From: Acidimicrobiales bacterium | GTDB taxonomy: Bacteria; Actinomycetota; Acidimicrobiia; Acidimicrobiales; Aldehydirespiratoraceae | Reading direction: 5' to 3' | DNA: 64,000 nucleotides | Assembly: GCA_033344915.1 (NCBI GenBank) | Contig: JAWPML010000001.1 | Location: 2,600,369 to 2,664,368 of the forward strand | Part shown: piece after piece, positions 1 through 64,000 of the stretch | Layout: every line of letters starts with the position of its first letter | Position numbering within the stretch: position 1 is the stretch's first letter | The notes under the pieces: model-generated | What the model saw: the letters and a program-made list of their open reading frames with translations, nothing else | The model's database searches: none | Told to the model about the DNA's origin: nothing | Position numbers and translations under genes: made by a program

Positions 1-1656
1 GGCTATGTCGATCCCGTCGAGCGGCTTCCGACCATCCGCCTTGGTGGCCCCACCCTCGAGGACGCCATCCTCTCCCGCGTCGGCGATGCGGCGAGGCCCC
101 GCGGCGTGATCGGCATCGACGACCAGCCACCGCCGATCCAGGACGCGTGGGACGGACGGCGGCGTGTCGATGCCCCGCCCACCCGCGTCCTCCAGACCGA
201 CGACGACGGCGTGACGCGGGTCGTCAACCGTCCGCCGAAGCCGGGTGAACAGCTCCAGGTGACGGACGAACACACGGTGCTCGCCGGACTCCGCGACACC
301 GCCGCGAGCCGTACCGGCAAGCAGGCCGACACCGAGGTGCAGGGCGTCATCATCAACACCCGCAACCAGATCTACGACCGCGCCGACCACACCACCATCG
401 CCCGGACGGTCGCGGACGTGCCGGAGGTCCAAGCGATGCTCCGCCCCGGCGACCAGGTCGTGATGGACACGTTCTCCACCCCGGGTTCGAGGCCGTCGCT
501 CGGCGCCGACCGCGACGCCCGTATGGTGATCCGTCGCCCCCGTCCCGACGGCGGCCACGATCTCATCGAGATCCCGCGCCAACACTGGGAGCGCGGCGCG
601 TACAGCGACTTCGCGGAGGAGGCCCGGGGCAGCTACCGGCGCGGCGGGCTCACTCCTCCCGGCGCCGACGACCCCGAGATCGCCTCCCGGATCGAACACC
701 TCACGCAGCAACTCGCCCAAGCCGACCCGCCGTGGAGCCGCCAGCAGATCGAGGACCGGGCATTCGCCGAGGCCCACAACCAGCTGTTCACCGACCGCCA
801 CCATGTCGAGGCATCGACCGCCAACAGCGACCAGGCCACCCGCTGGGTCTCGTCGGTGGACCGCGACACCGTCGAGGCCGTGTCGACCCGCCTCCGTGAC
901 GAAGGCCGGATGAGCGACAACGAGATGGCGTTCGTCCGCCGCAACCCGCAGACGGGCGAGGACGAGCTGGTGATCCGGCGCGACGGCGACTCCCGTCAGG
1001 AACGGGTGGTCGATCCCGGCGAATGGCGGGCCGATCACCAAGAACGGGCGACGACGCTGCGCACCGAGTACGAAGCCTGGCGGGCCGATCCCGACAACAA
1101 CCCGAAGCCGGATCTGGGTGGGTTCGAGCATGTCCAGTCCGACTCGGACGTGCTGCGGACCATGCAGGGTCGGGGCACGATCGACGACCCGGTCGGCGCC
1201 CGGCTGATGTGGGAGGAGAAGTCGCGCTTCTACGCCGGCATCAACGACCCCGAGGCGGTCGAGCAGGCCCGCAAGGGAGTCAACCTGCTGCTCGCGGAGC
1301 GTTCGGGTCTCCATCAGAGCGGCCACGACGTGCCCCCGCTCGGCGACAACGACTACCAGGCGATGCGGGTCCTGCTGGAAGCACCGCACGGTGCCCAGCT
1401 CCGACCGGCCGAGGCCGAGCAGGTCCGGGCCGAGCTCGGCCGCATCTACGGCGACCCTGACATGCCGATGGAGACCGCCCTCGGCCGCGTGGCCGCGGCC
1501 CACGAGATGCTTCGCTTCGCCCGTCCCGCGACGGACGCGGCCGGCCCGGTCGGGTCCACGGCGGACCCGGCGGACGTCACGCGGCTTTCCCAGCAGTTCA
1601 TGCAGCGCACCCAGGTCGACGAACCGTTCGGCTTCGCGGAGGAGGACGACCGATGA
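1..1656 (+). CDS. Unknown hydrophilic protein, 5' end missing
   Basis: The frame is open from base 1 to the TGA at 1654-1656, so at least 551 residues are present and the true start lies outside the window; the in-frame GTG at 106 is probably internal. I do not recognise a family. The visible part is strongly charged, rich in Asp, Arg and Glu, with no membrane segment or signal, and contains stretches that look helical, for example around bases 680-800. Its stop overlaps the ATG of the next gene (ATGA at 1653), so the two are translationally coupled. Because that gene has an EspG-like domain, this could be the C-terminal part of a large type VII secretion substrate or polymorphic-toxin-like protein, but that is inference from context only. 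Confidence 0.6.
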   Translation, partial: GYVDPVERLPTIRLGGPTLEDAILSRVGDAARPRGVIGIDDQPPPIQDAWDGRRRVDAPPTRVLQTDDDGVTRVVNRPPKPGEQLQVTDEHTVLAGLRDTAASRTGKQADTEVQGVIINTRNQIYDRADHTTIARTVADVPEVQAMLRPGDQVVMDTFSTPGSRPSLGADRDARMVIRRPRPDGGHDLIEIPRQHWERGAYSDFAEEARGSYRRGGLTPPGADDPEIASRIEHLTQQLAQADPPWSRQQIEDRAFAEAHNQLFTDRHHVEASTANSDQATRWVSSVDRDTVEAVSTRLRDEGRMSDNEMAFVRRNPQTGEDELVIRRDGDSRQERVVDPGEWRADHQERATTLRTEYEAWRADPDNNPKPDLGGFEHVQSDSDVLRTMQGRGTIDDPVGARLMWEEKSRFYAGINDPEAVEQARKGVNLLLAERSGLHQSGHDVPPLGDNDYQAMRVLLEAPHGAQLRPAEAEQVRAELGRIYGDPDMPMETALGRVAAAHEMLRFARPATDAAGPVGSTADPADVTRLSQQFMQRTQVDEPFGFAEEDDR

Positions 1657-3773
1657 GCGTCGCGCCCCCCGTCGAACACCAGGTGCCGTCCATGCCCGCG
1701 TCGGTCCTGGCCGCCCTGCTCGACGCCGTCGGCCCGGCCAACCCGATGAGTCCCCGCCCCCGTTGGGGCGAGGCGCCGGACGCGCTCGACCCGCGCACAC
1801 AGGTGCAACTCCAGGTCCACGGTCTGATCGACGAGGACGGCCGGCCGCGGCCGGCGTTCGCCGACATCGCCCGAGTGATCCTCGAACCGCATTCCGTCAT
1901 CGATCTCCGTTTCTGGCACGAGTCGGGATCGTGGGCGCTGCGGGGCGTCCTCGCCGAGGATGCCGGCGTCGCGATCAACGAGACCGGCGACGAGGTCATC
2001 ATCTCCGGGCCGGTCACCCCGACCCGGGTCGGTGAGTTGGTCTCCGGCTTCCTCGCGGGGACGGCTCTCGAGCTCGACCCCGGCGTCGAGCTCGACACCC
2101 ACCTGTCGACGACCGACGCCCTCGTGCTGGCGGCGGTGATCGAGGCCCAGCGGGCGAGCCCGGACGCGGCACCGGCGTGGCTCCCTGTCGCGGAACTGCA
2201 GGCAATGGTCGATGCCGACGCCGCGTCGATGCGGGCCGACGACCTGCGCCTGATCACCCGCGTCATCGGCGGCGTCGCGGTTCCTCCCGACGCGGCGAGC
2301 ATCGACACGGCGATCGAGCGCCTGGTGTCCACCGAGGTGATCGAACGGGACGAACGCGGCATCGCGGCGAGCCTGTCGCTGATCGCGATCGCGGCCTTCC
2401 TCGGCGCGCAGGCCCCGGGTTGGCGTTGGCAACGGGCGACCCAACACGAGCCCGCGTCGTCGACCTGGACGGATCAGATCGTCCTCATCGGGGCCGGTGG
2501 CCTCCAGGTGCGCGTCGTCGCCGGTTCGCCGGGCCATGTCGTCATCCAGACGGTGCGACCCCGCGACCTGGCGGAGATGATGGCCGCCGAGCTGGCGCTG
2601 CTCCATCGTCCGCCCGGCCTCGACACGACCGCCATGCCGGAGGCACCGCCCCGGACGGTGGCGGCGATGCCGATCGAGCCACCGACCGCCTCGAGCCGCG
2701 TCCAGCCGCCCCCGGCGGCGACCACGGAGACCGCGCCGCCCCCGCCGGCGACCACCGCACCCGCGCCGCCGCCCGAGCCGGCGCGTCGGCGGGGTCGCCT
2801 GATCGTCGGGTTGATCGTGCTGCTTCTCCTCGCCGCCGCGGCCGGCGCGGGGGCGATGCTGCTGCTGAACGACGACGACACCGCGGACCCGGTGCCGACC
2901 ACGACGCTCGCGCCGACGACCGTGGCGGAGACGACGACCACGGCCGTGACGACGACCAGCACGACCACGACCACCACGACGACAACGACCACGATTCCGC
3001 TCATCGTGGTCCCCTCGCTCGTCGGCCTGGACGTCGCGGACGCGGAGGCGGCACTGCTCGACCTCGGACTCGTCGTGGAGGTGATCGAATCGGAGACCGG
3101 GGCCGAGGCGCCCGGCACGGTGCTCGCCACCGACCCGCCCGACACCAGCGAGCTCGAGGCGGGCGACACGGTGGTGCTCACGGTCGCCGTCGAGCCCCCG
3201 CCGGACTGCAACGACATCCCCGACCCCCTCCCGCCCAGTGACGCAACCGACATCGACGGTCTCAACGCCGAGGGCCGCGACGCGATCGCCTGGAGCCAGG
3301 CGGTTGGTCTGATCGGCGGCGGGGATGCCCGACCCGACGACCCGATGTCACGCGCCGCGACAGCGACCGTCGTCTGGCGCTACTTCTGCGAGCCGCCGGC
3401 CGATGCACCGGCCGGTTTCACCGACGTGGAGCCCGATGCCTTCTACGCCGACGCTGCGGACTGGGCCGCCGGCGCGGGCCTGATCAACGGGGTGGACGCC
3501 ACCACCTTCGACCCGGAGGGCGCGGTGACCCGCGCCCAGTTCGTCACGATCGCCTGGCGGGCGACCGGATCGCCGCTGCCCCTGGGGTCGGCGCCCTTCA
3601 CCGACACCGATCCGGACGGCTTCTACGCCGACGCCCTCGACTGGGCGTTCACCACCGGTCTCGTCGGTGGTGTCACGCCGACCACGTTCGAGCCGGACCG
3701 TGCCCTGGATCGCCGCACGACGTTGATCCTGATGTATCGCCTCGAGGTGCTGATCGACCCGCAGGTCGACTGA
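1653..3773 (+). CDS. EspG-like / transmembrane / PASTA / triple SLH surface protein
   Basis: The product has 706 residues. Residues about 15-320 resemble EspG, the cytoplasmic chaperone of ESX (type VII) substrates: a helical start, then a GLIDEDG turn followed by VIDLRFWHES, much like mycobacterial EspG3. A Pro/Ala linker (about 345-380) leads to one membrane helix (about 382-405), a Thr-rich spacer (about 415-448), a PASTA domain (about 451-513, VPSLVGLDVADAEAALLDLG) and three S-layer-homology repeats (about 537-706) with FTDVEPDAFYADA and FTDTDPDGFYADAL. The expected topology is EspG part inside, PASTA and SLH outside. PASTA domains bind muropeptides and SLH domains bind secondary wall polymers. 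The start overlaps the preceding stop. The EspG assignment is by eye; the PASTA and SLH calls are firm. Confidence 0.75.
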   Translation: MSVAPPVEHQVPSMPASVLAALLDAVGPANPMSPRPRWGEAPDALDPRTQVQLQVHGLIDEDGRPRPAFADIARVILEPHSVIDLRFWHESGSWALRGVLAEDAGVAINETGDEVIISGPVTPTRVGELVSGFLAGTALELDPGVELDTHLSTTDALVLAAVIEAQRASPDAAPAWLPVAELQAMVDADAASMRADDLRLITRVIGGVAVPPDAASIDTAIERLVSTEVIERDERGIAASLSLIAIAAFLGAQAPGWRWQRATQHEPASSTWTDQIVLIGAGGLQVRVVAGSPGHVVIQTVRPRDLAEMMAAELALLHRPPGLDTTAMPEAPPRTVAAMPIEPPTASSRVQPPPAATTETAPPPPATTAPAPPPEPARRRGRLIVGLIVLLLLAAAAGAGAMLLLNDDDTADPVPTTTLAPTTVAETTTTAVTTTSTTTTTTTTTTTIPLIVVPSLVGLDVADAEAALLDLGLVVEVIESETGAEAPGTVLATDPPDTSELEAGDTVVLTVAVEPPPDCNDIPDPLPPSDATDIDGLNAEGRDAIAWSQAVGLIGGGDARPDDPMSRAATATVVWRYFCEPPADAPAGFTDVEPDAFYADAADWAAGAGLINGVDATTFDPEGAVTRAQFVTIAWRATGSPLPLGSAPFTDTDPDGFYADALDWAFTTGLVGGVTPTTFEPDRALDRRTTLILMYRLEVLIDPQVD
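2898..2996 (+). repeat. Thr-codon low-complexity tract
   Basis: A run of ACG/ACC codons encodes the Thr-rich spacer between the membrane helix and the PASTA domain. A similar tract lies near 17535-17610 in the lipoprotein gene. Such tracts are prone to slippage and are likely O-glycosylated or extended wall-spanning linkers (inference). Confidence 0.6.
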
Positions 3774-4661
3774 TCAGCCGACCGCGCCCTGCATGCGGGC
3801 CGCGGCGAGGGTGTTCTCCATCAGACAGCCGATGGTCATCGGGCCGGTGCCGCCGGGCATCGGGGTGATCGCCCCGGCGATCTCCTGCACCGACTCGAAA
3901 TCGACATCGCCGACGATGCCGTCCTCGGTGCGGGAGATGCCGACGTCGAGGACGGCCGCTCCCGGCTTCACGAAGTCCGCGGTGACCAGGCGAGCCATCC
4001 CGGCCGCGGCGACGATGATGTCCGCCCCACGGCACACGGCCGCGAGATCGGTGGTGCGGCTGTGGGCCAGCGTCGGCGTGGCATCGCAACCCTTGCGTCC
4101 GAGGAGCAGGATCTGCGGCAACCCGACGAGCGTCGAGCGACCGATCACGACGGCCTGCTTCCCGGACGTCTCGACCCCGTAGCGTTCGAGGAGCCGCATG
4201 ACGCCGAGGGGCGTGCAGGGAACGTGACCGACCCGACCGCGGACGAGCCGACCCATCGAGCGCTCGGTGAGACCGTCCACGTCCTTCTCGGGCGGCACGA
4301 GATCGAGGACCCGTTCGGCGTCGAGACCGTCCGGCAGCGGGAGCTGCACGAGGATGCCGTGGACGCCGGGATCCTCGGCGAGATCGCTCACCGCGCGCTC
4401 CACGTCGTCCTGCGTCGCGTCGGCGGGCAGCTCGACGTGGCGGGAGACCATGCCGGCCTGCTCCGCCTTGCGGTGCTTGTTGCGCACATAGATCTGGCTC
4501 GGCTTGTCGCTGCCGACGAGCACGGTCGCGAGACACACCGCGGGGTTGCCGAGCGACTCGATCTCCACGCGTATCTTGGCGACGATCTCGTCGCGGAGCT
4601 TGTTGCCGTCCATGAGCACGGCACCGCCGGCCGTGCGTTCGAAGTCGTCGTAGGAGGTCAC
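3774..4661 (-). CDS. folD: Methylenetetrahydrofolate dehydrogenase/cyclohydrolase FolD
   Basis: This bifunctional cytosolic enzyme interconverts 5,10-methylene-THF, methenyl-THF and 10-formyl-THF, making NADPH and formyl groups for purine synthesis. At 295 residues it has the usual length. Visible signatures are the catalytic Tyr/Lys segment IYVRNKHRKAEQAG, the PLPDGL and PEKDVDGLT motifs, the nucleotide-binding GRSTLVGLP, and the C-terminal PGGTGPMTIG. The GTG at 4661 is chosen because a TAGCGT hexamer lies six bases upstream; an ATG sixteen codons in would match the usual FolD N-terminus and is the alternative. The gene converges with the preceding one with no spacer: their stop codons are adjacent. 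Confidence 0.95.
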   Translation of the reverse strand: MTSYDDFERTAGGAVLMDGNKLRDEIVAKIRVEIESLGNPAVCLATVLVGSDKPSQIYVRNKHRKAEQAGMVSRHVELPADATQDDVERAVSDLAEDPGVHGILVQLPLPDGLDAERVLDLVPPEKDVDGLTERSMGRLVRGRVGHVPCTPLGVMRLLERYGVETSGKQAVVIGRSTLVGLPQILLLGRKGCDATPTLAHSRTTDLAAVCRGADIIVAAAGMARLVTADFVKPGAAVLDVGISRTEDGIVGDVDFESVQEIAGAITPMPGGTGPMTIGCLMENTLAAARMQGAVG

Positions 4662-4667
4662 CGCGGC

Positions 4668-4673
4668 ACGCTA
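4668..4673 (-). promoter_or_regulatory. -10 hexamer of folD
   Basis: TAGCGT on the minus strand, six bases before the GTG at 4661. The spacing would start transcription on the GTG itself and there is no Shine-Dalgarno, which supports GTG over the internal ATG. Confidence 0.6.
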
Positions 4674-4777
4674 CCTCCCGACAGCTCCCGAACGGGGCTT
4701 GCTCGAGCACCGCGAACGCGGGTGGCGAAGGTCCCGGACGCGATGGGCCGAAGTGCCCAGTTCTCGCTCACATCAGC

Positions 4778-6598
4778 ATGGTCACGGCCGATGTGAAGCC
4801 CGTGAGGGAACCCGCGAAGGACACGGCCCGCACGAGCCAACTCCGGCTCGTGATCCCCGCGCTGCGCGTCCTTCGACTCCCCCGGGGCCGGGTGCTCGCG
4901 CTCGCTGCCCTCGCCTTCGTCTCCGGTCTCGGCACCGCCTCGACGCTCGTGTTGCTCATCAACGTCGGCCTGCGGCTGACAGGAACCGACGGCGCGACCG
5001 CGGTGCTCGGCATCGACCTCGGCGGTCTGTCCACCGGCGTGCTCTTCGGCGCCGCCCTGGTCGCCGCCTGTCTCGTCTTCGTCGTCGACCTCCTCGCGGC
5101 GCGCCAGAGCGCCCGCATCATCACGGCGGTCCAACTGCGGCTGCGCACCGCCCTCTTCGAGGCGTACAACGGCGCCGACTGGGTCACCCAGTCCGCGGAC
5201 CCGCCCGGCCACCTCCAGGAACTCATGTCGATGAACGTCGGCCGGGCGGTCAACCTGACCACCGCGGTGAACGGCGGCCTCGTCGCGATCCTGGCCCTCG
5301 CCACGATGGTCGGCATCGCGGCGGTCATCAATCCCGTGACCACCGGCGTGTTGATCGCGGCGCTCGGCGCCCTCATCGCCGTGTTGAGCCCGCTGGCCAC
5401 CCGCATCCGCACAGCGGCCGAGCGCACGCGCGCCGCCAATCACGCCTACGCCCTCGGGCTCGCCGAGATCACGGGTGTCCCGACCGAGGTCCGCACGTTC
5501 GGCGTCGGCGACGCCGCGGACGAGCGCCACCGAGTCGCGGCCGCCGACGTCGCCCACACGCTCGGTCGGCTCACGTGGCTCGAGAAGGCGATCCCGTCGG
5601 GTCAGCGAAACCTCGCCCTCATCACCGTTCTCGCCGTTCTCGCCCTCTTGCACGGCGCGGGCGTCGCCGGCCCGGAGGAACTCGGCTCGGTCGTCGTGCT
5701 GCTCGGCCGTTCGATCACCTACGTCCACGCCATCCAGCAGACGGTGAACAAGTTCGCGAGCGCGGGCCCGTTCGTGTTCGCGCTCGACGACGAGATCACC
5801 CGCTATCGAGCTCACGACGGCGGGGACACCCGGTCGAGCCGTCCGAGCACCGTGGACCTCGATCCGGTCGCCGTCCGCCTCGACGGGGTGACCTACCGCC
5901 ACCCGGCGGCCGAACAGTGCGCGGTCGAGGGCGTGTCCCTCGCGATCGACGCCGGCACCTACCTGGCCCTCGTCGGCCCGTCCGGCAGCGGGAAGACGAC
6001 CCTCGCAGAGATCATCCTCGGACTGCGGCGGCCCAGCGCCGGTCGGTGCACGATCGGCGACGACGCGCCAACCGACCTCGCGGCCGACGAGCGGGCCCGA
6101 ACGGTGGCCTTCGTGCCCCAGTCGCCGGCGACGATCCGCGGCACCGTTGCGGACAACGTCCGCTTCCTGCGCACCGGGATCAGCGACGCCGACGTCGTCC
6201 GGGCCATGACCGATGCCGGGCTGACGGACGCCTCCGGTGGTCTGCTGGTCTCACCCGACGAGGTCGTCGGTGAGGACGCGCGGTCGTTCTCCGGCGGACA
6301 GCTCCAGCGCCTCGCGATCGCCCGCGCACTCGCGGGCCGGCCGCGGCTGATCGTCCTCGACGAACCGACGAGCGCGCTCGATCCCGACGCCGAGGCGGCC
6401 CTCAGCGACACCCTGGGGCGCCTGGCCGGATCCGTCACGCTCATCGTCATCGCCCACCGGCCGGCGACCATCGAGGGCTGCGATCGGGTCGTCGTCCTCG
6501 ACGCCGGCGCCGTGGTGGCCGACGACACGCCGGCCGCCGTCGCCGCGTCGAATGCGTTCTGGCAGCGAGGCTTCGAGACCGCGGGGCCCCGGGCATGA
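4778..6598 (+). CDS. ABC transporter, fused permease and ATPase
   Basis: The 606-residue protein joins a membrane domain (about 35-310, several hydrophobic helices) to an ATPase domain (about 365-600), so it would work as a homodimer or with a like half-transporter. The ATPase has Walker A GPSGSGKTT (about 398), Q-loop VPQSP, signature FSGGQ (about 503, Phe for the usual Leu), Walker B LIVLDEPT (about 523) and the switch His in IAHR (about 557). ATPases of this architecture are mostly exporters. It overlaps the next gene by ATGA and heads a run of glycosyltransferase and sulfotransferase genes, so export of a glycan or glycolipid precursor is a reasonable guess; the substrate cannot be read from sequence. 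Confidence 0.85.
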   Translation: MVTADVKPVREPAKDTARTSQLRLVIPALRVLRLPRGRVLALAALAFVSGLGTASTLVLLINVGLRLTGTDGATAVLGIDLGGLSTGVLFGAALVAACLVFVVDLLAARQSARIITAVQLRLRTALFEAYNGADWVTQSADPPGHLQELMSMNVGRAVNLTTAVNGGLVAILALATMVGIAAVINPVTTGVLIAALGALIAVLSPLATRIRTAAERTRAANHAYALGLAEITGVPTEVRTFGVGDAADERHRVAAADVAHTLGRLTWLEKAIPSGQRNLALITVLAVLALLHGAGVAGPEELGSVVVLLGRSITYVHAIQQTVNKFASAGPFVFALDDEITRYRAHDGGDTRSSRPSTVDLDPVAVRLDGVTYRHPAAEQCAVEGVSLAIDAGTYLALVGPSGSGKTTLAEIILGLRRPSAGRCTIGDDAPTDLAADERARTVAFVPQSPATIRGTVADNVRFLRTGISDADVVRAMTDAGLTDASGGLLVSPDEVVGEDARSFSGGQLQRLAIARALAGRPRLIVLDEPTSALDPDAEAALSDTLGRLAGSVTLIVIAHRPATIEGCDRVVVLDAGAVVADDTPAAVAASNAFWQRGFETAGPRA

Positions 6599-8331
6599 GC
6601 GGCCGGATCGTCCTCTGCTGCGGCATGCCCCGGTCGGCGTCCACCCTGCAGTACCAACTCGCGCGCTTCGCGTCCGAGCGCCGCGGCACGACCGTCGCGG
6701 CGGGCTGGTACGACGGCACGCCGCTGCCCGAGCTCGCGTCGACGGTGCCCGACGGTGAGACGTGGATCTACAAGGTCCACAACCATCGCCCGGAGTACCG
6801 CTTCGAGGAGGCGGCCGCGGCCCACGACGTGCTCGGCCTGTCGACGTGGCGGGACATCCGCAAGGTGATCGCGTCCTACCGCGAACTGCACGGCAAATCG
6901 ATGTGGTGGGTCGCCCGCCACCAGGTCCTCGAGATCCTCATCCGGGACCACCGCCGGTGGTCCGAGGCGGACGGCGTGCTCATGCAGCGCTACGACGAGC
7001 TGACCGGGTCGACCGCCACGGCGCTGGCCGCCATCGCCGCACACCTCGACGTCGAACTCAGCGACGCCGATCTCGCCGACGCGACGGAACAGTTCGACCG
7101 CCGGGCGCAACACCAGCGCACCGAGTCGCGCCGCGGCGCCGCCGGCATCGACCGTCCCGACGATCTGCTGCTCGCCGGCCACGTCGCGGCCCAGGAACGT
7201 GCGACGGACCGCTCACTCGACACGGCCTGGGTCGAGTCGATCGGCGGATCGTGGCTCCGCGCCCAGGGCTTCGCGCCGACGACCTCGCGCGCGAAGCGCG
7301 TCCTCGCTCGGATCCGCTTCTCTCCGCGGCTGCTCTGGTTCGCCCTGTTCCAGCTCCGCGGCGGCGGCATGGCCGGCCGACTGCTCGGCATCGCCCGCCG
7401 GGTCCGCAGCGCCGTTCGCCGTGTCGACGAACGCCGCCGACTGGCCGTGCCGATCCTGCGCCGCACCGCGGCCCGTCTGTCCGCTCGCATGCGCACGCAC
7501 GAAGAGCCCGGGCACACGGTCGTGCTCGTCAGCTGGAACAGCGAAGCGATCATCGCCGACACCCTGCGACTCGTTCGCCACTTCTCGCCGCCCGAGACCC
7601 GGATCCTCGTGGTGGACAACGGATCGCACGACGCGACCCGCGAGATCGTCGGACTGTTCACGGGCGTCGATCTCCTGGCGCTGCGGAGGAACATCGGCCA
7701 TGGCCTGGCGATGGATCTCGGCTTCCTACGCGCCCGCACCGAGTACTGCATCGCCCTCGATGTCGATGCGTTCCCGATCTCGCCGACCTGGATCGCGGAC
7801 CTGCAGGGGCATCTCGATGCCGGGGCCGTGGTGGCGGGAGCGAAGCTCCGACGCCATGTGGGGTTCTACATCCACCCGTGCTGCCTGATGATGCGCCGTC
7901 GGCGCTTCGTGTCGCGTCGGCACAGCTTCGAAAGCCGATTCGTGCCCGGCGTCAACCCGAAGGGCGATGCGTTCGGCCGCTACTGGGACACCGGCGAACG
8001 GATCTCGATGCGCGAGGGCACCGCCCGGCTGGCCCCGATTCCCCTGACCGAGCGCGGGCCGAACGACACGGCCCTCGTCTTCGGTGATCTCGTGTACCAC
8101 AACGGCGCGACGGCCCGAGCCGCCACGGCCGAAGGGTGGGCCGAGGCCGGCGGTGCCAACGCCGCGCTCCAGACGTGGCGCGGCGCCGTCGAACGCTTCG
8201 ATCCGGCAGCATCGAACGGCATCGACGTCCGGACGTCAGCGACGGCGGACCCGCCCGACGAACCGCCCCACCTGCGTGCCGCAGACGTAGAGCCAGCGAG
8301 CGCGGCCGGCGCGGGAACGAAGTCCGGTTAG
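6595..8331 (+). CDS. Sulfotransferase-GT2 glycosyltransferase fusion
   Basis: Residues 1 to about 240 resemble a PAPS-dependent sulfotransferase: the N-terminal CCGMPRSASTLQ is the 5'-phosphosulfate loop. From about residue 305 a family 2 glycosyltransferase begins (VVLVSWNSEAII, LVVDNGSHD, and LDVDAF as the metal-binding DxD near 388). Joining both activities in one chain suggests a glycan that is sulfated as it is extended. The start overlaps the ABC gene (ATGA). The last 96 bases overlap the convergent GT2 gene at 8236-9084, and the final 30 or so residues look like unconserved read-through. Sugar and acceptor are unknown. Confidence 0.78.
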   Translation: MSGRIVLCCGMPRSASTLQYQLARFASERRGTTVAAGWYDGTPLPELASTVPDGETWIYKVHNHRPEYRFEEAAAAHDVLGLSTWRDIRKVIASYRELHGKSMWWVARHQVLEILIRDHRRWSEADGVLMQRYDELTGSTATALAAIAAHLDVELSDADLADATEQFDRRAQHQRTESRRGAAGIDRPDDLLLAGHVAAQERATDRSLDTAWVESIGGSWLRAQGFAPTTSRAKRVLARIRFSPRLLWFALFQLRGGGMAGRLLGIARRVRSAVRRVDERRRLAVPILRRTAARLSARMRTHEEPGHTVVLVSWNSEAIIADTLRLVRHFSPPETRILVVDNGSHDATREIVGLFTGVDLLALRRNIGHGLAMDLGFLRARTEYCIALDVDAFPISPTWIADLQGHLDAGAVVAGAKLRRHVGFYIHPCCLMMRRRRFVSRRHSFESRFVPGVNPKGDAFGRYWDTGERISMREGTARLAPIPLTERGPNDTALVFGDLVYHNGATARAATAEGWAEAGGANAALQTWRGAVERFDPAASNGIDVRTSATADPPDEPPHLRAADVEPASAAGAGTKSG

Positions 8332-9084
8332 CGAACGCAGCAGCCAGAGACCGCGCCGCACGGCGCGGCCCGATGACGGCGCCGCCACCCCCAGCTCCGC
8401 CAAGCGCCGCTCGATGGCGACCTGGGCCCGGCCGAACGACCGGGCCTGGTCGAACACCCCCCGCATCGTGGGTCGATAGCGGTACCGGACGACCATCGCT
8501 TCGGCGAAGTGGAGCTCGACATCGGCGCGCCAGAGCCGCAGCGACAGCTCGGAGTCCTGGCCGATGCGAAACGCCTCGTCGAACCCGCCGTGCTCGTCGA
8601 AGAGCTGTCGGCGGATGGCGAGGTTGCACGACGATGCGATCGGAAAGACGCCTTCGAACATCGGCTGACCGGTCGCGATCGCCGCGCCCCGCGAGCCCGC
8701 CAGCCAGTCCTCGTTCAACGCAGCCGTGTCCAGCGGGCCGGTCACGAACTCGTGGCGCCCGAGGGCGTCCGCCACCGCGGCGAGCCAGCCGGGGGCCACG
8801 ACGTCGTCGGCGTCGCAGAAGGCGATCCATCCGGCACCCGTCGCCGCCACCCCGCGATTGCGGGCGTAGCCGGCTCCGGAACCGTCGGTGGCCGCGATGA
8901 CGCGGACCCGGGGATCGTCGGTCGCGGCGGCCACCGTCGCCGTGGCATCGGTCGACCCGTTGTCGACCACGATGATCTCGGTCTCGATGTCGATCTGCTG
9001 GTCCGCGAGTGCCGCCAACTGCGCCGGCAGCGTGTCGGCCGCGTCGTGGGCGGCGATCACGACGGCCAACGACGGCGAAGACAT
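8236..9084 (-). CDS. Family 2 glycosyltransferase
   Basis: The 282-residue protein has the GT-A fold signature: an N-terminal AVVIAAHDAADTL strand, IIVVDNGSTDAT, YARNRGV and FCDADDV (the metal/UDP-sugar DxD). The C-terminal part is basic and may lie on the membrane. It is the only gene of the glycan group on this strand. Its 3' end is antisense to the last 96 bases of the sulfotransferase fusion; both frames look real up to the overlap. It shares the PAQLAAL and YARNRG signatures with the GT2 that starts at 9176, so the two divergent genes are probably old duplicates. Confidence 0.85.
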   Translation of the reverse strand: MSSPSLAVVIAAHDAADTLPAQLAALADQQIDIETEIIVVDNGSTDATATVAAATDDPRVRVIAATDGSGAGYARNRGVAATGAGWIAFCDADDVVAPGWLAAVADALGRHEFVTGPLDTAALNEDWLAGSRGAAIATGQPMFEGVFPIASSCNLAIRRQLFDEHGGFDEAFRIGQDSELSLRLWRADVELHFAEAMVVRYRYRPTMRGVFDQARSFGRAQVAIERRLAELGVAAPSSGRAVRRGLWLLRSLTGLRSRAGRARWLYVCGTQVGRFVGRVRRR

Positions 9085-9090
9085 GCCTGC

Positions 9091-9096
9091 ATTGTG
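9091..9096 (-). promoter_or_regulatory. -10-like hexamer of the GT2 gene at 9084
   Basis: CACAAT on the minus strand, six bases before the ATG at 9084, with no ribosome-binding site between. Confidence 0.45.
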
Positions 9097-9175
9097 ACGG
9101 CGCCGTCCCCGAACCCGGAGGATGCCGCGCCCAGGCCCTTGAACGACTCCCCGGAACTGCCGATGGAGAGGGGTG

Positions 9176-10123
9176 ATGCGTGAGGACGACCGGGAGGCCG
9201 GTGAGGTCGCGCCCGGAGGGCGTGGGAGCGAGACGATCGACCGCGCTCGGGATCTGTCGGTGATCGTTCCCTGTCACAACGAGGAGACCACGCTTCCCGC
9301 GCAGCTCGAGGCGCTGCTCGCCGAGGACTGGGCGGGCGACTGGGAGATCATCGTCGTCGACAACGCCTCCACCGACGACACCGCGACGGTGGCCCGGTCG
9401 TTCGACCACGCCGACGCCACGGTCCGCGTCCACGTCGTCTCGGCGTTCGGAGGGCGGGGCGTGGCCTACGCCCGCAATCGTGGGATCGCCGCCAGCGTCG
9501 CCCACTCGATCGCGATCTGTGACGGCGACGACCTCATCGCGCCGGGCTGGGTCGCGGCGATCGGCGACGCGCTCGCCACGACACCGCTGGTCTCGTCCCG
9601 CTTGGACACCGATCGACTGAACCCCGCATGGCTCGCCCACACCCGCCCGCTCCCGGCGGACGGCCTCCCCGCGTTCGGCGAGGTCCGCTTCGCCCACGGC
9701 GGCGCCTGTGGCATGCACCGCGCCGTCTGGCAGGAGCTCGGCGGCTTCGACTCCGCCTTCGACGGCGTCGAGGACATCGAGTTCGGGCTCCGCGCCCATG
9801 CCGCGGGCTACCGCCCCGAGCGAGCCGGCGACGCCACCGTGCACTACCGACTGCGCCGCGGGCTCGGCTCCGTGTGGCGCCAGGGCGTCGGCTACGGCCG
9901 CCGCCGGGCGGCCCTCACCGCCCGGGCGCGGGCCCTGGGCATCACGCCACCGTCCCGGGCGGCCGGCTGGAAGTCGGTCGCCTGGCTGCTCGTGCGCCTC
10001 CCGACCGTCGCCACCCGCCGCGGCCGCTACGCGTGGACCTGGACGTTCGCGTCCCGGGTCGGCGTGGGTCAGGGCGCGGTCCGGCGTCGACCGATGCCGA
10101 TCCCGAGGGCGGCCGCCGCATGA
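9176..10123 (+). CDS. Family 2 glycosyltransferase
   Basis: The product has 315 residues. GT-A motifs are VIVPCHNEETTLP, EIIVVDNASTDDTA, YARNRGIA and ICDGDDLI (DxD), and a later GVEDIEFGLRAHAAGY block gives the acidic ED catalytic region typical of GT2. The ATG at 9176 is preferred over the GTG three bases earlier because the GGAG at 9165-9168 then sits seven bases away. It ends in an ATGA overlap with the next GT2, so 9176-11921 is a tightly coupled operon of two glycosyltransferases and a methyltransferase. Confidence 0.85.
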   Translation: MREDDREAGEVAPGGRGSETIDRARDLSVIVPCHNEETTLPAQLEALLAEDWAGDWEIIVVDNASTDDTATVARSFDHADATVRVHVVSAFGGRGVAYARNRGIAASVAHSIAICDGDDLIAPGWVAAIGDALATTPLVSSRLDTDRLNPAWLAHTRPLPADGLPAFGEVRFAHGGACGMHRAVWQELGGFDSAFDGVEDIEFGLRAHAAGYRPERAGDATVHYRLRRGLGSVWRQGVGYGRRRAALTARARALGITPPSRAAGWKSVAWLLVRLPTVATRRGRYAWTWTFASRVGVGQGAVRRRPMPIPRAAAA

Positions 10124-11040
10124 CCGGCAACCGCAGCCACGCCGTCCTCGTGACCTTCCGCCGTCCGGACCTCCTCGCCGATCACCTGCACCGGTTGGCG
10201 GACCAGACCGCACCGCTCGACACCCTCGTCGTCGTCGACAATGACGCCGATCCGTCCATCGGCGAGCTCGTCGCCTCATGCGACCCGATGCCCGCGACCG
10301 AGGTCGTCTACATCCCCCTCGGTGGCAACCCGGGACCGGCGGGCGGCTTCACCGCGGGCCTCGCCGAGCTGCTGCCGACGGCTGACGACGACGACATCGT
10401 GGTCCTGCTCGACGACAACGACCCGCCGAAGCGGAACGAGACGTTCGCCGAAGTGCAGCGGGTGCTGCGCGAGCTCCAACGCGAGAACGACGACGTCGGC
10501 GGCGTCGGCACGTGGGGAGCCAGCCTCCGCCGCGGCGGCCGGCTCCGGACCGAGACCGCGGCGGTCCCCGTGCCGGTCGACTATCTCTCCGGCAACGGCT
10601 GCCCCCACTATCTGGCCGGCGCCCTGCGTGCGGTCGGCGGGCCGGATCCCGCCCTCTTCTTCGGGTTCGAGGAACTCGATCTCGGACTGTCGCTCCAGCG
10701 GGCCGGATACCGCATCTGGTCGAGCGGCATCGCCCGCGAGCACGGCCTGTCCGCCATGGTGGAGCCCGCTCGCCCGGCCGCCGGCGTGGAAGCACCGACA
10801 TGGCGCCGCTACTACAGCTTCCGGAACCTCGTCGTCGTCCTGCGCAAGGACGGTCGCACGCTCGACGCTCTCGCCATGACGCTCGTGGCCGGCGTGGTGA
10901 AGCCCACACTGAACCTGGTGGTTCGCCCCCGCATCGCCGTGGCGAACCTGCGCGTCAACGTCGCCGCACTCCACCACGGATGGCGCCGCCGGCTCGGCAA
11001 GCGCATCGATCCCGTCGCTCTCCCCGGACACCTCCGATGA
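10120..11040 (+). CDS. Family 2 glycosyltransferase, galactofuranosyltransferase-like
   Basis: The product has 306 residues, starting at the ATG that overlaps the previous stop. LVTFRRPDLLADHL, LVVVDNDADPS and NPGPAGGF followed by the acidic VVLLDDNDPP resemble the GlfT2/rhamnosyl-type branch of GT2, in which the DDxD-like motif binds the metal and the UDP-sugar. FFGFEELDLGLSLQRAGY supplies the downstream ED motif. A C-terminal hydrophobic and basic region suggests membrane association. The branch assignment is by eye; GT2 itself is secure. Confidence 0.82.
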   Translation: MTGNRSHAVLVTFRRPDLLADHLHRLADQTAPLDTLVVVDNDADPSIGELVASCDPMPATEVVYIPLGGNPGPAGGFTAGLAELLPTADDDDIVVLLDDNDPPKRNETFAEVQRVLRELQRENDDVGGVGTWGASLRRGGRLRTETAAVPVPVDYLSGNGCPHYLAGALRAVGGPDPALFFGFEELDLGLSLQRAGYRIWSSGIAREHGLSAMVEPARPAAGVEAPTWRRYYSFRNLVVVLRKDGRTLDALAMTLVAGVVKPTLNLVVRPRIAVANLRVNVAALHHGWRRRLGKRIDPVALPGHLR

Positions 11041-11921
11041 TCGCCACCCTCCGCCACAACCGACGCGCCGACTACGACGAGGCCATCGCGACGGCGCCCC
11101 CGCAGGGCCGGTGGACGGCCCGCACCGCGGATCCGAACGACCCGCAGGCCGTCGCCCTGCGGGCCCGCACCCTCGAGGCCGCATGGCGATCCCCGATCGC
11201 CGACCGCGTCGCCTTCCTCGAAGGGCGGGTGCGCGGCCGAATGGTGCTCGACATCGGCTGCGTCGCCCACGACGAGTCGCGGATGGACGCCTCGAACTGG
11301 CTGCACGCCCGCATCGCGGCCGCCGCCTCGACCTGTCTCGGTGTCGACATCCTCGACGCCGGGGTCGACGCGATGCGCCGCCGTGGGTTCGATGCCGTCG
11401 TCCACGACCTCACCACCGGACTCGGACCGATCGCGGACCGGGGTCCGTTCGACGTGATCGTCGCCGGCGAACTCATCGAACACGTCGACGACCTCGGCAT
11501 GCTCTTCCGCACCGCCGCCGAGGGGCTGAGCGCCGAGGGCGAGCTGATCCTGACCACGCCCAACCCGTACTCGCCGCGGCGAGTGCGCGCCGGCCAGCTG
11601 GGCATCGCGTGGGAGAACGTCGACCACATCGTCTACGCCTTCCCGAGCGGGATCGCGGAACTGGCCGAACGGCACGGCCTCGTCCTGGCCGAGGCGGCGA
11701 CGACCGACACGCCGGCGTCGCGCGACTCCCTCCGGCGCCGCCTCGCCCGCACGATCAAGGGCAGCCACTGGCGAACCGTCGGCATCGACACCAACGGCCC
11801 GGCCCGCCAGGTCGCGCCCGACGCCGGCCCGCTCGGCCGTGCGCTCCGGCGGCTCGCCCGCCCCCGACACCGGTTCGTCGGCGAGACGTTCGTCTACGTC
11901 ATCCGCCGTCCGGCCGCATGA
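11037..11921 (+). CDS. Class I SAM-dependent methyltransferase
   Basis: The product has 294 residues with motif I VLDIGCVAHDES (about 65-76), an acidic LGVDILD at the end of strand 2, and FDVIVAGELIEHVDD followed by ILTTPNPYSPRR, the usual Methyltransf_11/23 pattern. GELIEHV with TPNPYS is common in methyltransferases that act on glycans or lipids in polysaccharide clusters. It overlaps the upstream GT2 by ATGA, so it most likely methylates the sugar product of this operon (inference). Confidence 0.82.
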   Translation: MIATLRHNRRADYDEAIATAPPQGRWTARTADPNDPQAVALRARTLEAAWRSPIADRVAFLEGRVRGRMVLDIGCVAHDESRMDASNWLHARIAAAASTCLGVDILDAGVDAMRRRGFDAVVHDLTTGLGPIADRGPFDVIVAGELIEHVDDLGMLFRTAAEGLSAEGELILTTPNPYSPRRVRAGQLGIAWENVDHIVYAFPSGIAELAERHGLVLAEAATTDTPASRDSLRRRLARTIKGSHWRTVGIDTNGPARQVAPDAGPLGRALRRLARPRHRFVGETFVYVIRRPAA

Positions 11922-11938
11922 CGGCCCCGCCCTCCCTC

Positions 11939-11944
11939 TAGCCT
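11939..11944 (+). promoter_or_regulatory. -10-like hexamer of the helicase gene
   Basis: TAGCCT ten bases before the ATG at 11955; the short gap leaves a leader of at most a few bases. Confidence 0.45.
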
Positions 11945-11954
11945 GCCTGAGAAC

Positions 11955-13562
11955 ATGCGCGACCTGTACCGCTGGCAACACGATGCCCTGACCGCCTGGC
12001 ATCGCTGTGGTCGCAAGGGTGTCATCGAAGCCGTCACCGGATCCGGCAAGACCGATGTCGCCATCACGGCGATCGGCGATGCCCTCGAACGCGGCCTGTT
12101 CGTGCTCGTCATCGTGCCCTCCCGTGTCCTCATGGAACAGTGGAACGAGCGGCTCACCGAGTCGCTGCCGGACCGCACCATCGGGCGACTCGGCGACGGC
12201 TATCGCGACCGACCGGCGGACTGCGAGGTGCTCGTCACCACACGCCACAGCGCGGCGAGCCGCGTGCCGCTCCCCAAGACCGACGCCGGTGGCCTACTGG
12301 TGGCCGACGAATGCCACGGTTTCGGTGGTGCGGTGCTCCGGAAGTCGCTGCTCCCGGAGTACCAGGAGCGCCTCGGCCTGACCGCCACGCTCGAACGCTC
12401 CGACGATGCCGTGGAGTCGATCCTGCTCCCGTTCTTCGGCGGCATCTGTTACCGCTACGGCTTCGCCGACGCGATCGACGACGGCGTGTGTGCCCAGCCC
12501 CGGGTCGCCTTCGTCGCCGTGCCCCTCACCGCCGAGGAGCGCAGCGAGTATGACGCCACGGAAGGTGCGATCGTGGCCGCCCGCCGCACGCTCAAGCAGA
12601 TCCCGGGTGTACCCCACACGCCGTTCGGCGACTTCCTCGCCGCGGTCCACCATCTCGCGGAGAACGACGGCGGGCCCGACGGCAAGGCCGCCAACGACTA
12701 TCTCGACGCCTTCTCCGCCCGACGCGAAATTGTCGCCACGAGCTCGGCGAAGTACGAGTCGCTGGGCTCGTTCGCCGACGTCATCCAGACCGCGAAGGGC
12801 TCGCTGATCTTCACCGAGACGGTGCGGGCCGCCAACCATGCGATCGTGCGCCTGGACCCCCACGTCGACATCGAGATCATCACCGGCGGCACCGGGCGCA
12901 GCGACCGGGGTCAGATCCTCGACGACCTCCGCGACGGCTCGCTCGACGCGGTCGCCGCGCCGCGGGTGCTCGACGAGGGTGTCGACGTCCCCAACGCAAA
13001 CCTCGGGATCGTCGTGAGCGCGAGCCGCACCCGGCGCCAGATGATCCAGCGAATGGGCCGCATCCTGAGGCGCAAGCCGCTCGGCAGCGGTGCCCGGTTC
13101 GTCATCATCTTCTCCGCCGACACCATGGAGGACCCGCGGTACTCCGACGGCGGCGACGGCTTCCTCGAGGAGATCGAGAACATCTCCGAGTCGTCCCACA
13201 TCTTCGGCCCCGAGCAGACGGACAAGCTCACCGAGTTCCTCGACTATCGCGGCCCCGCCACCGTGATCGAACCCGAGACCGTCGGCGGCTTCACCGCGCC
13301 CGACCTCTCCCCGGAGGAGATCACGGAGTGGGCCGAGCAGGCGCCCTACCTCGAGATCCGCAGCCCCGAACTCCCGACGATCAGCCAGCCCAAGATCGTC
13401 AAGGAGAAGCCCCGCCTGTCCACCGGCGAACACCCGGTCCGCCTCGAGTCCATCGACAAGGAATGGGTGCTGCGCTGCACGGGGTGCGGCGTCGCCTCCG
13501 AACCTCGTTCGTTCAAGTGGCAGGCGCTCGAGGACAAGGTCGATTGCACCTGCCTGCGCTGA
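11955..13562 (+). CDS. Superfamily 2 DNA/RNA helicase, XPB/DEAD-like
   Basis: The 535-residue helicase has Walker A AVTGSGKTD (about 24-32), motif Ia VPSRVLMEQW, motif II ADECH (about 116, a DExH form), motif III LTAT, motif V DEGVDVPN and motif VI QRMGRILRR (about 363). This is the layout of XPB/Ssl2-like or restriction-type SF2 translocases. The C-terminus ends with a CTGCG and a CTC pair, perhaps a small metal site. No restriction or repair partner is adjacent. It is preceded by the glycan operon and followed by a crotonase, with no functional link to either. Confidence 0.85.
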   Translation: MRDLYRWQHDALTAWHRCGRKGVIEAVTGSGKTDVAITAIGDALERGLFVLVIVPSRVLMEQWNERLTESLPDRTIGRLGDGYRDRPADCEVLVTTRHSAASRVPLPKTDAGGLLVADECHGFGGAVLRKSLLPEYQERLGLTATLERSDDAVESILLPFFGGICYRYGFADAIDDGVCAQPRVAFVAVPLTAEERSEYDATEGAIVAARRTLKQIPGVPHTPFGDFLAAVHHLAENDGGPDGKAANDYLDAFSARREIVATSSAKYESLGSFADVIQTAKGSLIFTETVRAANHAIVRLDPHVDIEIITGGTGRSDRGQILDDLRDGSLDAVAAPRVLDEGVDVPNANLGIVVSASRTRRQMIQRMGRILRRKPLGSGARFVIIFSADTMEDPRYSDGGDGFLEEIENISESSHIFGPEQTDKLTEFLDYRGPATVIEPETVGGFTAPDLSPEEITEWAEQAPYLEIRSPELPTISQPKIVKEKPRLSTGEHPVRLESIDKEWVLRCTGCGVASEPRSFKWQALEDKVDCTCLR

Positions 13563-13568
13563 CCCTCC

Positions 13569-13574
13569 TAGGGT
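13569..13574 (+). promoter_or_regulatory. -10 hexamer of the crotonase gene
   Basis: TAGGGT seven bases before the ATG at 13582. This favours that ATG over the in-frame GTG at 13573, which lies inside the hexamer. Confidence 0.55.
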
Positions 13575-13581
13575 GCGCGAC

Positions 13582-14484
13582 ATGTCTGAATACGGTGAAG
13601 AGACCGCCAACCCGACCGGTGCCGAGGGGGCCGACGACGGCCACCAGTGGGTGCTGTTGGACGACCCGATCCCGGGCGTCCGTCGCATCACGTTCAACCG
13701 GGCCGAGAAGCGCAACTCGCTGATCCACCCGCTGCGCGGTGCGATCCTCAACGCCCTACGAGACGCCGACAACGACCCGGACGTGAAGGTGTCGATCGTG
13801 CGGGGCGACGGACCGTCGTTCTCCGCGGGCTACGACCTCGCGGGCGGCAACGAGGGCTACGAGCTGCCGTTCTTCACCGCGTCCGGCGAGGGCCAGTGGC
13901 CCCGCCACGTCACCGAGGGTTGGATGAGCATCTGGGATCTCGCCAAGCCGGTCATCGCCCAGGTCCACGGCTACTGCCTCGCCGGCGGGTCCGAACTCGC
14001 CACCTGCTGCGACCTGGTCTATGTCGCGGAGGACGCCCAGATGGGTTATCCGGCGACCCGGTTCGGCGTGCCCGACATGCACTTCCACGCCTGGTTCATG
14101 GGCATGCGCAAGGCGATGGAGATGATGCTGACCGGCGACTCGGTCAGCGGGCTCGAGGCCGTCGAATACGGCTGGGCCAACGCCGCGTTCCCCGCGGAGG
14201 ATCTCTCCGAGAAGGTGCTCGAGGTCGCGGCCCGCGTCGCCCAGACGCCGTCGGACATGCTCCAGCTCAACAAGCGGGTCGTGCATCGCCAGATGGAGGT
14301 CATGGGGATGCGCACCGGCATCCGCCAGGGCACCGAGCTGTGCGCCCTCGGCACCCATCAGCAGTCGATGCGCGACTTCATCGGGAGCGTGCAGCAGAAG
14401 GGACTGACCGCCACGCTCAGCGAACGCGACGAGCCCTACGACGACTACCGCACCGCCGCCGAGCAGCCCAAGCAAGCCGACTGA
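13582..14484 (+). CDS. Enoyl-CoA hydratase/isomerase family protein (crotonase)
   Basis: The product has 300 residues. Crotonase hallmarks are the two oxyanion-hole segments GPSFSAGYDLAGG and CLAGGSELATCCD, and FGVPD. The Glu in GGSELA matches the first catalytic Glu of enoyl-CoA hydratase; at the second position an Asp is seen (FGVPD), so the exact reaction (hydration, isomerisation or hydrolysis of an acyl-CoA) is open. An insert around WMSIWDLAKP lies between the motifs. The gene stands alone, with a palindromic repeat starting at its stop codon. Confidence 0.85.
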   Translation: MSEYGEETANPTGAEGADDGHQWVLLDDPIPGVRRITFNRAEKRNSLIHPLRGAILNALRDADNDPDVKVSIVRGDGPSFSAGYDLAGGNEGYELPFFTASGEGQWPRHVTEGWMSIWDLAKPVIAQVHGYCLAGGSELATCCDLVYVAEDAQMGYPATRFGVPDMHFHAWFMGMRKAMEMMLTGDSVSGLEAVEYGWANAAFPAEDLSEKVLEVAARVAQTPSDMLQLNKRVVHRQMEVMGMRTGIRQGTELCALGTHQQSMRDFIGSVQQKGLTATLSERDEPYDDYRTAAEQPKQAD

Positions 14485-14521
14485 GGTGAAGCGGGGGTCA
14501 GACCCCAGGTGAAGCGCGGGG
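14481..14521. repeat. Palindromic 3'-end element, copy a
   Basis: GGGGTC-A-GACCCC (14494-14506) is a perfect hairpin directly after the crotonase TGA and before the convergent PPOX stop. It is framed by a direct repeat, AGGTGAAGCG, at 14484-14493 and 14508-14517. It may act as a bidirectional terminator. Confidence 0.75.
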
Positions 14522-15031
14522 CTAGCCGGCGCCGTCGATGTAGGGGGCGGTGGTGCCGGCGAGGTCCATGGGGGCCATGCCGAGCTTGCGATGGTCCCAG
14601 GTGCGGATGCGCTCGATCTCGAGCTTCACGGCGACCCGCTTCTGCAGCATGATCTCGACGAAGGGCTTCATCTCCTCGGAGTACGGCCCGTTGTAGCGCT
14701 CGAACACGTTGACGCCCATGCGCCAGATCTCGTCGGGATCCTCGATGACGATGCCGCGGCCCTCGAGCGCAACCCCGCGGAGCTGGTCGTAGGTCCGACC
14801 GTCCTCGATCATCACCGACAGTCGGTCGTTGCGGCGCAGGTTGACGACCTTCTGGGCCTTCGCCTTGGTCTCGAACCACACCGTGCCGTCGAGCCAGGCG
14901 TACCACATGGCGACCAGATGGGGCGCGCCGTTGGGTCCGACGGTCGCCATCGTGGCGGTGCGGGACTGCTCGATGAAGACGTCGATCTCCTCGGGCGTCA
15001 TGGTGATCTGCGAACGCTGGTTCTGGCCCAC
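14522..15031 (-). CDS. Pyridoxamine 5'-phosphate oxidase-like (PPOX/F420-type) protein
   Basis: The 169-residue split-barrel protein has the N-terminal RTATMATVGPNGAPHLVAMWY strand pair, KAQKVVNLRRNDRLSVMIE for phosphate binding of the cofactor, and LRGVALEGRGIVIED. Actinobacterial members mostly use F420 or FMN to reduce small molecules; the substrate is unknown. The GTG at 15031 is chosen because a GGAG sits five bases upstream (15037-15040); an ATG ten codons in is the alternative. It is divergent from the UxaA gene, with 52 bases between the two start codons. Confidence 0.82.
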   Translation of the reverse strand: MGQNQRSQITMTPEEIDVFIEQSRTATMATVGPNGAPHLVAMWYAWLDGTVWFETKAKAQKVVNLRRNDRLSVMIEDGRTYDQLRGVALEGRGIVIEDPDEIWRMGVNVFERYNGPYSEEMKPFVEIMLQKRVAVKLEIERIRTWDHRKLGMAPMDLAGTTAPYIDGAG

Positions 15032-15070
15032 GTCGGCTCCTGTCGTTCTCGTCGCCGGGGTGGGCGCCAG

Positions 15071-15076
15071 TATCGT
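15071..15076 (+). promoter_or_regulatory. -10 hexamer of the UxaA gene
   Basis: TATCGT seven bases before the ATG at 15084, with no Shine-Dalgarno between. It sets the start well downstream of the first ATG in the open frame. Confidence 0.6.
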
Positions 15077-15083
15077 CGCGCCC

Positions 15084-16544
15084 ATGCCCGCCGACCCAAC
15101 TCGCACGACCGTCACACTGCATCCGTCCGACAATGTGGTCGTCGTGGTGGACGGAGACGACGACCGGCGGGGCCACAAGCTGGCGAGCCGGCCCATCGCC
15201 GCCGGCGAGGCGATCGTCAAGCTCGGCGAGATCATCGGCGCCGCCACCGAGCCGATCGCGGCGGGCGACCATGTCCACACGCACAACGTCGCCCCGAACC
15301 GTGAGCCGGTGAACGCCGACGACGCCGGCACCCACCTGATCGCACCGCCGGCGGTGACGCCGCGGACCTTCGAGGGGTTCGTCCGCCCCGACGGACGGGT
15401 CGGCACCCGGAACCACCTGCTCGTCCTCACGTCCGTGAACTGCTCCGCGTCGGTCGCCAAGGTCATCGCCGCCCGCGCCCGCGAATCCGGCCTCGGCGCG
15501 GACGTCGACGGCATCACGGCGCTCACCCACCACGGCGGCTGTGCGCTCGGGCAGGACAGCGAGGGCCTCGCCAATCTGCGACGCACGCTCGCGGGCTACG
15601 CGACCCATCCCAACGTCGGCGGTGTGCTGATCCTCGGGCTCGGTTGCGAGTCCAACCAGGTCGACGGCCTCCTCGACACCCACGGGTTGGAGCCGGGCGA
15701 CCGGCTCCGCACCCTCGTCATCCAGGACGAGGGTGGCAGTGCGGCCACCGTCGACGCCGGTCTGCACGCCCTCGCCGAGCTGGCCGAATCCGCGGCGACC
15801 GACCGCCGTTCCACTGTGCCGGTCAGCCATCTCGCCCTCGCGTTGCAGTGCGGTGGGTCGGACGGCTACTCGGCCATCACCGCCAACCCGGCGTTGGGCC
15901 GGGCCGCGGACCTGCTCGTCGGCCACGGTGGCACCGCCGTGCTCGGCGAGACACCGGAGATGCACGGTGCCGAGCACCTGCTGGTACGGCGCGCCGTCGA
16001 CCGCGACATCGCCCAGCTCCTCCTCGACCGGCTGGCCTGGTGGCGCGAGCACAACGAACCGGAGCACAACCCGTCGCCCGGCAACAAGAAGGGCGGCCTG
16101 ACCACCATCGCCGAGAAGTCGCTCGGTGCCGTCGCCAAGGGTGGCACCACGCCGCTCGTCGACGTCCTCCGCTACGCCGAGCCGCTGCGACGACCCGGCT
16201 TCGTCATCATGGACTCGCCGGGCTACGACCCGTGTTCGGTGACCGGCGAGATCGCGTCCGGCTGCACGATCTGCTGCTTCACGACCGGGCGCGGCAGCGT
16301 GTCCGGATTCGCCCCGAGTCCGAGCCTCAAGGTGTCGACGAACACCGCGCTCTACGAACGGATGACGGGCGACATCGACCTCGACGCCGGGCCGATCGCG
16401 ACCGGCGACGAAACCGTCGACGAGGTCGGCGGGCGACTGTTCGATCTCCTCGTGGACACGGCGAGCGGGCGGGCGACGAAGAGCGAGGCGCTCGGCTTCG
16501 GCGAAGAGGAGTTCGTGCCGTGGCAGATGGGCGTCGTCACCTGA
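15084..16544 (+). CDS. UxaA-family altronate/galactarate-type dehydratase
   Basis: The 486-residue protein has an N-terminal SAF domain (about 1-75, ending HVHTHN) and the large dehydratase domain starting with VGTRNHLLVLTSVNCSASV, then HHGGCALGQDS, GLGCESNQ and LQCGGSDGYSAITANPALG. The family removes water from sugar acids (altronate, galactarate) or sulfolactate using an iron centre; conserved Cys and His residues are present. In some bacteria the two parts are separate subunits; here they are fused. No uronate pathway genes lie beside it, so the substrate stays open. Confidence 0.85.
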   Translation: MPADPTRTTVTLHPSDNVVVVVDGDDDRRGHKLASRPIAAGEAIVKLGEIIGAATEPIAAGDHVHTHNVAPNREPVNADDAGTHLIAPPAVTPRTFEGFVRPDGRVGTRNHLLVLTSVNCSASVAKVIAARARESGLGADVDGITALTHHGGCALGQDSEGLANLRRTLAGYATHPNVGGVLILGLGCESNQVDGLLDTHGLEPGDRLRTLVIQDEGGSAATVDAGLHALAELAESAATDRRSTVPVSHLALALQCGGSDGYSAITANPALGRAADLLVGHGGTAVLGETPEMHGAEHLLVRRAVDRDIAQLLLDRLAWWREHNEPEHNPSPGNKKGGLTTIAEKSLGAVAKGGTTPLVDVLRYAEPLRRPGFVIMDSPGYDPCSVTGEIASGCTICCFTTGRGSVSGFAPSPSLKVSTNTALYERMTGDIDLDAGPIATGDETVDEVGGRLFDLLVDTASGRATKSEALGFGEEEFVPWQMGVVT

Positions 16545-16570
16545 CGTCGACGAGATTCTCGGCTGACGGG

Positions 16571-16576
16571 TACCGT
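16571..16576 (+). promoter_or_regulatory. -10 hexamer of the PhnD-like gene
   Basis: TACCGT seven bases before the GTG at 16584; it supports that GTG as the start. Confidence 0.55.
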
Positions 16577-16583
16577 CCACGTC

Positions 16584-17369
16584 GTGCAGTTCGTGTCCTA
16601 CATGTCCCCGGGATTCCCCGAGTCGCTCTTCGAGGTGCTCGCCCGTGAGATGGGCGCCGAGCTGCACTTCGAGACCGAGACCTCCGGCCCGGCCCCGGGC
16701 ACCGATCCGTTCCGCGACGGCACGTTCGACCTGGGGTGGATCTGCTCGACCTCGTTCGTCGATCTCGCGCTGCACCGCGCCGAGCCGTCGGTGCGGATCG
16801 CCGGTGTGGCGTGGGTGCCGGACGACCCGGATGCGCACGGTCGGCCCGTGTACTTCGGCGACGTGGTCGTGCGCCCCGATGCGCCGTTCACCTCCGTCGC
16901 CGATCTCGCCGGCCTGCGCATCGGCTGCAACGACGTCGTCAGTCTGAGCGGCCACTACGCACTGCGCTTCGCGATCGAGGACCTCGGCGCACACCCCGAC
17001 GACTTCGCCGAACTCGTGTTCACCGGCGGACACCACCATTCGCTCGACGCCCTCGTGCGGGGCGAGATCGACGCCTGCGTGGTCGATTCGGTCGTGCGGA
17101 TCGGGCGCAGCCGCCACGACGCGGCCGTCGCCGGCCTCCGGGTGATCGACCGCCTCGGCCCCTGGCCGGTGCAGCCGCTCGTGGCCCGCCACGACTTCGA
17201 CGACGCCGAACTCCACCGCCTGCGCACCGCACTTCTCGCCGCCAACGATCGCCCCGAGGTGCGGGCCGAGCTCGAGCGGGCGGCGTTGACCACACTCGTG
17301 GAGGTCGGCGTCGACCACTACACCGACCTGCACGCGGCGATGGAGCGCGGCACCGGCAGCATCAGCTGA
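16584..17369 (+). CDS. PhnD-like substrate-binding protein without signal peptide
   Basis: The product has 261 residues. The pattern FDLGWICSTSFVDLA, VVVRPDAPFTSVADLAGLRIGCND and the hinge HHHSLDALVRGEIDACVVDS is that of periplasmic phosphonate/phosphite-binding (PhnD, type 2 periplasmic-binding) proteins. The start chosen gives MQFVSYMSPG with no signal peptide or lipobox, and no permease or ATPase gene is near. It may therefore be a cytoplasmic ligand-binding protein or enzyme of the same fold; related cytosolic proteins are known in thiamine-precursor synthesis. Ligand unknown. Confidence 0.75.
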   Translation: MQFVSYMSPGFPESLFEVLAREMGAELHFETETSGPAPGTDPFRDGTFDLGWICSTSFVDLALHRAEPSVRIAGVAWVPDDPDAHGRPVYFGDVVVRPDAPFTSVADLAGLRIGCNDVVSLSGHYALRFAIEDLGAHPDDFAELVFTGGHHHSLDALVRGEIDACVVDSVVRIGRSRHDAAVAGLRVIDRLGPWPVQPLVARHDFDDAELHRLRTALLAANDRPEVRAELERAALTTLVEVGVDHYTDLHAAMERGTGSIS

Positions 17370-17433
17370 TCCCCTACGGTTGGGGGCGTTGCGCGGCGGG
17401 AACCAGCCCCATCCGCGCGGCGTCGTAGCTCTG

Positions 17434-20169
17434 ATGCACCTCCCTCGTCGATCCCGTGTCCTGCTCGGCTGCGCGGTCCTGCTCGCGCTGATCGCCGCGT
17501 CATGCGGCGACGACGGCACCGCGGAGCCGCCGTCGACCAGCAGCACGACGACCACGACGGTCGAGTCGACGACATCGACGACGACGAGCACGACGACCAC
17601 GACGACGGAGCCCCCGCCGCCGACCGTGCCCGTTCCCGTCCACATCGACGAGAACGGCTTCAACGACCACACCGTGCCCGCGGTGGACACGGTGGAGGAA
17701 TGGTTCGCCCTGGCCCACTCGACCGCCGACCGGTCGGTCACCAAGTTCACGATCTCCGACTTCGGCCGGGCCGACGCGGCGGCACGGTGGGCCGACAGCA
17801 ACTTCTTCGAGCTCCACGACGAGTGGTACTACTTCCGCCTCCTCAACGGCCAGCCCGTTCCGGGGGTCACCGATCGTCCGGTCACCGGCCTCTCGTTCGC
17901 CACCGTGGCGGCCATCTACGCCTGGGCCGAGAGTCAGGGCTCGTTGCCGCTGGGGCTCGACTGGATCGAGAGCCAGACGTTCGGCCGGGACCGGCTCTAC
18001 TCGCGACGCTTCTACGACATCATCCTGCGCACCACACCCCGCATCTACGGCGCCGGCACGCTCGTCCACCTGCCGGACAGTCGGGACGGCGAGCGCTGGC
18101 TGATCGAGCTCGAGTTCAGCGACCAGGTGACCCCGGGCGACATCGAGACATATGTCGCGACGCTCGCCGCCACGCTGCCGGCGGAGATCGGCGACAACCT
18201 CGAGTGGGTCATGCGCTCGCCCCATCAGATCGACGTCGGCGAGCAGATGAAGGCGGACGGACACCCGCTGGCCGACCGCATCGTCCGCTGGTCCGAGATC
18301 GTCGAGCCCGGCGAGATCGCCGTCTACAACCCGGGTATCGCGGCCGGCCAGCTCCTGCTCGTCGACGAGTCCGGCAGCCAGCTCGCCCGGGCGACCGACA
18401 CCGACATCATCATCATGGAGCACGTGCCGGACTACCTCCCGCCCGGCAGCGCCCTCATCACGTCGTCACCGCAGACGCCGCTCGCCCACGTGAACCTGCT
18501 CGCCCGCAACCGCGGCATCCCGAACCTCTCGTTCAGCGGCGTCACCGACGACCCCGGCATCTCGTCCGCGGCACGGGTCCGCTCCTACGTCATCGTCCGG
18601 GCGGAGGGCGACTCCGTCGACATCACCCTCATCGACCGCGACGACTTCCTCGACTGGCAGGCCCGCCAGGACACCTCGACGATCCGCGTGCCCGCGGTCG
18701 ACGTGGAGACGATGGCGCTCACCGTCGACCTCACGGCCCTCGCCGGCGCGATCACCAGCGACGCCCAGCTCGACGACTGGCGCCCCACCATCGGCGGCAA
18801 GTCCGCCGGTTTCGTCGCCCTCCTGCGCACCGCGGAGCTCACGACACCACCCACCCCGCTCGCGATCACCGTGCGGCCGTACCTCGAACATCTCGACCTG
18901 GTCGACGACGCGCTCGACGCCATCCTCCGCAACGACGAGTTCGAGGACGACCCACGCGCCCGCTACCTCTTCCTCGAGGGTCCGACCGACTACGAGGCCT
19001 TCTACTCCGCCCCGCGCGACCTGGAGTACGGTGCCGAGCTCCAGGCGGCCCATCCGCCCGGCACGATTCTCGGTGACGTGCTCGCCGCGGACGGCTTCAA
19101 GCAGTACTTCCGGGCCCAGCCGATGAACGGCGCGACACTCGCCGCGCTCACCGCCGCGTTGACCGACCGGTTCGGGCACTACGACGACACCCAGGGCCTG
19201 CGCTTCCGCTCGTCGAGTTCGGTGGAGGACATCGAGGGGTTCAACGGCGCCGGGCTCTACAACTCCAACACCGGTTTCCTCGATCCCGGCGCGCAGCCCG
19301 ACAGCTCGGACCACAAGCGGTCGATGGAGTACGCGATCAAGAAGACGTGGGCGTCGTACTGGGGGTTCGAGGCGTTCGAGGAACGGCGGCGGGAGAACGT
19401 CGACCACCGAAGCGGCGCGATGGGTGTGACGGTGCACGCCCGCTTCGACGACGCCCTCGAGGAGAACAACGGCGTCGCCACCTTCACGTTCGCCCCCGAA
19501 GGCTCGGCGATCATCGGCACCGCGGTGATCAACGTGCAGGACGGCGCGGTGAGCGTCGCCAACCCCGATCCGACGTCCACCGATCTCCCCGAGGTGATCG
19601 AGGCCGACTTGCGGGCCGACGGGAGCGTCGTGGTCCGCCGCATCCAGGGATCGACGATCACGTCCGGGCCGATTCTCTCCGACGCCGAGGCGGAGACCCT
19701 GACCGAGCAACTCCACGCCGCCACCACCACGTGGCGCGACCAGGTCAACGCGGGGCTCGCCGCGGCGCAGGCCGTCACCGTCGTCACGCTCGACTTCGAG
19801 TTCAAGACCATGGGCGCGGGCTGGCCCGCGGGGGCCGCGAACGACGACGGCGGACTGATCGTCAAGCAGGCCCGCAGCCTCGATCCGGGCCTGCGGGGGA
19901 TTCCGAGCTCCGTCGTCGCTCTCGACATCCCCCGCGACATCCTCGCCCGGGCCTCGCGCGTCGCCCGGCTCAATTGCGTTGGGTCGACGGCGATTGCGGC
20001 GTGGACGGACCCGCTCCTCGCACCCGACATGGGCTTCAGCGAGATGCCGTACACCACACCGACGGGCGTCGATCCCGCCGACTGCACCCAGAGCACCCTC
20101 TACTCCACCCCGGATGCGTTTCTCGTCGAACTGCTGAACAGCGGCGACCGGATCGAGCTGACCGGCTGA
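17434..20169 (+). CDS. Exported lipoprotein with permuted PEP-synthase/dikinase-like domains
   Basis: The 911-residue chain starts with a lipoprotein signal (hydrophobic stretch ending LIAASC, lipobox Cys near 24) and a Thr-rich spacer. Residues about 280-400 resemble the phosphohistidine swivelling domain of PEP-utilising enzymes (TPLAHVNLLARNRGIPN, His near 352). From about 450 follows a pyruvate/PEP-dikinase ATP-grasp domain: GGKSAGFVALL, RFRSSSSVEDIEGFNGAG (about 590) and a later IVKQARSL. This order, His domain before ATP-grasp, is the reverse of PEP synthase but matches glucan water dikinases. An enzyme of this kind outside the membrane, where ATP is scarce, is odd; it may be a binding protein. 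The ATG at 17434 is preferred over an upstream TTG because the signal then begins MHLPRRSR. Confidence 0.75.
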   Translation: MHLPRRSRVLLGCAVLLALIAASCGDDGTAEPPSTSSTTTTTVESTTSTTTSTTTTTTEPPPPTVPVPVHIDENGFNDHTVPAVDTVEEWFALAHSTADRSVTKFTISDFGRADAAARWADSNFFELHDEWYYFRLLNGQPVPGVTDRPVTGLSFATVAAIYAWAESQGSLPLGLDWIESQTFGRDRLYSRRFYDIILRTTPRIYGAGTLVHLPDSRDGERWLIELEFSDQVTPGDIETYVATLAATLPAEIGDNLEWVMRSPHQIDVGEQMKADGHPLADRIVRWSEIVEPGEIAVYNPGIAAGQLLLVDESGSQLARATDTDIIIMEHVPDYLPPGSALITSSPQTPLAHVNLLARNRGIPNLSFSGVTDDPGISSAARVRSYVIVRAEGDSVDITLIDRDDFLDWQARQDTSTIRVPAVDVETMALTVDLTALAGAITSDAQLDDWRPTIGGKSAGFVALLRTAELTTPPTPLAITVRPYLEHLDLVDDALDAILRNDEFEDDPRARYLFLEGPTDYEAFYSAPRDLEYGAELQAAHPPGTILGDVLAADGFKQYFRAQPMNGATLAALTAALTDRFGHYDDTQGLRFRSSSSVEDIEGFNGAGLYNSNTGFLDPGAQPDSSDHKRSMEYAIKKTWASYWGFEAFEERRRENVDHRSGAMGVTVHARFDDALEENNGVATFTFAPEGSAIIGTAVINVQDGAVSVANPDPTSTDLPEVIEADLRADGSVVVRRIQGSTITSGPILSDAEAETLTEQLHAATTTWRDQVNAGLAAAQAVTVVTLDFEFKTMGAGWPAGAANDDGGLIVKQARSLDPGLRGIPSSVVALDIPRDILARASRVARLNCVGSTAIAAWTDPLLAPDMGFSEMPYTTPTGVDPADCTQSTLYSTPDAFLVELLNSGDRIELTG

Positions 20170-20187
20170 GCCGCGCCGCGGACGTTC

Positions 20188-20193
20188 TACGCT
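20188..20193 (+). promoter_or_regulatory. -10 hexamer of the monooxygenase-like gene
   Basis: TACGCT seven bases before the ATG at 20201, with no Shine-Dalgarno. Confidence 0.6.
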
Positions 20194-20200
20194 CGCGGTC

Positions 20201-20494
20201 ATGATCCTCGTCATCGGTGACGTCACACTCGCCCCGGGTTCTCGCGACGAAGCCCTCGCCCTGAGCCGCGACCACGTGGCTCGCTCCCGGACCGAGCCGG
20301 GATGCATCTCCCACGACGTCCATCTCCACGCCGACGATCCGGATCGGATCGTCTTCGTCGAGCGCTGGGCGGACCGGGCCGCGCTCGACGCGCACTTCGC
20401 CGTCGCCGCGTCGCGGGACTTCGCTCGGGCGCTCACGGCCTTGGCCGCGCAGGCGCCTCGGATGGACGTCTACGAGACCGACGGAGGGGACTGA
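20201..20494 (+). CDS. Antibiotic-biosynthesis-monooxygenase (ABM/YgiN-like) domain protein
   Basis: The 97-residue dimeric alpha/beta-barrel protein has the typical order: VIGDVTLAPGSRDEALAL, then EPGCISHDVHLHADDPDRIVF with VERWAD, and AALDAHF. Members act on quinones or polyketides, or degrade haem, without a cofactor, and many remain of unknown substrate. The next gene starts one base after this stop, so they form a two-gene unit. Confidence 0.8.
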   Translation: MILVIGDVTLAPGSRDEALALSRDHVARSRTEPGCISHDVHLHADDPDRIVFVERWADRAALDAHFAVAASRDFARALTALAAQAPRMDVYETDGGD

Positions 20495-20495
20495 G

Positions 20496-20834
20496 ATGCC
20501 GGGCGGATCGGACTATCCAGGCCCGAGTGACCGACTCGAGCTCTACCGCCGGCTCGTCGACCGCCATCCCGAGGCCGAGGTGAAGGGGGCGAAGAATCCC
20601 TACACGTCCCGCAACGGTTGGATGACGAGCTTCCTCGCTCCGGACGGACTCATCTGCCTGCGGCTCGGCGGCGCCGAGCGCGACGAGGCGCTGGCCGCCG
20701 GCGCGTCCGAGGTGCAGCAGTACGGCCGCAACATGCCCGACTTCGCCGCGCTCCCCGCGGAGCTGGCCGACGGCGACGCCGACGCGTGGTTCGCCCGCAG
20801 CTGGGACCACGCGGGCACGCTGGACCCGAAGTAG
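20496..20834 (+). CDS. TfoX N-terminal-domain-like protein
   Basis: The 112-residue protein fits the TfoX/Sxy N-domain pattern: LELYRRLVDRHPEAEVKGAK, then YTSRNGWMTSFLAPDGLICLR and QYGRNMPDF. It lacks the C-terminal helix-hairpin-helix half of competence regulator TfoX, as many stand-alone actinobacterial members do, and the molecular role of these is unknown. A GGAGG followed by GGACTGAG precedes the ATG. A second protein of this fold lies at 63143-63448. Confidence 0.6.
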   Translation: MPGGSDYPGPSDRLELYRRLVDRHPEAEVKGAKNPYTSRNGWMTSFLAPDGLICLRLGGAERDEALAAGASEVQQYGRNMPDFAALPAELADGDADAWFARSWDHAGTLDPK

Positions 20835-20844
20835 CTCTCAGCCC

Positions 20845-21285
20845 TCAGCGGGACCGGGCCGCGTCGGCGAGGACCGACTCGACGACCTCGATCAGGGTCC
20901 GTGCCGTCATCGGCTGGTAGATGACCGTGCAGTCGACGAAGTCCTCGGGCCGACGCTCCACGTAGGGCCTCGGCGCTTCGACGATCACGGGCACGTCGGG
21001 GTAGCGAGCGATGATGCCGGTGAGCACCTCCCGATTGCGGGGGTCTTGCTGCCGCATCGAGTGCACCACCACATCCGCCCTCGCCACCGCGTCGCAGCGG
21101 TCGTGCTCGACGAGCGCGCAGCGGTCGTCGGTGGCTTCCGGGCCCCCGCACGCGGCGACGTCGTACCCGCGCTCGCGCAGGATCCGGCCCACCGCCTCCT
21201 GCTTGGCGAAGTCCGATTCCTCGATCAGCACGCGGGGGCCGGTGCTCGGTTCCGACCAGATGGGGACCTTCATGGTTCGTGACAT
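20845..21285 (-). CDS. Receiver-like protein of unknown function
   Basis: The 146-residue protein looks like a response-regulator receiver fold: strand GPRVLIEES, helix AVGRILRERGYDVAACG, strand ADVVVHSM and then ITGIIARYPDVPVIVEAP-type alternation (read as LTGIIARYPDVPVIVEAP), ending with a helix. The usual phospho-acceptor Asp position appears to be taken by the ARADVVVHSMR segment, so phosphorylation is uncertain. The ATG at 21285 is set by the strong ribosome-binding site GGGGAGGAGG at 21290-21299. Two adjoining palindromes lie just upstream. No histidine kinase is nearby. Confidence 0.55.
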   Translation of the reverse strand: MSRTMKVPIWSEPSTGPRVLIEESDFAKQEAVGRILRERGYDVAACGGPEATDDRCALVEHDRCDAVARADVVVHSMRQQDPRNREVLTGIIARYPDVPVIVEAPRPYVERRPEDFVDCTVIYQPMTARTLIEVVESVLADAARSR

Positions 21286-21318
21286 GACGCCTCCTCCCCT
21301 CACGACACACCACAATTA

Positions 21319-21344
21319 CCTTCCTGGGAAGGGACCTAGGTCCC
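21319..21344. promoter_or_regulatory. Two adjoining palindromes upstream of the receiver-like gene
   Basis: CCTTCC-TG-GGAAGG (21319-21332) runs into the perfect 14-base palindrome GGGACCTAGGTCCC (21331-21344). On the minus strand a TAATTG at 21313-21318 could be the -10, which would place the second palindrome over the -35 region, so it is a likely operator. It also follows the stop of the CDF gene, and a transcription-terminating hairpin is the alternative. Confidence 0.5.
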
Positions 21345-21377
21345 GGATCCGCACGGGATCGCCGGATGTGGACGCGT

Positions 21378-21992
21378 TCAGTCGCAGCAGGTGTCGCCGG
21401 ACCAGGCTTCGCGACCCTCGCGCAGGGCCAGGGCCGCGATGACGAGGCCGGCGAGCGGGTCGGCCCACCACCACCCGAGGGCGGCGTTGAGCACGAGGCC
21501 GACCAACAGGACAGCCGACAGGTAGGTGCACAACCAGGTCTGCTGGCTGTCGGCCGCGACCGTCACCGATCCGAGGCGCCGGCCGGTGCGCCGCTTGGCC
21601 GTCGCCAGCAGCGGCATCACGACCAACGACAAGGCGGCCAGCACGATGCCCACGACGCTGGCGTCGGGTTCGGATGTCGTCGACAGGTCGTACAGCGCCT
21701 GGACCGAGACATAGGCGGCCAGCGCGAAGAAGCTCAGGGCGATCAGCCGCAGGGCCTGGCGTTCCCGCTGTTCGTCGGCGCCGGCGAACTGCCACAGGAT
21801 CACGGCGGCGGACGCGACCTCGATCGTCGAGTCGAGGCCGAATCCGACGAGGGCGAGCGACCCGGCTTCCAGCCCCGCGCCGATGGCCACGACGGCTTCG
21901 ATCACGTTCCACGCGATCGTCATCCAGGCCAGCACGACCACGCGCCGACGGAGCCGCTCCGTCGGGACCGAATCAGTGGTTGCCGATGTCAT
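21378..21992 (-). CDS. Short cation-diffusion-facilitator (CDF) metal transporter
   Basis: The 204-residue membrane protein has about five to six helices. GFGLDSTIEVASAAVILW and WWWADPLAGLVIAALAL carry the acidic residues of the CDF metal site in helices 2 and 5. Most CDF proteins are near 300 residues with a cytosolic metal-sensing domain; that domain is missing here. The family exports Zn, Cd, Co or Mn in exchange for protons. The start overlaps the upstream thioredoxin-like gene by ATGA and both depend on the promoter at 22298-22329. Confidence 0.8.
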   Translation of the reverse strand: MTSATTDSVPTERLRRRVVVLAWMTIAWNVIEAVVAIGAGLEAGSLALVGFGLDSTIEVASAAVILWQFAGADEQRERQALRLIALSFFALAAYVSVQALYDLSTTSEPDASVVGIVLAALSLVVMPLLATAKRRTGRRLGSVTVAADSQQTWLCTYLSAVLLVGLVLNAALGWWWADPLAGLVIAALALREGREAWSGDTCCD

Positions 21993-22291
21993 GAGCGGGC
22001 GGCGATGACGGCGCGGAGTTGATCGAGCGTCGGCGAACCGGCCGGGCCGTCCGGGGTCTGGTACACCCGGCACGAGAGCCCGACGGGGTCGTCCGGGTCG
22101 GCGAACGGGTCCACCCCGTCGAGGAGAATGCTCGGCGACCCGCGGAAGCGGGTCCGCTCGGCCTCCTCGGGCGTGTCGACGACATGCCGCGTGATCGAGA
22201 GGTCGGGATGCTCGGCCGCAAGCGCGCCCAAGCGGGCGTCGGCGACGAGCCAGTTGGGACAGTCGTCGAAGTACAACAGGGTCACGTCCAT
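21989..22291 (-). CDS. Thioredoxin-like metal-stress protein
   Basis: The 100-residue protein has the thioredoxin-type strand VTLLYFDDCPNW, an FRGSPSILLDG segment where thioredoxins have the cis-Pro, and GLSCRVYQT. Only one Cys is in the usual active-site position (CPNW). Proteins of this type are often found in actinobacterial mercury or metal loci, where they may handle thiol-bound metals; this is from memory and inference. It overlaps the CDF pump gene by ATGA and has a MerR-type promoter ending six bases before its ATG. Confidence 0.7.
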   Translation of the reverse strand: MDVTLLYFDDCPNWLVADARLGALAAEHPDLSITRHVVDTPEEAERTRFRGSPSILLDGVDPFADPDDPVGLSCRVYQTPDGPAGSPTLDQLRAVIAARS

Positions 22292-22297
22292 GAACTC

Positions 22298-22329
22298 ACC
22301 GTAAACCTTGCCCCCCGGTGCAAGGTCAA
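22298..22329 (-). promoter_or_regulatory. MerR-type metal-responsive promoter and operator
   Basis: On the minus strand TTGACC (22324-22329) and TACGGT (22298-22303) are 20 bases apart, too far for a normal promoter but typical of MerR-family targets (19-20 bases). The spacer holds the dyad ACCTTGC-N8-GCAAGGT (22305-22326), like CueR/ZntR-type operators. TACGGT ends six bases before the ATG at 22291, so the transcript would be leaderless. Confidence 0.65.
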
Positions 22330-22415
22330 GAGCGAACGGGCCACCACCCGTGCACTCGCGACCCTCGCCGATCCCGCGTACCATCGCGACCTGACGCCCA
22401 GGAGGACGCGCATTC

Positions 22416-22847
22416 ATGAGCTTCACCGAAGATCTGCACATCGACTGTCCGCCCGCAACCGCATTCGATGTGTTGGCGGACGTTCGCAACGAACTCCGAT
22501 GGAACGACGACGTCTCGGAGGCCGAGTTGCTCACGGGCGAACCGATCGGGCGGGGCTCGACGTTCACCACCGAGCACGCTGCCCCGCTGGGCGAGATCGA
22601 GTCGACGATCACCGTGTTCGACCGGCCGGATCGCCTCGAGTTCGCGGCCACCAGCAAGCGGATGGATCTCGGCATCTCGTTCACGCTCACGGAGGACGGC
22701 TCGGGAACGCTCGTCCACGGCACCTTCGACCCGAAGCCGAGAGGCATCATGGCCGTGCTGTTCCCCCTCCTTCGGCCGATGATCCGCCGCGGCATGGCGA
22801 AGCAGCATCAGAACCTCAAGGCGCTCTGCGAGTCAGAACCCCAGTAG
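22416..22847 (+). CDS. SRPBCC-family (polyketide cyclase/START-like) protein
   Basis: The 143-residue protein has the lipid-cavity fold pattern: IDCPPATAFDVLADVRNELRW at the N-terminus, strands GRGSTFTTEH and GEIESTITVFDRPDRLEF, then a long C-terminal helix with LLRPMIRRGMAKQHQNLKAL. Such proteins bind hydrophobic ligands or act as cyclases; no partner gene suggests which. An AGGAGG precedes the ATG, so this gene, unlike many neighbours, uses a leader. It diverges from the metal operon. Confidence 0.78.
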   Translation: MSFTEDLHIDCPPATAFDVLADVRNELRWNDDVSEAELLTGEPIGRGSTFTTEHAAPLGEIESTITVFDRPDRLEFAATSKRMDLGISFTLTEDGSGTLVHGTFDPKPRGIMAVLFPLLRPMIRRGMAKQHQNLKALCESEPQ

Positions 22848-22874
22848 CGCGTCGGTCCCGGGAAGGTCGGTTCG

Positions 22875-23645
22875 TCAGCCGGCAGGGCTGAAGCAGTGGT
22901 ACTGCGTGACGGTCTCGAAACCCATGCGGTCGTACACGGGCGCACCCATCGGGCTCGCCTGCAACACGCCGGTCGCACAGCCCAGCTCCCTGCCGGCGAC
23001 GAGCGCGGCCGCGGTGATCGCGGTGCCGAGTCCGCGGCGCCGGAACTGCTCACGCACGCCGATCGAATACACGCCGGCGATGTCTGCGGTGCGCAGCAGC
23101 TGCCCGCATGCGGCCAGCTCACCGTCGAGGTAGCCGAGGAACCAGGCGCAGCGGTCGTCGTCGAGCGTCGATGCGGGTGCGAGCAGAGCCGCTGCCTGCA
23201 CCGGCGCGCCGAAGGCCTCCGAGGTCACCAGGGCGAGTTCGCCGAGCTGGTCCGCTTCGGTGATCTGGAGAAACTCGGCACCTCCGACCGCCTCGACCGG
23301 AAGGTCCGCAAGCGGCGCGTAGGCCATCCCCGGCATGGTTGCCGCCACCGGGTCCAGACCCGTCGACCCGGCCATGTCTGCGATTGCCGGCGCAACGGAG
23401 CCCGGTGCGCTCACCCAGAAGGGGACCTGTCGTTCGGCGAACCAGCTCGTTGCCTGCTCCAGGTCGCCCGCGGATGGCTCCTCGAAGACGAACGCCTGAT
23501 TGAACAGCGGCATCGGCACACCGACCGACGAGCAGCGGATCGCGCCGAACGTCCGAGATTCACCCCCGGGGGAATGCTCAGCCGTGAAGCTGAGCCACTC
23601 GGCCCAGTTCTCGTTCATGTCGGTCAGAACGTCCGCGCTCACCAC
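22875..23645 (-). CDS. GNAT-family N-acetyltransferase
   Basis: The 256-residue protein has its acetyl-CoA-binding motif A near the C-terminus, GVYSIGVREQFRRRGLGTAI, followed by ASPMGAPVYDRMGFETV, the usual motif B end. The first 130 residues are a divergent half that may be a second, degenerate GNAT domain. A TACGGT lies about 30 bases before the GTG with a G-rich ribosome-binding site between. Substrate unknown. Confidence 0.78.
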   Translation of the reverse strand: MVSADVLTDMNENWAEWLSFTAEHSPGGESRTFGAIRCSSVGVPMPLFNQAFVFEEPSAGDLEQATSWFAERQVPFWVSAPGSVAPAIADMAGSTGLDPVAATMPGMAYAPLADLPVEAVGGAEFLQITEADQLGELALVTSEAFGAPVQAAALLAPASTLDDDRCAWFLGYLDGELAACGQLLRTADIAGVYSIGVREQFRRRGLGTAITAAALVAGRELGCATGVLQASPMGAPVYDRMGFETVTQYHCFSPAG

Positions 23646-23696
23646 TCGCCCCCTGGTCGCCGTCGGTTCCGCTCACCGTAGACGTTCTTCGTTGCG

Positions 23697-24911
23697 CTAC
23701 TCGATGCGGATGCCCGAGATGGCCCGGCTGATCACGAGCTGCTGGATCTGCTCGGTGCCTTCGAAGATGTCGTGGATCTTTGCGTCACGGTGCCAACGCT
23801 CGACCGGGTACTCACGGGTGTAGCCGTAGCCGCCGAGGATCTGGATGGCTCGCTCGGTCGCCCAGGTGGCGACCCGGCCGGCCTTCATCTTGGCCATGGA
23901 GCCCTCGGCGTTCTTGAACTGGCCGTTCTTGCCGAGCCAGGCAGCGCGCCAGATGAGCAGGCGGGTCGCGTCGATCTCGGTGGCGATGTCGGCGAGCATG
24001 AAGGCGATCGACTGGTTCTCGATGATCGCCCGGCCGAACGCACGACGCTCCTTGGCGTATTCGAGCGAGTACTCGTAGGCGGCGCGGGCCACACCGAGCG
24101 CCTGGGCGCCGACCGCGGGGCGGGTCGCCTCGAAGGTCTGCATCGCGGCCTGGGCGTTGCCCTTCTTGCCCTCACGGACCCGGGCGAGACGCTCGTCGAG
24201 CTTGTCCTTGCCACCGAGCAGGCAGCTGCCCGGGACGCGCACGTCGTCGAGCACGACCTCGGCGGTGTGCGAGGCACGGATGCCGTGCTTCTTGTACTTC
24301 TGGCCCATGCTCAGCCCGGGGGTCTCGGGCGGCACGATGAAACTGGCGTGACCCTTGGAACCGAGCTCGGGATCGACCACGGCGACGACGACATGGATGT
24401 CGGAGATGCCACCGTTGGTGATCCACGCCTTGGTGCCGTTGAGCGTCCACTCGTCCTTGGCCTCGTCGTAGACGGCGCGCGTTCGATAGCCGCCGACGTC
24501 GGAGCCGGCGTCGGGCTCCGAGGCGCAGAACGCACCGAGGGCGATGTTGTCCGGCGTGCCGTAGCACTGGGGCACCCACTCCATGACCTGCTCGGGCGTG
24601 CCCGACGCGGCGATGCCGGCGGCGGCGAGACCCGAGCCCATGATGGCCATGCCGATGCCGGCGTCGCCCCAGAACAGTTCTTCGATGGCGACCGGCATGG
24701 TGAGGCCGGTGGGATCGCCCATCATGCCCTGGGCCATGAACTCCCAGCCGTAGAGGCCGATCTCGGCCGCCTGCTCGACGATCGGGTACGGGAACTCCTC
24801 GCGTTCGTCCCACTCTTCGGCGGCCGGACGAATGACGTCCACCGCGAACTCGTGGACCCACTTCTGCAGGGCGAGTTGGTCCTCGTTGAGCTCGAGGGAG
24901 AAGTCGGACAT
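23697..24911 (-). CDS. Acyl-CoA dehydrogenase
   Basis: The 404-residue FAD enzyme introduces a double bond at C2-C3 of an acyl-CoA and passes electrons to ETF. Signatures are FCASEPDAGSDV and WTLNGTKAWITNGG (FAD and acyl-CoA binding), RRAFGRAI, and near the end GYTREYPVERWHRDAKI followed by IFEGTEQIQ, whose Glu lies where many family members have the catalytic base. The ATG at 24911 is chosen over a 41-residue extension because a GGAGG sits six bases before it. A palindromic operator lies 40 bases upstream. Chain-length preference is not readable. Confidence 0.93.
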   Translation of the reverse strand: MSDFSLELNEDQLALQKWVHEFAVDVIRPAAEEWDEREEFPYPIVEQAAEIGLYGWEFMAQGMMGDPTGLTMPVAIEELFWGDAGIGMAIMGSGLAAAGIAASGTPEQVMEWVPQCYGTPDNIALGAFCASEPDAGSDVGGYRTRAVYDEAKDEWTLNGTKAWITNGGISDIHVVVAVVDPELGSKGHASFIVPPETPGLSMGQKYKKHGIRASHTAEVVLDDVRVPGSCLLGGKDKLDERLARVREGKKGNAQAAMQTFEATRPAVGAQALGVARAAYEYSLEYAKERRAFGRAIIENQSIAFMLADIATEIDATRLLIWRAAWLGKNGQFKNAEGSMAKMKAGRVATWATERAIQILGGYGYTREYPVERWHRDAKIHDIFEGTEQIQQLVISRAISGIRIE

Positions 24912-24950
24912 GGTGGGCCTCCGATGGCGGGGACGGCGAACGATGACGTA

Positions 24951-24966
24951 GTTACTCGTGAGTAAC
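24951..24966. promoter_or_regulatory. Palindromic operator upstream of the acyl-CoA dehydrogenase
   Basis: GTTACTC-GT-GAGTAAC is a 7-base dyad with a 2-base centre, 40 bases before the acyl-CoA dehydrogenase start. The form suits a TetR-family fatty-acid regulator, but no such gene is adjacent. Confidence 0.55.
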
Positions 24967-25099
24967 CATCTTCCCCTCGAAGAGTACGGACGCGGGCCGA
25001 TTCTGGCAACCCTTCTGCCAGAACCCGTGACCAACGACCCAGTACCGGTTCCAGTACGCGGGGCTCATCTTCCGCGGGTTTCGTTCGATAAGAACAACA

Positions 25100-26365
25100 G
25101 TGAGTTCGCGCCGTTCCCAAGAAACACGATGGGGCGACCGCACCGCGTTGGTCGCGGCTGCCGTCGCCTTCCCGGTCGCGCTCGCGTCCGCGCTCACCAC
25201 CGTGGTGGCCGGAGACCCGGGAAGTGTGGTCGGCGCGTTCTCGATCGCGGTCCCCGCGATCGTCGCCGCGATCGCCACCGCGGTGACCGTGCACCTCGGC
25301 CTCGTCCGCCGCCACCGTGAACGCGAACGGACCATGAACCGGAAGCTGTCCAACACCAAGCGCGAGCTCCACGACGAGAAGCAGGAACGCAGCGTGCTCC
25401 GCGAACTCGATGCCGCGCTCGACGTCGCCGCCACTGAGTCCGCCGCGATCGACGTCGTGCGGGAGAGCTTCGCCAAGCACCTCTCGATGCAGCCGATGGA
25501 GTTCCATCTCGTCGACGCCGTCGACCCCGTGCTCGAGCTCGCCGTCGCGACGGGTGACCACGCGACCAAGCCGGGCGTGCGCACGTCGCCCTGGGACTCC
25601 CTGGCCGCCCGCTCCAACACGACCCTCGTCTACGCCACGACCGATCGGCTCGACGTCTGCCCCCACCTCCGCGACCGCCTCCACTCCCCCATGTCGGCGA
25701 TCGCCGTGCCGGTCAACGTCATGGGTCGCCTGCTCGGTGTGCTCTACGGTCTCGGCCCCGCGGGGCAGCAGCCGGGGTTCGGCGACGTGAAGTTCCTCGA
25801 GGACATGGGGCGCCTGATCGGCGCCCGCCTCGCCATCCTCCGTGCGTCGTCGATGACCGCGGCGACCGCGGACAATGTCGACAAGCTGACGGGCCTGCCC
25901 GATCGGGCCGCCATGCAGGAGAGGGTGCTACGCCTGCTGCGCGATCGACAGGCATTCACCGTCGCCGTCGCCGACATCGACGACTTCAGCCGGCTCAACG
26001 AGACCCAGGGCCGCGAGGCCGGCGACCGGGCGCTTCAGCTGCTCGCCCGCATCGCCCGCAAGGCCGTGCGTCCGGGCGACATCATCGGCCGTATCGGCGG
26101 CGACGAGTACCTGTTCGTGATGCCCCAGACGAACCCCGACGACGCAACGCGCGCGTTCGAACGACTCCGCGAGGAGCTCGTACTCGCCCAGGCGACCACC
26201 AACGACCCGCAGTTCACCCTCTCGATCGGCGTGATCGGCTCGAGCTCCGGTGGCACGATCGAGGAGATCCTGCACCGGGCGGCCGGCGCGCTCACCCACG
26301 CGAAGACGCAGGGCGGCAACCGGGTCGTCGTCGCCCACACGGCGAAGCCGTCGAGCAACCGCTGA
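25100..26365 (+). CDS. Membrane diguanylate cyclase (GAF-GGDEF)
   Basis: The 421-residue protein makes cyclic di-GMP from two GTP. Two membrane helices (about 15-70) precede a coiled region, a GAF-like sensor (about 100-245) and the GGDEF domain (about 255-415) with DKLTGLPDRAAM, the metal Asp in VADIDDF and the active site RIGGDEYLF (Tyr for Phe, common in active enzymes). RPGD upstream fits the RxxD product-inhibition site, so feedback control is likely. Start at GTG 25100 without a clear ribosome-binding site; a later Met near residue 79 would remove the membrane part and is less likely. A CAGTAC direct repeat (25039-25056 region) precedes the gene. Confidence 0.88.
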   Translation: MSSRRSQETRWGDRTALVAAAVAFPVALASALTTVVAGDPGSVVGAFSIAVPAIVAAIATAVTVHLGLVRRHRERERTMNRKLSNTKRELHDEKQERSVLRELDAALDVAATESAAIDVVRESFAKHLSMQPMEFHLVDAVDPVLELAVATGDHATKPGVRTSPWDSLAARSNTTLVYATTDRLDVCPHLRDRLHSPMSAIAVPVNVMGRLLGVLYGLGPAGQQPGFGDVKFLEDMGRLIGARLAILRASSMTAATADNVDKLTGLPDRAAMQERVLRLLRDRQAFTVAVADIDDFSRLNETQGREAGDRALQLLARIARKAVRPGDIIGRIGGDEYLFVMPQTNPDDATRAFERLREELVLAQATTNDPQFTLSIGVIGSSSGGTIEEILHRAAGALTHAKTQGGNRVVVAHTAKPSSNR

Positions 26366-26423
26366 CGCTCCCGGGCGCGCACTCCTCCGCTACGCGAGGA
26401 TGACGGCGAAGCAAGGGGGACTC

Positions 26424-27614
26424 ATGACCGGACCGTTGGACGGCGTACGCATACTCGACCTCTCACAGGTCGTCGCGGGGCCGCTCGCGACGATGATGCT
26501 CGCCGAACAGGGCGCCGACGTGATCAAGGTCGAAGGGCCGACGGGCGAGATGACCCGCCTCCAGGGCCCCGACGACATCAACGCGCTCATCGCGAACAAC
26601 AACCGGGGCAAGCGTTCCGTCATCGTCGATCTGGCTGCCGAAGGCGGAGCCGACGTGGTGCTCCGACTCGCGAGCACGTGCGACATCGTGTTCGAGAACT
26701 TCCGGCCCGGCGTGGCCGACCGCCTGGGCGTGGGCTACGACGCGATCCACGCGGTCGCGCCCGACGTCATCTACGTCTCGATCACGGGCTTCGGCGAGGA
26801 CGGGCCCTACGCCGACCGCGTCGCCCTCGACCCGGTGATCCAGGCCCTCACCGGGCTGGTCCACGGACAGATGAGCATGGCGCTCCCCTTCCCGGACCTC
26901 ATCCGCACGCTGGTCGCCGACAAGTCCACCGCCTACACGGCCGCACAGGCCGCGACCGCCGCCCTCGTCGCCCGGGCCAACGGGGCCGGCGGGCAAAGGA
27001 TCGACATCGCGATGCTCGACGCCACGATGGCGTACTTCTGGCCGGACGGCATGACCGACAAGACGTTCCACGACCCGGCCCGCGACCCGATGCGGGTGGT
27101 CGACCTCTACCGTCTCGTCGACACGGCGGACGGCCAGATCGTCTACTTCATCTCCACCCAGGGCCAGCTCGAGGGCATGTGGAAGGTCCTCGGACTGGAC
27201 GACTACCTCGCCGACCCGGACCTCGGGAACCTCGCCCGGTTGGGCGCCGACCCGGAGAAGGCCATCGCCGCATCGGCCGAGGCGGACGCCCGGATCGGCG
27301 CGAAGACGACAGCCGAGATGGTTGCGCTGTGCGCCGAGCACAGCATTCCCTGCGGACCGGTGCTCGACCGCGACGCCGCACTCGCCGACCCCCAGCTCGT
27401 GCACAACGGCGTCCTGGTCGAGTGGGAGCACCCCGTCGGCGGCAAGCTCCGCCAGGCCCGGCCGGCCCCCCACTTCAGCGCAACGCCGGCGCCGCTGCAC
27501 CCGCTCATCGCGCTGGCCGGCGAACACACCGACGAGATCCTGGCCGAAGCCGGCTTCTCCACCGAGGAGGTCGCCGACCTCGCGGCGCGGGGGATCACTA
27601 TCCGCGCCGGTTGA
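26424..27614 (+). CDS. CaiB/BaiF family (class III) CoA transferase
   Basis: The 396-residue enzyme moves CoA between acids through an aspartyl-CoA anhydride. It begins with the family signature GPLDGVRILDLSQVVAGP, then ADVIKVEGPTGE, VFENFRPGVADRLGVGYDA, SITGFGEDGPYADRVALDP (the Asp in ALDPVIQAL is the expected nucleophile) and GQRIDIAMLD. The ATG at 26424 follows AAGGGGGA at 26413-26420; an ATG at 26400 is possible. The gene converges with the TauE permease with three bases between. Acyl-CoA metabolism is also represented by the dehydrogenase at 23697. Confidence 0.9.
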   Translation: MTGPLDGVRILDLSQVVAGPLATMMLAEQGADVIKVEGPTGEMTRLQGPDDINALIANNNRGKRSVIVDLAAEGGADVVLRLASTCDIVFENFRPGVADRLGVGYDAIHAVAPDVIYVSITGFGEDGPYADRVALDPVIQALTGLVHGQMSMALPFPDLIRTLVADKSTAYTAAQAATAALVARANGAGGQRIDIAMLDATMAYFWPDGMTDKTFHDPARDPMRVVDLYRLVDTADGQIVYFISTQGQLEGMWKVLGLDDYLADPDLGNLARLGADPEKAIAASAEADARIGAKTTAEMVALCAEHSIPCGPVLDRDAALADPQLVHNGVLVEWEHPVGGKLRQARPAPHFSATPAPLHPLIALAGEHTDEILAEAGFSTEEVADLAARGITIRAG

Positions 27615-27617
27615 GCA

Positions 27618-28349
27618 TCAGAGCACGCCGAGCAGGAGTCGTAGCGCCCCGACGGTGACGACGACCTGGAAGAGGCGTCCGAGCATCACCGGGTCCAGCC
27701 GGTGCAGGTAGCGGGCGCCCAGCCGGGTGCCGGCGAACACACCGATCGAGGCGACGAGGATCAGCGGCAGGTGTTCCCGGAAGGCGAACCCGGCCACCCC
27801 GAACACGGCGATCTTGGCGATGTGATTGCACACCTGCACGACGGCGAAGGTGGCGACGAAGGAGACGTGGTCCTTCGCGATCGTCCGGAACACGGGCGAG
27901 ATCAGTGGACCGGTCGCACCGATCGTGGGGTTGAGCAGGCCGTTGAGCGCGCCGACCAGGGTCAGGCGCCGGTGGCCGCCGCCCGTCGGCGACAGCCACG
28001 CGGTGGCGGCGGGCCACCAGACGGCGAGGAGGGCGAACCCGCCGATGATCGCCCGACCGCCGTCACGGGGAATCGCATCCGCGATGACGTAGCCGACGAT
28101 CGTTCCGGGAAGCAACAGGGGCAGGTACCAGCGCAGCAGTGCAGTGTCCGCCTTGTCGCGCAGGGTCGCGGCCCGGGTGCCGTTGCTGACCAGCTGCACC
28201 ACCCCATGGGCCGGCACGGCCACCAGCGGATCGACGAACTGGAGGATGACGACGAGGAGCACGACACCACCGCCGGCACCGGCCACGGCGGTGATGCCCG
28301 CGGTGACGACCGCGGCCACCGCGACGATGAGCAGTTCCCCTTCCGACAT
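27618..28349 (-). CDS. TauE/SafE-family sulfite/organic-acid permease
   Basis: The 243-residue membrane protein has about seven to eight helices and the two half-repeats of the family: GAGGGVVLLVVILQFVDPL in the first half and LNGLLNPTIGATGPLISPVF in the second. Members move sulfite, sulfoacetate or other small anions, usually outward. The ATG at 28349 lies seven bases after a TAGGAT hexamer. It is divergent from azlC with 82 bases between. Confidence 0.85.
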   Translation of the reverse strand: MSEGELLIVAVAAVVTAGITAVAGAGGGVVLLVVILQFVDPLVAVPAHGVVQLVSNGTRAATLRDKADTALLRWYLPLLLPGTIVGYVIADAIPRDGGRAIIGGFALLAVWWPAATAWLSPTGGGHRRLTLVGALNGLLNPTIGATGPLISPVFRTIAKDHVSFVATFAVVQVCNHIAKIAVFGVAGFAFREHLPLILVASIGVFAGTRLGARYLHRLDPVMLGRLFQVVVTVGALRLLLGVL

Positions 28350-28351
28350 AG

Positions 28352-28369
28352 CTTGTATCCTACTTGTAT
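28352..28369 (-). promoter_or_regulatory. -10 hexamer and direct repeat at the TauE start
   Basis: On the minus strand ATACAAG-TAGG-ATACAAG spans 28352-28369; the -10 TAGGAT (28357-28362) joins the two copies and ends seven bases before the ATG. A regulator binding the repeat would cover the -10. Confidence 0.5.
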
Positions 28370-28402
28370 TAGACCTGTCTTGTCCATGAATTGTCCGATC
28401 CT

Positions 28403-28424
28403 GTCCGGCCGGACCTGACACACT
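28403..28424 (+). promoter_or_regulatory. azlC promoter region with palindrome
   Basis: The perfect palindrome GTCCGGCCGGAC (28403-28414) is followed by a -10-like CACACT (28419-28424), seven bases before the azlC ATG. The palindrome falls between the -10 and any -35 and could be an operator. Confidence 0.4.
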
Positions 28425-28431
28425 GCGCCCG

Positions 28432-29136
28432 ATGGACACCGCAGCCACCCCCGACCGCCGGGCCGCGATGGCAGCCGGGGTACGCCGGATCTTCCCACTG
28501 TCGCTGATCGCGGGGCCCTTCGGCCTCGCCTACGGCGCCACGGCGACCGCCAACGAGATCGGCGATGTGGACGGCATCCTCGCCTCCTTCGTGATCCTCG
28601 CCGGCGCAGCCCAGATCGCCCTCGTCGACCTCAACGGCGACGGCGCGGCGTGGTACATCGCGGTCAGCACGGCGATCGTCATCAACCTCCGGTTCGTCCT
28701 CTACTCGGCGTCGCTCGCCCCGTCGTTTCGCGAGTTCGAACCCCGCTGGCGATTCGGGCTGACGTATCTGCTCACCGACCAGACGTCCGTGCTCGCCATC
28801 CAGGAGTTCGAAGCACACCGCGATCCCGCCTACCGACGCTGGTTCGTGCTCGGCGCCGGGGTGTGGTTCACGATCCCGTGGTTCATCGGCACCACGGTCG
28901 GCGTGCTCGCGGGAGGTGACATCCCGGACTGGGTGCAGATCGGCTTCGTCGTACCGCTCATGTTCATGGCGCTGTTGGTGCCGGCACTCACGTCCCGACC
29001 GAAGCTCGCGGCCGCGATCGTCGGCGCGACCGTTGCGGCCGCCGCCCAACCCCTCCCCGACGGCGTGAACATCATGCTCGGCGCGGCCGCCGGCATCGGC
29101 GTGGGCACGGTGCTCGCGGAACGGGCCGACGGATGA
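28432..29136 (+). CDS. azlC: AzlC-type branched-chain amino acid exporter, large subunit
   Basis: The 234-residue membrane protein has the AzlC opening FPLSLIAGPFGLAYGATA and the helix ILAGAAQIALVDL, then VINLRFVLYSASLAP and YLLTDQTSV, the conserved core. With the small partner AzlD it exports branched-chain amino acids or analogues. The two genes overlap by ATGA, the usual arrangement. Confidence 0.9.
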   Translation: MDTAATPDRRAAMAAGVRRIFPLSLIAGPFGLAYGATATANEIGDVDGILASFVILAGAAQIALVDLNGDGAAWYIAVSTAIVINLRFVLYSASLAPSFREFEPRWRFGLTYLLTDQTSVLAIQEFEAHRDPAYRRWFVLGAGVWFTIPWFIGTTVGVLAGGDIPDWVQIGFVVPLMFMALLVPALTSRPKLAAAIVGATVAAAAQPLPDGVNIMLGAAAGIGVGTVLAERADG

Positions 29137-29435
29137 GCGTCACCGTCCAGATCCTGCTCGTCGGACTCGGCAGCTACGCCCTCCGGGGAAGCTTCATCGC
29201 GTTCGCCTCGCGGCTCGGCGAGATTCCCGCGCGGGCCAACACGGCCCTGTCGATGATCCCGCCCGCGGTACTCGCGTCGATTGTCGCCGACAGCCTCCTG
29301 TTCAGCGGCGACTCGTGGCGTGGTCTCGACGAGTGGCACATCGCGCTCGCCGTCACGACCGTCGTCGCCTGGCGCACCAAGAGCATCGCCCTCTGCCTGG
29401 CCGTCGGCATGCCCCTCGTCTGGCTCCTCGCCTGA
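29133..29435 (+). CDS. azlD: AzlD-type small exporter subunit
   Basis: The 100-residue protein has three to four helices and the AzlD pattern GLGSYALRGSFIA, then NTALSMIPPAVLASIVADSL and AVTTVVAWRTKSIALCLAVG. It is the partner of the preceding protein. A perfect 29-base inverted repeat starts two bases after its stop. Confidence 0.88.
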   Translation: MSVTVQILLVGLGSYALRGSFIAFASRLGEIPARANTALSMIPPAVLASIVADSLLFSGDSWRGLDEWHIALAVTTVVAWRTKSIALCLAVGMPLVWLLA

Positions 29436-29437
29436 GA

Positions 29438-29466
29438 TGGGACACGGTGTCAGACACCGTGTCCCA
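29438..29466. repeat. Palindromic 3'-end element, copy b (perfect 29-base hairpin)
   Basis: TGGGACACGGTGTC-A-GACACCGTGTCCCA: fourteen-base arms with no mismatch and a one-base centre. It lies between the azlD stop and the promoter of the first giant cyclase gene. The centre GTCAGAC is shared with copy a. It could end azlCD transcription, although no T-tract follows. Confidence 0.85.
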
Positions 29467-29510
29467 CCGTGTCTGTGACCGGGGTTCCACAAGCGCTGTG
29501 AATCCTGACC
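29465..29510 (+). promoter_or_regulatory. Conserved upstream element of giant cyclase gene A
   Basis: 35 of 46 bases match the segment at 39730-39775 before gene B. Both have TGTGAC (29474-29479) and TGTGAA/T (29497-29502) exactly 17 bases apart, which could be -35 and -10, and an invariant GGGTTCCAC between. TGTGA resembles a CRP half-site; with TTCCAC it makes an imperfect dyad with a spacer longer than usual for CRP. The start codon lies about 70 bases downstream. Confidence 0.55.
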
Positions 29511-29579
29511 ACTGGTGTCAGGGAGCCGAAGACGGGACAATGGATCCCGCCGCACGCCGCGGCGGTCGAGGGGACGACG

Positions 29580-32500
29580 ATGACCTGCGGGTCCTGTGGG
29601 GAGAAGAACCGGGACGGCGCCCGATTCTGCGCGGAATGCGGCACCGTGCTCGAGCACGCCTGTATGACCTGTGACGCCGCGCTGACACCGACGGCGAAAT
29701 TCTGCGACCAGTGCGGCACGCCGGTGGGGTTCACCCCGGACGATCCCGAATCGAGCGACGACGGGGCCGTCCGTAAGACCGTCACCGTCATGTTCGCCGA
29801 CCTGGTCGGCTCCACCGCGTTCGGCGAGGCCGTCGATGCGGAGGCGGCGCGGCGGGAGATGGGCGCCTACCACCAGCTGGCCCAGCGGGTGATCGACCGC
29901 CACCAGGGGACGCTCGTCAAGTTCATCGGCGACGGCGTCATGGCCGTGTTCGGCATCCCGGAGATCGCGGAGGACGACGCCGACCGCGCCATCCGCGCCG
30001 GGCTCGACCTCCAGGGCGAGTTCCGCACCATCGCCGCCGGGATCCTCGAACGCCACGGCGCCACCGTCGGCCTGCGGGTCGGCATCAACACGGGCGAGAT
30101 CGTGATCGCCGAGCACGACGACGACATGGTCGGCGACGCGATCAACACCGCCGCCCGCATCGAAGCCGAGTGCACGCCCGGCCGCGTGCTCGTCGGTGAA
30201 CAGACCTGGCGGCTAACGCGTTCGACCGTCGACTACGAGGTGCTCGGCGAGGTCCACGTGAAGGGCAAGCAGGAGGGCGTCGCAACCTTCCAGGTGCTCG
30301 CTGCGACCGACGAGGAGATCGCAACCCCGTTCGTGGGCCGCGACAACGAACTGCTCCGGCTCCGCGCCGCCCTCGACGACACGATCGACGATCGCACCGT
30401 TCGCTTGGTGTCCGTCATCGGCGCCCCCGGCGTGGGCAAGACCCGCCTCGCCGCCGAGATGAGCGACCGGGCGGGCGAAGGCGTGACGGCATTCGACCTG
30501 CGCGTGGACCGCGCCGCCACCGCCACGTTCGGACCGATCGCCGACCTGCTCGCGGCAGCCCCCGACGCGGCCCGACGCGCCGTAGACGCGCCCGATGCCG
30601 AGCGGCTGCTCCCCCTCCTCGACACGTTCACCGGATCGGCGCCTGCCCGCTCGACGGAGGAGTCGTTCTGGGCGGCCCGCCGCCTCGTCGAACTGATCGC
30701 CGCCGACGGCCCCACCGTGATCGTGGTCGACGACGTGCAGTGGGCCCAGCCCCTGTTCCTCGACCTGCTCGATCATCTCGTGGAGTGGGTCGCCGGCCCC
30801 GCCCTCATCGTGGCCCTGGCCCGCCCCGAGATCCGCGAGATCCGGCCGACCCTCGCGGAGCGCGGACGCCGTGTCGCCGACGTCATTTCGCTCGAAGGGC
30901 TCGACGCCGCGACAACGGAGATGCTGGCCGCCCGTCTGCTCGGCGCCGATGAGCTCCCGGACGGTCTCGCGGTCAGACTCCCCGAGTCGACCGAAGGCAA
31001 TCCGCTCTTCGTGCGCGAGCTCGTCCGGATGCTCGTGGACGACGGCACGATCGAGGAACGCAACGGCAGATGGGCGCTGTCCATCGACGCCGATGCCGTC
31101 GAGGTGCCGCCCACCATCCAATCGCTGCTCGCCAGCCGCGTGGAGCGCATGGACGACGAGGCTCGCCGCGTCGTGGAGATGGCCGCGGTCGTCGGATCCG
31201 AGTTCGCCCGCGGCGCGGTTGCCGCCCTTCTACCGGACATGGCCCACACCTCGCTCGACCGCATCCTCGAAGGACTGCGCCGGCGCGAGATCATCGATCC
31301 GACCGGCACCTACTGGGGCGACGAACCCGTCCTGCGGTTCCACCACGTCCTCATACGCGACGCGGCCTATCGCCGCCTCCTCAAGGAGCGGCGGGCCGAC
31401 CTGCATCTCAAGGTGGCTGACTGGACCGAGACGATGGCGACCGCCACGGGCGCCGACCATGACCTCGCGATCGCCTTCCACCTCGAACAAGCCCACCGGT
31501 ATCTCGGCGAGCTCGGTCCGTTCGATGACGCCGGACTCGCCGCAGGTGCCCGCGCCGCCGATCTCCTTGCCGCCGCGGCCAAGGGCGCGTTGCAACAGGA
31601 CGACCTCGCGGCGGCCAGCTCGCTGGCCGTGCGGGCCCTCGCGCTGATCGATGCCGAGGACCCCCACCGGGCCGAGGTGCTGGTGATCGGGTGCGAGGCG
31701 TTCTTCCAGGCAGCGCGCGTGAACGACGCGGAGCCGCTGCTCGGCGAGCTGACCGAGCTGGCGGGTGACGATCGCCGCCTCGACGCCTGGGCCACGGCAT
31801 TTCGGGGGAATCGCGTGGCGCTGACCGAACCCGACGGACTGGTCGAGGCCGAGCCCGAGGTTGCCGCGGCGGCCGAGACGTTGAGCGACCTCGGCGACGA
31901 TGCCGGCGTGGCGAAGGCCCGCCTGGTGCGGGCGATGATCCTCGCCCGCCTCGGCCGGGTGGGCGACTGCGAAACCGAGCTCGATGCCGCCCTCCACGCA
32001 GCGCGAGCGGCAGACGACCGGAGGCGGATCACCGCCGTGCTGGGTGCCGCACCCGTCGCCGCGCTGTGGGGTCCGAGCCCTGTGGCGCGGGCCGGCGGTC
32101 GCTGTCTCGACATCATCCGACTACTCCGCATCACGTCGGCGTCACCCATGGTCGAGGCCACCTCCATCCGCTGCCAGGCCGTGCTGGAGGCGATGCGGGG
32201 ACGCTTCGACGAGGCCCGCGAGCTCGCCTGGCGCTCCGCCGAGATCGTCGACGAGCTCGGTCTGCGCCACGGCGTGCTCGAGACGGAGATGTACCGCGGC
32301 TACATCGAACTCCTGGCCGACGACCCTGCCGCAGCCGAGCCCCATCTCCGCCGGGCCTTCGACGGCCTGGGTCAGCTCGGCGTGGGTGCCGACGCCGGCC
32401 AGGCCGCGGCCCATCTGGCCCGGGCGTTGCTGGCGCAGGGACGCCTCGACGAGGCGGCAGAGGTCGCGGAGCAGAGCGCAGCACTCGCCGGCCAGAACCT

Positions 32501-35500
32501 CCAGACGGCGATCGCCTCGCGCTCGGTGCGGGCCGAGCTGGCGTCGCGCCGTACCGACCACCGCACGGCGCATCGCTTGGCCGAGGAGGCCGTCGCGATT
32601 GCCGAGCGCACCGACCTGACGATGGACCATGCCCGGGCCGAGGTGGCACAGGCGACAGTGTTGCGCCGGGCCGGCGACGAGGCAGGGGCCGACGCCGCAC
32701 AGTCCCGAGCGTCGGAGCTCCACGCGGCCAAGGGAGCGGAGTTCGGGGCCCAGCTGACACCGAGTGTCGGCGACCGCGTCACCGGGTCCCAGCCAACAGC
32801 GAATGCGGCTTCCGAGCTGCAACTCGAGTTCTGGGCGGCAGTCAGGGCCGGCGACGCCGACCGCGCCGCAGCACTCGTCGCCGACGACTGGTGGTCCGTC
32901 GACACGCGCCCGGGCCATTACCTCGACATGACGAAGGCGCAGCTGATGGAGCTCTTCGACCAGATCAGAGGCATCGGCGCAGGGGTCGCGCTGACGCCGA
33001 TCTCCGTGCGCGGCGATCGGCTCGTACTCAGCCGGTGTCAGTCGAACGAAGACGGCGCGACCCACGACTATCTCGAGCTCGTCGAACTCGCCGACGACGG
33101 CCGAGCCGCGCGGGCCGCGTTCTACGACCATGACGACCTTCGGACCGCGCTCGACGAGCTCACCCAGCGGTACCGAGACGGCGAGGGCGCCGAGTTCGCA
33201 GAGATGGTCGATCTCGGCTGGCGGTTGGGCAAGGCGAGCGAGGCGCCGGCAGAAGACCAACCGGCGCTGCTGGCCGACGTCTGCCACGACGACATCGTCG
33301 TCATCGATCACCAACCCGTGGTCGGACTTCCCGACAGCGACCTGTCGACGCTCACCGAGCAGGGCATGCTCGACGCCGGGATGATCCTGGTCTCGGAGTA
33401 TCTCCGCATCGGGCCGGGTGCGATCGTCGTCGGCCTCCACAAGCATCTCGACGGCGACCTGGTTCGGGACCAGTACCTGCTCGTCGTGATGCGCGACGGC
33501 AAGGCTGCACGCATGGAGTGGTTCGCCGCCGTACAGCGCGAACAAGCCGCGGCCCGGTTCGACGAGCTGACCTCGGATACGACGGCCGGTGACGGGCCTC
33601 GCGACAACGGCGCCTCCCTCCTGTTGCGACGGTTCTATGACCTCGCTACAAAACCCGACCAGCACGAGGCCGCGCTCGAGCTGGTCGCGGACGACTGGGA
33701 AGGCGACGACCGGCGACCGCTGGTGGGCACGTCGGTCACGAAGGCGGACCTGGCCGAATTTCACCTGCTCGGCCGGCCGCCGGCGACCGCGCCCGACATC
33801 GAGGTGATCGACACCGCCGGCGACGAGCTGGCGATGTGCTCGGTCAGGACGCGGACGGACGGCTCGGACCTCGCGATGCCGGCCCTCTTCGTGATCGAGA
33901 CGGACGGGGAGCGGTTCCGCTCATCCGCCGTGTTCGACATCGACGATCGCGACCGGGCCGCGCGGGAGTTCGAGCGCCGCCGCTTCCGCCGCGAGGAGGG
34001 CGCGGCGTACGTCGAGACGCTCGACCTCTCCTGGAGCTATCGCAACCTGTTCTACGACCTCGAGGCGTTCCGGGACCTCCTCACCGACGACTTCGAGCTC
34101 GTCGATCACCGCGCCGTGAGCTTCGGCCGCCTGAACGCGGACGAGTACGTCGACGTTCTCGCGAATGCGCGGGAAGTTGCCGAGGGACGCCGGTTCGACC
34201 CCGGTCCCTATATCGCCGTCGACCACGGCGTGATACTCAGCGACACGTTGCTCTCGAATGCCGAGGCGAGCTGGCCCGTATTGATGATCACGGTCTACCG
34301 CGGCGATCTGATGGAGCGTCAGGAGCTGTTCGACCCCGCGGACCGCGACCGGGCCCTCGCCCGCTTCGAGGAACTGCGGCCCAGCCGTTCGGCCGTGCCG
34401 GGGGAGCTCCACAACCGGGCGACGGCGACGATGCGAGCGTTCTACACGGCGATGTACGACGACCGGGACCTGGAGCGCGCACGCGCGCTGCTCCACGACG
34501 ACCTCATCGGCGTCGACAATCGCCCGCTGGTCGGCACCGACATCACCGCGGACCAGGTCCCCGACAACTTCCGTGAGCTGCTCTCGCACGACCATCTCGA
34601 CTGGACGCTCGACACGCTCGCCGTGGCCGGTGAGTCGCTCGCGCTGTCACGGCTCGAGGTGACTCGCCCGGGATCGTCGTTCACGAGCTCGTACCTCATG
34701 GTCAACGAGGTCGACGCCGACGGGCTCGCCGTTGCCGCATGGTCCTGCGAACCCGACGACATCGAAGCGGCCCACGCCGAACTGGATCGGCGCTACCGCG
34801 CCGGCGAGGGAGCCGAGTTCGCCCCGACGACTGGTCACCCCCCACTCGGTGAGCTCCGCAACCCGGCGACGGACAACCTGCGGGCGTTCTACGCCGCGAT
34901 GTTCAACGACCGCGACTTCGACACAGCGATGGCGTTCATGGCTGACGACTTCGTGGGAGAGGATCGCCGGGAGCTTGTCGGGTCGACGGTCGCGAAGCCG
35001 GACGTCTTCGAGAACTACCGGGAACTCCTCGAACACGACGGACGGATCGACTGGACGGTCGACGTGTTGGCGGTCGCGGGCGAACGGGTCGCCCTGACGC
35101 ACGTCACCACGGTCCGCTCCGGCTCGAGCTTCGAAACGGAGTTCCTCCTCGTCGCAGAGGCCGACGAAGCGGGGCTCGCCACCGCGGTGGTCGCGTTCGG
35201 GACCGATGATCTCGAAGCCGCCGTCGACGAAATGACCGAGCGCTACATCGCCGGAGAAGGCGCGCCGTACGAGGAAATTGCCCGGGTCTCCAAGGCACTT
35301 GGAGATGCCCGCGCGAGGAACGACGCCGAAGCCAGTCGCCAACTGACAACCGACGACTTCGTGGTCGTCGACCACCGGGCCGCAGCCTTCGGCGAACTCG
35401 ACTTGGAGGGCTATCTGACGCTGCTTCGCGCGGACGTCGAGGCGACGGGTGACCGCCCCATGGTCACCCGCCAGATCCTGGCCGCAGACGAGTCGATGCT

Positions 35501-36467
35501 TCTGTGCGAGACCGTCTCCGTCACCGACGCCGCAGAGTGGCCGATGATCTCGCTGCTCGTGATGCGAGACGGCCGAGTGTGTCGCGTGGAGGTGTGGCAC
35601 CCCGGTGACCATGCGACCGCGCTCGCCCGCTTCGAGGAGCTCACCGCTGAGTCGCGCGAGTCTCGCAACCTCGTCATCGAGATGTTCGCTCAGCAGGAGG
35701 AGATCGGGCCCGGTGACTTCGACCCGCGGGAGGCGTTCAGCGACGCCGTGATCGTCGACCACCGCAGCGGGGTCATCCCGCTCGGGTCGATCGAGGACCT
35801 GGCGGGGTCGGTGGCGGCCTTCGACGAGCAGGGCATGGGCTTCTCCACGAGGGCCATCGCGTGGCGGGGCGAGTTCCTCGGTCTCTTCCGGATGACGCGC
35901 TCCACGCCCTCGGGACTGCGAGCGGTGATGTACAACCTCATCCAGGTCGACGCCGACCGTCGCCCTACCCGGCTCGAGACCTTCGGCGAGGACCAGCTCG
36001 ACCAGTCGCTTCGGCGACTCGACGAACTGTGGTGGGACTCAGATGAGCCGGAGTTCCGGCCGTTCGCGGAGCTGCTTCGGCTGTTCGGCGACCGGATCTT
36101 CGCGGCCGACTGGGCCGGCGTGCGCGAGCTGCTCGATCCCGAGTTCCGCCACGTTCTGCACAAGAAGCTCGAGGTCGGACCATTTGACCTCGAGGGCTTT
36201 GTCGAGAACGGCCGGATCTGGAAGGACATGGCCGGATCGATCCAGCCCGTCATCCAGGAAGTCGTCCGCCACACCGACTCGGTCGCGCTGCTCCGACAGG
36301 ATCTCCACGGACTCGACGAGGCCGGGCTCGAGAGCCAGTGGTCGGGGCTCGTCATCGGAGTCGGGGCCGGCGACAAGATCACCCGCTGGGAAGAGTTCGA
36401 GCCCGACGCCGTCGACGCAGCGCTGGCCCGCTTCGACGAACTCGCCCGAGGTGAGACAGAGGTCTGA
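29580..36467 (+). CDS. Giant zinc-ribbon / class III cyclase / AAA / TPR / NTF2-array protein A
   Basis: The 2295-residue, apparently cytoplasmic protein begins with two zinc ribbons (Cys 3, 6, 17, 20, 28, 31, 42, 45). Residues about 60-235 are a class III nucleotide cyclase with both metal Asp residues (VMFADLVGST, FIGDGVMAVFG), Lys before the second motif as in adenylate cyclases, and the Asn/Arg of INTAARIE, so it should be active. An AAA/STAND ATPase follows (Walker A GAPGVGKTR near 280, Walker B VIVVDDVQW near 380), then TPR-like helices (about 600-1060), and from about 1076 some nine SnoaL/NTF2-like modules. GAGGGG precedes the ATG. The stop lies within a GGTCTGACCCC repeat. The cyclase and ATPase calls are strong; the role of the repeats is unknown. 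Confidence 0.85.
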   Translation: MTCGSCGEKNRDGARFCAECGTVLEHACMTCDAALTPTAKFCDQCGTPVGFTPDDPESSDDGAVRKTVTVMFADLVGSTAFGEAVDAEAARREMGAYHQLAQRVIDRHQGTLVKFIGDGVMAVFGIPEIAEDDADRAIRAGLDLQGEFRTIAAGILERHGATVGLRVGINTGEIVIAEHDDDMVGDAINTAARIEAECTPGRVLVGEQTWRLTRSTVDYEVLGEVHVKGKQEGVATFQVLAATDEEIATPFVGRDNELLRLRAALDDTIDDRTVRLVSVIGAPGVGKTRLAAEMSDRAGEGVTAFDLRVDRAATATFGPIADLLAAAPDAARRAVDAPDAERLLPLLDTFTGSAPARSTEESFWAARRLVELIAADGPTVIVVDDVQWAQPLFLDLLDHLVEWVAGPALIVALARPEIREIRPTLAERGRRVADVISLEGLDAATTEMLAARLLGADELPDGLAVRLPESTEGNPLFVRELVRMLVDDGTIEERNGRWALSIDADAVEVPPTIQSLLASRVERMDDEARRVVEMAAVVGSEFARGAVAALLPDMAHTSLDRILEGLRRREIIDPTGTYWGDEPVLRFHHVLIRDAAYRRLLKERRADLHLKVADWTETMATATGADHDLAIAFHLEQAHRYLGELGPFDDAGLAAGARAADLLAAAAKGALQQDDLAAASSLAVRALALIDAEDPHRAEVLVIGCEAFFQAARVNDAEPLLGELTELAGDDRRLDAWATAFRGNRVALTEPDGLVEAEPEVAAAAETLSDLGDDAGVAKARLVRAMILARLGRVGDCETELDAALHAARAADDRRRITAVLGAAPVAALWGPSPVARAGGRCLDIIRLLRITSASPMVEATSIRCQAVLEAMRGRFDEARELAWRSAEIVDELGLRHGVLETEMYRGYIELLADDPAAAEPHLRRAFDGLGQLGVGADAGQAAAHLARALLAQGRLDEAAEVAEQSAALAGQNLQTAIASRSVRAELASRRTDHRTAHRLAEEAVAIAERTDLTMDHARAEVAQATVLRRAGDEAGADAAQSRASELHAAKGAEFGAQLTPSVGDRVTGSQPTANAASELQLEFWAAVRAGDADRAAALVADDWWSVDTRPGHYLDMTKAQLMELFDQIRGIGAGVALTPISVRGDRLVLSRCQSNEDGATHDYLELVELADDGRAARAAFYDHDDLRTALDELTQRYRDGEGAEFAEMVDLGWRLGKASEAPAEDQPALLADVCHDDIVVIDHQPVVGLPDSDLSTLTEQGMLDAGMILVSEYLRIGPGAIVVGLHKHLDGDLVRDQYLLVVMRDGKAARMEWFAAVQREQAAARFDELTSDTTAGDGPRDNGASLLLRRFYDLATKPDQHEAALELVADDWEGDDRRPLVGTSVTKADLAEFHLLGRPPATAPDIEVIDTAGDELAMCSVRTRTDGSDLAMPALFVIETDGERFRSSAVFDIDDRDRAAREFERRRFRREEGAAYVETLDLSWSYRNLFYDLEAFRDLLTDDFELVDHRAVSFGRLNADEYVDVLANAREVAEGRRFDPGPYIAVDHGVILSDTLLSNAEASWPVLMITVYRGDLMERQELFDPADRDRALARFEELRPSRSAVPGELHNRATATMRAFYTAMYDDRDLERARALLHDDLIGVDNRPLVGTDITADQVPDNFRELLSHDHLDWTLDTLAVAGESLALSRLEVTRPGSSFTSSYLMVNEVDADGLAVAAWSCEPDDIEAAHAELDRRYRAGEGAEFAPTTGHPPLGELRNPATDNLRAFYAAMFNDRDFDTAMAFMADDFVGEDRRELVGSTVAKPDVFENYRELLEHDGRIDWTVDVLAVAGERVALTHVTTVRSGSSFETEFLLVAEADEAGLATAVVAFGTDDLEAAVDEMTERYIAGEGAPYEEIARVSKALGDARARNDAEASRQLTTDDFVVVDHRAAAFGELDLEGYLTLLRADVEATGDRPMVTRQILAADESMLLCETVSVTDAAEWPMISLLVMRDGRVCRVEVWHPGDHATALARFEELTAESRESRNLVIEMFAQQEEIGPGDFDPREAFSDAVIVDHRSGVIPLGSIEDLAGSVAAFDEQGMGFSTRAIAWRGEFLGLFRMTRSTPSGLRAVMYNLIQVDADRRPTRLETFGEDQLDQSLRRLDELWWDSDEPEFRPFAELLRLFGDRIFAADWAGVRELLDPEFRHVLHKKLEVGPFDLEGFVENGRIWKDMAGSIQPVIQEVVRHTDSVALLRQDLHGLDEAGLESQWSGLVIGVGAGDKITRWEEFEPDAVDAALARFDELARGETEV
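32808..36440 (+). repeat. Protein-level array of about nine SnoaL/NTF2-like modules (gene A)
   Basis: Each module has a start like FYxAMxxDRDxxxA, a DDxxxxDxR or DDFxxVDHR block, a strand with DxLAVAGExxALS or similar, and an end ALARFDEL. Modules with DRRPLVG alternate with modules with VDHRxxxFG. Counting by eye gives nine; the last two (DPREAFSDAVIVDHR and DWAGVRELLDPEFRHV) match the last two of gene B. Confidence 0.65.
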
Positions 36468-36471
36468 CCCC
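36461..36471. repeat. Palindromic 3'-end element, copy c (half)
   Basis: GGTCTGACCCC carries the TGA stop of gene A (36465-36467) and is followed by AGAAAGTA, resembling the flanks of the tandem copies at 56699-56768. It has the shorter core without a complete matching left arm. Confidence 0.5.
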
Positions 36472-36504
36472 AGAAAGTACGGCGGTCCGCGGGGGTGCCA
36501 GGGG

Positions 36505-36510
36505 TAGCCT
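36505..36510 (+). promoter_or_regulatory. -10-like hexamer of valS
   Basis: TAGCCT nine bases before the ATG at 36520; at most a very short leader without ribosome-binding site. Confidence 0.5.
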
Positions 36511-36519
36511 TTCGGGACT

Positions 36520-39111
36520 ATGAGCACGTCCCGCATCCCCGACAAGCCCGACCTCGCCGGCCTCGAGGACAAGTGGGACGCGGTATGGGACGAGACCGGG
36601 ATCTACCACTTCGACGAGAACACCACGCGTGACGAGGTCTTCTCGATCGACACCCCGCCGCCCACGGTCTCCGGCTCACTCCACGTCGGTCACGTCTTCA
36701 GCTACACCCACACCGACACCGTCGCCCGCTACCAGCGCATGGCCGGCAAGAACGTCTTCTACCCGATGGGCTGGGACGACAACGGCCTGCCCACCGAGCG
36801 CCGCGTCCAGAACTACTACGGCGTTCGCTGCGACCCGTCACTCCCCTACGACCCCGGCTTCACCGCGCCCGACGACGCCGGCGACCCGAAGGCGGTCGGC
36901 AAGCGCCCGACCATCTCCGTCAGCCGGCCGAACTTCATCGAGCTGTGCACGGAGCTCGCAGAGGAGGACGAGAAGGCGTTCGAGGCGCTGTTTCGCAAGC
37001 TCGGCCTCTCGGTCGACTGGACCCGCACCTACGAGACGATCAACGACCACTCGCGTCGCATCAGCCAGCTCGGGTTCCTGCGCAACCTCGAGGACGGGCA
37101 GGCCTATCAGGTCGAGGCGCCGAGTCTGTGGGACGTCACCTTCCAGACCGCCGTCGCCCAGGCCGAGCTGGAGGACAAGGAGACGCCGGGCGCCTATCAC
37201 AAGCTCCGCTTCGCCGGCGTCGGCGACACGCCCGACATCTGGATCGACACGACGCGGCCGGAGCTGGTTCCATCGTGCGTCGCCCTCGTCGCCCATCCCG
37301 ACGATGAGCGCTATCAGCCCCACTTCGGTGGCACCGTCCGTTCGCCCCTGTTCGCCGTCGAGGTGCCCGTCCACGCCCACGAACTCGCCGACCCCGAGAA
37401 GGGCACCGGCATCGCCATGATCTGCACGTTCGGCGACACGACCGACGTCACCTGGTGGCGCGAGCTCGACCTCCCCGTCCGCACCGTCATCCAGCGCGAC
37501 GGCAAGTTCGCCGAGGAGACGCCCGAGTGGATCGCCGACGGCGCGCCCGCCGAGGCATACCAGCGACTCGCCGGTCTGCGGGCGAAGAACGCCCAGGCCG
37601 AGATCGCCACGATGCTCGCCGAGTCCGGCGACATGGAGGGCGAGCCCCGGCCGATCACCCACCCGGTCAAGTACTTCGAGAAGGGCGACAAGCCGCTCGA
37701 GATCGTCAGCTCGCGCCAGTGGTACATCCGCAACGGCGGCCGCGACGAGCACCTGCAGGACGCGCTCGTCGCCCGCGGCGACGAGATCAACTGGGTTCCC
37801 GGCTACATGCAGACCCGCTTCGCCAGCTGGATCGAAGGACTCAACGGCGACTGGCTGATCAGCCGCCAGCGCTTCTTCGGCGTGCCGATCCCGCTGTGGT
37901 ACCCGCTCGACCAGAACGGCGAGCCGGAATACGCCGAACCGCTGAAGCCGTCCGTCGAGGATCTGCCGATCGACCCGTCGACCGACGTCCCCCCGGGCTA
38001 CACAGACGACCAGCGCGGTCAGCCGATGGGCTTCATCGGCGAGCCCGACATCATGGACACGTGGGCGACGTCCTCGCTCACCCCCCAGATCGCGTGCGGT
38101 TGGGAGACCGACCCGGCCCTGTTCGCCGCGACCTACCCGATGGACGTGCGTCCCCAGGCGCACGACATCATCCGCACCTGGCTCTTCTCCACCGTCGTCC
38201 GCGCCCACTTCGAGGACGACACCGCCCCGTGGAAGAACGCGACCCTGTCCGGCTGGATCCTGGATCCCGACCGCAAGAAGATGTCGAAGTCGAAGGGCAA
38301 CGTGGTCGTTCCGACCGACCTCCTCGAGCAGTACGGCTCCGATGCCGTGCGCTACTGGGCATCGTCCGGCCGTCCCGGCACCGACACCGCGTTCGACGAG
38401 GGGCAGATGAAGATCGGGCGCCGGCTCTCTATCAAGCTGCTGAACGCGTCGAAGTTCGTCCTCGGCTTCGGCGAGGGTTCCGACGTCGATCCCGCAGCGA
38501 TCACCGAGCCGCTCGACCGCTCGATGCTCGACAAGCTGGCCGATCTCGTCGACGCCGCCACCACCGCGTTCGACGCGTTCGACTATGCCCGGGCGCTGGA
38601 GCGCACCGAAGAGTTCTTCTGGTGGTTCACGGACAACCATGTCGAGCTCGTCAAGGCGCGCGCCTACGGCGAGTACGGCGACGAGCGCGCCGCCTCGGCC
38701 CAGCACGCGCTACGGATGGCGCTGTCCACGGTGCAGCGGCTGTTCGCCCCGTTCCTGCCCTTCGTCACCGAAGAGGTCTGGAGCTGGTGGCAGGACGGCT
38801 CAATCCACACGGCCGACTGGCCGGGGGCCGACGGCCTGCGGGCCGCGGCGGCCGGCGTAGGTCCGGGTCCGAGCGACATCGCCAGCGAAGCGCTGTCCGT
38901 CGTCCGTCGCGAGAAGTCGGAAGCGAAGCGCAAGCTCCGCACACCGGTCGTCTCTGCGACGTTCGCGACCACGCAGGCGCAGCTCGACGTGCTCGACCAG
39001 GTGATCGACGACGTCAAGGCCGCGGGGATGATCCGGTCCGTCACCACCGGCACCGTCACCGATCGATCCGAGATCGAGGTCACGGCCGAACTCGAGCCCG
39101 AGGCGAGCTGA
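36520..39111 (+). CDS. valS: Valine--tRNA ligase
   Basis: The 863-residue class I synthetase charges tRNA-Val and edits mischarged threonine. It has the HIGH-like motif SLHVGHVFSYTHTD (about 51-64), the editing domain in the middle (WIDTTRPELVPSC), and DRKKMSKSKGN near 586. The opening PPPTVSGSLHVGHVFSYTHTD and FYPMGWDDNGLPTE belong to the archaeal/actinobacterial ValS type, not the E. coli type. The C-terminus is short, without the long coiled-coil arm of E. coli ValS. It is the only evident essential gene in the 20 kb between the two giant cyclases, and a methyltransferase starts three bases after it. Confidence 0.95.
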   Translation: MSTSRIPDKPDLAGLEDKWDAVWDETGIYHFDENTTRDEVFSIDTPPPTVSGSLHVGHVFSYTHTDTVARYQRMAGKNVFYPMGWDDNGLPTERRVQNYYGVRCDPSLPYDPGFTAPDDAGDPKAVGKRPTISVSRPNFIELCTELAEEDEKAFEALFRKLGLSVDWTRTYETINDHSRRISQLGFLRNLEDGQAYQVEAPSLWDVTFQTAVAQAELEDKETPGAYHKLRFAGVGDTPDIWIDTTRPELVPSCVALVAHPDDERYQPHFGGTVRSPLFAVEVPVHAHELADPEKGTGIAMICTFGDTTDVTWWRELDLPVRTVIQRDGKFAEETPEWIADGAPAEAYQRLAGLRAKNAQAEIATMLAESGDMEGEPRPITHPVKYFEKGDKPLEIVSSRQWYIRNGGRDEHLQDALVARGDEINWVPGYMQTRFASWIEGLNGDWLISRQRFFGVPIPLWYPLDQNGEPEYAEPLKPSVEDLPIDPSTDVPPGYTDDQRGQPMGFIGEPDIMDTWATSSLTPQIACGWETDPALFAATYPMDVRPQAHDIIRTWLFSTVVRAHFEDDTAPWKNATLSGWILDPDRKKMSKSKGNVVVPTDLLEQYGSDAVRYWASSGRPGTDTAFDEGQMKIGRRLSIKLLNASKFVLGFGEGSDVDPAAITEPLDRSMLDKLADLVDAATTAFDAFDYARALERTEEFFWWFTDNHVELVKARAYGEYGDERAASAQHALRMALSTVQRLFAPFLPFVTEEVWSWWQDGSIHTADWPGADGLRAAAAGVGPGPSDIASEALSVVRREKSEAKRKLRTPVVSATFATTQAQLDVLDQVIDDVKAAGMIRSVTTGTVTDRSEIEVTAELEPEAS

Positions 39112-39114
39112 CCC

Positions 39115-39678
39115 ATGGCGGTGGGCGACCGCGAGCGCTGGAACGAGAAGTGGTCCTCCGTCGGTGTCGGAACCGGTCATCGCTCGCAGCTCGCGGAACT
39201 CGTCGCGCCCTGGCTCCCCGACCGCGGCACGCTGCTCGACGTGGCCGGGGGTGGTGCTCCCGCCGCGATCGCGTTCGCGAAGCACGGCCTCGCAGTCACG
39301 GTCGCCGACGTCAGCGACGTCGGGCTGCAGAAGGCTCGCGAGGAGGCGGCGCTCGCCGGTCTGGAGATCGACACGGTGGAAGTGGATCTGGAGGCCGAGC
39401 CGCTGCCGGCCGGCCCCTGGGACGTCATCACCGTCGCCAACTACCTTCAGCGCGAGCTGTTCCCGGCGATGGTCGAACAACTCGCCGCCGGCGGCGTCCT
39501 CGCCGTCGTGATCGCAACCGAGACGAACCTCGAGCGCTGCAACAAGCCGGGCCGCCCGTTCCTACTCGACCGTGACGAGTTGCCCACCCTCGTACCCGGC
39601 CTCGAGATCCTCCACCACACCGAGGACTGGCGCGACAACGGCCGCCACGAAGCCCACCTCGTCGCCCGCACCAGTTGA
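39115..39678 (+). CDS. Class I SAM-dependent methyltransferase (TehB-like)
   Basis: The 187-residue protein has motif I LLDVAGGGAPAAIAFAKHG, VTVADVSDVGL at strand 2, and WDVITVANYLQRELFP, followed by an RPFLLDRDEL segment like that of TehB/thiopurine-type methyltransferases. It is transcribed with valS, but a tRNA role cannot be claimed. Its TGA lies inside a palindromic repeat. Confidence 0.8.
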   Translation: MAVGDRERWNEKWSSVGVGTGHRSQLAELVAPWLPDRGTLLDVAGGGAPAAIAFAKHGLAVTVADVSDVGLQKAREEAALAGLEIDTVEVDLEAEPLPAGPWDVITVANYLQRELFPAMVEQLAAGGVLAVVIATETNLERCNKPGRPFLLDRDELPTLVPGLEILHHTEDWRDNGRHEAHLVARTS

Positions 39679-39704
39679 GACGCCGGGGTCAGAGTCCCGT
39701 CTCA
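39676..39704. repeat. Palindromic 3'-end element, copy d
   Basis: TGAGACG ... GGGGTCAGAGTCCC ... CGTCTCA, 29 bases with the arms imperfect by a few bases. Its first TGA is the stop of the methyltransferase gene. The GTTGAGACGCCGGGGTCAGA stretch is identical to copy f. It lies 25 bases before the conserved promoter of gene B, as copy b does before gene A. Confidence 0.8.
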
Positions 39705-39729
39705 TCTGCGGGCCGAAGGCGGAGCACGC

Positions 39730-39775
39730 GACGGTGTCTGTGACGTGGGTTCCACTCGGGGTGTGATTGATGACC
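39730..39775 (+). promoter_or_regulatory. Conserved upstream element of giant cyclase gene B
   Basis: Partner of 29465-29510: TGTGAC (39739-39744), 17 bases, TGTGAT (39762-39767), with GGGTTCCAC between. The GTG start lies about 78 bases downstream. Confidence 0.55.
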
Positions 39776-39853
39776 GGGGCCGCGTGCTGGCGTCCGGAAT
39801 GGGGCCGCGGGACACTTGAGCACCCGGCGTGGCGCCGCGGGCAGGGGGACAGC

Positions 39854-42800
39854 GTGAACTGCACATCGTGCGGGGAGGAGAACCGGCCGAACGCGAAGTT
39901 CTGCGGGGAGTGCGGAACCCCGATCACCCGTGCGTGCGCGACATGCGGCCACAACCTTCATCCCACGGCGAAGTTCTGCGACGAGTGTGGTTCGGCGACG
40001 ACCGCCGCGGCCGAAGGGCCCCCGCCCTCCGAGGACCGCGCGGTCCGCCGCACCGTCACCATCGTGTTCGCAGACCTCGTCGGATCGACCGCCTTCGGCG
40101 AACGGGTCGACGCCGAGACCGCCCGCCGCGAGATGGGCGCCTACCACGAGCTCGCCCGCGACGTGATCGAGTCGCACGACGGCGAGGTCATCAAGTTCCA
40201 AGGTGACGGGGTCATGGCCGGCTTCGGCGTGCACGACGTCAGCGAGGACGACGCGGACCGAGCGGTGCGGGCAGGCCTCGAGCTCCAGCGCCGCTTCGCC
40301 GCCGTCATCGACGGGATCCGTGATCGCCACAGCGTCGAGGTCGGCCTCCGAGTCGGAGTCAACACGGGCGAGGTGGTCATCGCCGAGGACGACGCCGACA
40401 TGGTCGGCGACCCCATCAACACCGCGGCCCGGATCGAAGCCCAGTGCACGCCCGGCCGGGTGCTCGTCGGCGAACAGACGTGGCGGCTCACCCGCTCGAC
40501 CGTCGACTACGAGGTGCTCGGCGAAGTCGAGGTGAAGGGCAAGGCGGAGCCGATCGCGACGTTCCAGGTGCTCGCCGCCGTCGAGGACGAGGAGGTCGCC
40601 ACGCCGTTCGTGGGCCGCGAAGCAGAGCTCGCCGCCCTCACCGCCGCGCTGGAGAACACGATCGCCGAAGGCGCGCCCCAGCTCGTGACCGTGATCGGCT
40701 CGCCCGGCGTGGGCAAGACCCGCCTCGCGGCCGAGCTGGCCCGCCGAGCGTCGGAAGTGACGTCGTTCGACCTCCGCGTCGACCGGGCGGGAGCGGCCAC
40801 CTTCGACCCGGTCGCCGATCTGCTGCGGGCGGTCAGCGAACTGCCGGCCGGACTCTCCAACGAGGCGATCTCGGAGCACCTCCGCGCGTTCGTGGGCGAG
40901 GTCGACGACGCTGACCGGCTGGTGCCGTTGCTGGCGGGCTTCGTGGGCGCGGCCCCGATGCGCTCCACCGAGGAGTCGTTCTGGGCCGCTCGCCGCCTGG
41001 TCGAGCTCGTGGTCGCGACCCGACCCGCGGTGATCGTGGTCGACGACATCCAGTGGGCCGAACCGCTCTTCCTCGACCTCCTCGAGCATCTCGTCGAGTG
41101 GACCGAGGGGGCCGCTTTCGTCGTCGCCCTCGCCCGGCCCGAGATCCGCGACATCCGACCGGCGTTCGCCGAAGTCGGACGGCGGGTGACCGAGGTGATC
41201 GCGCTCGAAGGGCTCGACCCCACCACGATGGCCGAACTGGCGACCGGCATCCTCGGGGGCAAGGCGCTCCCCGACGAGCTGATCGCCCGCCTCCCCGACT
41301 CGACGGAGGGCAACCCGCTGTTCGTGCGGGAGCTGGTCCGCATGCTCGTCGACGACGAGGTGATCGCCGAGACGCCGTCGGGGTGGGTCCTCGCGATCGA
41401 TGCCGACGCCGTGGAGGTGCCGCCGACCATCATCTCGCTGCTTGCCAGCCGCGTGGAACGCATGGACGACGAGGAGCGGCGCGTCGTCGAGGCCGCCTCG
41501 GTGGTCGGGTCGGAGTTCGCCCGCGGCGCGGTCGGCACACTCCTGCCGAATCTGGGAGCGGCCCAGCTCGAGCGGATCCTCGAACGGCTCCGTCGCCAGG
41601 AGATCGTCGACGCCACCGGCAGCTACTGGGGCGACGAGCCGGTCTGGCGGTTCCACCACGTGCTCATCCGAGATGCGGCCTACCGGCGACTCCTGAAGGA
41701 GCGCCGGATCGACATGCACCGCCGCGTCGGGCAGTGGACCGAGACCACCGCCGCCGAACTCGGCGGTGAACACGAGATCTCGATCGCCTTCCACTACGAA
41801 CAGGCCCACGGCTATCTCCGCGAGCTCGGCGGCGACGACGGCGACGCTGTCGACCTGGGCGGACGAGCCGCCGACCTGCTCGCCTTGGCCGCCGAACGAG
41901 CGCTTGCGCGCGACGACCTCGCCTCGGCCGGTTCGCTGGCCACGCGCGCCCTCGGTGTGCTCGACGAGAGCGATCCCCGTCGGCCCGAACTGCTGCTCTC
42001 TACCTGCGAGGCCTGGTTCGGCGCCGGCCGGGTCCGCGACGGCGCGCCGCACCTCGACGAGCTCCGCCGCCACACCGGCGACGACCGGATCGCCGCCTGG
42101 ACCGCGGCGTTCGAGGGCCAACACGTCGTGCTCACCGAACCGGATCGCCTCAACGAGGTCGAACCGATCGTCGCCGATGCCGCCGCCCGCCTCGCCGATG
42201 TCGGAGACGATGCCGGGGTCGCCAAGGCCCGGCTCGTTCGTGCGCTGATCCTCGCCCGGACCGGCCGGGTCGGCGAGTGCGAAGACGAGCTCGATGCCGC
42301 GCTGGCTGCAGCCCGGGCCGCCGACGATCGCCGCCGGATCACCGCCGTGCTCGGTGCCGCGCCCGTCGCCGCGCTGTGGGGGCCGAGTCCGGTCGCCCGA
42401 GCCGGCGGCCGCTGCCTCGACATCATCCGCCTCCTGCGCATCACTTCGGCGTCGCCGATGGTCGAGGCCGTCTCGATCCGGTGCCAGGCCGTGCTCGAGG
42501 CGATGCGGGGTCGGTTCGACGAAGCCCGCACCCTGATCGACCGCTCGCAGGCGATCGTCGAGGAACTCGGTCTCCGCCACGGGATCCTGGAGTGCCGGAT
42601 GTTCGCCGGCTACATCGAGCTCCTCGCGGGGGACCCCGTGGCCGCCGAACCCCACCTCCGCGTGGCGCACGCAGGGCTCGGCACCCTGGGCGTGGGCGCC
42701 GATGCCGGCCAGGCCGCAGCACTGCTGTCGCGCTCGCTCCTGGCCCAGGGCCGAACCGACGAAGCGGCCGAACTCGCCGACGAGTCCGCCGACCTCGCCG

Positions 42801-45800
42801 GCCAGAACCTCCAGACCGGTATCGCGTCGCGCACCGCCCAGGCCGAACTCGCAGCCCACGAGGGCGACCTCGACACCGCGCTCCGACTGGCCGACGAGGC
42901 CGTGGCCATCGGCGCCGACACGGATCTCACCATGGACCACGCCACCGCGCTCGTGGGCCTGGCCGACATCCACCGGCTCCGGGGTGACGAGAAGGAGGCC
43001 GACCACGCAACGAGCACCGCCAATCGGTTGTTCGCCGAGAAGGGCGCGGTGGTGGTCGTGGAGGCACCCTCCCGCACCCGATTCGACCTGCGGTCGTCGT
43101 CGATCGACACGCTGGCCACGCGACACGGCCGCGCAGCGGCCGGGGCGCTCTACGGCCGGCGCGACGTCGCAGCCTGGGAAGCGATGTGCCTTCCCGATGC
43201 CCGTTTCATCGACCGCCGCCCGCTCCACGACGACATGACCGGTCTCGCCGAACGGCGTGCACTCCAGCACGACATCGTCGCCGGACTGCGCTCGTACGAC
43301 ACCGAACTCGTCGCCACGCGGGGTGAGTATCTCGCCCTCTTCGCCACCACGCTGCGTTTCGGCGGCGACCGTTCAGAGATCTCGACCCTCGATGTGTTGG
43401 AGGTCGACCACGAGGGTCTGCTCGTCGCGTCGGTCGTGTTCGAGGAGCACGAGATCCAGGCAGCGAGCGGCGAGCTCACCGAGCGCTATGCCATCGGCGA
43501 AGCGGCCGACTACGCAGAGGTGTTGCGCACCGCATGGCGCCAGTTCGAGTGGATGGCCGACACGGGTGAGTTCGCTGGTGAGTGGGTGGCCGACGACTAT
43601 GTCCTCGTCGACAACCGTCGGCTTCTGGAGGCGACGGCCGACCGCGACGACATGGCCGAACTGGCGGCCGACGTCGACCTGCGCACGCTGTTCGCCCGGA
43701 CCATCGAGGCGATCAACGAGCACGGCCTCGTCGTGACGTTCCGCTCCCGCTCCCACGACGACGCCGCGCTCGCGGCCGAATGGGACCTGATCGCGCTCCA
43801 CCTCATTCGGGACGGCAAGTACGCACGCACCGAGTTCTTCGACGGCGACGGCCTCGACGACGCGCTGCGCCGGTTCGAGCAGCTGACCGTGCCCGCGACC
43901 ATGGAGAACGCCGCGACCCGCCTCGCCCGCGAGTTCTGGTCGGCGCTGTACGACGACCTCGATGTCGACGCCGCGGTCGCGCTCGTGTCCGGTGGCACAA
44001 GCGACGAGCGCGGGCTGTCGTTCCCCGATTTCCAGAGCCACATGGCGGACTATCTCGAACTCCTGCTCGAGGGCGTGACCCATGTCGACCACCGCATGAC
44101 GCCCCTGGCGATCCGAGGTGACCTCCACTCGATCAACCACATCTGGTCCCGGTTCCATCCCGGTGACACCGAGAGCGCGGACTACATGGTGGCCCGGGTT
44201 AGCGACGGGCGCTTCGTCGACAGCTCGATCTTCGACGATCTCGACGAGGCCTACGCCGAACTCGAGCGCCAGTACCGCGAACACGAGGGAGCCGAGTTCG
44301 CCGACGTCCTCGACGCGATCTCGGCCCAATGCCGTGCGATCGCCGAGCTCGACGTCGACGCGACGTGGGACCTCGCCCACCGCGACTGCATGGTGATCGA
44401 CCATCGGCCGCTGATCCGCCACGAGACGCCGCTCGCCGACATGCTCGACGCTCAGGTCGAGACGGGCATGCACGGACGGATGATCGTCGAGAGATTCGCC
44501 CGTCTGACCGAGCACGGTGCCGTCCAGATCGACCACTCCGACTTCCGCGACAAGGACGGCATCCCCGTCGAGTTCCGCAGCTGCCAGCTCCGGATCATTC
44601 GCGACGGCAAGTGCGCCCACTTCGAGGTCTTCCCCGAGCACGCCGTCGAGGCCGCGTGCGCCCGCTTCGACGAACTGACCGCCACTCGGCCGGTCTCCAA
44701 CCGGGCCTTCGAGGTGAACAAGGAGTTCTTCCGACGGATCCTGGACGACCGCGACGTCGATGGGGCGCGGGCCCTCCGCCACCCCGACTGGGTGAACGCC
44801 GACGAACGGGGCCTCCGACTCACCGAGCTCGACGCGACATCGGCCATCCAGTGGTTCTCTGTCGGCGGGCAGCCGAAACGGTGGTCGGCGACCGCGGTCG
44901 CGGTCCGCGGCGACCGGGTGACCCTGTCGGAGATGACGGTCGAGGCAGCCCACGAACGTCGCTTCCTCGTGGTGAGCGAGATCGACGAGTCGGGACTGGC
45001 CATCCGAGATGCTCACTTCGAGGCTGGCGATCTCCGCCCGGCCCTCGACCTCCTCAACCGGTGGTACATCGAGGGCGAGGGCGCGCCCTATCAGGAGATG
45101 ATCGAGACAGGCACCGACCTGGCCGCCGCCGGCCAGCTCCCGAAGGAGGAGCGGATCGCCCGACTGACCGAGATCCTCCACGACGACTTCACACTCGTCG
45201 ATCATCGCGCCTTCAGCTTTCCCGACATCGACCGATCGGCGCTTCTGGAGTTGGACGACGCGGAGGAAACACGGACGTCGATCAGCCCTGCGTTCCTCCG
45301 ACTGGCGCCGAACGCGCTGCTCACGATCAGCGAGGAACACACCGCCAACACGACCGGTGGCGAGGTGTTCCATCGCCATCTCGTCGTGCAGGCCCAGCGC
45401 GGCGGGCGGGTCACGGACCTCGAGTTCTTCGCGGAGGACCAGCTCGCCGAGGCCGAGGCCCGATTCGAAGAACTCGTCCGGGCCGACCGCCGGCTCCGGA
45501 ATCTCGCCACCGCGGCCGCCGACGGCTTCTACGCCCGCCTCGCCCGCCGCGAGCTCGATGGTGCGCTGGCGATGCTCGGCCCCGGCTGGTCGATGCGGGA
45601 CAACCGCGACCTCGCCCTCGCCGTTCTCGACCGCGTCACGGCCGAGTCGTGGTTCGCCCAGGCGATCGCAGAGGGTGCCCGGCGATGGACGACGGAGACG
45701 ATCGCGATTCGTGGCCGTTCCCTCGCCGCAATGAGGATCGGTGCGGTCGGCGCAGACGCCGAGTGGGCCTACCTGCTCGTCATCGAGGCCGACGACGGGG

Positions 45801-48800
45801 GGCACTCCCGCCGAGCCGAGATCTTCGACCCCGACGAACTACGGCCGGCTCTCGATCTCCTCAACGAGTGGTACCTCGAGGGCGAGGGCAGCGAACATCG
45901 AGCGGTGTTCGAGCTGGCCTGGGCGCTCGGGAGAACACAGGAATCGGACAGCACCGAACAGGCGGCCGCCCTCGCCACGCTGATGCACGACGACGTGCAG
46001 ATGAAGGACCACCGCCGTTTCTCGTTTCCGACAATCGACCGCGCCGCTTTGGAAGACGACCGCAGAGACGTCCTCTTCGCACCGTTTGCGGTGATCGTCC
46101 CGGAATACCTGGCCTTCAACGACCGTGGCCTGCTCATCGTGCAGGAGAACCGCGAAACCACCGACACCGGTGGGCAGGTGATCCATCGACAGTTGACACT
46201 GTTGGTCGCACGTGACGGGAAGGCCGCTCGGATCGAATGGTACGACGATGACGATCGCGACACCGCGCTCGCCCGGTTCGACGAGCTGACCGCCCCCGCG
46301 CCGGCCAACGCGGCGTCGCGGCAGCTCTCGTCGTTCTGGCAGGCGGCGTACGGGGAGCGCGACCTCGACGCTGCGTTCGCCATGCTGCGCGACGATTTCG
46401 TCAGCACCGACCGTCGGCGACTTGTCAGCTCGCCGACGCTCGACAAGCCGGAGGTACGCGACTACCTCGAGTTGTTCATCAACTCGACGAACAGATCGAT
46501 CGACCACGAGTTCGAGGTGATCGCCACCCGCGACGACCATCTCGTCCTCGCCCGCGTCGACCCCAGAGACGGTCGCAGCGGTTTCGGCCAGGAGATGCTC
46601 CAGCTCGGGGAATTCGGCGCCGACGGCCGGGCCGTGCGTGCGACCAGCTACTCCCCGGAGGACCGCGACCGAGCCCTGCGCGACCTCGAGGCGCTCGGCG
46701 GCCTCGGTCCGCTGGAGAACCCCGCCTCGCGCCTGGCCCGCTCGTTCTACGAATCCGTCTTCGATCGCGGCGACATGGAGCCCGCGCTCACGCTCGTAGC
46801 CGATGACTTCGCCGGCGAGGACCGCCGACCGCTCATCGATGTCCGACTCGGCAAGGCCGACCTCTCCGCCAACTTCGCGGCGATCGTCGACGACGCCACC
46901 TCGTGGGACTGGCGCCTCGAGACGATCGCCATCGCCGGTGACCGACTCGCGCTCTATCGCTTGTCCCCCGCGGAACAGGCATCGAGCTTCTCGAGCCCCC
47001 ATCTCCAGGTGATCGAAACCGACGGTTCCCGGATCATCGGCGGCGTCTCCTTCGAGCCCGACGACTTCGAGGCGGCCGCCGCGGAGATGCACCGCCGCTA
47101 CCGCGACGGCGAGGGTGCCGAGTTCGCGACGACGCTCGACCGCGGGTGGGAACTGCTGCGTCAGTTCGACGGCCCCGTCTCAAATCGGGCGGCGCTCACC
47201 GATGACTTCACCTACGTCGACCACCGATCGATGGGTTTCGGCACGCTCGACCGCGATGGCTACCTCGAGCTCCTCACCGTCGGGCGGGAGATGGCGGGTC
47301 ACCGCCGGGCCCTGACCCGGCGCATCATCGCCATCGACCACGACATCGTGCTCCGTGAGGCACTGATCGAAACCGACGGGCTGTCATGGCCGGCGCTGGT
47401 GATCGTGGTCCAACGCGACGGTCGGATCTGTCGCCAGGAGTCGTTCGACGTCATCGATCTCGACGCTGCGCTCTCTCGATTCGAGGAGCTCACGGCACCG
47501 GCCGATGGGCAACCCCTCGACGGGCAGCCGTATCGCAATCGCTGTCAGCAGATCGTCGACCGGTGCAACGATCTGCTCCGGGCCGGCGACTTCGACGGGG
47601 TCGAGAAGCTCTACCGCCCGGACTCGTCGTCGTTCTTCGCCTTCGACCAACTGACGTTGGACCGGGAGGGACTCATGGAGAGCCTGAAGGTCAGTCACGA
47701 CGGATCCGAGTTCGGCACCGTGGAACTCGAGACCGAGTGGTTGCGCTCGCGCGGCGAACACCTCGCCCTCGCACGCCAGACCTACGTCATCGAGGCTTCG
47801 TCGATGAACGCCATCCGGCATGTGGTGCGCGAGATCGATGCCGAAGGGCGGATCGTCCGCGGCTACACCACCGACGAGGACGGCCTGGACGACGCCGTGG
47901 CAACCCTCGACGAATGGTGGCTCGAGTCGCTCGACCCCGACCAGGCGCGCACGCTCGCAACGACGGAGTCGTTCGGGCCTGCGATCACCCACATGCCGAG
48001 GCTGACCCATGCGGGCGCGGTAGTCCGCGTCAGCGCTCGTTCCGCCGACGGCACCGACGAGGACGGCGCGATCGCGATGTTCGTCGACGGCGGCCGCGTC
48101 AGCGCGACCGACCGGTTCCCGGGCGAGGAATTGGCCCGTGCCGTCGCCCGCTTCGACGAGCTGACCGCCGAACCCCCCACGACTGTCAACCTGGTCATCC
48201 AGGCCTTCGGCGAAGACACCGGCTCCTTGGCATCCGGCGGATTCGATCCGCGGGAGGCGTACAGCGACGCGGTGATCGTCGATCATCGCCCGGGCGTCGT
48301 ACCGCTCACGTCGATCGACGGTCTGGCCCGGTCGGTCGCCGCGTTCGACGAACACGACATGGACTTCCGGTACGAGGTCGTTGCGTGGCGGGGCGAGCTC
48401 GTCGGCCTCCTGCGCATGACCCGTTCGACCGCCTCCGGGATGCGGTCCGTGTGGTTCAACCTCATCCAGGCCGACCACGACGGTCGACCGGCCCGCGTCG
48501 AGTTCTTCGGCGAGGACCATCTCGACGAGGCGCTTCGCCGACTCGATGAACTCTGGTGGGAGAACGAGAACCCGGGCATACGGCCATTCGGCGAACTCCT
48601 CCGCTCGCTCGGTGACCGGGTCGACGCGGGCGACTGGGACGGTGTCCGCGAGCTCCTCCATCCCCAGTTCCGTCACGTCGTCCGCAAGCAGCTCGAGTCG
48701 GAGGAGTACGACACCGAGGGCTTCGTCGCGAGCACCAAGATCTGGAAGGAGATGGCGGGCTCGGCAATCTCGGTCAACCGCGAGGTCGTCCGCCATGACG

Positions 48801-49000
48801 ACACATCCTTCCTGCTGCGCCAGGACCTCAACGCGACGGACGAAGCAGGGATGGAGACCCAGTGGTCGGCCCTGGTCATCGGCATCGGCGAGAACGGGCT
48901 CGTGAAGTGGTGGGAGGAGCTCGAAGCGGATGATCTCGATGCCGCGGTAGCTCGATACGAGGAACTGACGGGAACCCTCGGACCAGCGTCGACACCGTAG
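39854..49000 (+). CDS. Giant zinc-ribbon / class III cyclase / AAA / TPR / NTF2-array protein B
   Basis: The 3048-residue paralogue of protein A has the same order: two zinc ribbons (CTSCGEEN, CGECG, CATCG, CDECG), cyclase with FADLVGST, KFQGDGVMAGFG and INTAARIE intact, ATPase with GSPGVGKTR and VIVVDDIQW, TPR-like helices, then about fourteen SnoaL/NTF2-like modules against nine in A. The GTG at 39854 is chosen because a GGGGGAC precedes it at the same spacing as in A and the protein then begins MNCTSCGEEN; the ATG 29 codons earlier has no such support. A 74-residue TPR segment differs from A at one residue. It is among the largest coding regions expected in such a genome and shows no frameshift. 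Confidence 0.85.
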   Translation: MNCTSCGEENRPNAKFCGECGTPITRACATCGHNLHPTAKFCDECGSATTAAAEGPPPSEDRAVRRTVTIVFADLVGSTAFGERVDAETARREMGAYHELARDVIESHDGEVIKFQGDGVMAGFGVHDVSEDDADRAVRAGLELQRRFAAVIDGIRDRHSVEVGLRVGVNTGEVVIAEDDADMVGDPINTAARIEAQCTPGRVLVGEQTWRLTRSTVDYEVLGEVEVKGKAEPIATFQVLAAVEDEEVATPFVGREAELAALTAALENTIAEGAPQLVTVIGSPGVGKTRLAAELARRASEVTSFDLRVDRAGAATFDPVADLLRAVSELPAGLSNEAISEHLRAFVGEVDDADRLVPLLAGFVGAAPMRSTEESFWAARRLVELVVATRPAVIVVDDIQWAEPLFLDLLEHLVEWTEGAAFVVALARPEIRDIRPAFAEVGRRVTEVIALEGLDPTTMAELATGILGGKALPDELIARLPDSTEGNPLFVRELVRMLVDDEVIAETPSGWVLAIDADAVEVPPTIISLLASRVERMDDEERRVVEAASVVGSEFARGAVGTLLPNLGAAQLERILERLRRQEIVDATGSYWGDEPVWRFHHVLIRDAAYRRLLKERRIDMHRRVGQWTETTAAELGGEHEISIAFHYEQAHGYLRELGGDDGDAVDLGGRAADLLALAAERALARDDLASAGSLATRALGVLDESDPRRPELLLSTCEAWFGAGRVRDGAPHLDELRRHTGDDRIAAWTAAFEGQHVVLTEPDRLNEVEPIVADAAARLADVGDDAGVAKARLVRALILARTGRVGECEDELDAALAAARAADDRRRITAVLGAAPVAALWGPSPVARAGGRCLDIIRLLRITSASPMVEAVSIRCQAVLEAMRGRFDEARTLIDRSQAIVEELGLRHGILECRMFAGYIELLAGDPVAAEPHLRVAHAGLGTLGVGADAGQAAALLSRSLLAQGRTDEAAELADESADLAGQNLQTGIASRTAQAELAAHEGDLDTALRLADEAVAIGADTDLTMDHATALVGLADIHRLRGDEKEADHATSTANRLFAEKGAVVVVEAPSRTRFDLRSSSIDTLATRHGRAAAGALYGRRDVAAWEAMCLPDARFIDRRPLHDDMTGLAERRALQHDIVAGLRSYDTELVATRGEYLALFATTLRFGGDRSEISTLDVLEVDHEGLLVASVVFEEHEIQAASGELTERYAIGEAADYAEVLRTAWRQFEWMADTGEFAGEWVADDYVLVDNRRLLEATADRDDMAELAADVDLRTLFARTIEAINEHGLVVTFRSRSHDDAALAAEWDLIALHLIRDGKYARTEFFDGDGLDDALRRFEQLTVPATMENAATRLAREFWSALYDDLDVDAAVALVSGGTSDERGLSFPDFQSHMADYLELLLEGVTHVDHRMTPLAIRGDLHSINHIWSRFHPGDTESADYMVARVSDGRFVDSSIFDDLDEAYAELERQYREHEGAEFADVLDAISAQCRAIAELDVDATWDLAHRDCMVIDHRPLIRHETPLADMLDAQVETGMHGRMIVERFARLTEHGAVQIDHSDFRDKDGIPVEFRSCQLRIIRDGKCAHFEVFPEHAVEAACARFDELTATRPVSNRAFEVNKEFFRRILDDRDVDGARALRHPDWVNADERGLRLTELDATSAIQWFSVGGQPKRWSATAVAVRGDRVTLSEMTVEAAHERRFLVVSEIDESGLAIRDAHFEAGDLRPALDLLNRWYIEGEGAPYQEMIETGTDLAAAGQLPKEERIARLTEILHDDFTLVDHRAFSFPDIDRSALLELDDAEETRTSISPAFLRLAPNALLTISEEHTANTTGGEVFHRHLVVQAQRGGRVTDLEFFAEDQLAEAEARFEELVRADRRLRNLATAAADGFYARLARRELDGALAMLGPGWSMRDNRDLALAVLDRVTAESWFAQAIAEGARRWTTETIAIRGRSLAAMRIGAVGADAEWAYLLVIEADDGGHSRRAEIFDPDELRPALDLLNEWYLEGEGSEHRAVFELAWALGRTQESDSTEQAAALATLMHDDVQMKDHRRFSFPTIDRAALEDDRRDVLFAPFAVIVPEYLAFNDRGLLIVQENRETTDTGGQVIHRQLTLLVARDGKAARIEWYDDDDRDTALARFDELTAPAPANAASRQLSSFWQAAYGERDLDAAFAMLRDDFVSTDRRRLVSSPTLDKPEVRDYLELFINSTNRSIDHEFEVIATRDDHLVLARVDPRDGRSGFGQEMLQLGEFGADGRAVRATSYSPEDRDRALRDLEALGGLGPLENPASRLARSFYESVFDRGDMEPALTLVADDFAGEDRRPLIDVRLGKADLSANFAAIVDDATSWDWRLETIAIAGDRLALYRLSPAEQASSFSSPHLQVIETDGSRIIGGVSFEPDDFEAAAAEMHRRYRDGEGAEFATTLDRGWELLRQFDGPVSNRAALTDDFTYVDHRSMGFGTLDRDGYLELLTVGREMAGHRRALTRRIIAIDHDIVLREALIETDGLSWPALVIVVQRDGRICRQESFDVIDLDAALSRFEELTAPADGQPLDGQPYRNRCQQIVDRCNDLLRAGDFDGVEKLYRPDSSSFFAFDQLTLDREGLMESLKVSHDGSEFGTVELETEWLRSRGEHLALARQTYVIEASSMNAIRHVVREIDAEGRIVRGYTTDEDGLDDAVATLDEWWLESLDPDQARTLATTESFGPAITHMPRLTHAGAVVRVSARSADGTDEDGAIAMFVDGGRVSATDRFPGEELARAVARFDELTAEPPTTVNLVIQAFGEDTGSLASGGFDPREAYSDAVIVDHRPGVVPLTSIDGLARSVAAFDEHDMDFRYEVVAWRGELVGLLRMTRSTASGMRSVWFNLIQADHDGRPARVEFFGEDHLDEALRRLDELWWENENPGIRPFGELLRSLGDRVDAGDWDGVRELLHPQFRHVVRKQLESEEYDTEGFVASTKIWKEMAGSAISVNREVVRHDDTSFLLRQDLNATDEAGMETQWSALVIGIGENGLVKWWEELEADDLDAAVARYEELTGTLGPASTP
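43081..48980 (+). repeat. Protein-level array of about fourteen SnoaL/NTF2-like modules (gene B)
   Basis: Module starts seen include GALYGRRDVAAWEAM, FWSALYDDLDVDAAV, FFRRILDDRDVDGAR, FYARLARRELDGAL, FWQAAYGERDLDAAF and FYESVFDRGDMEPAL, alternating with DDFTLVDHRAFSFP, DDVQMKDHRRFSFP and DDFTYVDHRSMGFG types. Module ends read ARFDELTA. The count is by eye and one short unit near 47990-48170 is ambiguous. Confidence 0.62.
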
Positions 49001-49013
49001 GGGTCCGTTGCGC

Positions 49014-49019
49014 CAGAAT
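49014..49019 (+). promoter_or_regulatory. -10-like hexamer of the threonine aldolase gene
   Basis: CAGAAT six bases before the GTG at 49026; it supports that GTG over the TTG at 49008. Confidence 0.4.
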
Positions 49020-49025
49020 GCCGGG

Positions 49026-50039
49026 GTGATCGATCTTCGTTCCGACACCGTCACCCAGCCGACCGCCGAAATGCGCAAGGCGATGCACGATGCCGAGCTC
49101 GGCGACGACGTCTTCGGCGACGACCCGACCGTCAACCGACTCGAGGCGGTCGTCGCCGAGCGACTCGGCAAGGAGGCGGCGGTCTTCGTCACGAGCGGTA
49201 CCCAGTCCAACCTGTGCGCGTTGCTCGCCCACTGCGGACGGGGCGACGAGTACCTCGTCGGCGACATGGCCCACACCTACCGCTGGGAGGGTGGCGGTGG
49301 TGCGGTGCTCGGCGGGATCCAACCCCAGCCGGTGCCGATGCTCGCCGACGGCCTCCCCGACCCGGTCGCCATCGACGCCGCGGTCAAGCCGATCGACGAC
49401 CACTTCGCCCGCACCCGCCTCCTGTGCCTCGAGAACACGAAGGACGGCACGCCGCAGTCGATCGCGCGAATGGACGAGGCGCTCGCCGTCGGGCGCAAGC
49501 ACGAGCTGGCGACCCATCTCGACGGGGCGCGGATGTGGAACGCCGCGGTCGCCCTCGGCGTCTCCGGCGAAGAACTCACCGCCGGGTTCGACACGGTCTC
49601 CATGTGCCTGTCGAAGGGACTGGGCGCACCAGCCGGGTCCGTCCTCAGCGGCCCGGCGGACCTGATCGCCGAGGCCCGCCATTGGCGCAAGATGCTCGGC
49701 GGCGGCCTCCGCCAGGCCGGTGTGCTCGCCGCCGCGGGGCTCTATGCGCTCGACCACAACGTCGACCGGCTGGCCGACGACCATCGTCGGGCCGAGGCGC
49801 TCGCCGCCGGCCTCACCGAGATCCCCGGCATCACGGTCCTGGCCCGCAACACCAGCATGCTCTTCCTCGGCTTCGAGGATCCGCCGGCCGACCTCCAGTC
49901 GACGCTGGAGACCGCCGGGGTGAAGACGCTGATCTCGCGGCGCGACGGCAGCGGTCAGAGTCGTCTCGTCACCCATCTCGGCATCACCGACGCTGACGTG
50001 GAGACCGTCATCGCGGCCTTCGCCGACGCCCTCTCGTGA
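49026..50039 (+). CDS. ltaE: Low-specificity L-threonine aldolase
   Basis: The 337-residue PLP enzyme splits L-threonine or allo-threonine into glycine and acetaldehyde. The start IDLRSDTVTQPT and GDDVFGDDPTVNRLE are family signatures, LATHLDGARMWNAA holds the Asp that contacts the PLP nitrogen, and SKGLGAPAGS carries the Schiff-base Lys. GTG at 49026 gives the normal N-terminus. It follows gene B closely but has its own -10-like hexamer. Confidence 0.93.
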   Translation: MIDLRSDTVTQPTAEMRKAMHDAELGDDVFGDDPTVNRLEAVVAERLGKEAAVFVTSGTQSNLCALLAHCGRGDEYLVGDMAHTYRWEGGGGAVLGGIQPQPVPMLADGLPDPVAIDAAVKPIDDHFARTRLLCLENTKDGTPQSIARMDEALAVGRKHELATHLDGARMWNAAVALGVSGEELTAGFDTVSMCLSKGLGAPAGSVLSGPADLIAEARHWRKMLGGGLRQAGVLAAAGLYALDHNVDRLADDHRRAEALAAGLTEIPGITVLARNTSMLFLGFEDPPADLQSTLETAGVKTLISRRDGSGQSRLVTHLGITDADVETVIAAFADALS

Positions 50040-50095
50040 CCGCCACGCTCTTCACCCGCTGGTAGGGTTCCCGCAACCAAATCAGGGGGAAACAG

Positions 50096-50284
50096 ATGCT
50101 GTCCGGTTACCTGGATCCGGCGTCAGGGAGTGCCATCATCAGCGGCGTCGTGGCCGGAGCTGCGGGCGCGGTGGTCACGGCCAAGACGATGATGACCAAG
50201 ATGCGGCTCCGCAAGCGCGACGACGCGCCGGACCCGGCGGACGCCCCCACGACATCCGACATCGTCGACGAATCACTGCAGTGA
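50096..50284 (+). CDS. Small YLDPASGS-motif membrane protein
   Basis: The 62-residue protein has YLDPASGSAI near the N-terminus, one hydrophobic helix (about 12-30) and a charged tail. Small proteins with a YLDPGSGS-type start are frequent in bacteria next to methyltransferase or glycan genes, with no known function. A TAGGGT at 50064-50069 and a GGGGGAAACAG ribosome-binding site precede the ATG. It overlaps the methyltransferase gene by GTGA, so the two are coupled. Confidence 0.7.
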   Translation: MLSGYLDPASGSAIISGVVAGAAGAVVTAKTMMTKMRLRKRDDAPDPADAPTTSDIVDESLQ

Positions 50285-51693
50285 CCCCGACGGGTTCGTC
50301 GCCCGCCCACCCGAAGTACGACCGAGGCTCGTTTCGAGATCCCTCCTCTCGCGTCTGGCGAGACGGCGACCGCGTGTTTCGCGGGCTCGACGAGACTGCC
50401 GCCGCCGACTTCGCCCGCACCGAAGCTGCGCCGTTCTTCCGGGCCGGCCTCGACGCGGGGACCATCGTCGGAACTCGCCGCGTCGACGAGTCGAGCCCCG
50501 ATGGCCGCGCCTGGACGACCGTGGTCGAACACGACCAGATCCCCGTGGTCACCTATCCGCACGAGTGGTCGTTCTCGATGCTCCAGGACGCCGCGCTGTT
50601 GACGCTCCGGCTCGTGCGAGCGGCGATCGACGACGACATCACCACCAAGGACGCGACGGCCTACAACGTGCAGTTCGTCGGCACCCGGCCCGTCTTCATC
50701 GACGTCCCGTCGTTCGAGCCGTACCGCGACGGCGAGCCGTGGTGGGGCTATCGCCAGTTCTGCCAGCTGTTCCTGTTCCCGCTCATGTTCACCGCCTACA
50801 AGGATCTGCCGCATCAGCCGTGGCTGCGTGGGTCGGTGGACGGCATCACGCCCGAGCACGCCCGGCGGGTACTGGAGGGTCGACGGGCCGGCCACAAGGG
50901 GTTCCTCTTCCACGTGTGGCTCCATGCGAAGGCCGACAAGCGATTCACCGGCGGCTCCGCCGACACCGTCAACGAGATGAAGAGCGCCGGCTACAAGAAG
51001 GAGATCTTCATCGCCACGATCGACCGGCTGATCAAGCTGGTCGAGGGCCTCGAGTGGGAACGGTCGGAGTCGACCTGGGGCGACTATTCCCAGCGCGCCC
51101 ACTACGAGTCCAAGGAGCTGCTCCTCAAGGGCGACTTCGTCCGCAAGATCGCGTCGCAGCGGCACCGAGGCCAGGTGTGGGACGTGGGCGCGAACGACGG
51201 CATGTTCTCGCGGATCGCAGCCGGCCACGCCGACACGGTGCTGGCGATGGACGCCGACGATCTCGTGGTCGATCGCCTCTACCGGGAGCTGCGTGACGAC
51301 GGCACCGAGGGCATCGTCCCGATGGTGATGAACTTCGCCGACCCGACCCCCGGTATCGGCTGGACGGGCACCGAACGCCCTCCCCTTCCCGAGCGATCGT
51401 CGCCGGACCTGATTCTCGCGCTCGCGGTGATCCACCATCTGGCGCTCACCCACAACGTGCCGACGACCGCAATCCTCGACCACTTCGCCGCGCTCGGCGG
51501 CGAGGTCGTCCTCGAGATCCCGACCGAGGACGACCCGATGGTGAAGACCCTCCTGCGCCACAAGCGGGCCGGCACCCACGACGCCTACACGCTCGACGCG
51601 ATCGAAGCGCAGGCCGCCGACCGTTTCGCCGTCGCCGAACGCCTCGCGCTCCCCGGCGGCACCCGCGTCCTGCTCCACCTCGTCCCCCACTGA
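50281..51693 (+). CDS. SAM-dependent methyltransferase, large NoeA-like type
   Basis: The 470-residue protein has its SAM motif I late, VWDVGANDGMFSRIAA (about 299), with VLAMDADD and ILALAVIHHLALTHNVP further on. The first 280 residues (FIDVPSFEPYRDGEPWWGYRQ and others) are a conserved accessory region of this family, which includes the nodulation protein NoeA. GTG start overlapping the previous stop. Because of the glycan links of NoeA-type enzymes a sugar substrate is plausible (inference). A 39-base repeat begins at its stop codon. Confidence 0.75.
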   Translation: MTPTGSSPAHPKYDRGSFRDPSSRVWRDGDRVFRGLDETAAADFARTEAAPFFRAGLDAGTIVGTRRVDESSPDGRAWTTVVEHDQIPVVTYPHEWSFSMLQDAALLTLRLVRAAIDDDITTKDATAYNVQFVGTRPVFIDVPSFEPYRDGEPWWGYRQFCQLFLFPLMFTAYKDLPHQPWLRGSVDGITPEHARRVLEGRRAGHKGFLFHVWLHAKADKRFTGGSADTVNEMKSAGYKKEIFIATIDRLIKLVEGLEWERSESTWGDYSQRAHYESKELLLKGDFVRKIASQRHRGQVWDVGANDGMFSRIAAGHADTVLAMDADDLVVDRLYRELRDDGTEGIVPMVMNFADPTPGIGWTGTERPPLPERSSPDLILALAVIHHLALTHNVPTTAILDHFAALGGEVVLEIPTEDDPMVKTLLRHKRAGTHDAYTLDAIEAQAADRFAVAERLALPGGTRVLLHLVPH

Positions 51694-51728
51694 GTTGAGA
51701 CGGCGGGGTCAGAGTCCCGTCCCACCTC
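51690..51728 (+). repeat. Palindromic 3'-end element, copy e
   Basis: 39 bases starting CTGAGTTGAGACGG, core GGGGTCAGAGTCCC, ending GTCCCACCTC. The first TGA is the methyltransferase stop. It matches the reverse complement of copy f at 38 of 39 bases. Confidence 0.88.
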
Positions 51729-51738
51729 CCCCGAGCGG

Positions 51739-52812
51739 CTACAGGCCGGCGCGGCGATAGGCCGACTCGAGCTCCTCGTGGCCGGTGTAGCAGCCGAGGA
51801 ACACCCGGTTGCCGGTGTAGTGCGTGCGGCCGTGCAGCACGCGCCAGTTGTCGATCAGCAGGAGTTCGCCGGGCGCCCATGTGAGCTCGAGCGCCCGCGC
51901 CGGCTCGGTCGCCAGCGCCCGGAACGCCGCGTAGGCGTCGATCACCTCGTCGACCCAGCCGTGGGCCGGCAGCACCGGGGCACGGTCATAGTTGTTGAAA
52001 CTGACCTGGCGAAGCACGCCCTGCGCGTCGACCCGAAGCGGTGGCCGGTCGGCGTGGACGCTCACGCCAGGCTCGAGGTAGCGCCCGCCGATGTCGTAGC
52101 GGGCGAGCAGTTCGGCGGCTGTCGGTTCGCGTTCGACCAGGTCACGGGCCACGGCGAACCCGTCCACCAGGATGGAGTTGCCGCCCGCGCCGTCCCTCTC
52201 CTGCTGGGCGAAGACGATCGTGCCGGGGCAATCATCGAGGTAGGTCCCGTCGGTGTGGACGTCGAGTGCGACGGGCGCGTACGCGGAGTCCTGATGCTCG
52301 ACGTCGCCCGGCGCCATCCTCCAGACGTCACCGAACAGCGTCGTCCGGATCCCGCCGATCCGGCCGGCAAGCCGCCGCACCGCCGCGTCGCCGAGCGGCG
52401 CTCCGTCGAACCGGACCCAACCGAAGCGGCGCAGATGGCCGAGGGCGTCCGTCCAGGCCCGGTCGTCTTCGATCACCGGGGCGGGGAACGTCGTGACGAC
52501 CGGCCGAGTCGACCAGAGCTCGGCGCCGGAGTCGAGCCGGAACGATCCCGGCGACGGTCCGGGAGTCCGCGGCGACCGGACGACGGCGAGCAAGGCCGCA
52601 AGGTCGTGTCCGGTCGTGGCGCCGTCGGACCATCCGATCGTGAGCGTCTCGCCGGCGTTCTCCACCGAGACGGCGGCGACATCACGCGGTATCGCGAACG
52701 TGTCGACCTCGCGCTGGAGCGTCTGCGGGTGGACCGAGCCGGCGTCGTCACCATGGTCTCGCAGCCAGCGTGCGGGCAATTCGTACCCGTCGATCGTGAC
52801 CATGTCGCCCAC
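51739..52812 (-). CDS. Gamma-butyrobetaine hydroxylase-like Fe(II)/2-oxoglutarate dioxygenase
   Basis: The 357-residue protein has a small N-terminal domain (LPARWLRDHGDD, then VHPQTLQREVDT) like the DUF971 domain of gamma-butyrobetaine dioxygenase, and a TauD/TfdA catalytic domain with LDVHTDGTYLDDCPG (iron His and Asp) and IDNWRVLHGRTHYTG (distal His). The N-domain lacks the cysteines that bind zinc in the mammalian enzyme. Start GTG 52812 follows a TAGCGT by seven bases; the ATG three codons later is the alternative. The gene with its promoter is exactly framed by repeat copies e and f. Confidence 0.85.
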   Translation of the reverse strand: MGDMVTIDGYELPARWLRDHGDDAGSVHPQTLQREVDTFAIPRDVAAVSVENAGETLTIGWSDGATTGHDLAALLAVVRSPRTPGPSPGSFRLDSGAELWSTRPVVTTFPAPVIEDDRAWTDALGHLRRFGWVRFDGAPLGDAAVRRLAGRIGGIRTTLFGDVWRMAPGDVEHQDSAYAPVALDVHTDGTYLDDCPGTIVFAQQERDGAGGNSILVDGFAVARDLVEREPTAAELLARYDIGGRYLEPGVSVHADRPPLRVDAQGVLRQVSFNNYDRAPVLPAHGWVDEVIDAYAAFRALATEPARALELTWAPGELLLIDNWRVLHGRTHYTGNRVFLGCYTGHEELESAYRRAGL

Positions 52813-52819
52813 GCGGTAG

Positions 52820-52825
52820 ACGCTA
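52820..52825 (-). promoter_or_regulatory. -10 hexamer of the butyrobetaine-hydroxylase-like gene
   Basis: TAGCGT on the minus strand, seven bases before the GTG at 52812. It lies only eight bases inside repeat copy f. Confidence 0.55.
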
Positions 52826-52832
52826 GCGGCCC

Positions 52833-52871
52833 GAGGTGGGACGGGACTCTGACCCCGGCGTCTCAACTCAG
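52833..52871 (-). repeat. Palindromic 3'-end element, copy f (inverted)
   Basis: Inverted copy of element e with one mismatch in 39 bases. It begins with the TGA stop of the beta-propeller gene on the minus strand. Confidence 0.88.
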
Positions 52872-54415
52872 CGGAGGATGCGGGTCTTGCCGTACATGGT
52901 GCCGAAGAGGAGACGTCCGTCGTCGTCGATGGTGACGCCGGCGCCGATGGTGTTGAACTTCGATCCGCCGAGCACGTAGTGGAACGCCGCGGCGCCGGTC
53001 TCCCAATCGACCGCCTCGATCGTGAACCGCCCGTCGCGCACGCCACACGTGTAGACGAGCCCGCTCTCCTCGGCCACGAAGGGCACGGAGTTGGGCGACG
53101 AGACGTCGTGGTTGACCCACGCCTCGCGGAACTCCCGCGCCTGCGGGTCCCAGGCGTACTTGTGCAGACCGTGGGGGGTGTACGCCGGCTTGTGCGGGAG
53201 CATGAAGCACAACATCCGCACCCCCTGGCCGGGGAACCCGTCCGGCACCGAGGCCGGCTCGTTGTTCACGGTCATGGCGCCGTACCCCGACACGGTGATC
53301 GACTGCTCGGTCTGGATCGTCTCGATCGTCGGGTCGCCCATGGTGGCGGGACCGATCCCGGCGATCCGACGGTGCGGCGCGTCGGGCAGCTGTTCCCAGT
53401 CCTCGGGAATGTCGTTGCGCCAGGCGATGGTGATGTTCACGACCTCGTCGCCGTCGCCGAACACCACGAACTCGTCCTCGTCGGGCCCGAACCCCATCAG
53501 CGACGGCGTCGTGCCGGATCCCGTGCCCCCGCCATTGCGATACGGGATCGTCCAGCCGCCGTTGGCCGGGTCGTCAGTCAGCTCCGTTCCGGTCCACCGC
53601 AGCTTGTGGTGGTGATCATTGGACGACACGTAGATGCCGTTGTCCTCGTCCACGCACATGCTCGTCCGCATCCAGCCGTAGCCGACCCGACCAGCCTGCT
53701 CCATCGTCTGGTTGTAGGCCGCGGCGTGCTCGGCGCCCCCGGCGACCTGGAAGGCGTGGTACTCGGAGAAGTCCCGCGCCAGGACCACCACCCAGCCGTG
53801 GTCGGTGGACATCACGAGCCGGCCGTCGAACGTCATGTTCATGCCGACGAACGCGCCCTCGATCTCCGGCGGCTTGGGCCAGCGGTCGCGTTCGACGATC
53901 TCGCTCGCGGGGTCGGTCGGGTCGGTCTCGACATAGGCGACGGCGTGGTCCTTGCGCCCGAGGAACAGGGTGTTGTCGCGATCGAGCAGTGCGTAGACCC
54001 CGTCGAGGCCGGTCATGAACCTCATCGACAGTTCGATGGCGTGTTCGATCGCCTCCCCGTCCTCCTTCTCGTCGAGGGCCGCCAGATACCCCTCGAGCTC
54101 CGAAACCGGCGTGCGGCCTCCGCCACCGACGATCTCGTGGTCGGCGAGCACCTCGAGCGTCTCGTAGTCGAGCTTCGCGATGTTCTCCCGACCGTTCGAC
54201 CAGACCACCCGCCGCCCGTCCGGATAGGGCGACGACGTCAGGTGGCCGAAGTGGCAGGGCCCGAGCCAGGCGTACTGGAGGTCGGTGGCCTCGTCGAGCA
54301 CCTCGGTGGGCCCTTCGGGCCCGCGCCACGGCACGTTGTCCTGCTGATCGCAGCGGCCGTGGGCGATCGCGTACGAGGAGTCGGCCAGAAACGGGTTCCG
54401 GGGAGCGTTCTGCAT
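52868..54415 (-). CDS. Beta-propeller-like protein of unknown function
   Basis: The 515-residue protein lacks a signal peptide. Blade-like units recur: DGRLVMSTDHGWVVVLARD, DNGIYVSSNDHHHKLRW, EDEFVVFGDGDEVVNI, SGLVYTCGVRDGRFTIEAV and DDDGRLLFGTMYGKTRIL, each with the DxxG/VYV pattern of SMP-30/gluconolactonase-like or PQQ-like propellers. HHHK and several conserved Asp residues could bind metal. ATG 54415 lies ten bases after the stop of the dioxygenase gene, so it is the third gene of the marR operon. Oxidation or hydrolysis of the same substrate as the dioxygenase is possible but unproved. Confidence 0.6.
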   Translation of the reverse strand: MQNAPRNPFLADSSYAIAHGRCDQQDNVPWRGPEGPTEVLDEATDLQYAWLGPCHFGHLTSSPYPDGRRVVWSNGRENIAKLDYETLEVLADHEIVGGGGRTPVSELEGYLAALDEKEDGEAIEHAIELSMRFMTGLDGVYALLDRDNTLFLGRKDHAVAYVETDPTDPASEIVERDRWPKPPEIEGAFVGMNMTFDGRLVMSTDHGWVVVLARDFSEYHAFQVAGGAEHAAAYNQTMEQAGRVGYGWMRTSMCVDEDNGIYVSSNDHHHKLRWTGTELTDDPANGGWTIPYRNGGGTGSGTTPSLMGFGPDEDEFVVFGDGDEVVNITIAWRNDIPEDWEQLPDAPHRRIAGIGPATMGDPTIETIQTEQSITVSGYGAMTVNNEPASVPDGFPGQGVRMLCFMLPHKPAYTPHGLHKYAWDPQAREFREAWVNHDVSSPNSVPFVAEESGLVYTCGVRDGRFTIEAVDWETGAAAFHYVLGGSKFNTIGAGVTIDDDGRLLFGTMYGKTRILR

Positions 54416-54425
54416 TCCCGCGCGC

Positions 54426-55208
54426 CTAGACCGCGTCTGCGAAGGGTTCGCCGTGGAACTCGACCCGGTGGACGACGCGTCGCCCCTGGAAGTCCGACAG
54501 GGCGATGTGCTGCGTCGAGCGATTGTCCCAGATGACGACGTCGCCCTCCGCCCAGGTGTGGCGGAAGGTGAACTGGGGCTGCTGCACATGGTCGATCAGG
54601 AACGGCAGGATCACCGAGCTCTCTCCCGGCGGCAGGTTGACGATCCCGCGGGTGAAGATCTCGTTGACGTAGATGAGCTTCCGGCCGGTGACCGGATGGG
54701 TCTGGACGACGGGATGCACGGCGAAGTGCGACTCGTTGATCTCGTGGCGTGCCCGCCGGTTGGACAACAACTCCTTCATGCCGTTCGACAGGGCGTCATA
54801 CGCGGCCGCCGTACTCGTCCAGAGCGTGTCGCCGCCTACCTCCGGCAGGATCTGCATCGAGAGCACCGCCCCGGTGCACGGCTCGTCGACGAACGTCTCG
54901 TCGGTGTGCCACTTCTCGGCTCGGTAGCCCTCGTCGCTGTCGAAGACACACACCAGGTCGTTGTCGGGATGACGCGGGTTCTGACCGAGCGGGGGTCGCG
55001 CCTCGCCGAAGACCTCCGCCAGCGCGATCTGCTGGGCGGGGGTCGGGCTTGCGGCGGGCAGGACCAGCACACCGTGTTCCGGCAGGGCCGCGCGGATCGC
55101 GTCCTGGAGCGCCGGGTCGGCCAACACCTCTGCGAGTGGGTTGGCGACCTCCGCGGCGAGATGGCCGCTGAGTCGACGGAGTTGGAGCGTTGGAGTGGAC
55201 ACGGTCAC
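54426..55208 (-). CDS. TauD/TfdA-family Fe(II)/2-oxoglutarate dioxygenase
   Basis: The 260-residue enzyme has EKWHTDETFVDEP (iron-binding His-x-Asp), TLWTSTAAAYDALS, NEIFTRGIVNLP, and VIWDNRSTQHIALSDFQGRRVVHR (distal His and the 2-oxoglutarate Arg). The family hydroxylates taurine, aryloxyacetates, alkyl sulfates and similar; the substrate here is unknown. The GTG at 55208 lies one base after the marR stop; a GTG two codons on is equally possible. Placed between the marR gene and the propeller gene, all on one strand. Confidence 0.85.
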   Translation of the reverse strand: MTVSTPTLQLRRLSGHLAAEVANPLAEVLADPALQDAIRAALPEHGVLVLPAASPTPAQQIALAEVFGEARPPLGQNPRHPDNDLVCVFDSDEGYRAEKWHTDETFVDEPCTGAVLSMQILPEVGGDTLWTSTAAAYDALSNGMKELLSNRRARHEINESHFAVHPVVQTHPVTGRKLIYVNEIFTRGIVNLPPGESSVILPFLIDHVQQPQFTFRHTWAEGDVVIWDNRSTQHIALSDFQGRRVVHRVEFHGEPFADAV

Positions 55209-55209
55209 C

Positions 55210-55698
55210 TCAGACGGGGGCGGGTTCGGTGGGCACGGCAACGCCGGCCCGGAAATCGGCCGACGATGGGAGACCGGTATCTGCTTCGAAGGCCACGACG
55301 AGCGATCGGACGATCTCGCTCGCGTCGGCGAGGGGGATGTCGCGGACGATGCGTTCGAGACCGGTCGTGATCGCATCGATCACCCGGCCGTGGAAGGCCA
55401 CGCCGGCAACGGTGAGAACGACGAGCTTGCCGCGGCCGTCCGCCGGGTCCGGTCGTCGTTCGACGAACCCGTCGGATTCGAGTCGGCGAAGCGTCGCCGT
55501 CAGCCCTCCACTCGTCTGCACGACGAACCGAGCGATGTCGGACGGGCTCGCCGAGCGCCCCGGCCGGTGGATGAGCAGCGACATCACCCGCACCTCGGCG
55601 GGCGTCGTGTCGTGGTCGGCGCAGATCTCGGCGACCATCGCCTCGTTGAGCCGGCCGAGCCGGCCGAGCAGGAGAGCGAACGTGGTCGGGTCGGCCAT
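55210..55698 (-). CDS. MarR-family transcriptional regulator
   Basis: The 162-residue winged-helix protein has SPSDIARFVVQTSGGLTATL (recognition helix), RLESDGFVERRPDPADGRGK (wing) and LTVAGVAF, the standard MarR layout. It probably represses its own operon with the dioxygenase and propeller genes by binding the palindrome inside its promoter, and is released by a small aromatic or acid ligand, as is usual for the family. Confidence 0.9.
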   Translation of the reverse strand: MADPTTFALLLGRLGRLNEAMVAEICADHDTTPAEVRVMSLLIHRPGRSASPSDIARFVVQTSGGLTATLRRLESDGFVERRPDPADGRGKLVVLTVAGVAFHGRVIDAITTGLERIVRDIPLADASEIVRSLVVAFEADTGLPSSADFRAGVAVPTEPAPV

Positions 55699-55705
55699 GC
55701 CCTTG

Positions 55706-55734
55706 ATTTAACTTTGCAGAAAGCTTTCTGTCAA
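55706..55734 (-). promoter_or_regulatory. marR promoter with internal operator
   Basis: On the minus strand TTGACA (55729-55734), exactly 17 bases, TTAAAT (55706-55711), then seven bases to the marR ATG: a full consensus leaderless promoter. The perfect palindrome CAGAAAGCTTTCTG (55717-55730) overlaps the -35 and fills most of the spacer, so bound MarR would block polymerase. Confidence 0.75.
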
Positions 55735-55748
55735 GCCACTTCCCCCAC

Positions 55749-55754
55749 TAAGAT
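55749..55754 (+). promoter_or_regulatory. -10 hexamer of the ROK kinase gene
   Basis: TAAGAT eight bases before the ATG at 55763. The marR palindrome lies about 20 bases upstream, over the likely -35, so one regulator could control both directions. Confidence 0.55.
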
Positions 55755-55762
55755 GACCAGCC

Positions 55763-56698
55763 ATGATCCTCGGATTCGACGTCGGAGGCACGAACGCCCG
55801 GGGTCAACTGGTCGACCCGGCAAGTCGCGCGATCGTCGCCCGCAGCCGGGCATCGAGCGCTGGTGACGGCGCGGACCTCGTCCGCACACTCACGCGCCTC
55901 GCGGAGGATCTCCAGCAGCAGGGCGGCGCCGCGACCGCGGTCGGCCTCGGCGTCGCCGGGCTGGCGAGCGCGTCCGGCATCGTCCACTTCAGCCCGAACT
56001 TGCCGAACGCGACGGGCTATCCGATCGGTGCGGAACTCGCCGCCGCACTCGGCGTACCCGTCACGCTCCTCAACGACGCGAGCGCCGGCGCGTGGGCCGA
56101 AGCGACCGTCGGCGCCGGTCGCGACGCGGACGACTTCGCCTACGTCGCGCTCGGCACCGGCATCGGCACCGGGTTCGTCGCCGGCGGCTCGCTGATCACC
56201 GGCGCCCACGGCTTCGCGGGCGAGGCCGGCCACATGGTGATCGACGTCGACGGACCCACCCACATCACCGACCAGCGCGGGCCGTGGGAGCACTACGCGT
56301 CCGGCAATGCGCTGGGCCGCCAGGGTCGCGAGGCCGCAGCGGCCGGCTCGTTCGACGCGGGGGTCACCCTGGCCGGATCAGTCGACGCGATCACCGGGTT
56401 CCACGTGGCCGAGGCGATGCTCGCCGGCGACGACGACGCGAGCCGGATCTTCGTCGGCTTCTGCCGCTGGGTCGCGATCGGATGCGCAAACCTGGTCATG
56501 ATCCTCGATCCGTCCCGCATCGTCATCGGCGGTGGACTGAGCGGGATCGGCCAACCCCTCGCCGACGGCATCGCCGACTGGATGCCCGACGTCACTCTGG
56601 GCGCCGCCCACCGCCCGCCGGTCGAGATCCGCATGGCCGAGCTCGGCGACGACGCGGCCGCCCTCGGCGCCGCCCTCTTCGCCCTCGACTCCGCCTGA
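55763..56698 (+). CDS. ROK-family sugar kinase
   Basis: The 311-residue kinase has the phosphate-1 loop ILGFDVGGTNARG, GLGVAGL, LLNDASAGAWAEA (catalytic Asp), LGTGIGTGFVAGG and FAGEAGHMVID. The ROK zinc motif (CxCGxxGCxE) is absent: after GHMVIDVDG the sequence reads DQRGPWEHYASG, with no Cys. The usual substrate is glucose, N-acetylglucosamine or fructose; without the zinc site the specificity is less certain. It diverges from the marR operon and ends in a tandem repeat. Confidence 0.85.
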   Translation: MILGFDVGGTNARGQLVDPASRAIVARSRASSAGDGADLVRTLTRLAEDLQQQGGAATAVGLGVAGLASASGIVHFSPNLPNATGYPIGAELAAALGVPVTLLNDASAGAWAEATVGAGRDADDFAYVALGTGIGTGFVAGGSLITGAHGFAGEAGHMVIDVDGPTHITDQRGPWEHYASGNALGRQGREAAAAGSFDAGVTLAGSVDAITGFHVAEAMLAGDDDASRIFVGFCRWVAIGCANLVMILDPSRIVIGGGLSGIGQPLADGIADWMPDVTLGAAHRPPVEIRMAELGDDAAALGAALFALDSA

Positions 56699-56768
56699 CC
56701 GAGAAAGTATGGGGGTCTGACCCCCTGTACCTTCCGAGAAAGTATGGGGGTCTGACCCCCTGTACTTT
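56699..56768. repeat. Tandem pair of 35-base palindromic elements, copies g1 and g2
   Basis: Two head-to-tail units, 56699-56733 and 56734-56768, differing at one base. Each is GAGAAAGTA then GGGGGTC-TGACCCCC then TGTAC and a TT end; arms AGTA/TAC and GGGGGTC/GACCCCC can form a hairpin. The pair fills the gap between the ROK stop and the stop of the convergent LigD-type gene, whose TCA follows in TTTCTCA. Confidence 0.9.
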
Positions 56769-56769
56769 C

Positions 56770-57795
56770 TCAGGCGTCGGGCTTCTTGGCCCGGCTGGGG
56801 CTGACGCGGGGGGGTTCGTTCGGCTGCTTCGGGTAGACGGGCGGCCATGGCGCGTCGAGCAGACCGTCGGCCCAGTCGCGTTCGTGCCACTCGAGCAGCG
56901 GCTCGAGCGACTGGAGCTCGTCGTCGAGCGCCGCCCACGGGTCGCCCCGCTCGGCCAGCAGGCCGGGCACGGTCGCGAGCGTCAGTTCCTCGGGCTCGAC
57001 GGTGTCGACCTCCTCCCACGTGATCGGCATCGACACCTGACCACCGACCCGCGGCCGCACCGACCAGGTGCCGAAGACGGTCTTGTGCGGCGCGTTCTGA
57101 TTGAAGTCGACGAAGATCCGCTCACCCCGTTCCTCCTTCCACCACTCACACGTGAGGAGATCCGGTCGCCGGCGCTGCATCACGCGAGCGAGGGCGACGG
57201 CCGCGTAGCGGACCTGATAGCTGTCCCAGCGCGGCTCGAGGCGGACGTAGATGTGGATGCCCTTGGAGCCCGACGTCTTCGGCCAGGCGACGATGCCGAG
57301 CTCCTCGAGGACGGCGTTCACCTCGAGGGCGGCGGCCCGCACATCGTCGAAATTGGTGCCCGGCTGGGGGTCGAGGTCGATCCGGAGTTCGTCCGCGTGC
57401 TCGGGGTCCGCGGCCCGGTACGGCCACACGTGGAAGCCCAGACACCCCATGTTCACGGCCCAGGCGATGTGCGCCATGTCGTAGGCGATCAGGGCGTTGG
57501 ACGTGGTGCCGTTGGGCGTGCTGACCTCCGTCGTGCGCAGCCAGTCGGGCGCGCCCTTCGGCACCCGCTTCTGGAAGAACGACTTCCCCCTCGCGCCGTC
57601 CGGGTAGCGCTCCAGCAGCAGCGGCCGGCCGCCCACCACCCGCATGAAGGGCTCGGCCACGGCGAGGTAGTACTCCACGAGGTCGAGCTTCGTCTCGCCC
57701 CGCTTGGGGAAGAACACCTTCTCCGGGCTGGTGACGCGGACGTCCACCCCATCGATGTCGAGAGTGATCGGGGCACCGTGCTCGTCGCCGGCCAT
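56770..57795 (-). CDS. LigD-type polymerase/primase domain protein
   Basis: The 341-residue protein equals the polymerase domain of bacterial ligase D: VTSPEKVFFPKRGETKLDLVEYY, FFQKRVPKGAPDWL, NMGCLGFHVWPYR, LRIDLDPQPG (metal Asp pair) and KTSGSKGIHIYV. These archaeo-eukaryotic primase-fold enzymes fill gaps with ribonucleotides during non-homologous end joining. Ligase and nuclease domains are absent and no Ku gene is in the window, so it is stand-alone, as in mycobacterial PolD1/PolD2. A leaderless -10 sets the ATG at 57795. Confidence 0.92.
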   Translation of the reverse strand: MAGDEHGAPITLDIDGVDVRVTSPEKVFFPKRGETKLDLVEYYLAVAEPFMRVVGGRPLLLERYPDGARGKSFFQKRVPKGAPDWLRTTEVSTPNGTTSNALIAYDMAHIAWAVNMGCLGFHVWPYRAADPEHADELRIDLDPQPGTNFDDVRAAALEVNAVLEELGIVAWPKTSGSKGIHIYVRLEPRWDSYQVRYAAVALARVMQRRRPDLLTCEWWKEERGERIFVDFNQNAPHKTVFGTWSVRPRVGGQVSMPITWEEVDTVEPEELTLATVPGLLAERGDPWAALDDELQSLEPLLEWHERDWADGLLDAPWPPVYPKQPNEPPRVSPSRAKKPDA

Positions 57796-57801
57796 GACCG
57801 G

Positions 57802-57807
57802 ACGCTA
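57802..57807 (-). promoter_or_regulatory. -10 hexamer of the LigD-type gene
   Basis: TAGCGT six bases before the ATG at 57795. Its first three bases, TAG, are the stop codon of the upstream MFS gene (57805-57807). Confidence 0.6.
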
Positions 57808-58914
57808 CCCGGTCGGCTGGAGCCGCTCGACCGTCAACGCGATCACACCACCGGCCGCCATGATGCCGGCACCGACCACGCCGAGGCCACCGAACGACCA
57901 GGCCGAGACGACAGCACCACCCACGAGCGGGCCCGCCGCTCGCCCGGCCGCCATAGCCGCCTGCGCATCGCCCGCCCGGTCCGCGGGATTCGCCGACCGG
58001 GCCGCCAGCAGACTGAAGACCCCGGGGATCGCGGCCCAGAACGCGAATCCCCAGAGAATCAGGACCGGCCAGGCCATCCACGGTTCGGTCAGGAATCCCA
58101 ACGCGAGGGCGCAGAGGCCCGTCAGCACGATCCACAGTCCGGCGAACGGACGGCGCCCGCGCCAGCGCGCCGAGGGAATCGACGCGAGCGCGTTGGCCGC
58201 GTAGATGAGCGACAGCGTGCCCGCCCCCACGCCCACCTCGTCGATGAGGATCACGCCACCGAACACGAAGACCGCCGATCCACCGAGCGTCATCAACGTC
58301 AGCGCGACGACCAGGGCGAGGGCCTGCGGTACCGCCTTGGATCGCTCCCGGTCGACCGCCGCGCCGACACCGTCGAAGGTCGGCGTCCACAGCAAGGGCA
58401 CCAGCGACGCCGCGGCGAGCACGGCGAAGATCGTGCGGTCGTCGCCCACCTCCAGCAGGAACCCGAAGAGCGGCGACACGACCACGCCGGCGACGGGGCC
58501 GACGACGGCGATGTCGCCCTGCCGTTCGTCGTCACCGAAGACCTGCGACCAGGCGAGCCAGGTGAGCGTGCCGAGGGCGAGACCGGCGAAGCCGCGCAGC
58601 ACTACGAAGAGGACGAAGGTGTCCGACAGGGCGCTGGCGAGGTTGGCGGCCGCGAGGATCAGCAAGGCGAGGCGGAACGCCCGTCCCGATGGCGCCGTGA
58701 ACCGCCCCGCCGTCCAGGACCCCACCACGAACATGCCGAGCTGGGCGGCGGAGAAGAGTCCGGCGGTTCCCGCGCCCACGTCGAACCGTTCGGCGATCGA
58801 CGACAGGGAGATCGGGGTGGCCGCGAACACTGCGGTGGACACCGCGGTCGCGGCGAGCAACCCGGGGGCGGTCCCGAGCCGGGCAACGCGAAGTAGCCGA
58901 AGGGGCGCCTGCAT
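57805..58914 (-). CDS. Major facilitator superfamily transporter
   Basis: The 369-residue protein has about twelve hydrophobic helices and begins TAVFAATPISLSSIAERFDV and LFSAAQLGMFVVGSWTAGRF, the opening helices typical of drug/sugar-exporter MFS proteins. LGALTLA-type helix repeats (here LGTLTLAWSQVFGDDERQGD region, read LGTLTWLAWSQ) place the central loop. Substrate unknown. It lies upstream of the LigD-type gene but each has its own -10. Confidence 0.82.
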   Translation of the reverse strand: MQAPLRLLRVARLGTAPGLLAATAVSTAVFAATPISLSSIAERFDVGAGTAGLFSAAQLGMFVVGSWTAGRFTAPSGRAFRLALLILAAANLASALSDTFVLFVVLRGFAGLALGTLTWLAWSQVFGDDERQGDIAVVGPVAGVVVSPLFGFLLEVGDDRTIFAVLAAASLVPLLWTPTFDGVGAAVDRERSKAVPQALALVVALTLMTLGGSAVFVFGGVILIDEVGVGAGTLSLIYAANALASIPSARWRGRRPFAGLWIVLTGLCALALGFLTEPWMAWPVLILWGFAFWAAIPGVFSLLAARSANPADRAGDAQAAMAAGRAAGPLVGGAVVSAWSFGGLGVVGAGIMAAGGVIALTVERLQPTG

Positions 58915-58920
58915 CGCCGC

Positions 58921-58926
58921 AGGCTA
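58921..58926 (-). promoter_or_regulatory. -10 hexamer of the MFS gene
   Basis: TAGCCT on the minus strand six bases before the ATG at 58914. Confidence 0.6.
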
Positions 58927-58957
58927 CGGCGCCGCCCCCCGGGTTTGACCGACCGAG

Positions 58958-59428
58958 CTAGGCGCCCGGCTTGAAGACCATGAGATAGAGCGTGATGAGG
59001 AACATCACGGTGATGAGCTGACCGCCGAGGGCGATGGTCTTCACCGCACTGTCGTCGCCGGCGGCGAGCTTCTTCTCGCCCTTCAGGATCATGGCGTGGA
59101 GCACACCGTTCATGGCGAGCCACAGCACGACGGCCGGCCAGACCCAGCTGTCGGAAACCGAGATGAACAGGTCGCCGTTCGCGTCCTTGCCGGACATCCC
59201 CGCCAAGCCGAAGCCGAGCAGGCCGCCGACGATGAGCGCCGCGCCGTAGATCTTCATGCCGCGCGACGCGATCCCGGTGAAGATCCGTTGGCGCGCGTCA
59301 CCCATGCCCTGGGTGTCGTTCTCGACGAACGGATGCACGAAGGCGGGCGAGAACGCCACGAACATCGTGAGAATGTGCAGGAAGAGAACGACGTTGTATC
59401 CGGTGTCACCGACATCAGCGAGAATCAT
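58958..59428 (-). CDS. Four-helix integral membrane protein (DUF2269-like)
   Basis: The 156-residue protein has four hydrophobic helices: YNVVLFLHILTMFVAFSPAF, the KIYGAALIVGGLLGFGLAG stretch, WVWPAVVLWLAMNGVLHAMIL, and the last, LITVMFLITLYLMVF. The His in the first helix (FLHIL) and the overall plan resemble the DUF2269 membrane family of unknown role. ATG 59428 is fixed by a -10 hexamer six bases upstream; the longer open frame is not used. Confidence 0.7.
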   Translation of the reverse strand: MILADVGDTGYNVVLFLHILTMFVAFSPAFVHPFVENDTQGMGDARQRIFTGIASRGMKIYGAALIVGGLLGFGLAGMSGKDANGDLFISVSDSWVWPAVVLWLAMNGVLHAMILKGEKKLAAGDDSAVKTIALGGQLITVMFLITLYLMVFKPGA

Positions 59429-59434
59429 GGACAC

Positions 59435-59440
59435 AGCATA
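59435..59440 (-). promoter_or_regulatory. -10 hexamer of the DUF2269-like gene
   Basis: TATGCT on the minus strand six bases before the ATG at 59428. Confidence 0.6.
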
Positions 59441-59488
59441 GTTCCGCCTCGCTGCGGCAATGGGTGGGCCGCCTGGCCGAGCGAGCCG

Positions 59489-59494
59489 TAGGCT
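59489..59494 (+). promoter_or_regulatory. -10 hexamer of ilvD
   Basis: TAGGCT seven bases before the ATG at 59502, no Shine-Dalgarno; it excludes the earlier in-frame GTG-like starts. Confidence 0.6.
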
Positions 59495-59501
59495 GGCGCC
59501 C

Positions 59502-61358
59502 ATGCCCGAGTACCGCAGCCGCACCACCACCCAGGGACGCAACATGGCCGGCGCCCGTGCCCTCTGGCGCGCCACCGGCATGACCGACGACGACTTCGAG
59601 AAGCCGATCATCGCCGTGTCGAACTCGTTCACCCAGTTCGTGCCCGGACACGTGCACCTGAAGGACATGGGCCAGCTCGTCGCCCGCGAGATCGAGGCCG
59701 CGGGCGGCATCGCGAAGGAGTTCAACACGATCGCTGTGGACGACGGCATCGCGATGGGTCACGACGGGATGCTCTACAGCCTGCCCAGCCGCGACCTGAT
59801 CGCCGATTCGGTCGAGTACATGGTGAACGCCCACTGCGCCGACGCGTTGGTGTGCATCTCGAACTGCGACAAGATCACCCCGGGAATGTTGATGGCCACC
59901 ATGCGCCTCAACGTCCCGACGATCTTCGTCACCGGCGGCCCGATGGAAGCCGGCAAGACGCGCCTCGCCGGCGTCGAGGTGAAGCTCGACCTCATCGACC
60001 CGATGATCAAGGCCGGCGACGCATCGGTCAGTGACGAGGACGTGCTCCAGATGGAGCGCTCTGCGTGCCCGACCTGCGGCTCGTGCTCCGGCATGTTCAC
60101 CGCGAACTCCATGAACTGTCTCGCCGAGGCCCTGGGCCTCGCCCTTCCCGGCAACGGCACGGTGGTGGCAACGCACAGCGATCGCGAGCAGCTGTTCCTC
60201 GAGGCCGGTCGTCGCATCGTTGACATCGCGAAGCGGCACTACGAGAAGGACGACGACTCGGTCCTGCCCCGTTCGATCTGCACGAAGGCCGCCTTCGAGA
60301 ACGCGATGACCCTCGACATCGCGATGGGCGGGTCGACCAACACGGTGCTCCACATCCTCGCCGCCGCGAGGGAAGCAGAGGTCGACTTCACGATGTCCGA
60401 CATCGACCGTCTGAGTCGATCGACACCCGCCATCTGCAAGGTCGCGCCGGCCACGAACGACTACCACATCGAGGACGTGCACCGAGCCGGCGGAATCATG
60501 GCCATCCTCGGTGAGCTCGACCGAGGCGGTCTCCTCGACACATCACGACCGACGGTGCACAGCGAGACGTTCGCGGCAGCACTCGACCAGTGGGACGTCG
60601 CCCGCGACCCGGCCCCCGACGTCGTCGAGTTCTTCCGGGCCGGACCGGCGGGCATCCCGACCCAGACCGCGTTCAGCCAGAGCACCCGGTGGGACACCCT
60701 CGACCTCGACCGCGAGAACGGGTGCATCCGCTCCGTCGAGAACGCCTACTTCCAGGACGGCGGGCTCGCCGTGCTCTACGGCAACATCGCCGAGAACGGC
60801 TGCATCGTGAAGACGGCCGGCGTCGATCCGTCGATCTTCGAGTTCTCCGGCCCCGCCCGGGTGTTCGAGTCCCAGGACTCTGCGTGCGACGGCATCCTCG
60901 ACGAGTCCCGGATCCAGGCGGGCGACGTCGTGATCATCCGCTACGAGGGCCCCAAGGGCGGTCCCGGCATGCAGGAGATGCTCTACCCGACGAGCTACAT
61001 CAAGAGCCGCGACCTCGGCAAGGAGTGTGCGCTCGTCACCGACGGCCGCTTCTCGGGTGGCACGTCCGGACTCTCGATCGGCCACGCCTCACCGGAAGCC
61101 GCCGAGGGCGGCGCCATCGGCCTCATCGAGGACGGCGACATGATCGACATCGACATCCCGAACCGCACCATCGCCCTGCGCATCAGCGACGACGAACTCG
61201 CGGCGCGGCGCGCCGCGATGGAGGCCAAGGGCGATGCCGCCTGGCGGCCGGCCGAAACCCGCACCCGCAATGTGAGCTCGGCCCTCTGGGCCTACGCGGC
61301 GATGACCACGAGCGCCGACAAGGGCGCGGTCCGCGACGTCAGCCAGATCCGACGGTGA
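59502..61358 (+). CDS. ilvD: Dihydroxy-acid dehydratase
   Basis: The 618-residue iron-sulfur enzyme dehydrates 2,3-dihydroxy acids to 2-keto acids in valine, isoleucine and pantothenate synthesis. It begins with [20 protein letters not shown]; cluster Cys residues lie in [10 protein letters not shown] (about 121) and [20 protein letters not shown] (about 187-206), and [20 protein letters not shown] is the C-terminal signature. No other ilv genes are adjacent. The length is typical for the E. coli-like IlvD branch. Confidence 0.95.
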
Positions 61359-61359
61359 C

Positions 61360-61905
61360 ATGACGGCGGTCGAACGGACGACGAGGGGTCCCGACGCCGT
61401 TCGGCGAGCGCTCGTCGACGCAGCAAAAAGCCTCATGGGCATGCGCTCACCGCGTCAGGTGAGCGGCCGCGAGCTCGCCCAACACGCCGGGGTCAACTAC
61501 GGACTCATCCACCACTACTTCGGCACGAAGGACAACGTCTTCGCCGAGGCCGTGGCCGAAGCGACCGAGGCCATGGGCGAGCGTTGGGATGCCGGCGGCA
61601 TGCTTCCCGTCAACACCACCGACGAGGCCGCGAGCTATCGCACGTTCGCCAAGCTCGAGGTCGACGACGCGGCGAGCCCGATCCGCCACCTCATCACCCG
61701 CATCGTGGCGGGTCAGGCCGAGGTGACGGGCCGACCGAAAGACGATCCCGAGCTGCTCGCCGAGGTCGCCATCGCGACCGCCCTCCAGTTCGGGTGGGGT
61801 GCCTTCGAGGAGGACATCCTCGACACGCTCGAGGTGTTCGGCGCGGAGCGCGACGCCCTGCGCGCCCGGGTGAGCGAGCTGTCCCTCCGTCTCGCGAGCA
61901 ACTGA
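61360..61905 (+). CDS. TetR-family transcriptional regulator
   Basis: The 181-residue protein has the helix-turn-helix RELAQHAGVNYGLIHHYFGTKDNVFAEAV (about 37-65) and a ligand domain of the TetR type. It starts one base after the ilvD stop and ends eight bases before the MFS gene, which is its most likely target. TetR/MFS pairs usually serve drug or metabolite efflux. Confidence 0.85.
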   Translation: MTAVERTTRGPDAVRRALVDAAKSLMGMRSPRQVSGRELAQHAGVNYGLIHHYFGTKDNVFAEAVAEATEAMGERWDAGGMLPVNTTDEAASYRTFAKLEVDDAASPIRHLITRIVAGQAEVTGRPKDDPELLAEVAIATALQFGWGAFEEDILDTLEVFGAERDALRARVSELSLRLASN

Positions 61906-61913
61906 GCGCCTCG

Positions 61914-63146
61914 ATGACGAAGCTGCGCAGCGACCGCGCCGTTGTCGCGTACATCGCGTCGATGGCGGTCATCCTCGCCTTCGGCATCGACGCGTCGCTG
62001 CCCGCATTCGACGAGCTCCGGGCGGAATTCGATCTCCGCGACGGATCCGGCGAGGTCTCGCTCGTCGTCACGACCTACTTCCTCGGCATGGGGTTCGGCC
62101 AGCTGATCTGGGGCCTGTCGTCCGACCGGATCGGTCGCCAGAAGGCGATGCTGGCCGGGCTGCTTCTCTATGGCGTCGGCGCCGCCGGGGCGGCGCTTGC
62201 CGGGAGCATGACGATGCTGTTGGTCGCCCGCGTCATCTGGGGACTCGGCGCCGCCGCCCCGAGCGTGCTGCGCAACTCCGTCGCCCGCGACCTCTACAGC
62301 GGGGACAAGCTCGCCCAGATCACGTCCATGGCGATGGCCATCTTCCTGATGGGCCCCGCCGTCGCGCCGGCGGTCGGCGAGCTGATCCTGCTCGGCGACA
62401 ACTGGCGGTGGGTCTTCGCCGCGGCGGTGCCCCTCGCGATCGGCGGCATGGTCTGGACGTTCCGGTTCGGCGAGACGCTCGATCCGGCGAACGTCCGGCC
62501 GCTCGACCTCCGCAGCATCGCCGCCGGTGCCCGCACCTACTTCGGCAGCCGCGCCGCCTTCGGACATTCACTGGCCATCACGGCCGCCTCCGGTGCCTTC
62601 TTCATCTTCCTCGGATCGAGCCAACCGATCGTCGACGAGATCTACGGCTACGGCGACTGGTTCGCCCTCATCTTCGCCGGGGTCGCCACCTGCATCGGCC
62701 TGACCGTGTGGAACAGCGGGCGCTTCATCCGCGGTCATGGTGCGCCCACGGTCGCCCTCGTCTCGGTGATCGGGATGATCGCCGCCGCGTCGACGTTCGG
62801 GGTCGTCGCCGTGGCCACGGACGGACGACCACCGTTCTGGTTCTGGCTCGGTGCCGTCGCGGTCTTCGCGTCGCTCGGCACGGTGTCGACACCGACGATG
62901 ACCGCGATGGCAATGACGCCGATGGCTCGCGTGGCCGGTACCGCGAGCGCGCTCAACGGCGTGCTGACCGTGGCCGGAGCGTCGCTTCTCGCCGTGGTGT
63001 TCGATCGCCGGATCGACGACAGCGTCACACCCATGGCCGTCGGCTTCCTCGTCTATTCGCTGGTCGCGCTCGGCTTCCTGCTGTGGGCCCGCGGCGGCTC
63101 CGAGGAGATCGTGGAGCCGGCCGATCGGGCTACCGTGGCGCGATGA
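61914..63146 (+). CDS. Bcr/CflA-type multidrug MFS transporter
   Basis: The 410-residue, twelve-helix protein opens with VAYIASMAVILAFGIDASLP, the Bcr/CflA subgroup N-terminus, followed by the MFS loop GFGQLIWGLSSDRIGRQ and LLVARVIWGLGAAAPSVLRN. Family members export chloramphenicol, bicyclomycin or similar compounds by proton antiport. The ATG at 61914, eight bases after the tetR stop, fits a two-gene unit. The end overlaps the TfoX-like gene by ATGA. Confidence 0.85.
   Translation: MTKLRSDRAVVAYIASMAVILAFGIDASLPAFDELRAEFDLRDGSGEVSLVVTTYFLGMGFGQLIWGLSSDRIGRQKAMLAGLLLYGVGAAGAALAGSMTMLLVARVIWGLGAAAPSVLRNSVARDLYSGDKLAQITSMAMAIFLMGPAVAPAVGELILLGDNWRWVFAAAVPLAIGGMVWTFRFGETLDPANVRPLDLRSIAAGARTYFGSRAAFGHSLAITAASGAFFIFLGSSQPIVDEIYGYGDWFALIFAGVATCIGLTVWNSGRFIRGHGAPTVALVSVIGMIAAASTFGVVAVATDGRPPFWFWLGAVAVFASLGTVSTPTMTAMAMTPMARVAGTASALNGVLTVAGASLLAVVFDRRIDDSVTPMAVGFLVYSLVALGFLLWARGGSEEIVEPADRATVAR
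63131..63136 (+). promoter_or_regulatory. -10 hexamer of the TfoX-like gene
   Basis: TACCGT six bases before the ATG at 63143, inside the last codons of the MFS gene; the gene may have its own leaderless transcript besides read-through. Confidence 0.5.
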
Positions 63147-63448
63147 GCGACGAGTTCTGGGACGCGACCGCGCCACTGCTCGCGGAGGGACTGATCGAGG
63201 AGGGCACGATCATGGGCGGCCCCTGTGTGCGCAGCGCCGGCGAGTTCGTCGGCATGCCCCACCACAAGGGAGACGGCATCGTGGTCAAGCTTCCCCGCGA
63301 CGAGGTGGACGCGATGATCGCGGCCGGCGACGGCGCGTCGTTCGCCCCGGCCGGGAAGGTCTTCCGTGAGTGGGTACTCGTCGAGGAACACGACGAGACG
63401 CGGTGGACCGAGCTGCTCCGCCGGTCGGTCGCCTTCGTGAATCCGTGA
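63143..63448 (+). CDS. TfoX N-terminal-domain-like protein
   Basis: The 101-residue protein shows the TfoX/Sxy N-domain core: EGTIMGGPCVRSAGEFVGM, DGIVVKLPRDEVDAMIAAG and AGKVFREWVLVEE. Like the protein at 20496-20834 it lacks the C-terminal half of TfoX. Stand-alone forms are common in actinobacteria and have no assigned activity. Overlaps the MFS gene by ATGA. Confidence 0.68.
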   Translation: MSDEFWDATAPLLAEGLIEEGTIMGGPCVRSAGEFVGMPHHKGDGIVVKLPRDEVDAMIAAGDGASFAPAGKVFREWVLVEEHDETRWTELLRRSVAFVNP

Positions 63449-63462
63449 ACGGCGGCCGCGAG

Positions 63463-63468
63463 TAACGT
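63463..63468 (+). promoter_or_regulatory. -10 hexamer of the fumarylacetoacetase-family gene
   Basis: TAACGT six bases before the ATG at 63475, without a Shine-Dalgarno. Confidence 0.6.
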
Positions 63469-63474
63469 CCCCGG

Positions 63475-64000
63475 ATGCGCTTCACCACCGTCCGCACCGA
63501 CGGCACGACCCGAGCGGCCCGCGTCGAGGGCGACGAACTCGTCCTGCTCGATCATGCCGACGTCGGTGCGCTCCTGCGCAGCGGCGACGACGGCACCGGG
63601 ACCGGACCGACAGTGGCCGCGGCGACGGCTGACCGCGCACCGCTCGTCATCCACCCCGAGAAGATCGTCTGCGTCGGCGTGAACTATCGCGATCACATCG
63701 AGGAGATGGGCCGGGAGCCGCCCGCCGCGCCCACCTATTTCGCGAAGTACCGGCGGGCGCTCATCGGCGCCCGGGACGACATCGCCCTTCCCGACCCGGC
63801 CGTGTCCACGAGCATCGACTGGGAGGCGGAGCTCGCCGTCGTCATCGGCACCGAGGTCCGCGACGCGACGGCCACCGAGGCCCTCGAGGCGATCGCTGGC
63901 TACAGCGTGCTCAATGACGTGTCCGTGCGGGACTACCAGCGCCGCACCACCCAGTTCCTCGCCGGCAAGACCTGGGAGGGCATGACCCCGCTCGGGCCCG
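63475..64000 (+). CDS. Fumarylacetoacetate hydrolase-family protein, 3' end outside the window
   Basis: The first 175 residues are present. KIVCVGVNYRDHIEEMG, PTYFAKY, DWEAELAVVIG (Mg ligands Glu-x-Glu) and YSVLNDVSVRDYQ mark the FAH catalytic fold, shared by 2-hydroxyhepta-2,4-diene-1,7-dioate isomerases, acylpyruvases and oxaloacetate decarboxylases. The reading frame is still open at base 64000 (in TPLGP). The substrate within the family cannot be decided from this part. Confidence 0.88.
   Translation, partial: MRFTTVRTDGTTRAARVEGDELVLLDHADVGALLRSGDDGTGTGPTVAAATADRAPLVIHPEKIVCVGVNYRDHIEEMGREPPAAPTYFAKYRRALIGARDDIALPDPAVSTSIDWEAELAVVIGTEVRDATATEALEAIAGYSVLNDVSVRDYQRRTTQFLAGKTWEGMTPLGP

Follow-up and report, generated by a model that had tools for sequence, protein, structure and literature searches.

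Background

The known swivelling-histidine dikinases work in the cytosol or in plastids, using ATP to act on pyruvate, starch, phenols or antibiotics. In glucan, water dikinase (GWD) the swivel domain stands before the ATP-grasp domain. Rifampin phosphotransferase (RPH-Lm), HpeHI, CreHI and PpsAB are not known to carry an export signal.

In RPH-Lm and in the two-component small-molecule dikinases the swivelling histidine hands the phosphate of ATP over to a distinct acceptor domain (PMC4844700, PMC12167813), and classical swivel domains show a T/SxxGGxxxH signature (PMC12167813). Lys22, Arg117 and the swivel His825 of rifampin phosphotransferase are required for phosphotransfer, and its Km for ATP is 8.4 µM (PMC4844700). 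In GWD and PWD the catalytic histidine is found within the phosphohistidine domain (PMC12892837).

The window, by which we mean the whole analysed stretch of 64,000 nucleotides from an Acidimicrobiales bacterium, contains a gene whose 911-residue product had been described in a first-pass annotation as an exported lipoprotein with dikinase domains in permuted order. Our analysis of this gene and its relatives shows that the original observation holds.

Results

Sequence analysis of the open reading frame 17434-20169 yields a product made up of a signal peptide, a lipobox, a Ser/Thr-rich linker, an N-terminal domain, a swivel domain and an ATP-grasp domain (Table 1). The frame is a constrained gene under purifying selection, with a dN/dS of about 0.054/0.431 = 0.13 against the closest relative and a GC content of 0.66, 0.50 and 0.93 at codon positions 1, 2 and 3. 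A chance or artefactual reading frame is ruled out by this dN/dS and by the full-length homologues. PPDK_N, which scored 33.4 bits at aa 451-736, was the sole Pfam family above its own cut-off (27 bits), and NCBIfam returned only remote PEP-synthase matches and generic matches to lipoprotein N-termini. The motifs GGKSAG and RSSSSVED start at aa 454 and aa 592, respectively.

Table 1. Positions in the window of the gene and of the predicted parts of its product
Feature	Position	Strand	Evidence
Gene for predicted exported swivel/ATP-grasp lipoprotein (911 aa, stop included)	17434..20169	+	ORF, full-length homologues, Pfam PPDK_N, dN/dS
Signal peptide, aa 1-23, MHLPRRSRVLLGCAVLLALIAAS	17434..17502	+	sequence; signal peptide and lipobox kept in orthologues
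Lipobox Cys24, predicted lipid attachment site	17503..17505	+	sequence, lipobox counts, lgt and lspA in genome
Ser/Thr/Pro-rich linker, aa 25-69	17506..17640	+	sequence; linker sequence variable between orthologues
N-terminal domain, ~aa 76-285, candidate acceptor domain; invariant His128 at 17815-17817	17659..18288	+	His128 in 69/69; pLDDT mostly 60-90; no credible fold match
Swivelling phosphohistidine domain, ~aa 290-395; catalytic His352 at 18487-18489	18301..18618	+	profile-profile, PEP synthase swivel alignment, His352 in 69/69
PPDK_N-type ATP-grasp domain, ~aa 425-818; Lys456, Arg592, Glu598, Asp599, Glu789, Gln812, Arg814	18706..19887	+	Pfam, VIA-align, invariance
C-terminal extension, aa 819-911	19888..20166	+	alignment; present in lipoprotein branch, absent from short members

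Translated from ATG 17434, the protein opens with MHLPRRSRVLLGCAVLLALIAAS, followed directly by Cys24 and a few residues later by PPSTSSTTTTTVESTTSTTTSTTTTTTEPPPP. It combines a positively charged n-region, a hydrophobic stretch and a lipobox cysteine, which are conserved in orthologues. Among the 63 family members that are complete at the 5' end, 47 have a lipobox after a hydrophobic stretch, compared with 3.2% in shuffled N-terminal regions, and 8 more have a hydrophobic stretch without a lipobox. Signal peptide and lipobox are kept in all 14 tree members of the Acidimicrobiales lipoprotein branch. The genome itself gave two LGT and three Peptidase_A8 matches, that is two lgt and three lspA candidates. 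The protein is predicted to be exported as a lipoprotein to the outer face of the membrane, and the conserved signal peptide and lipobox support what the first-pass annotation had predicted in this respect. Export by Sec is more likely than export by Tat, which was rejected because RR motifs vary between the orthologous N-termini. At 31 other places the same genome matches this type of N-terminus, a lipobox followed by a Thr-rich linker, which suggests a common design of surface lipoproteins in this organism.

The PPDK_N-type ATP-grasp domain is found in all 13 members of alignment A2. An AlphaFold model of the 911-residue protein reached a mean pLDDT of 68.6, the ATP-grasp domain being well modelled. 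In VIA-align this domain was closest to rifampin phosphotransferase 5hv3 (Z 26.6, 2.6 Å over 286 residues), followed by PEP synthase 2ols (Z 26.0), HpeI 9goj (Z 21.7) and PPDK (Z about 18). The earlier assignment to the PPDK/PEP-synthase type of ATP-grasp domain is therefore borne out by Pfam and by structural comparison. Foldseek also matched the full-length model weakly to MHC class I, at E values of 0.04 or higher; these matches are not credible.

The swivel region has a pLDDT below 50 in both AlphaFold models, and its identification hence comes from sequence profiles. Profile-profile comparison with 22 swivel sequences of the PPDK/PEPS type gave a score of 32.4 (E 4.7e-5), while none of 60 column-shuffled controls scored above 16.4, and placed His352 on the catalytic histidine of these domains; both results speak for a swivel domain with its histidine, as had been proposed. 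The swivel domain of the window protein did not match Pfam PF00391, and for a swivel-only profile of 68 members the best PDB match was 2fm4, an isolated PPDK central domain, with an E of 0.31 that is not significant alone. The signature in the branch of the window protein reads [ST]xPQTPL[AS]H; its Gln347 is the same in the whole family.

The swivel domain, recognisable by the sequence PQTPLAHVN, comes before the ATP-grasp domain. In a hidden-Markov search with a profile of 13 relatives against PEP synthase 8a8e, profile positions 380-637 aligned with residues 18-256 of the ATP-grasp domain and the upstream positions 227-292 with residues 387-454 of the swivel domain, so that both domains are swapped relative to PEP synthase. 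This order is the reverse of that in PEP synthase, PPDK and rifampin phosphotransferase. Of the earlier claim on domain order, the permutation with regard to PEP synthase stands, and the swivel domain precedes the ATP-grasp domain as it does in GWD. Judged by its sequence, the 911-residue protein belongs to the superfamily of swivelling-phosphohistidine dikinases, since both defining domains are present.

The N-terminal domain was modelled by AlphaFold with moderate confidence. Foldseek and VIA-align found no fold relatives of it above Z 4.1; a gelsolin-like fold, with a Z of at most 4.1, is not credible. The acceptor probably binds to this domain, at a site that would include the invariant His128. 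At the other end of the protein, family members without the C-terminal extension stop soon after a KQ[AV]R motif.

Conservation was assessed in a family alignment of 70 members, which fall into four branches and whose identity to the window protein goes down to 23%. The swivel His352, Gln347 and His128 of the N-terminal domain are each present in 69/69. Lys456, Glu650, Arg651, Glu789, Gln812 and Arg814 are invariant as well (70/70 where counted). The same is true of Arg592, Glu598 and Asp599, although their invariance is partly built in because the pattern used to collect the members asked for them. Judging by where Glu789, Gln812 and Arg814 fall in the PPDK_N profile and by what is known of PPDK, we assume that they form the end of the ATP-grasp site which binds Mg and phosphate. 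The first-pass annotation had raised a possible loss of the ATP-binding residues; on the alignment, Lys456, Glu789, Gln812 and Arg814 are unchanged in 70 members. As far as an alignment can tell, the residues are conserved as in a working enzyme and not as in a binder.

Ten homologous loci were found among the genome contigs, one with 91% identity but without the 5' end, eight near full length with 44-53% identity and one short match at a contig end. A whole-genome search gave family matches in 17/298 genomes of the same order, in 3/396 genomes spread over the same phylum and in 95/237 genomes of a second phylum. A single genome of the second phylum can have as many as eight matches, where a match may be a protein fragment. 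This second phylum, that of locus L023, is probably Myxococcota. Several matches per genome suggest functional diversification in the second phylum and more than one acceptor. Examples of such genomes are G778 with 8 and G730 with 7 matches. No family match was found in 72,556 plasmids.

In a maximum-likelihood tree, obtained with a quick method and midpoint-rooted for drawing only, the 14 Acidimicrobiales lipoproteins group together (SH-aLRT 99) within a clade made up otherwise of second-phylum proteins, and this nesting suggests transfer between phyla. In a second Acidimicrobiales branch the module occurs within proteins of about 1,200 to more than 2,200 residues, several of which have a signal peptide but no lipobox; among four that were scanned, two contain Calx-beta and one cadherin-like domains. 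Our literature search, which covered mainly papers available without subscription, found no paper on this exported family. There is thus apparently an undescribed, large and multi-branched exported family in two phyla, which the first-pass annotation had not seen.

Two relatives within the phylum deviate from the others. A copy in genome G002 of the same genus (L028:5970-7667, minus strand) starts at about residue 397 and lacks the signal peptide, N-terminal domain and swivel domain; with a dN/dS of about 0.35 against the window gene it looks like a decaying remnant. A lone and very divergent relative in genome G183 of the same phylum (L072:8727-10928, minus strand) has the longest branch of the tree, no signal peptide that we could find and the swivel context QDANSHVN.

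In the window, the lipoprotein gene is surrounded by unrelated metabolic genes, for galactarate/altronate dehydratase, a phosphonate-type binding protein and an ABM monooxygenase. Clustering of the reading frames at 34 loci of both groups revealed no partner gene common to more than three loci beyond the gene itself and overlapping shadow frames, and for want of a recurrent neighbour we rejected an operon shared with a gene for a substrate or a partner. As the gene stands alone, genomic context gives no clue to a substrate.

Two further observations concern the window itself. The phosphonate-type periplasmic binding protein (PF12974) is encoded directly upstream at 16584-17369 (plus strand), and its predicted N-terminus has no obvious signal peptide. 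Two giant open reading frames at 29580-36467 and 39767-49000 (plus strand; 2295 and 3077 aa) flank a gene for a class I tRNA synthetase; their predicted domains are zinc ribbon, adenylate/guanylate cyclase and AAA ATPase, after which come long stretches that match SnoaL-like domains.

Discussion

We consider it fairly probable that the window protein is an extracellular, membrane-anchored dikinase which splits environmental ATP and passes phosphate via His352 to an acceptor. The protein would be exported as a lipoprotein and lipidated at Cys24, as its sequence and the presence of lgt and lspA suggest, and the Thr-rich linker would hold the catalytic body away from the membrane. Outside ATP would be bound by the C-terminal ATP-grasp domain, the residues of which are intact. 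By homology to PEP synthase and rifampin phosphotransferase, the swivel His352 would then accept phosphate from ATP with release of AMP and Pi. The swivel domain would turn to the N-terminal domain with its family-specific acceptor site, including His128, from where the phosphate might be passed to an extracellular or surface molecule. The hardest point for this proposal is the supply of ATP outside the cell, where it is usually thought to be scarce. With a Km like that of rifampin phosphotransferase, micromolar ATP could be enough, and lysed cells could supply it at such concentrations.

An extracellular location without an obvious ATP supply, an intact ATP site and a neighbourhood without a substrate clue would suit an extracellular sensor or scavenger of nucleotides, which binds and perhaps turns over ATP from lysed neighbours and has no role in phosphorylating a specific acceptor; the swivel histidine may pass its phosphate to water, leaving AMP and phosphate for uptake. 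We regard this as rather unlikely, given that a mere binder needs neither an invariant swivel histidine nor a conserved third domain with an invariant histidine of its own. The suggestion of the first-pass annotation that the protein phosphorylates a surface glycan, in the manner of GWD and on cell-wall or capsular polysaccharide, appears less likely still. The predicted surface location and a domain order shared with GWD agree with it. However, Pfam searches up to an E of 5 gave for none of the 13 A2 members a match to the GWD phosphohistidine model (PF22973 GWD1_pHisD; a test of unproven sensitivity, as the control genomes contained no GWD), to a starch-binding module or to another carbohydrate-binding domain. 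There is no conserved sugar-related neighbour either, which leaves this suggestion an analogy with GWD.

It had also been considered that the protein became a binding protein. The fusions to Calx-beta or cadherin-like domains in one branch would fit a catalytically dead adhesin or binder that reuses the dikinase scaffold, but the catalytic residues are constant in about 70 members, the fused proteins included. Because the swivel histidine, the lysine of the ATP site and the terminal Glu, Gln and Arg are all invariant, we hold such decay to be very improbable, and the conservation disfavours this alternative. Hardly any probability attaches to a cytosolic dikinase with a misread N-terminus, which would begin downstream, e.g. 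at GTG 17626, and have no signal peptide. Indeed, ATG 17434 is not preceded by an obvious ribosome-binding site; yet signal peptide and lipobox are kept across the family while the sequence of the linker is not, and the same type of N-terminus recurs in many proteins of the genome. A start downstream of the lipobox, which the first-pass annotation had named as grounds for refutation, is unlikely because both elements are retained by each of the 14 proteins in the Acidimicrobiales lipoprotein branch.

Returning to the extracellular dikinase and extending it to its relatives, we see evenly balanced prospects that at least two bacterial phyla harbour a large and hitherto unreported family of extracellular dikinases, anchored to the surface or secreted, which have a new acceptor domain and a permuted architecture and phosphorylate extracellular molecules with outside ATP by way of a swivelling histidine. 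Exported relatives with a full set of catalytic residues would mean that some bacteria phosphorylate outside their membrane with ATP, and they pose the testable question of what the acceptor is and where the ATP comes from.

Comparison with known systems

Rifampin phosphotransferase together with HpeHI, CreHI and PpsAB provides the closest solved match to the ATP-grasp domain, represented by the above Z scores of RPH and HpeI. The order in RPH is ATP-grasp, rifampin-binding and swivel domain, whereas the window protein has N-terminal domain, swivel and ATP-grasp and another, putative acceptor domain. It also carries PQTPL[AS]H in place of the classical swivel signature T/SxxGGxxxH. At E up to 1, the NCBIfam model RIF_Ptrans_rph gave no match in the window protein, and the orthologue L016 scored 11.3 bits against a cut-off of 999. 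Identity with rifampin phosphotransferase was rejected, as the swivel domain precedes the ATP-grasp domain and the full-length family score failed.

PEP synthase (PpsA) and PPDK share with the window protein a homologous PPDK_N ATP-grasp domain and swivel domain. Their order of ATP-grasp, swivel and PEP/pyruvate-binding domain is swapped in the window protein, in which Pfam detected no PEP/pyruvate-binding C-terminal domain at E up to 1. With the swapped order, the missing substrate domain and NCBIfam full-length scores far below the cut-offs, identity with these enzymes was rejected as well.

With GWD the window protein has the swivel domain before the ATP-grasp domain in common. GWD and PWD are plastid enzymes, however, whereas the window protein is a predicted exported bacterial lipoprotein. 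On the shared order and the failed phosphohistidine model, the window protein is not shown to be a GWD.

A likeness in the way of working, as opposed to descent, may be drawn to the Fam20 kinases, whose fold, chemistry and organism group differ from those of the window protein. Fam20 kinases, which belong to the secretory pathway, act on substrates of that route (PMC7948968). Compared with the known dikinases, it is the location, the architecture and the breadth of the family that are notable here.
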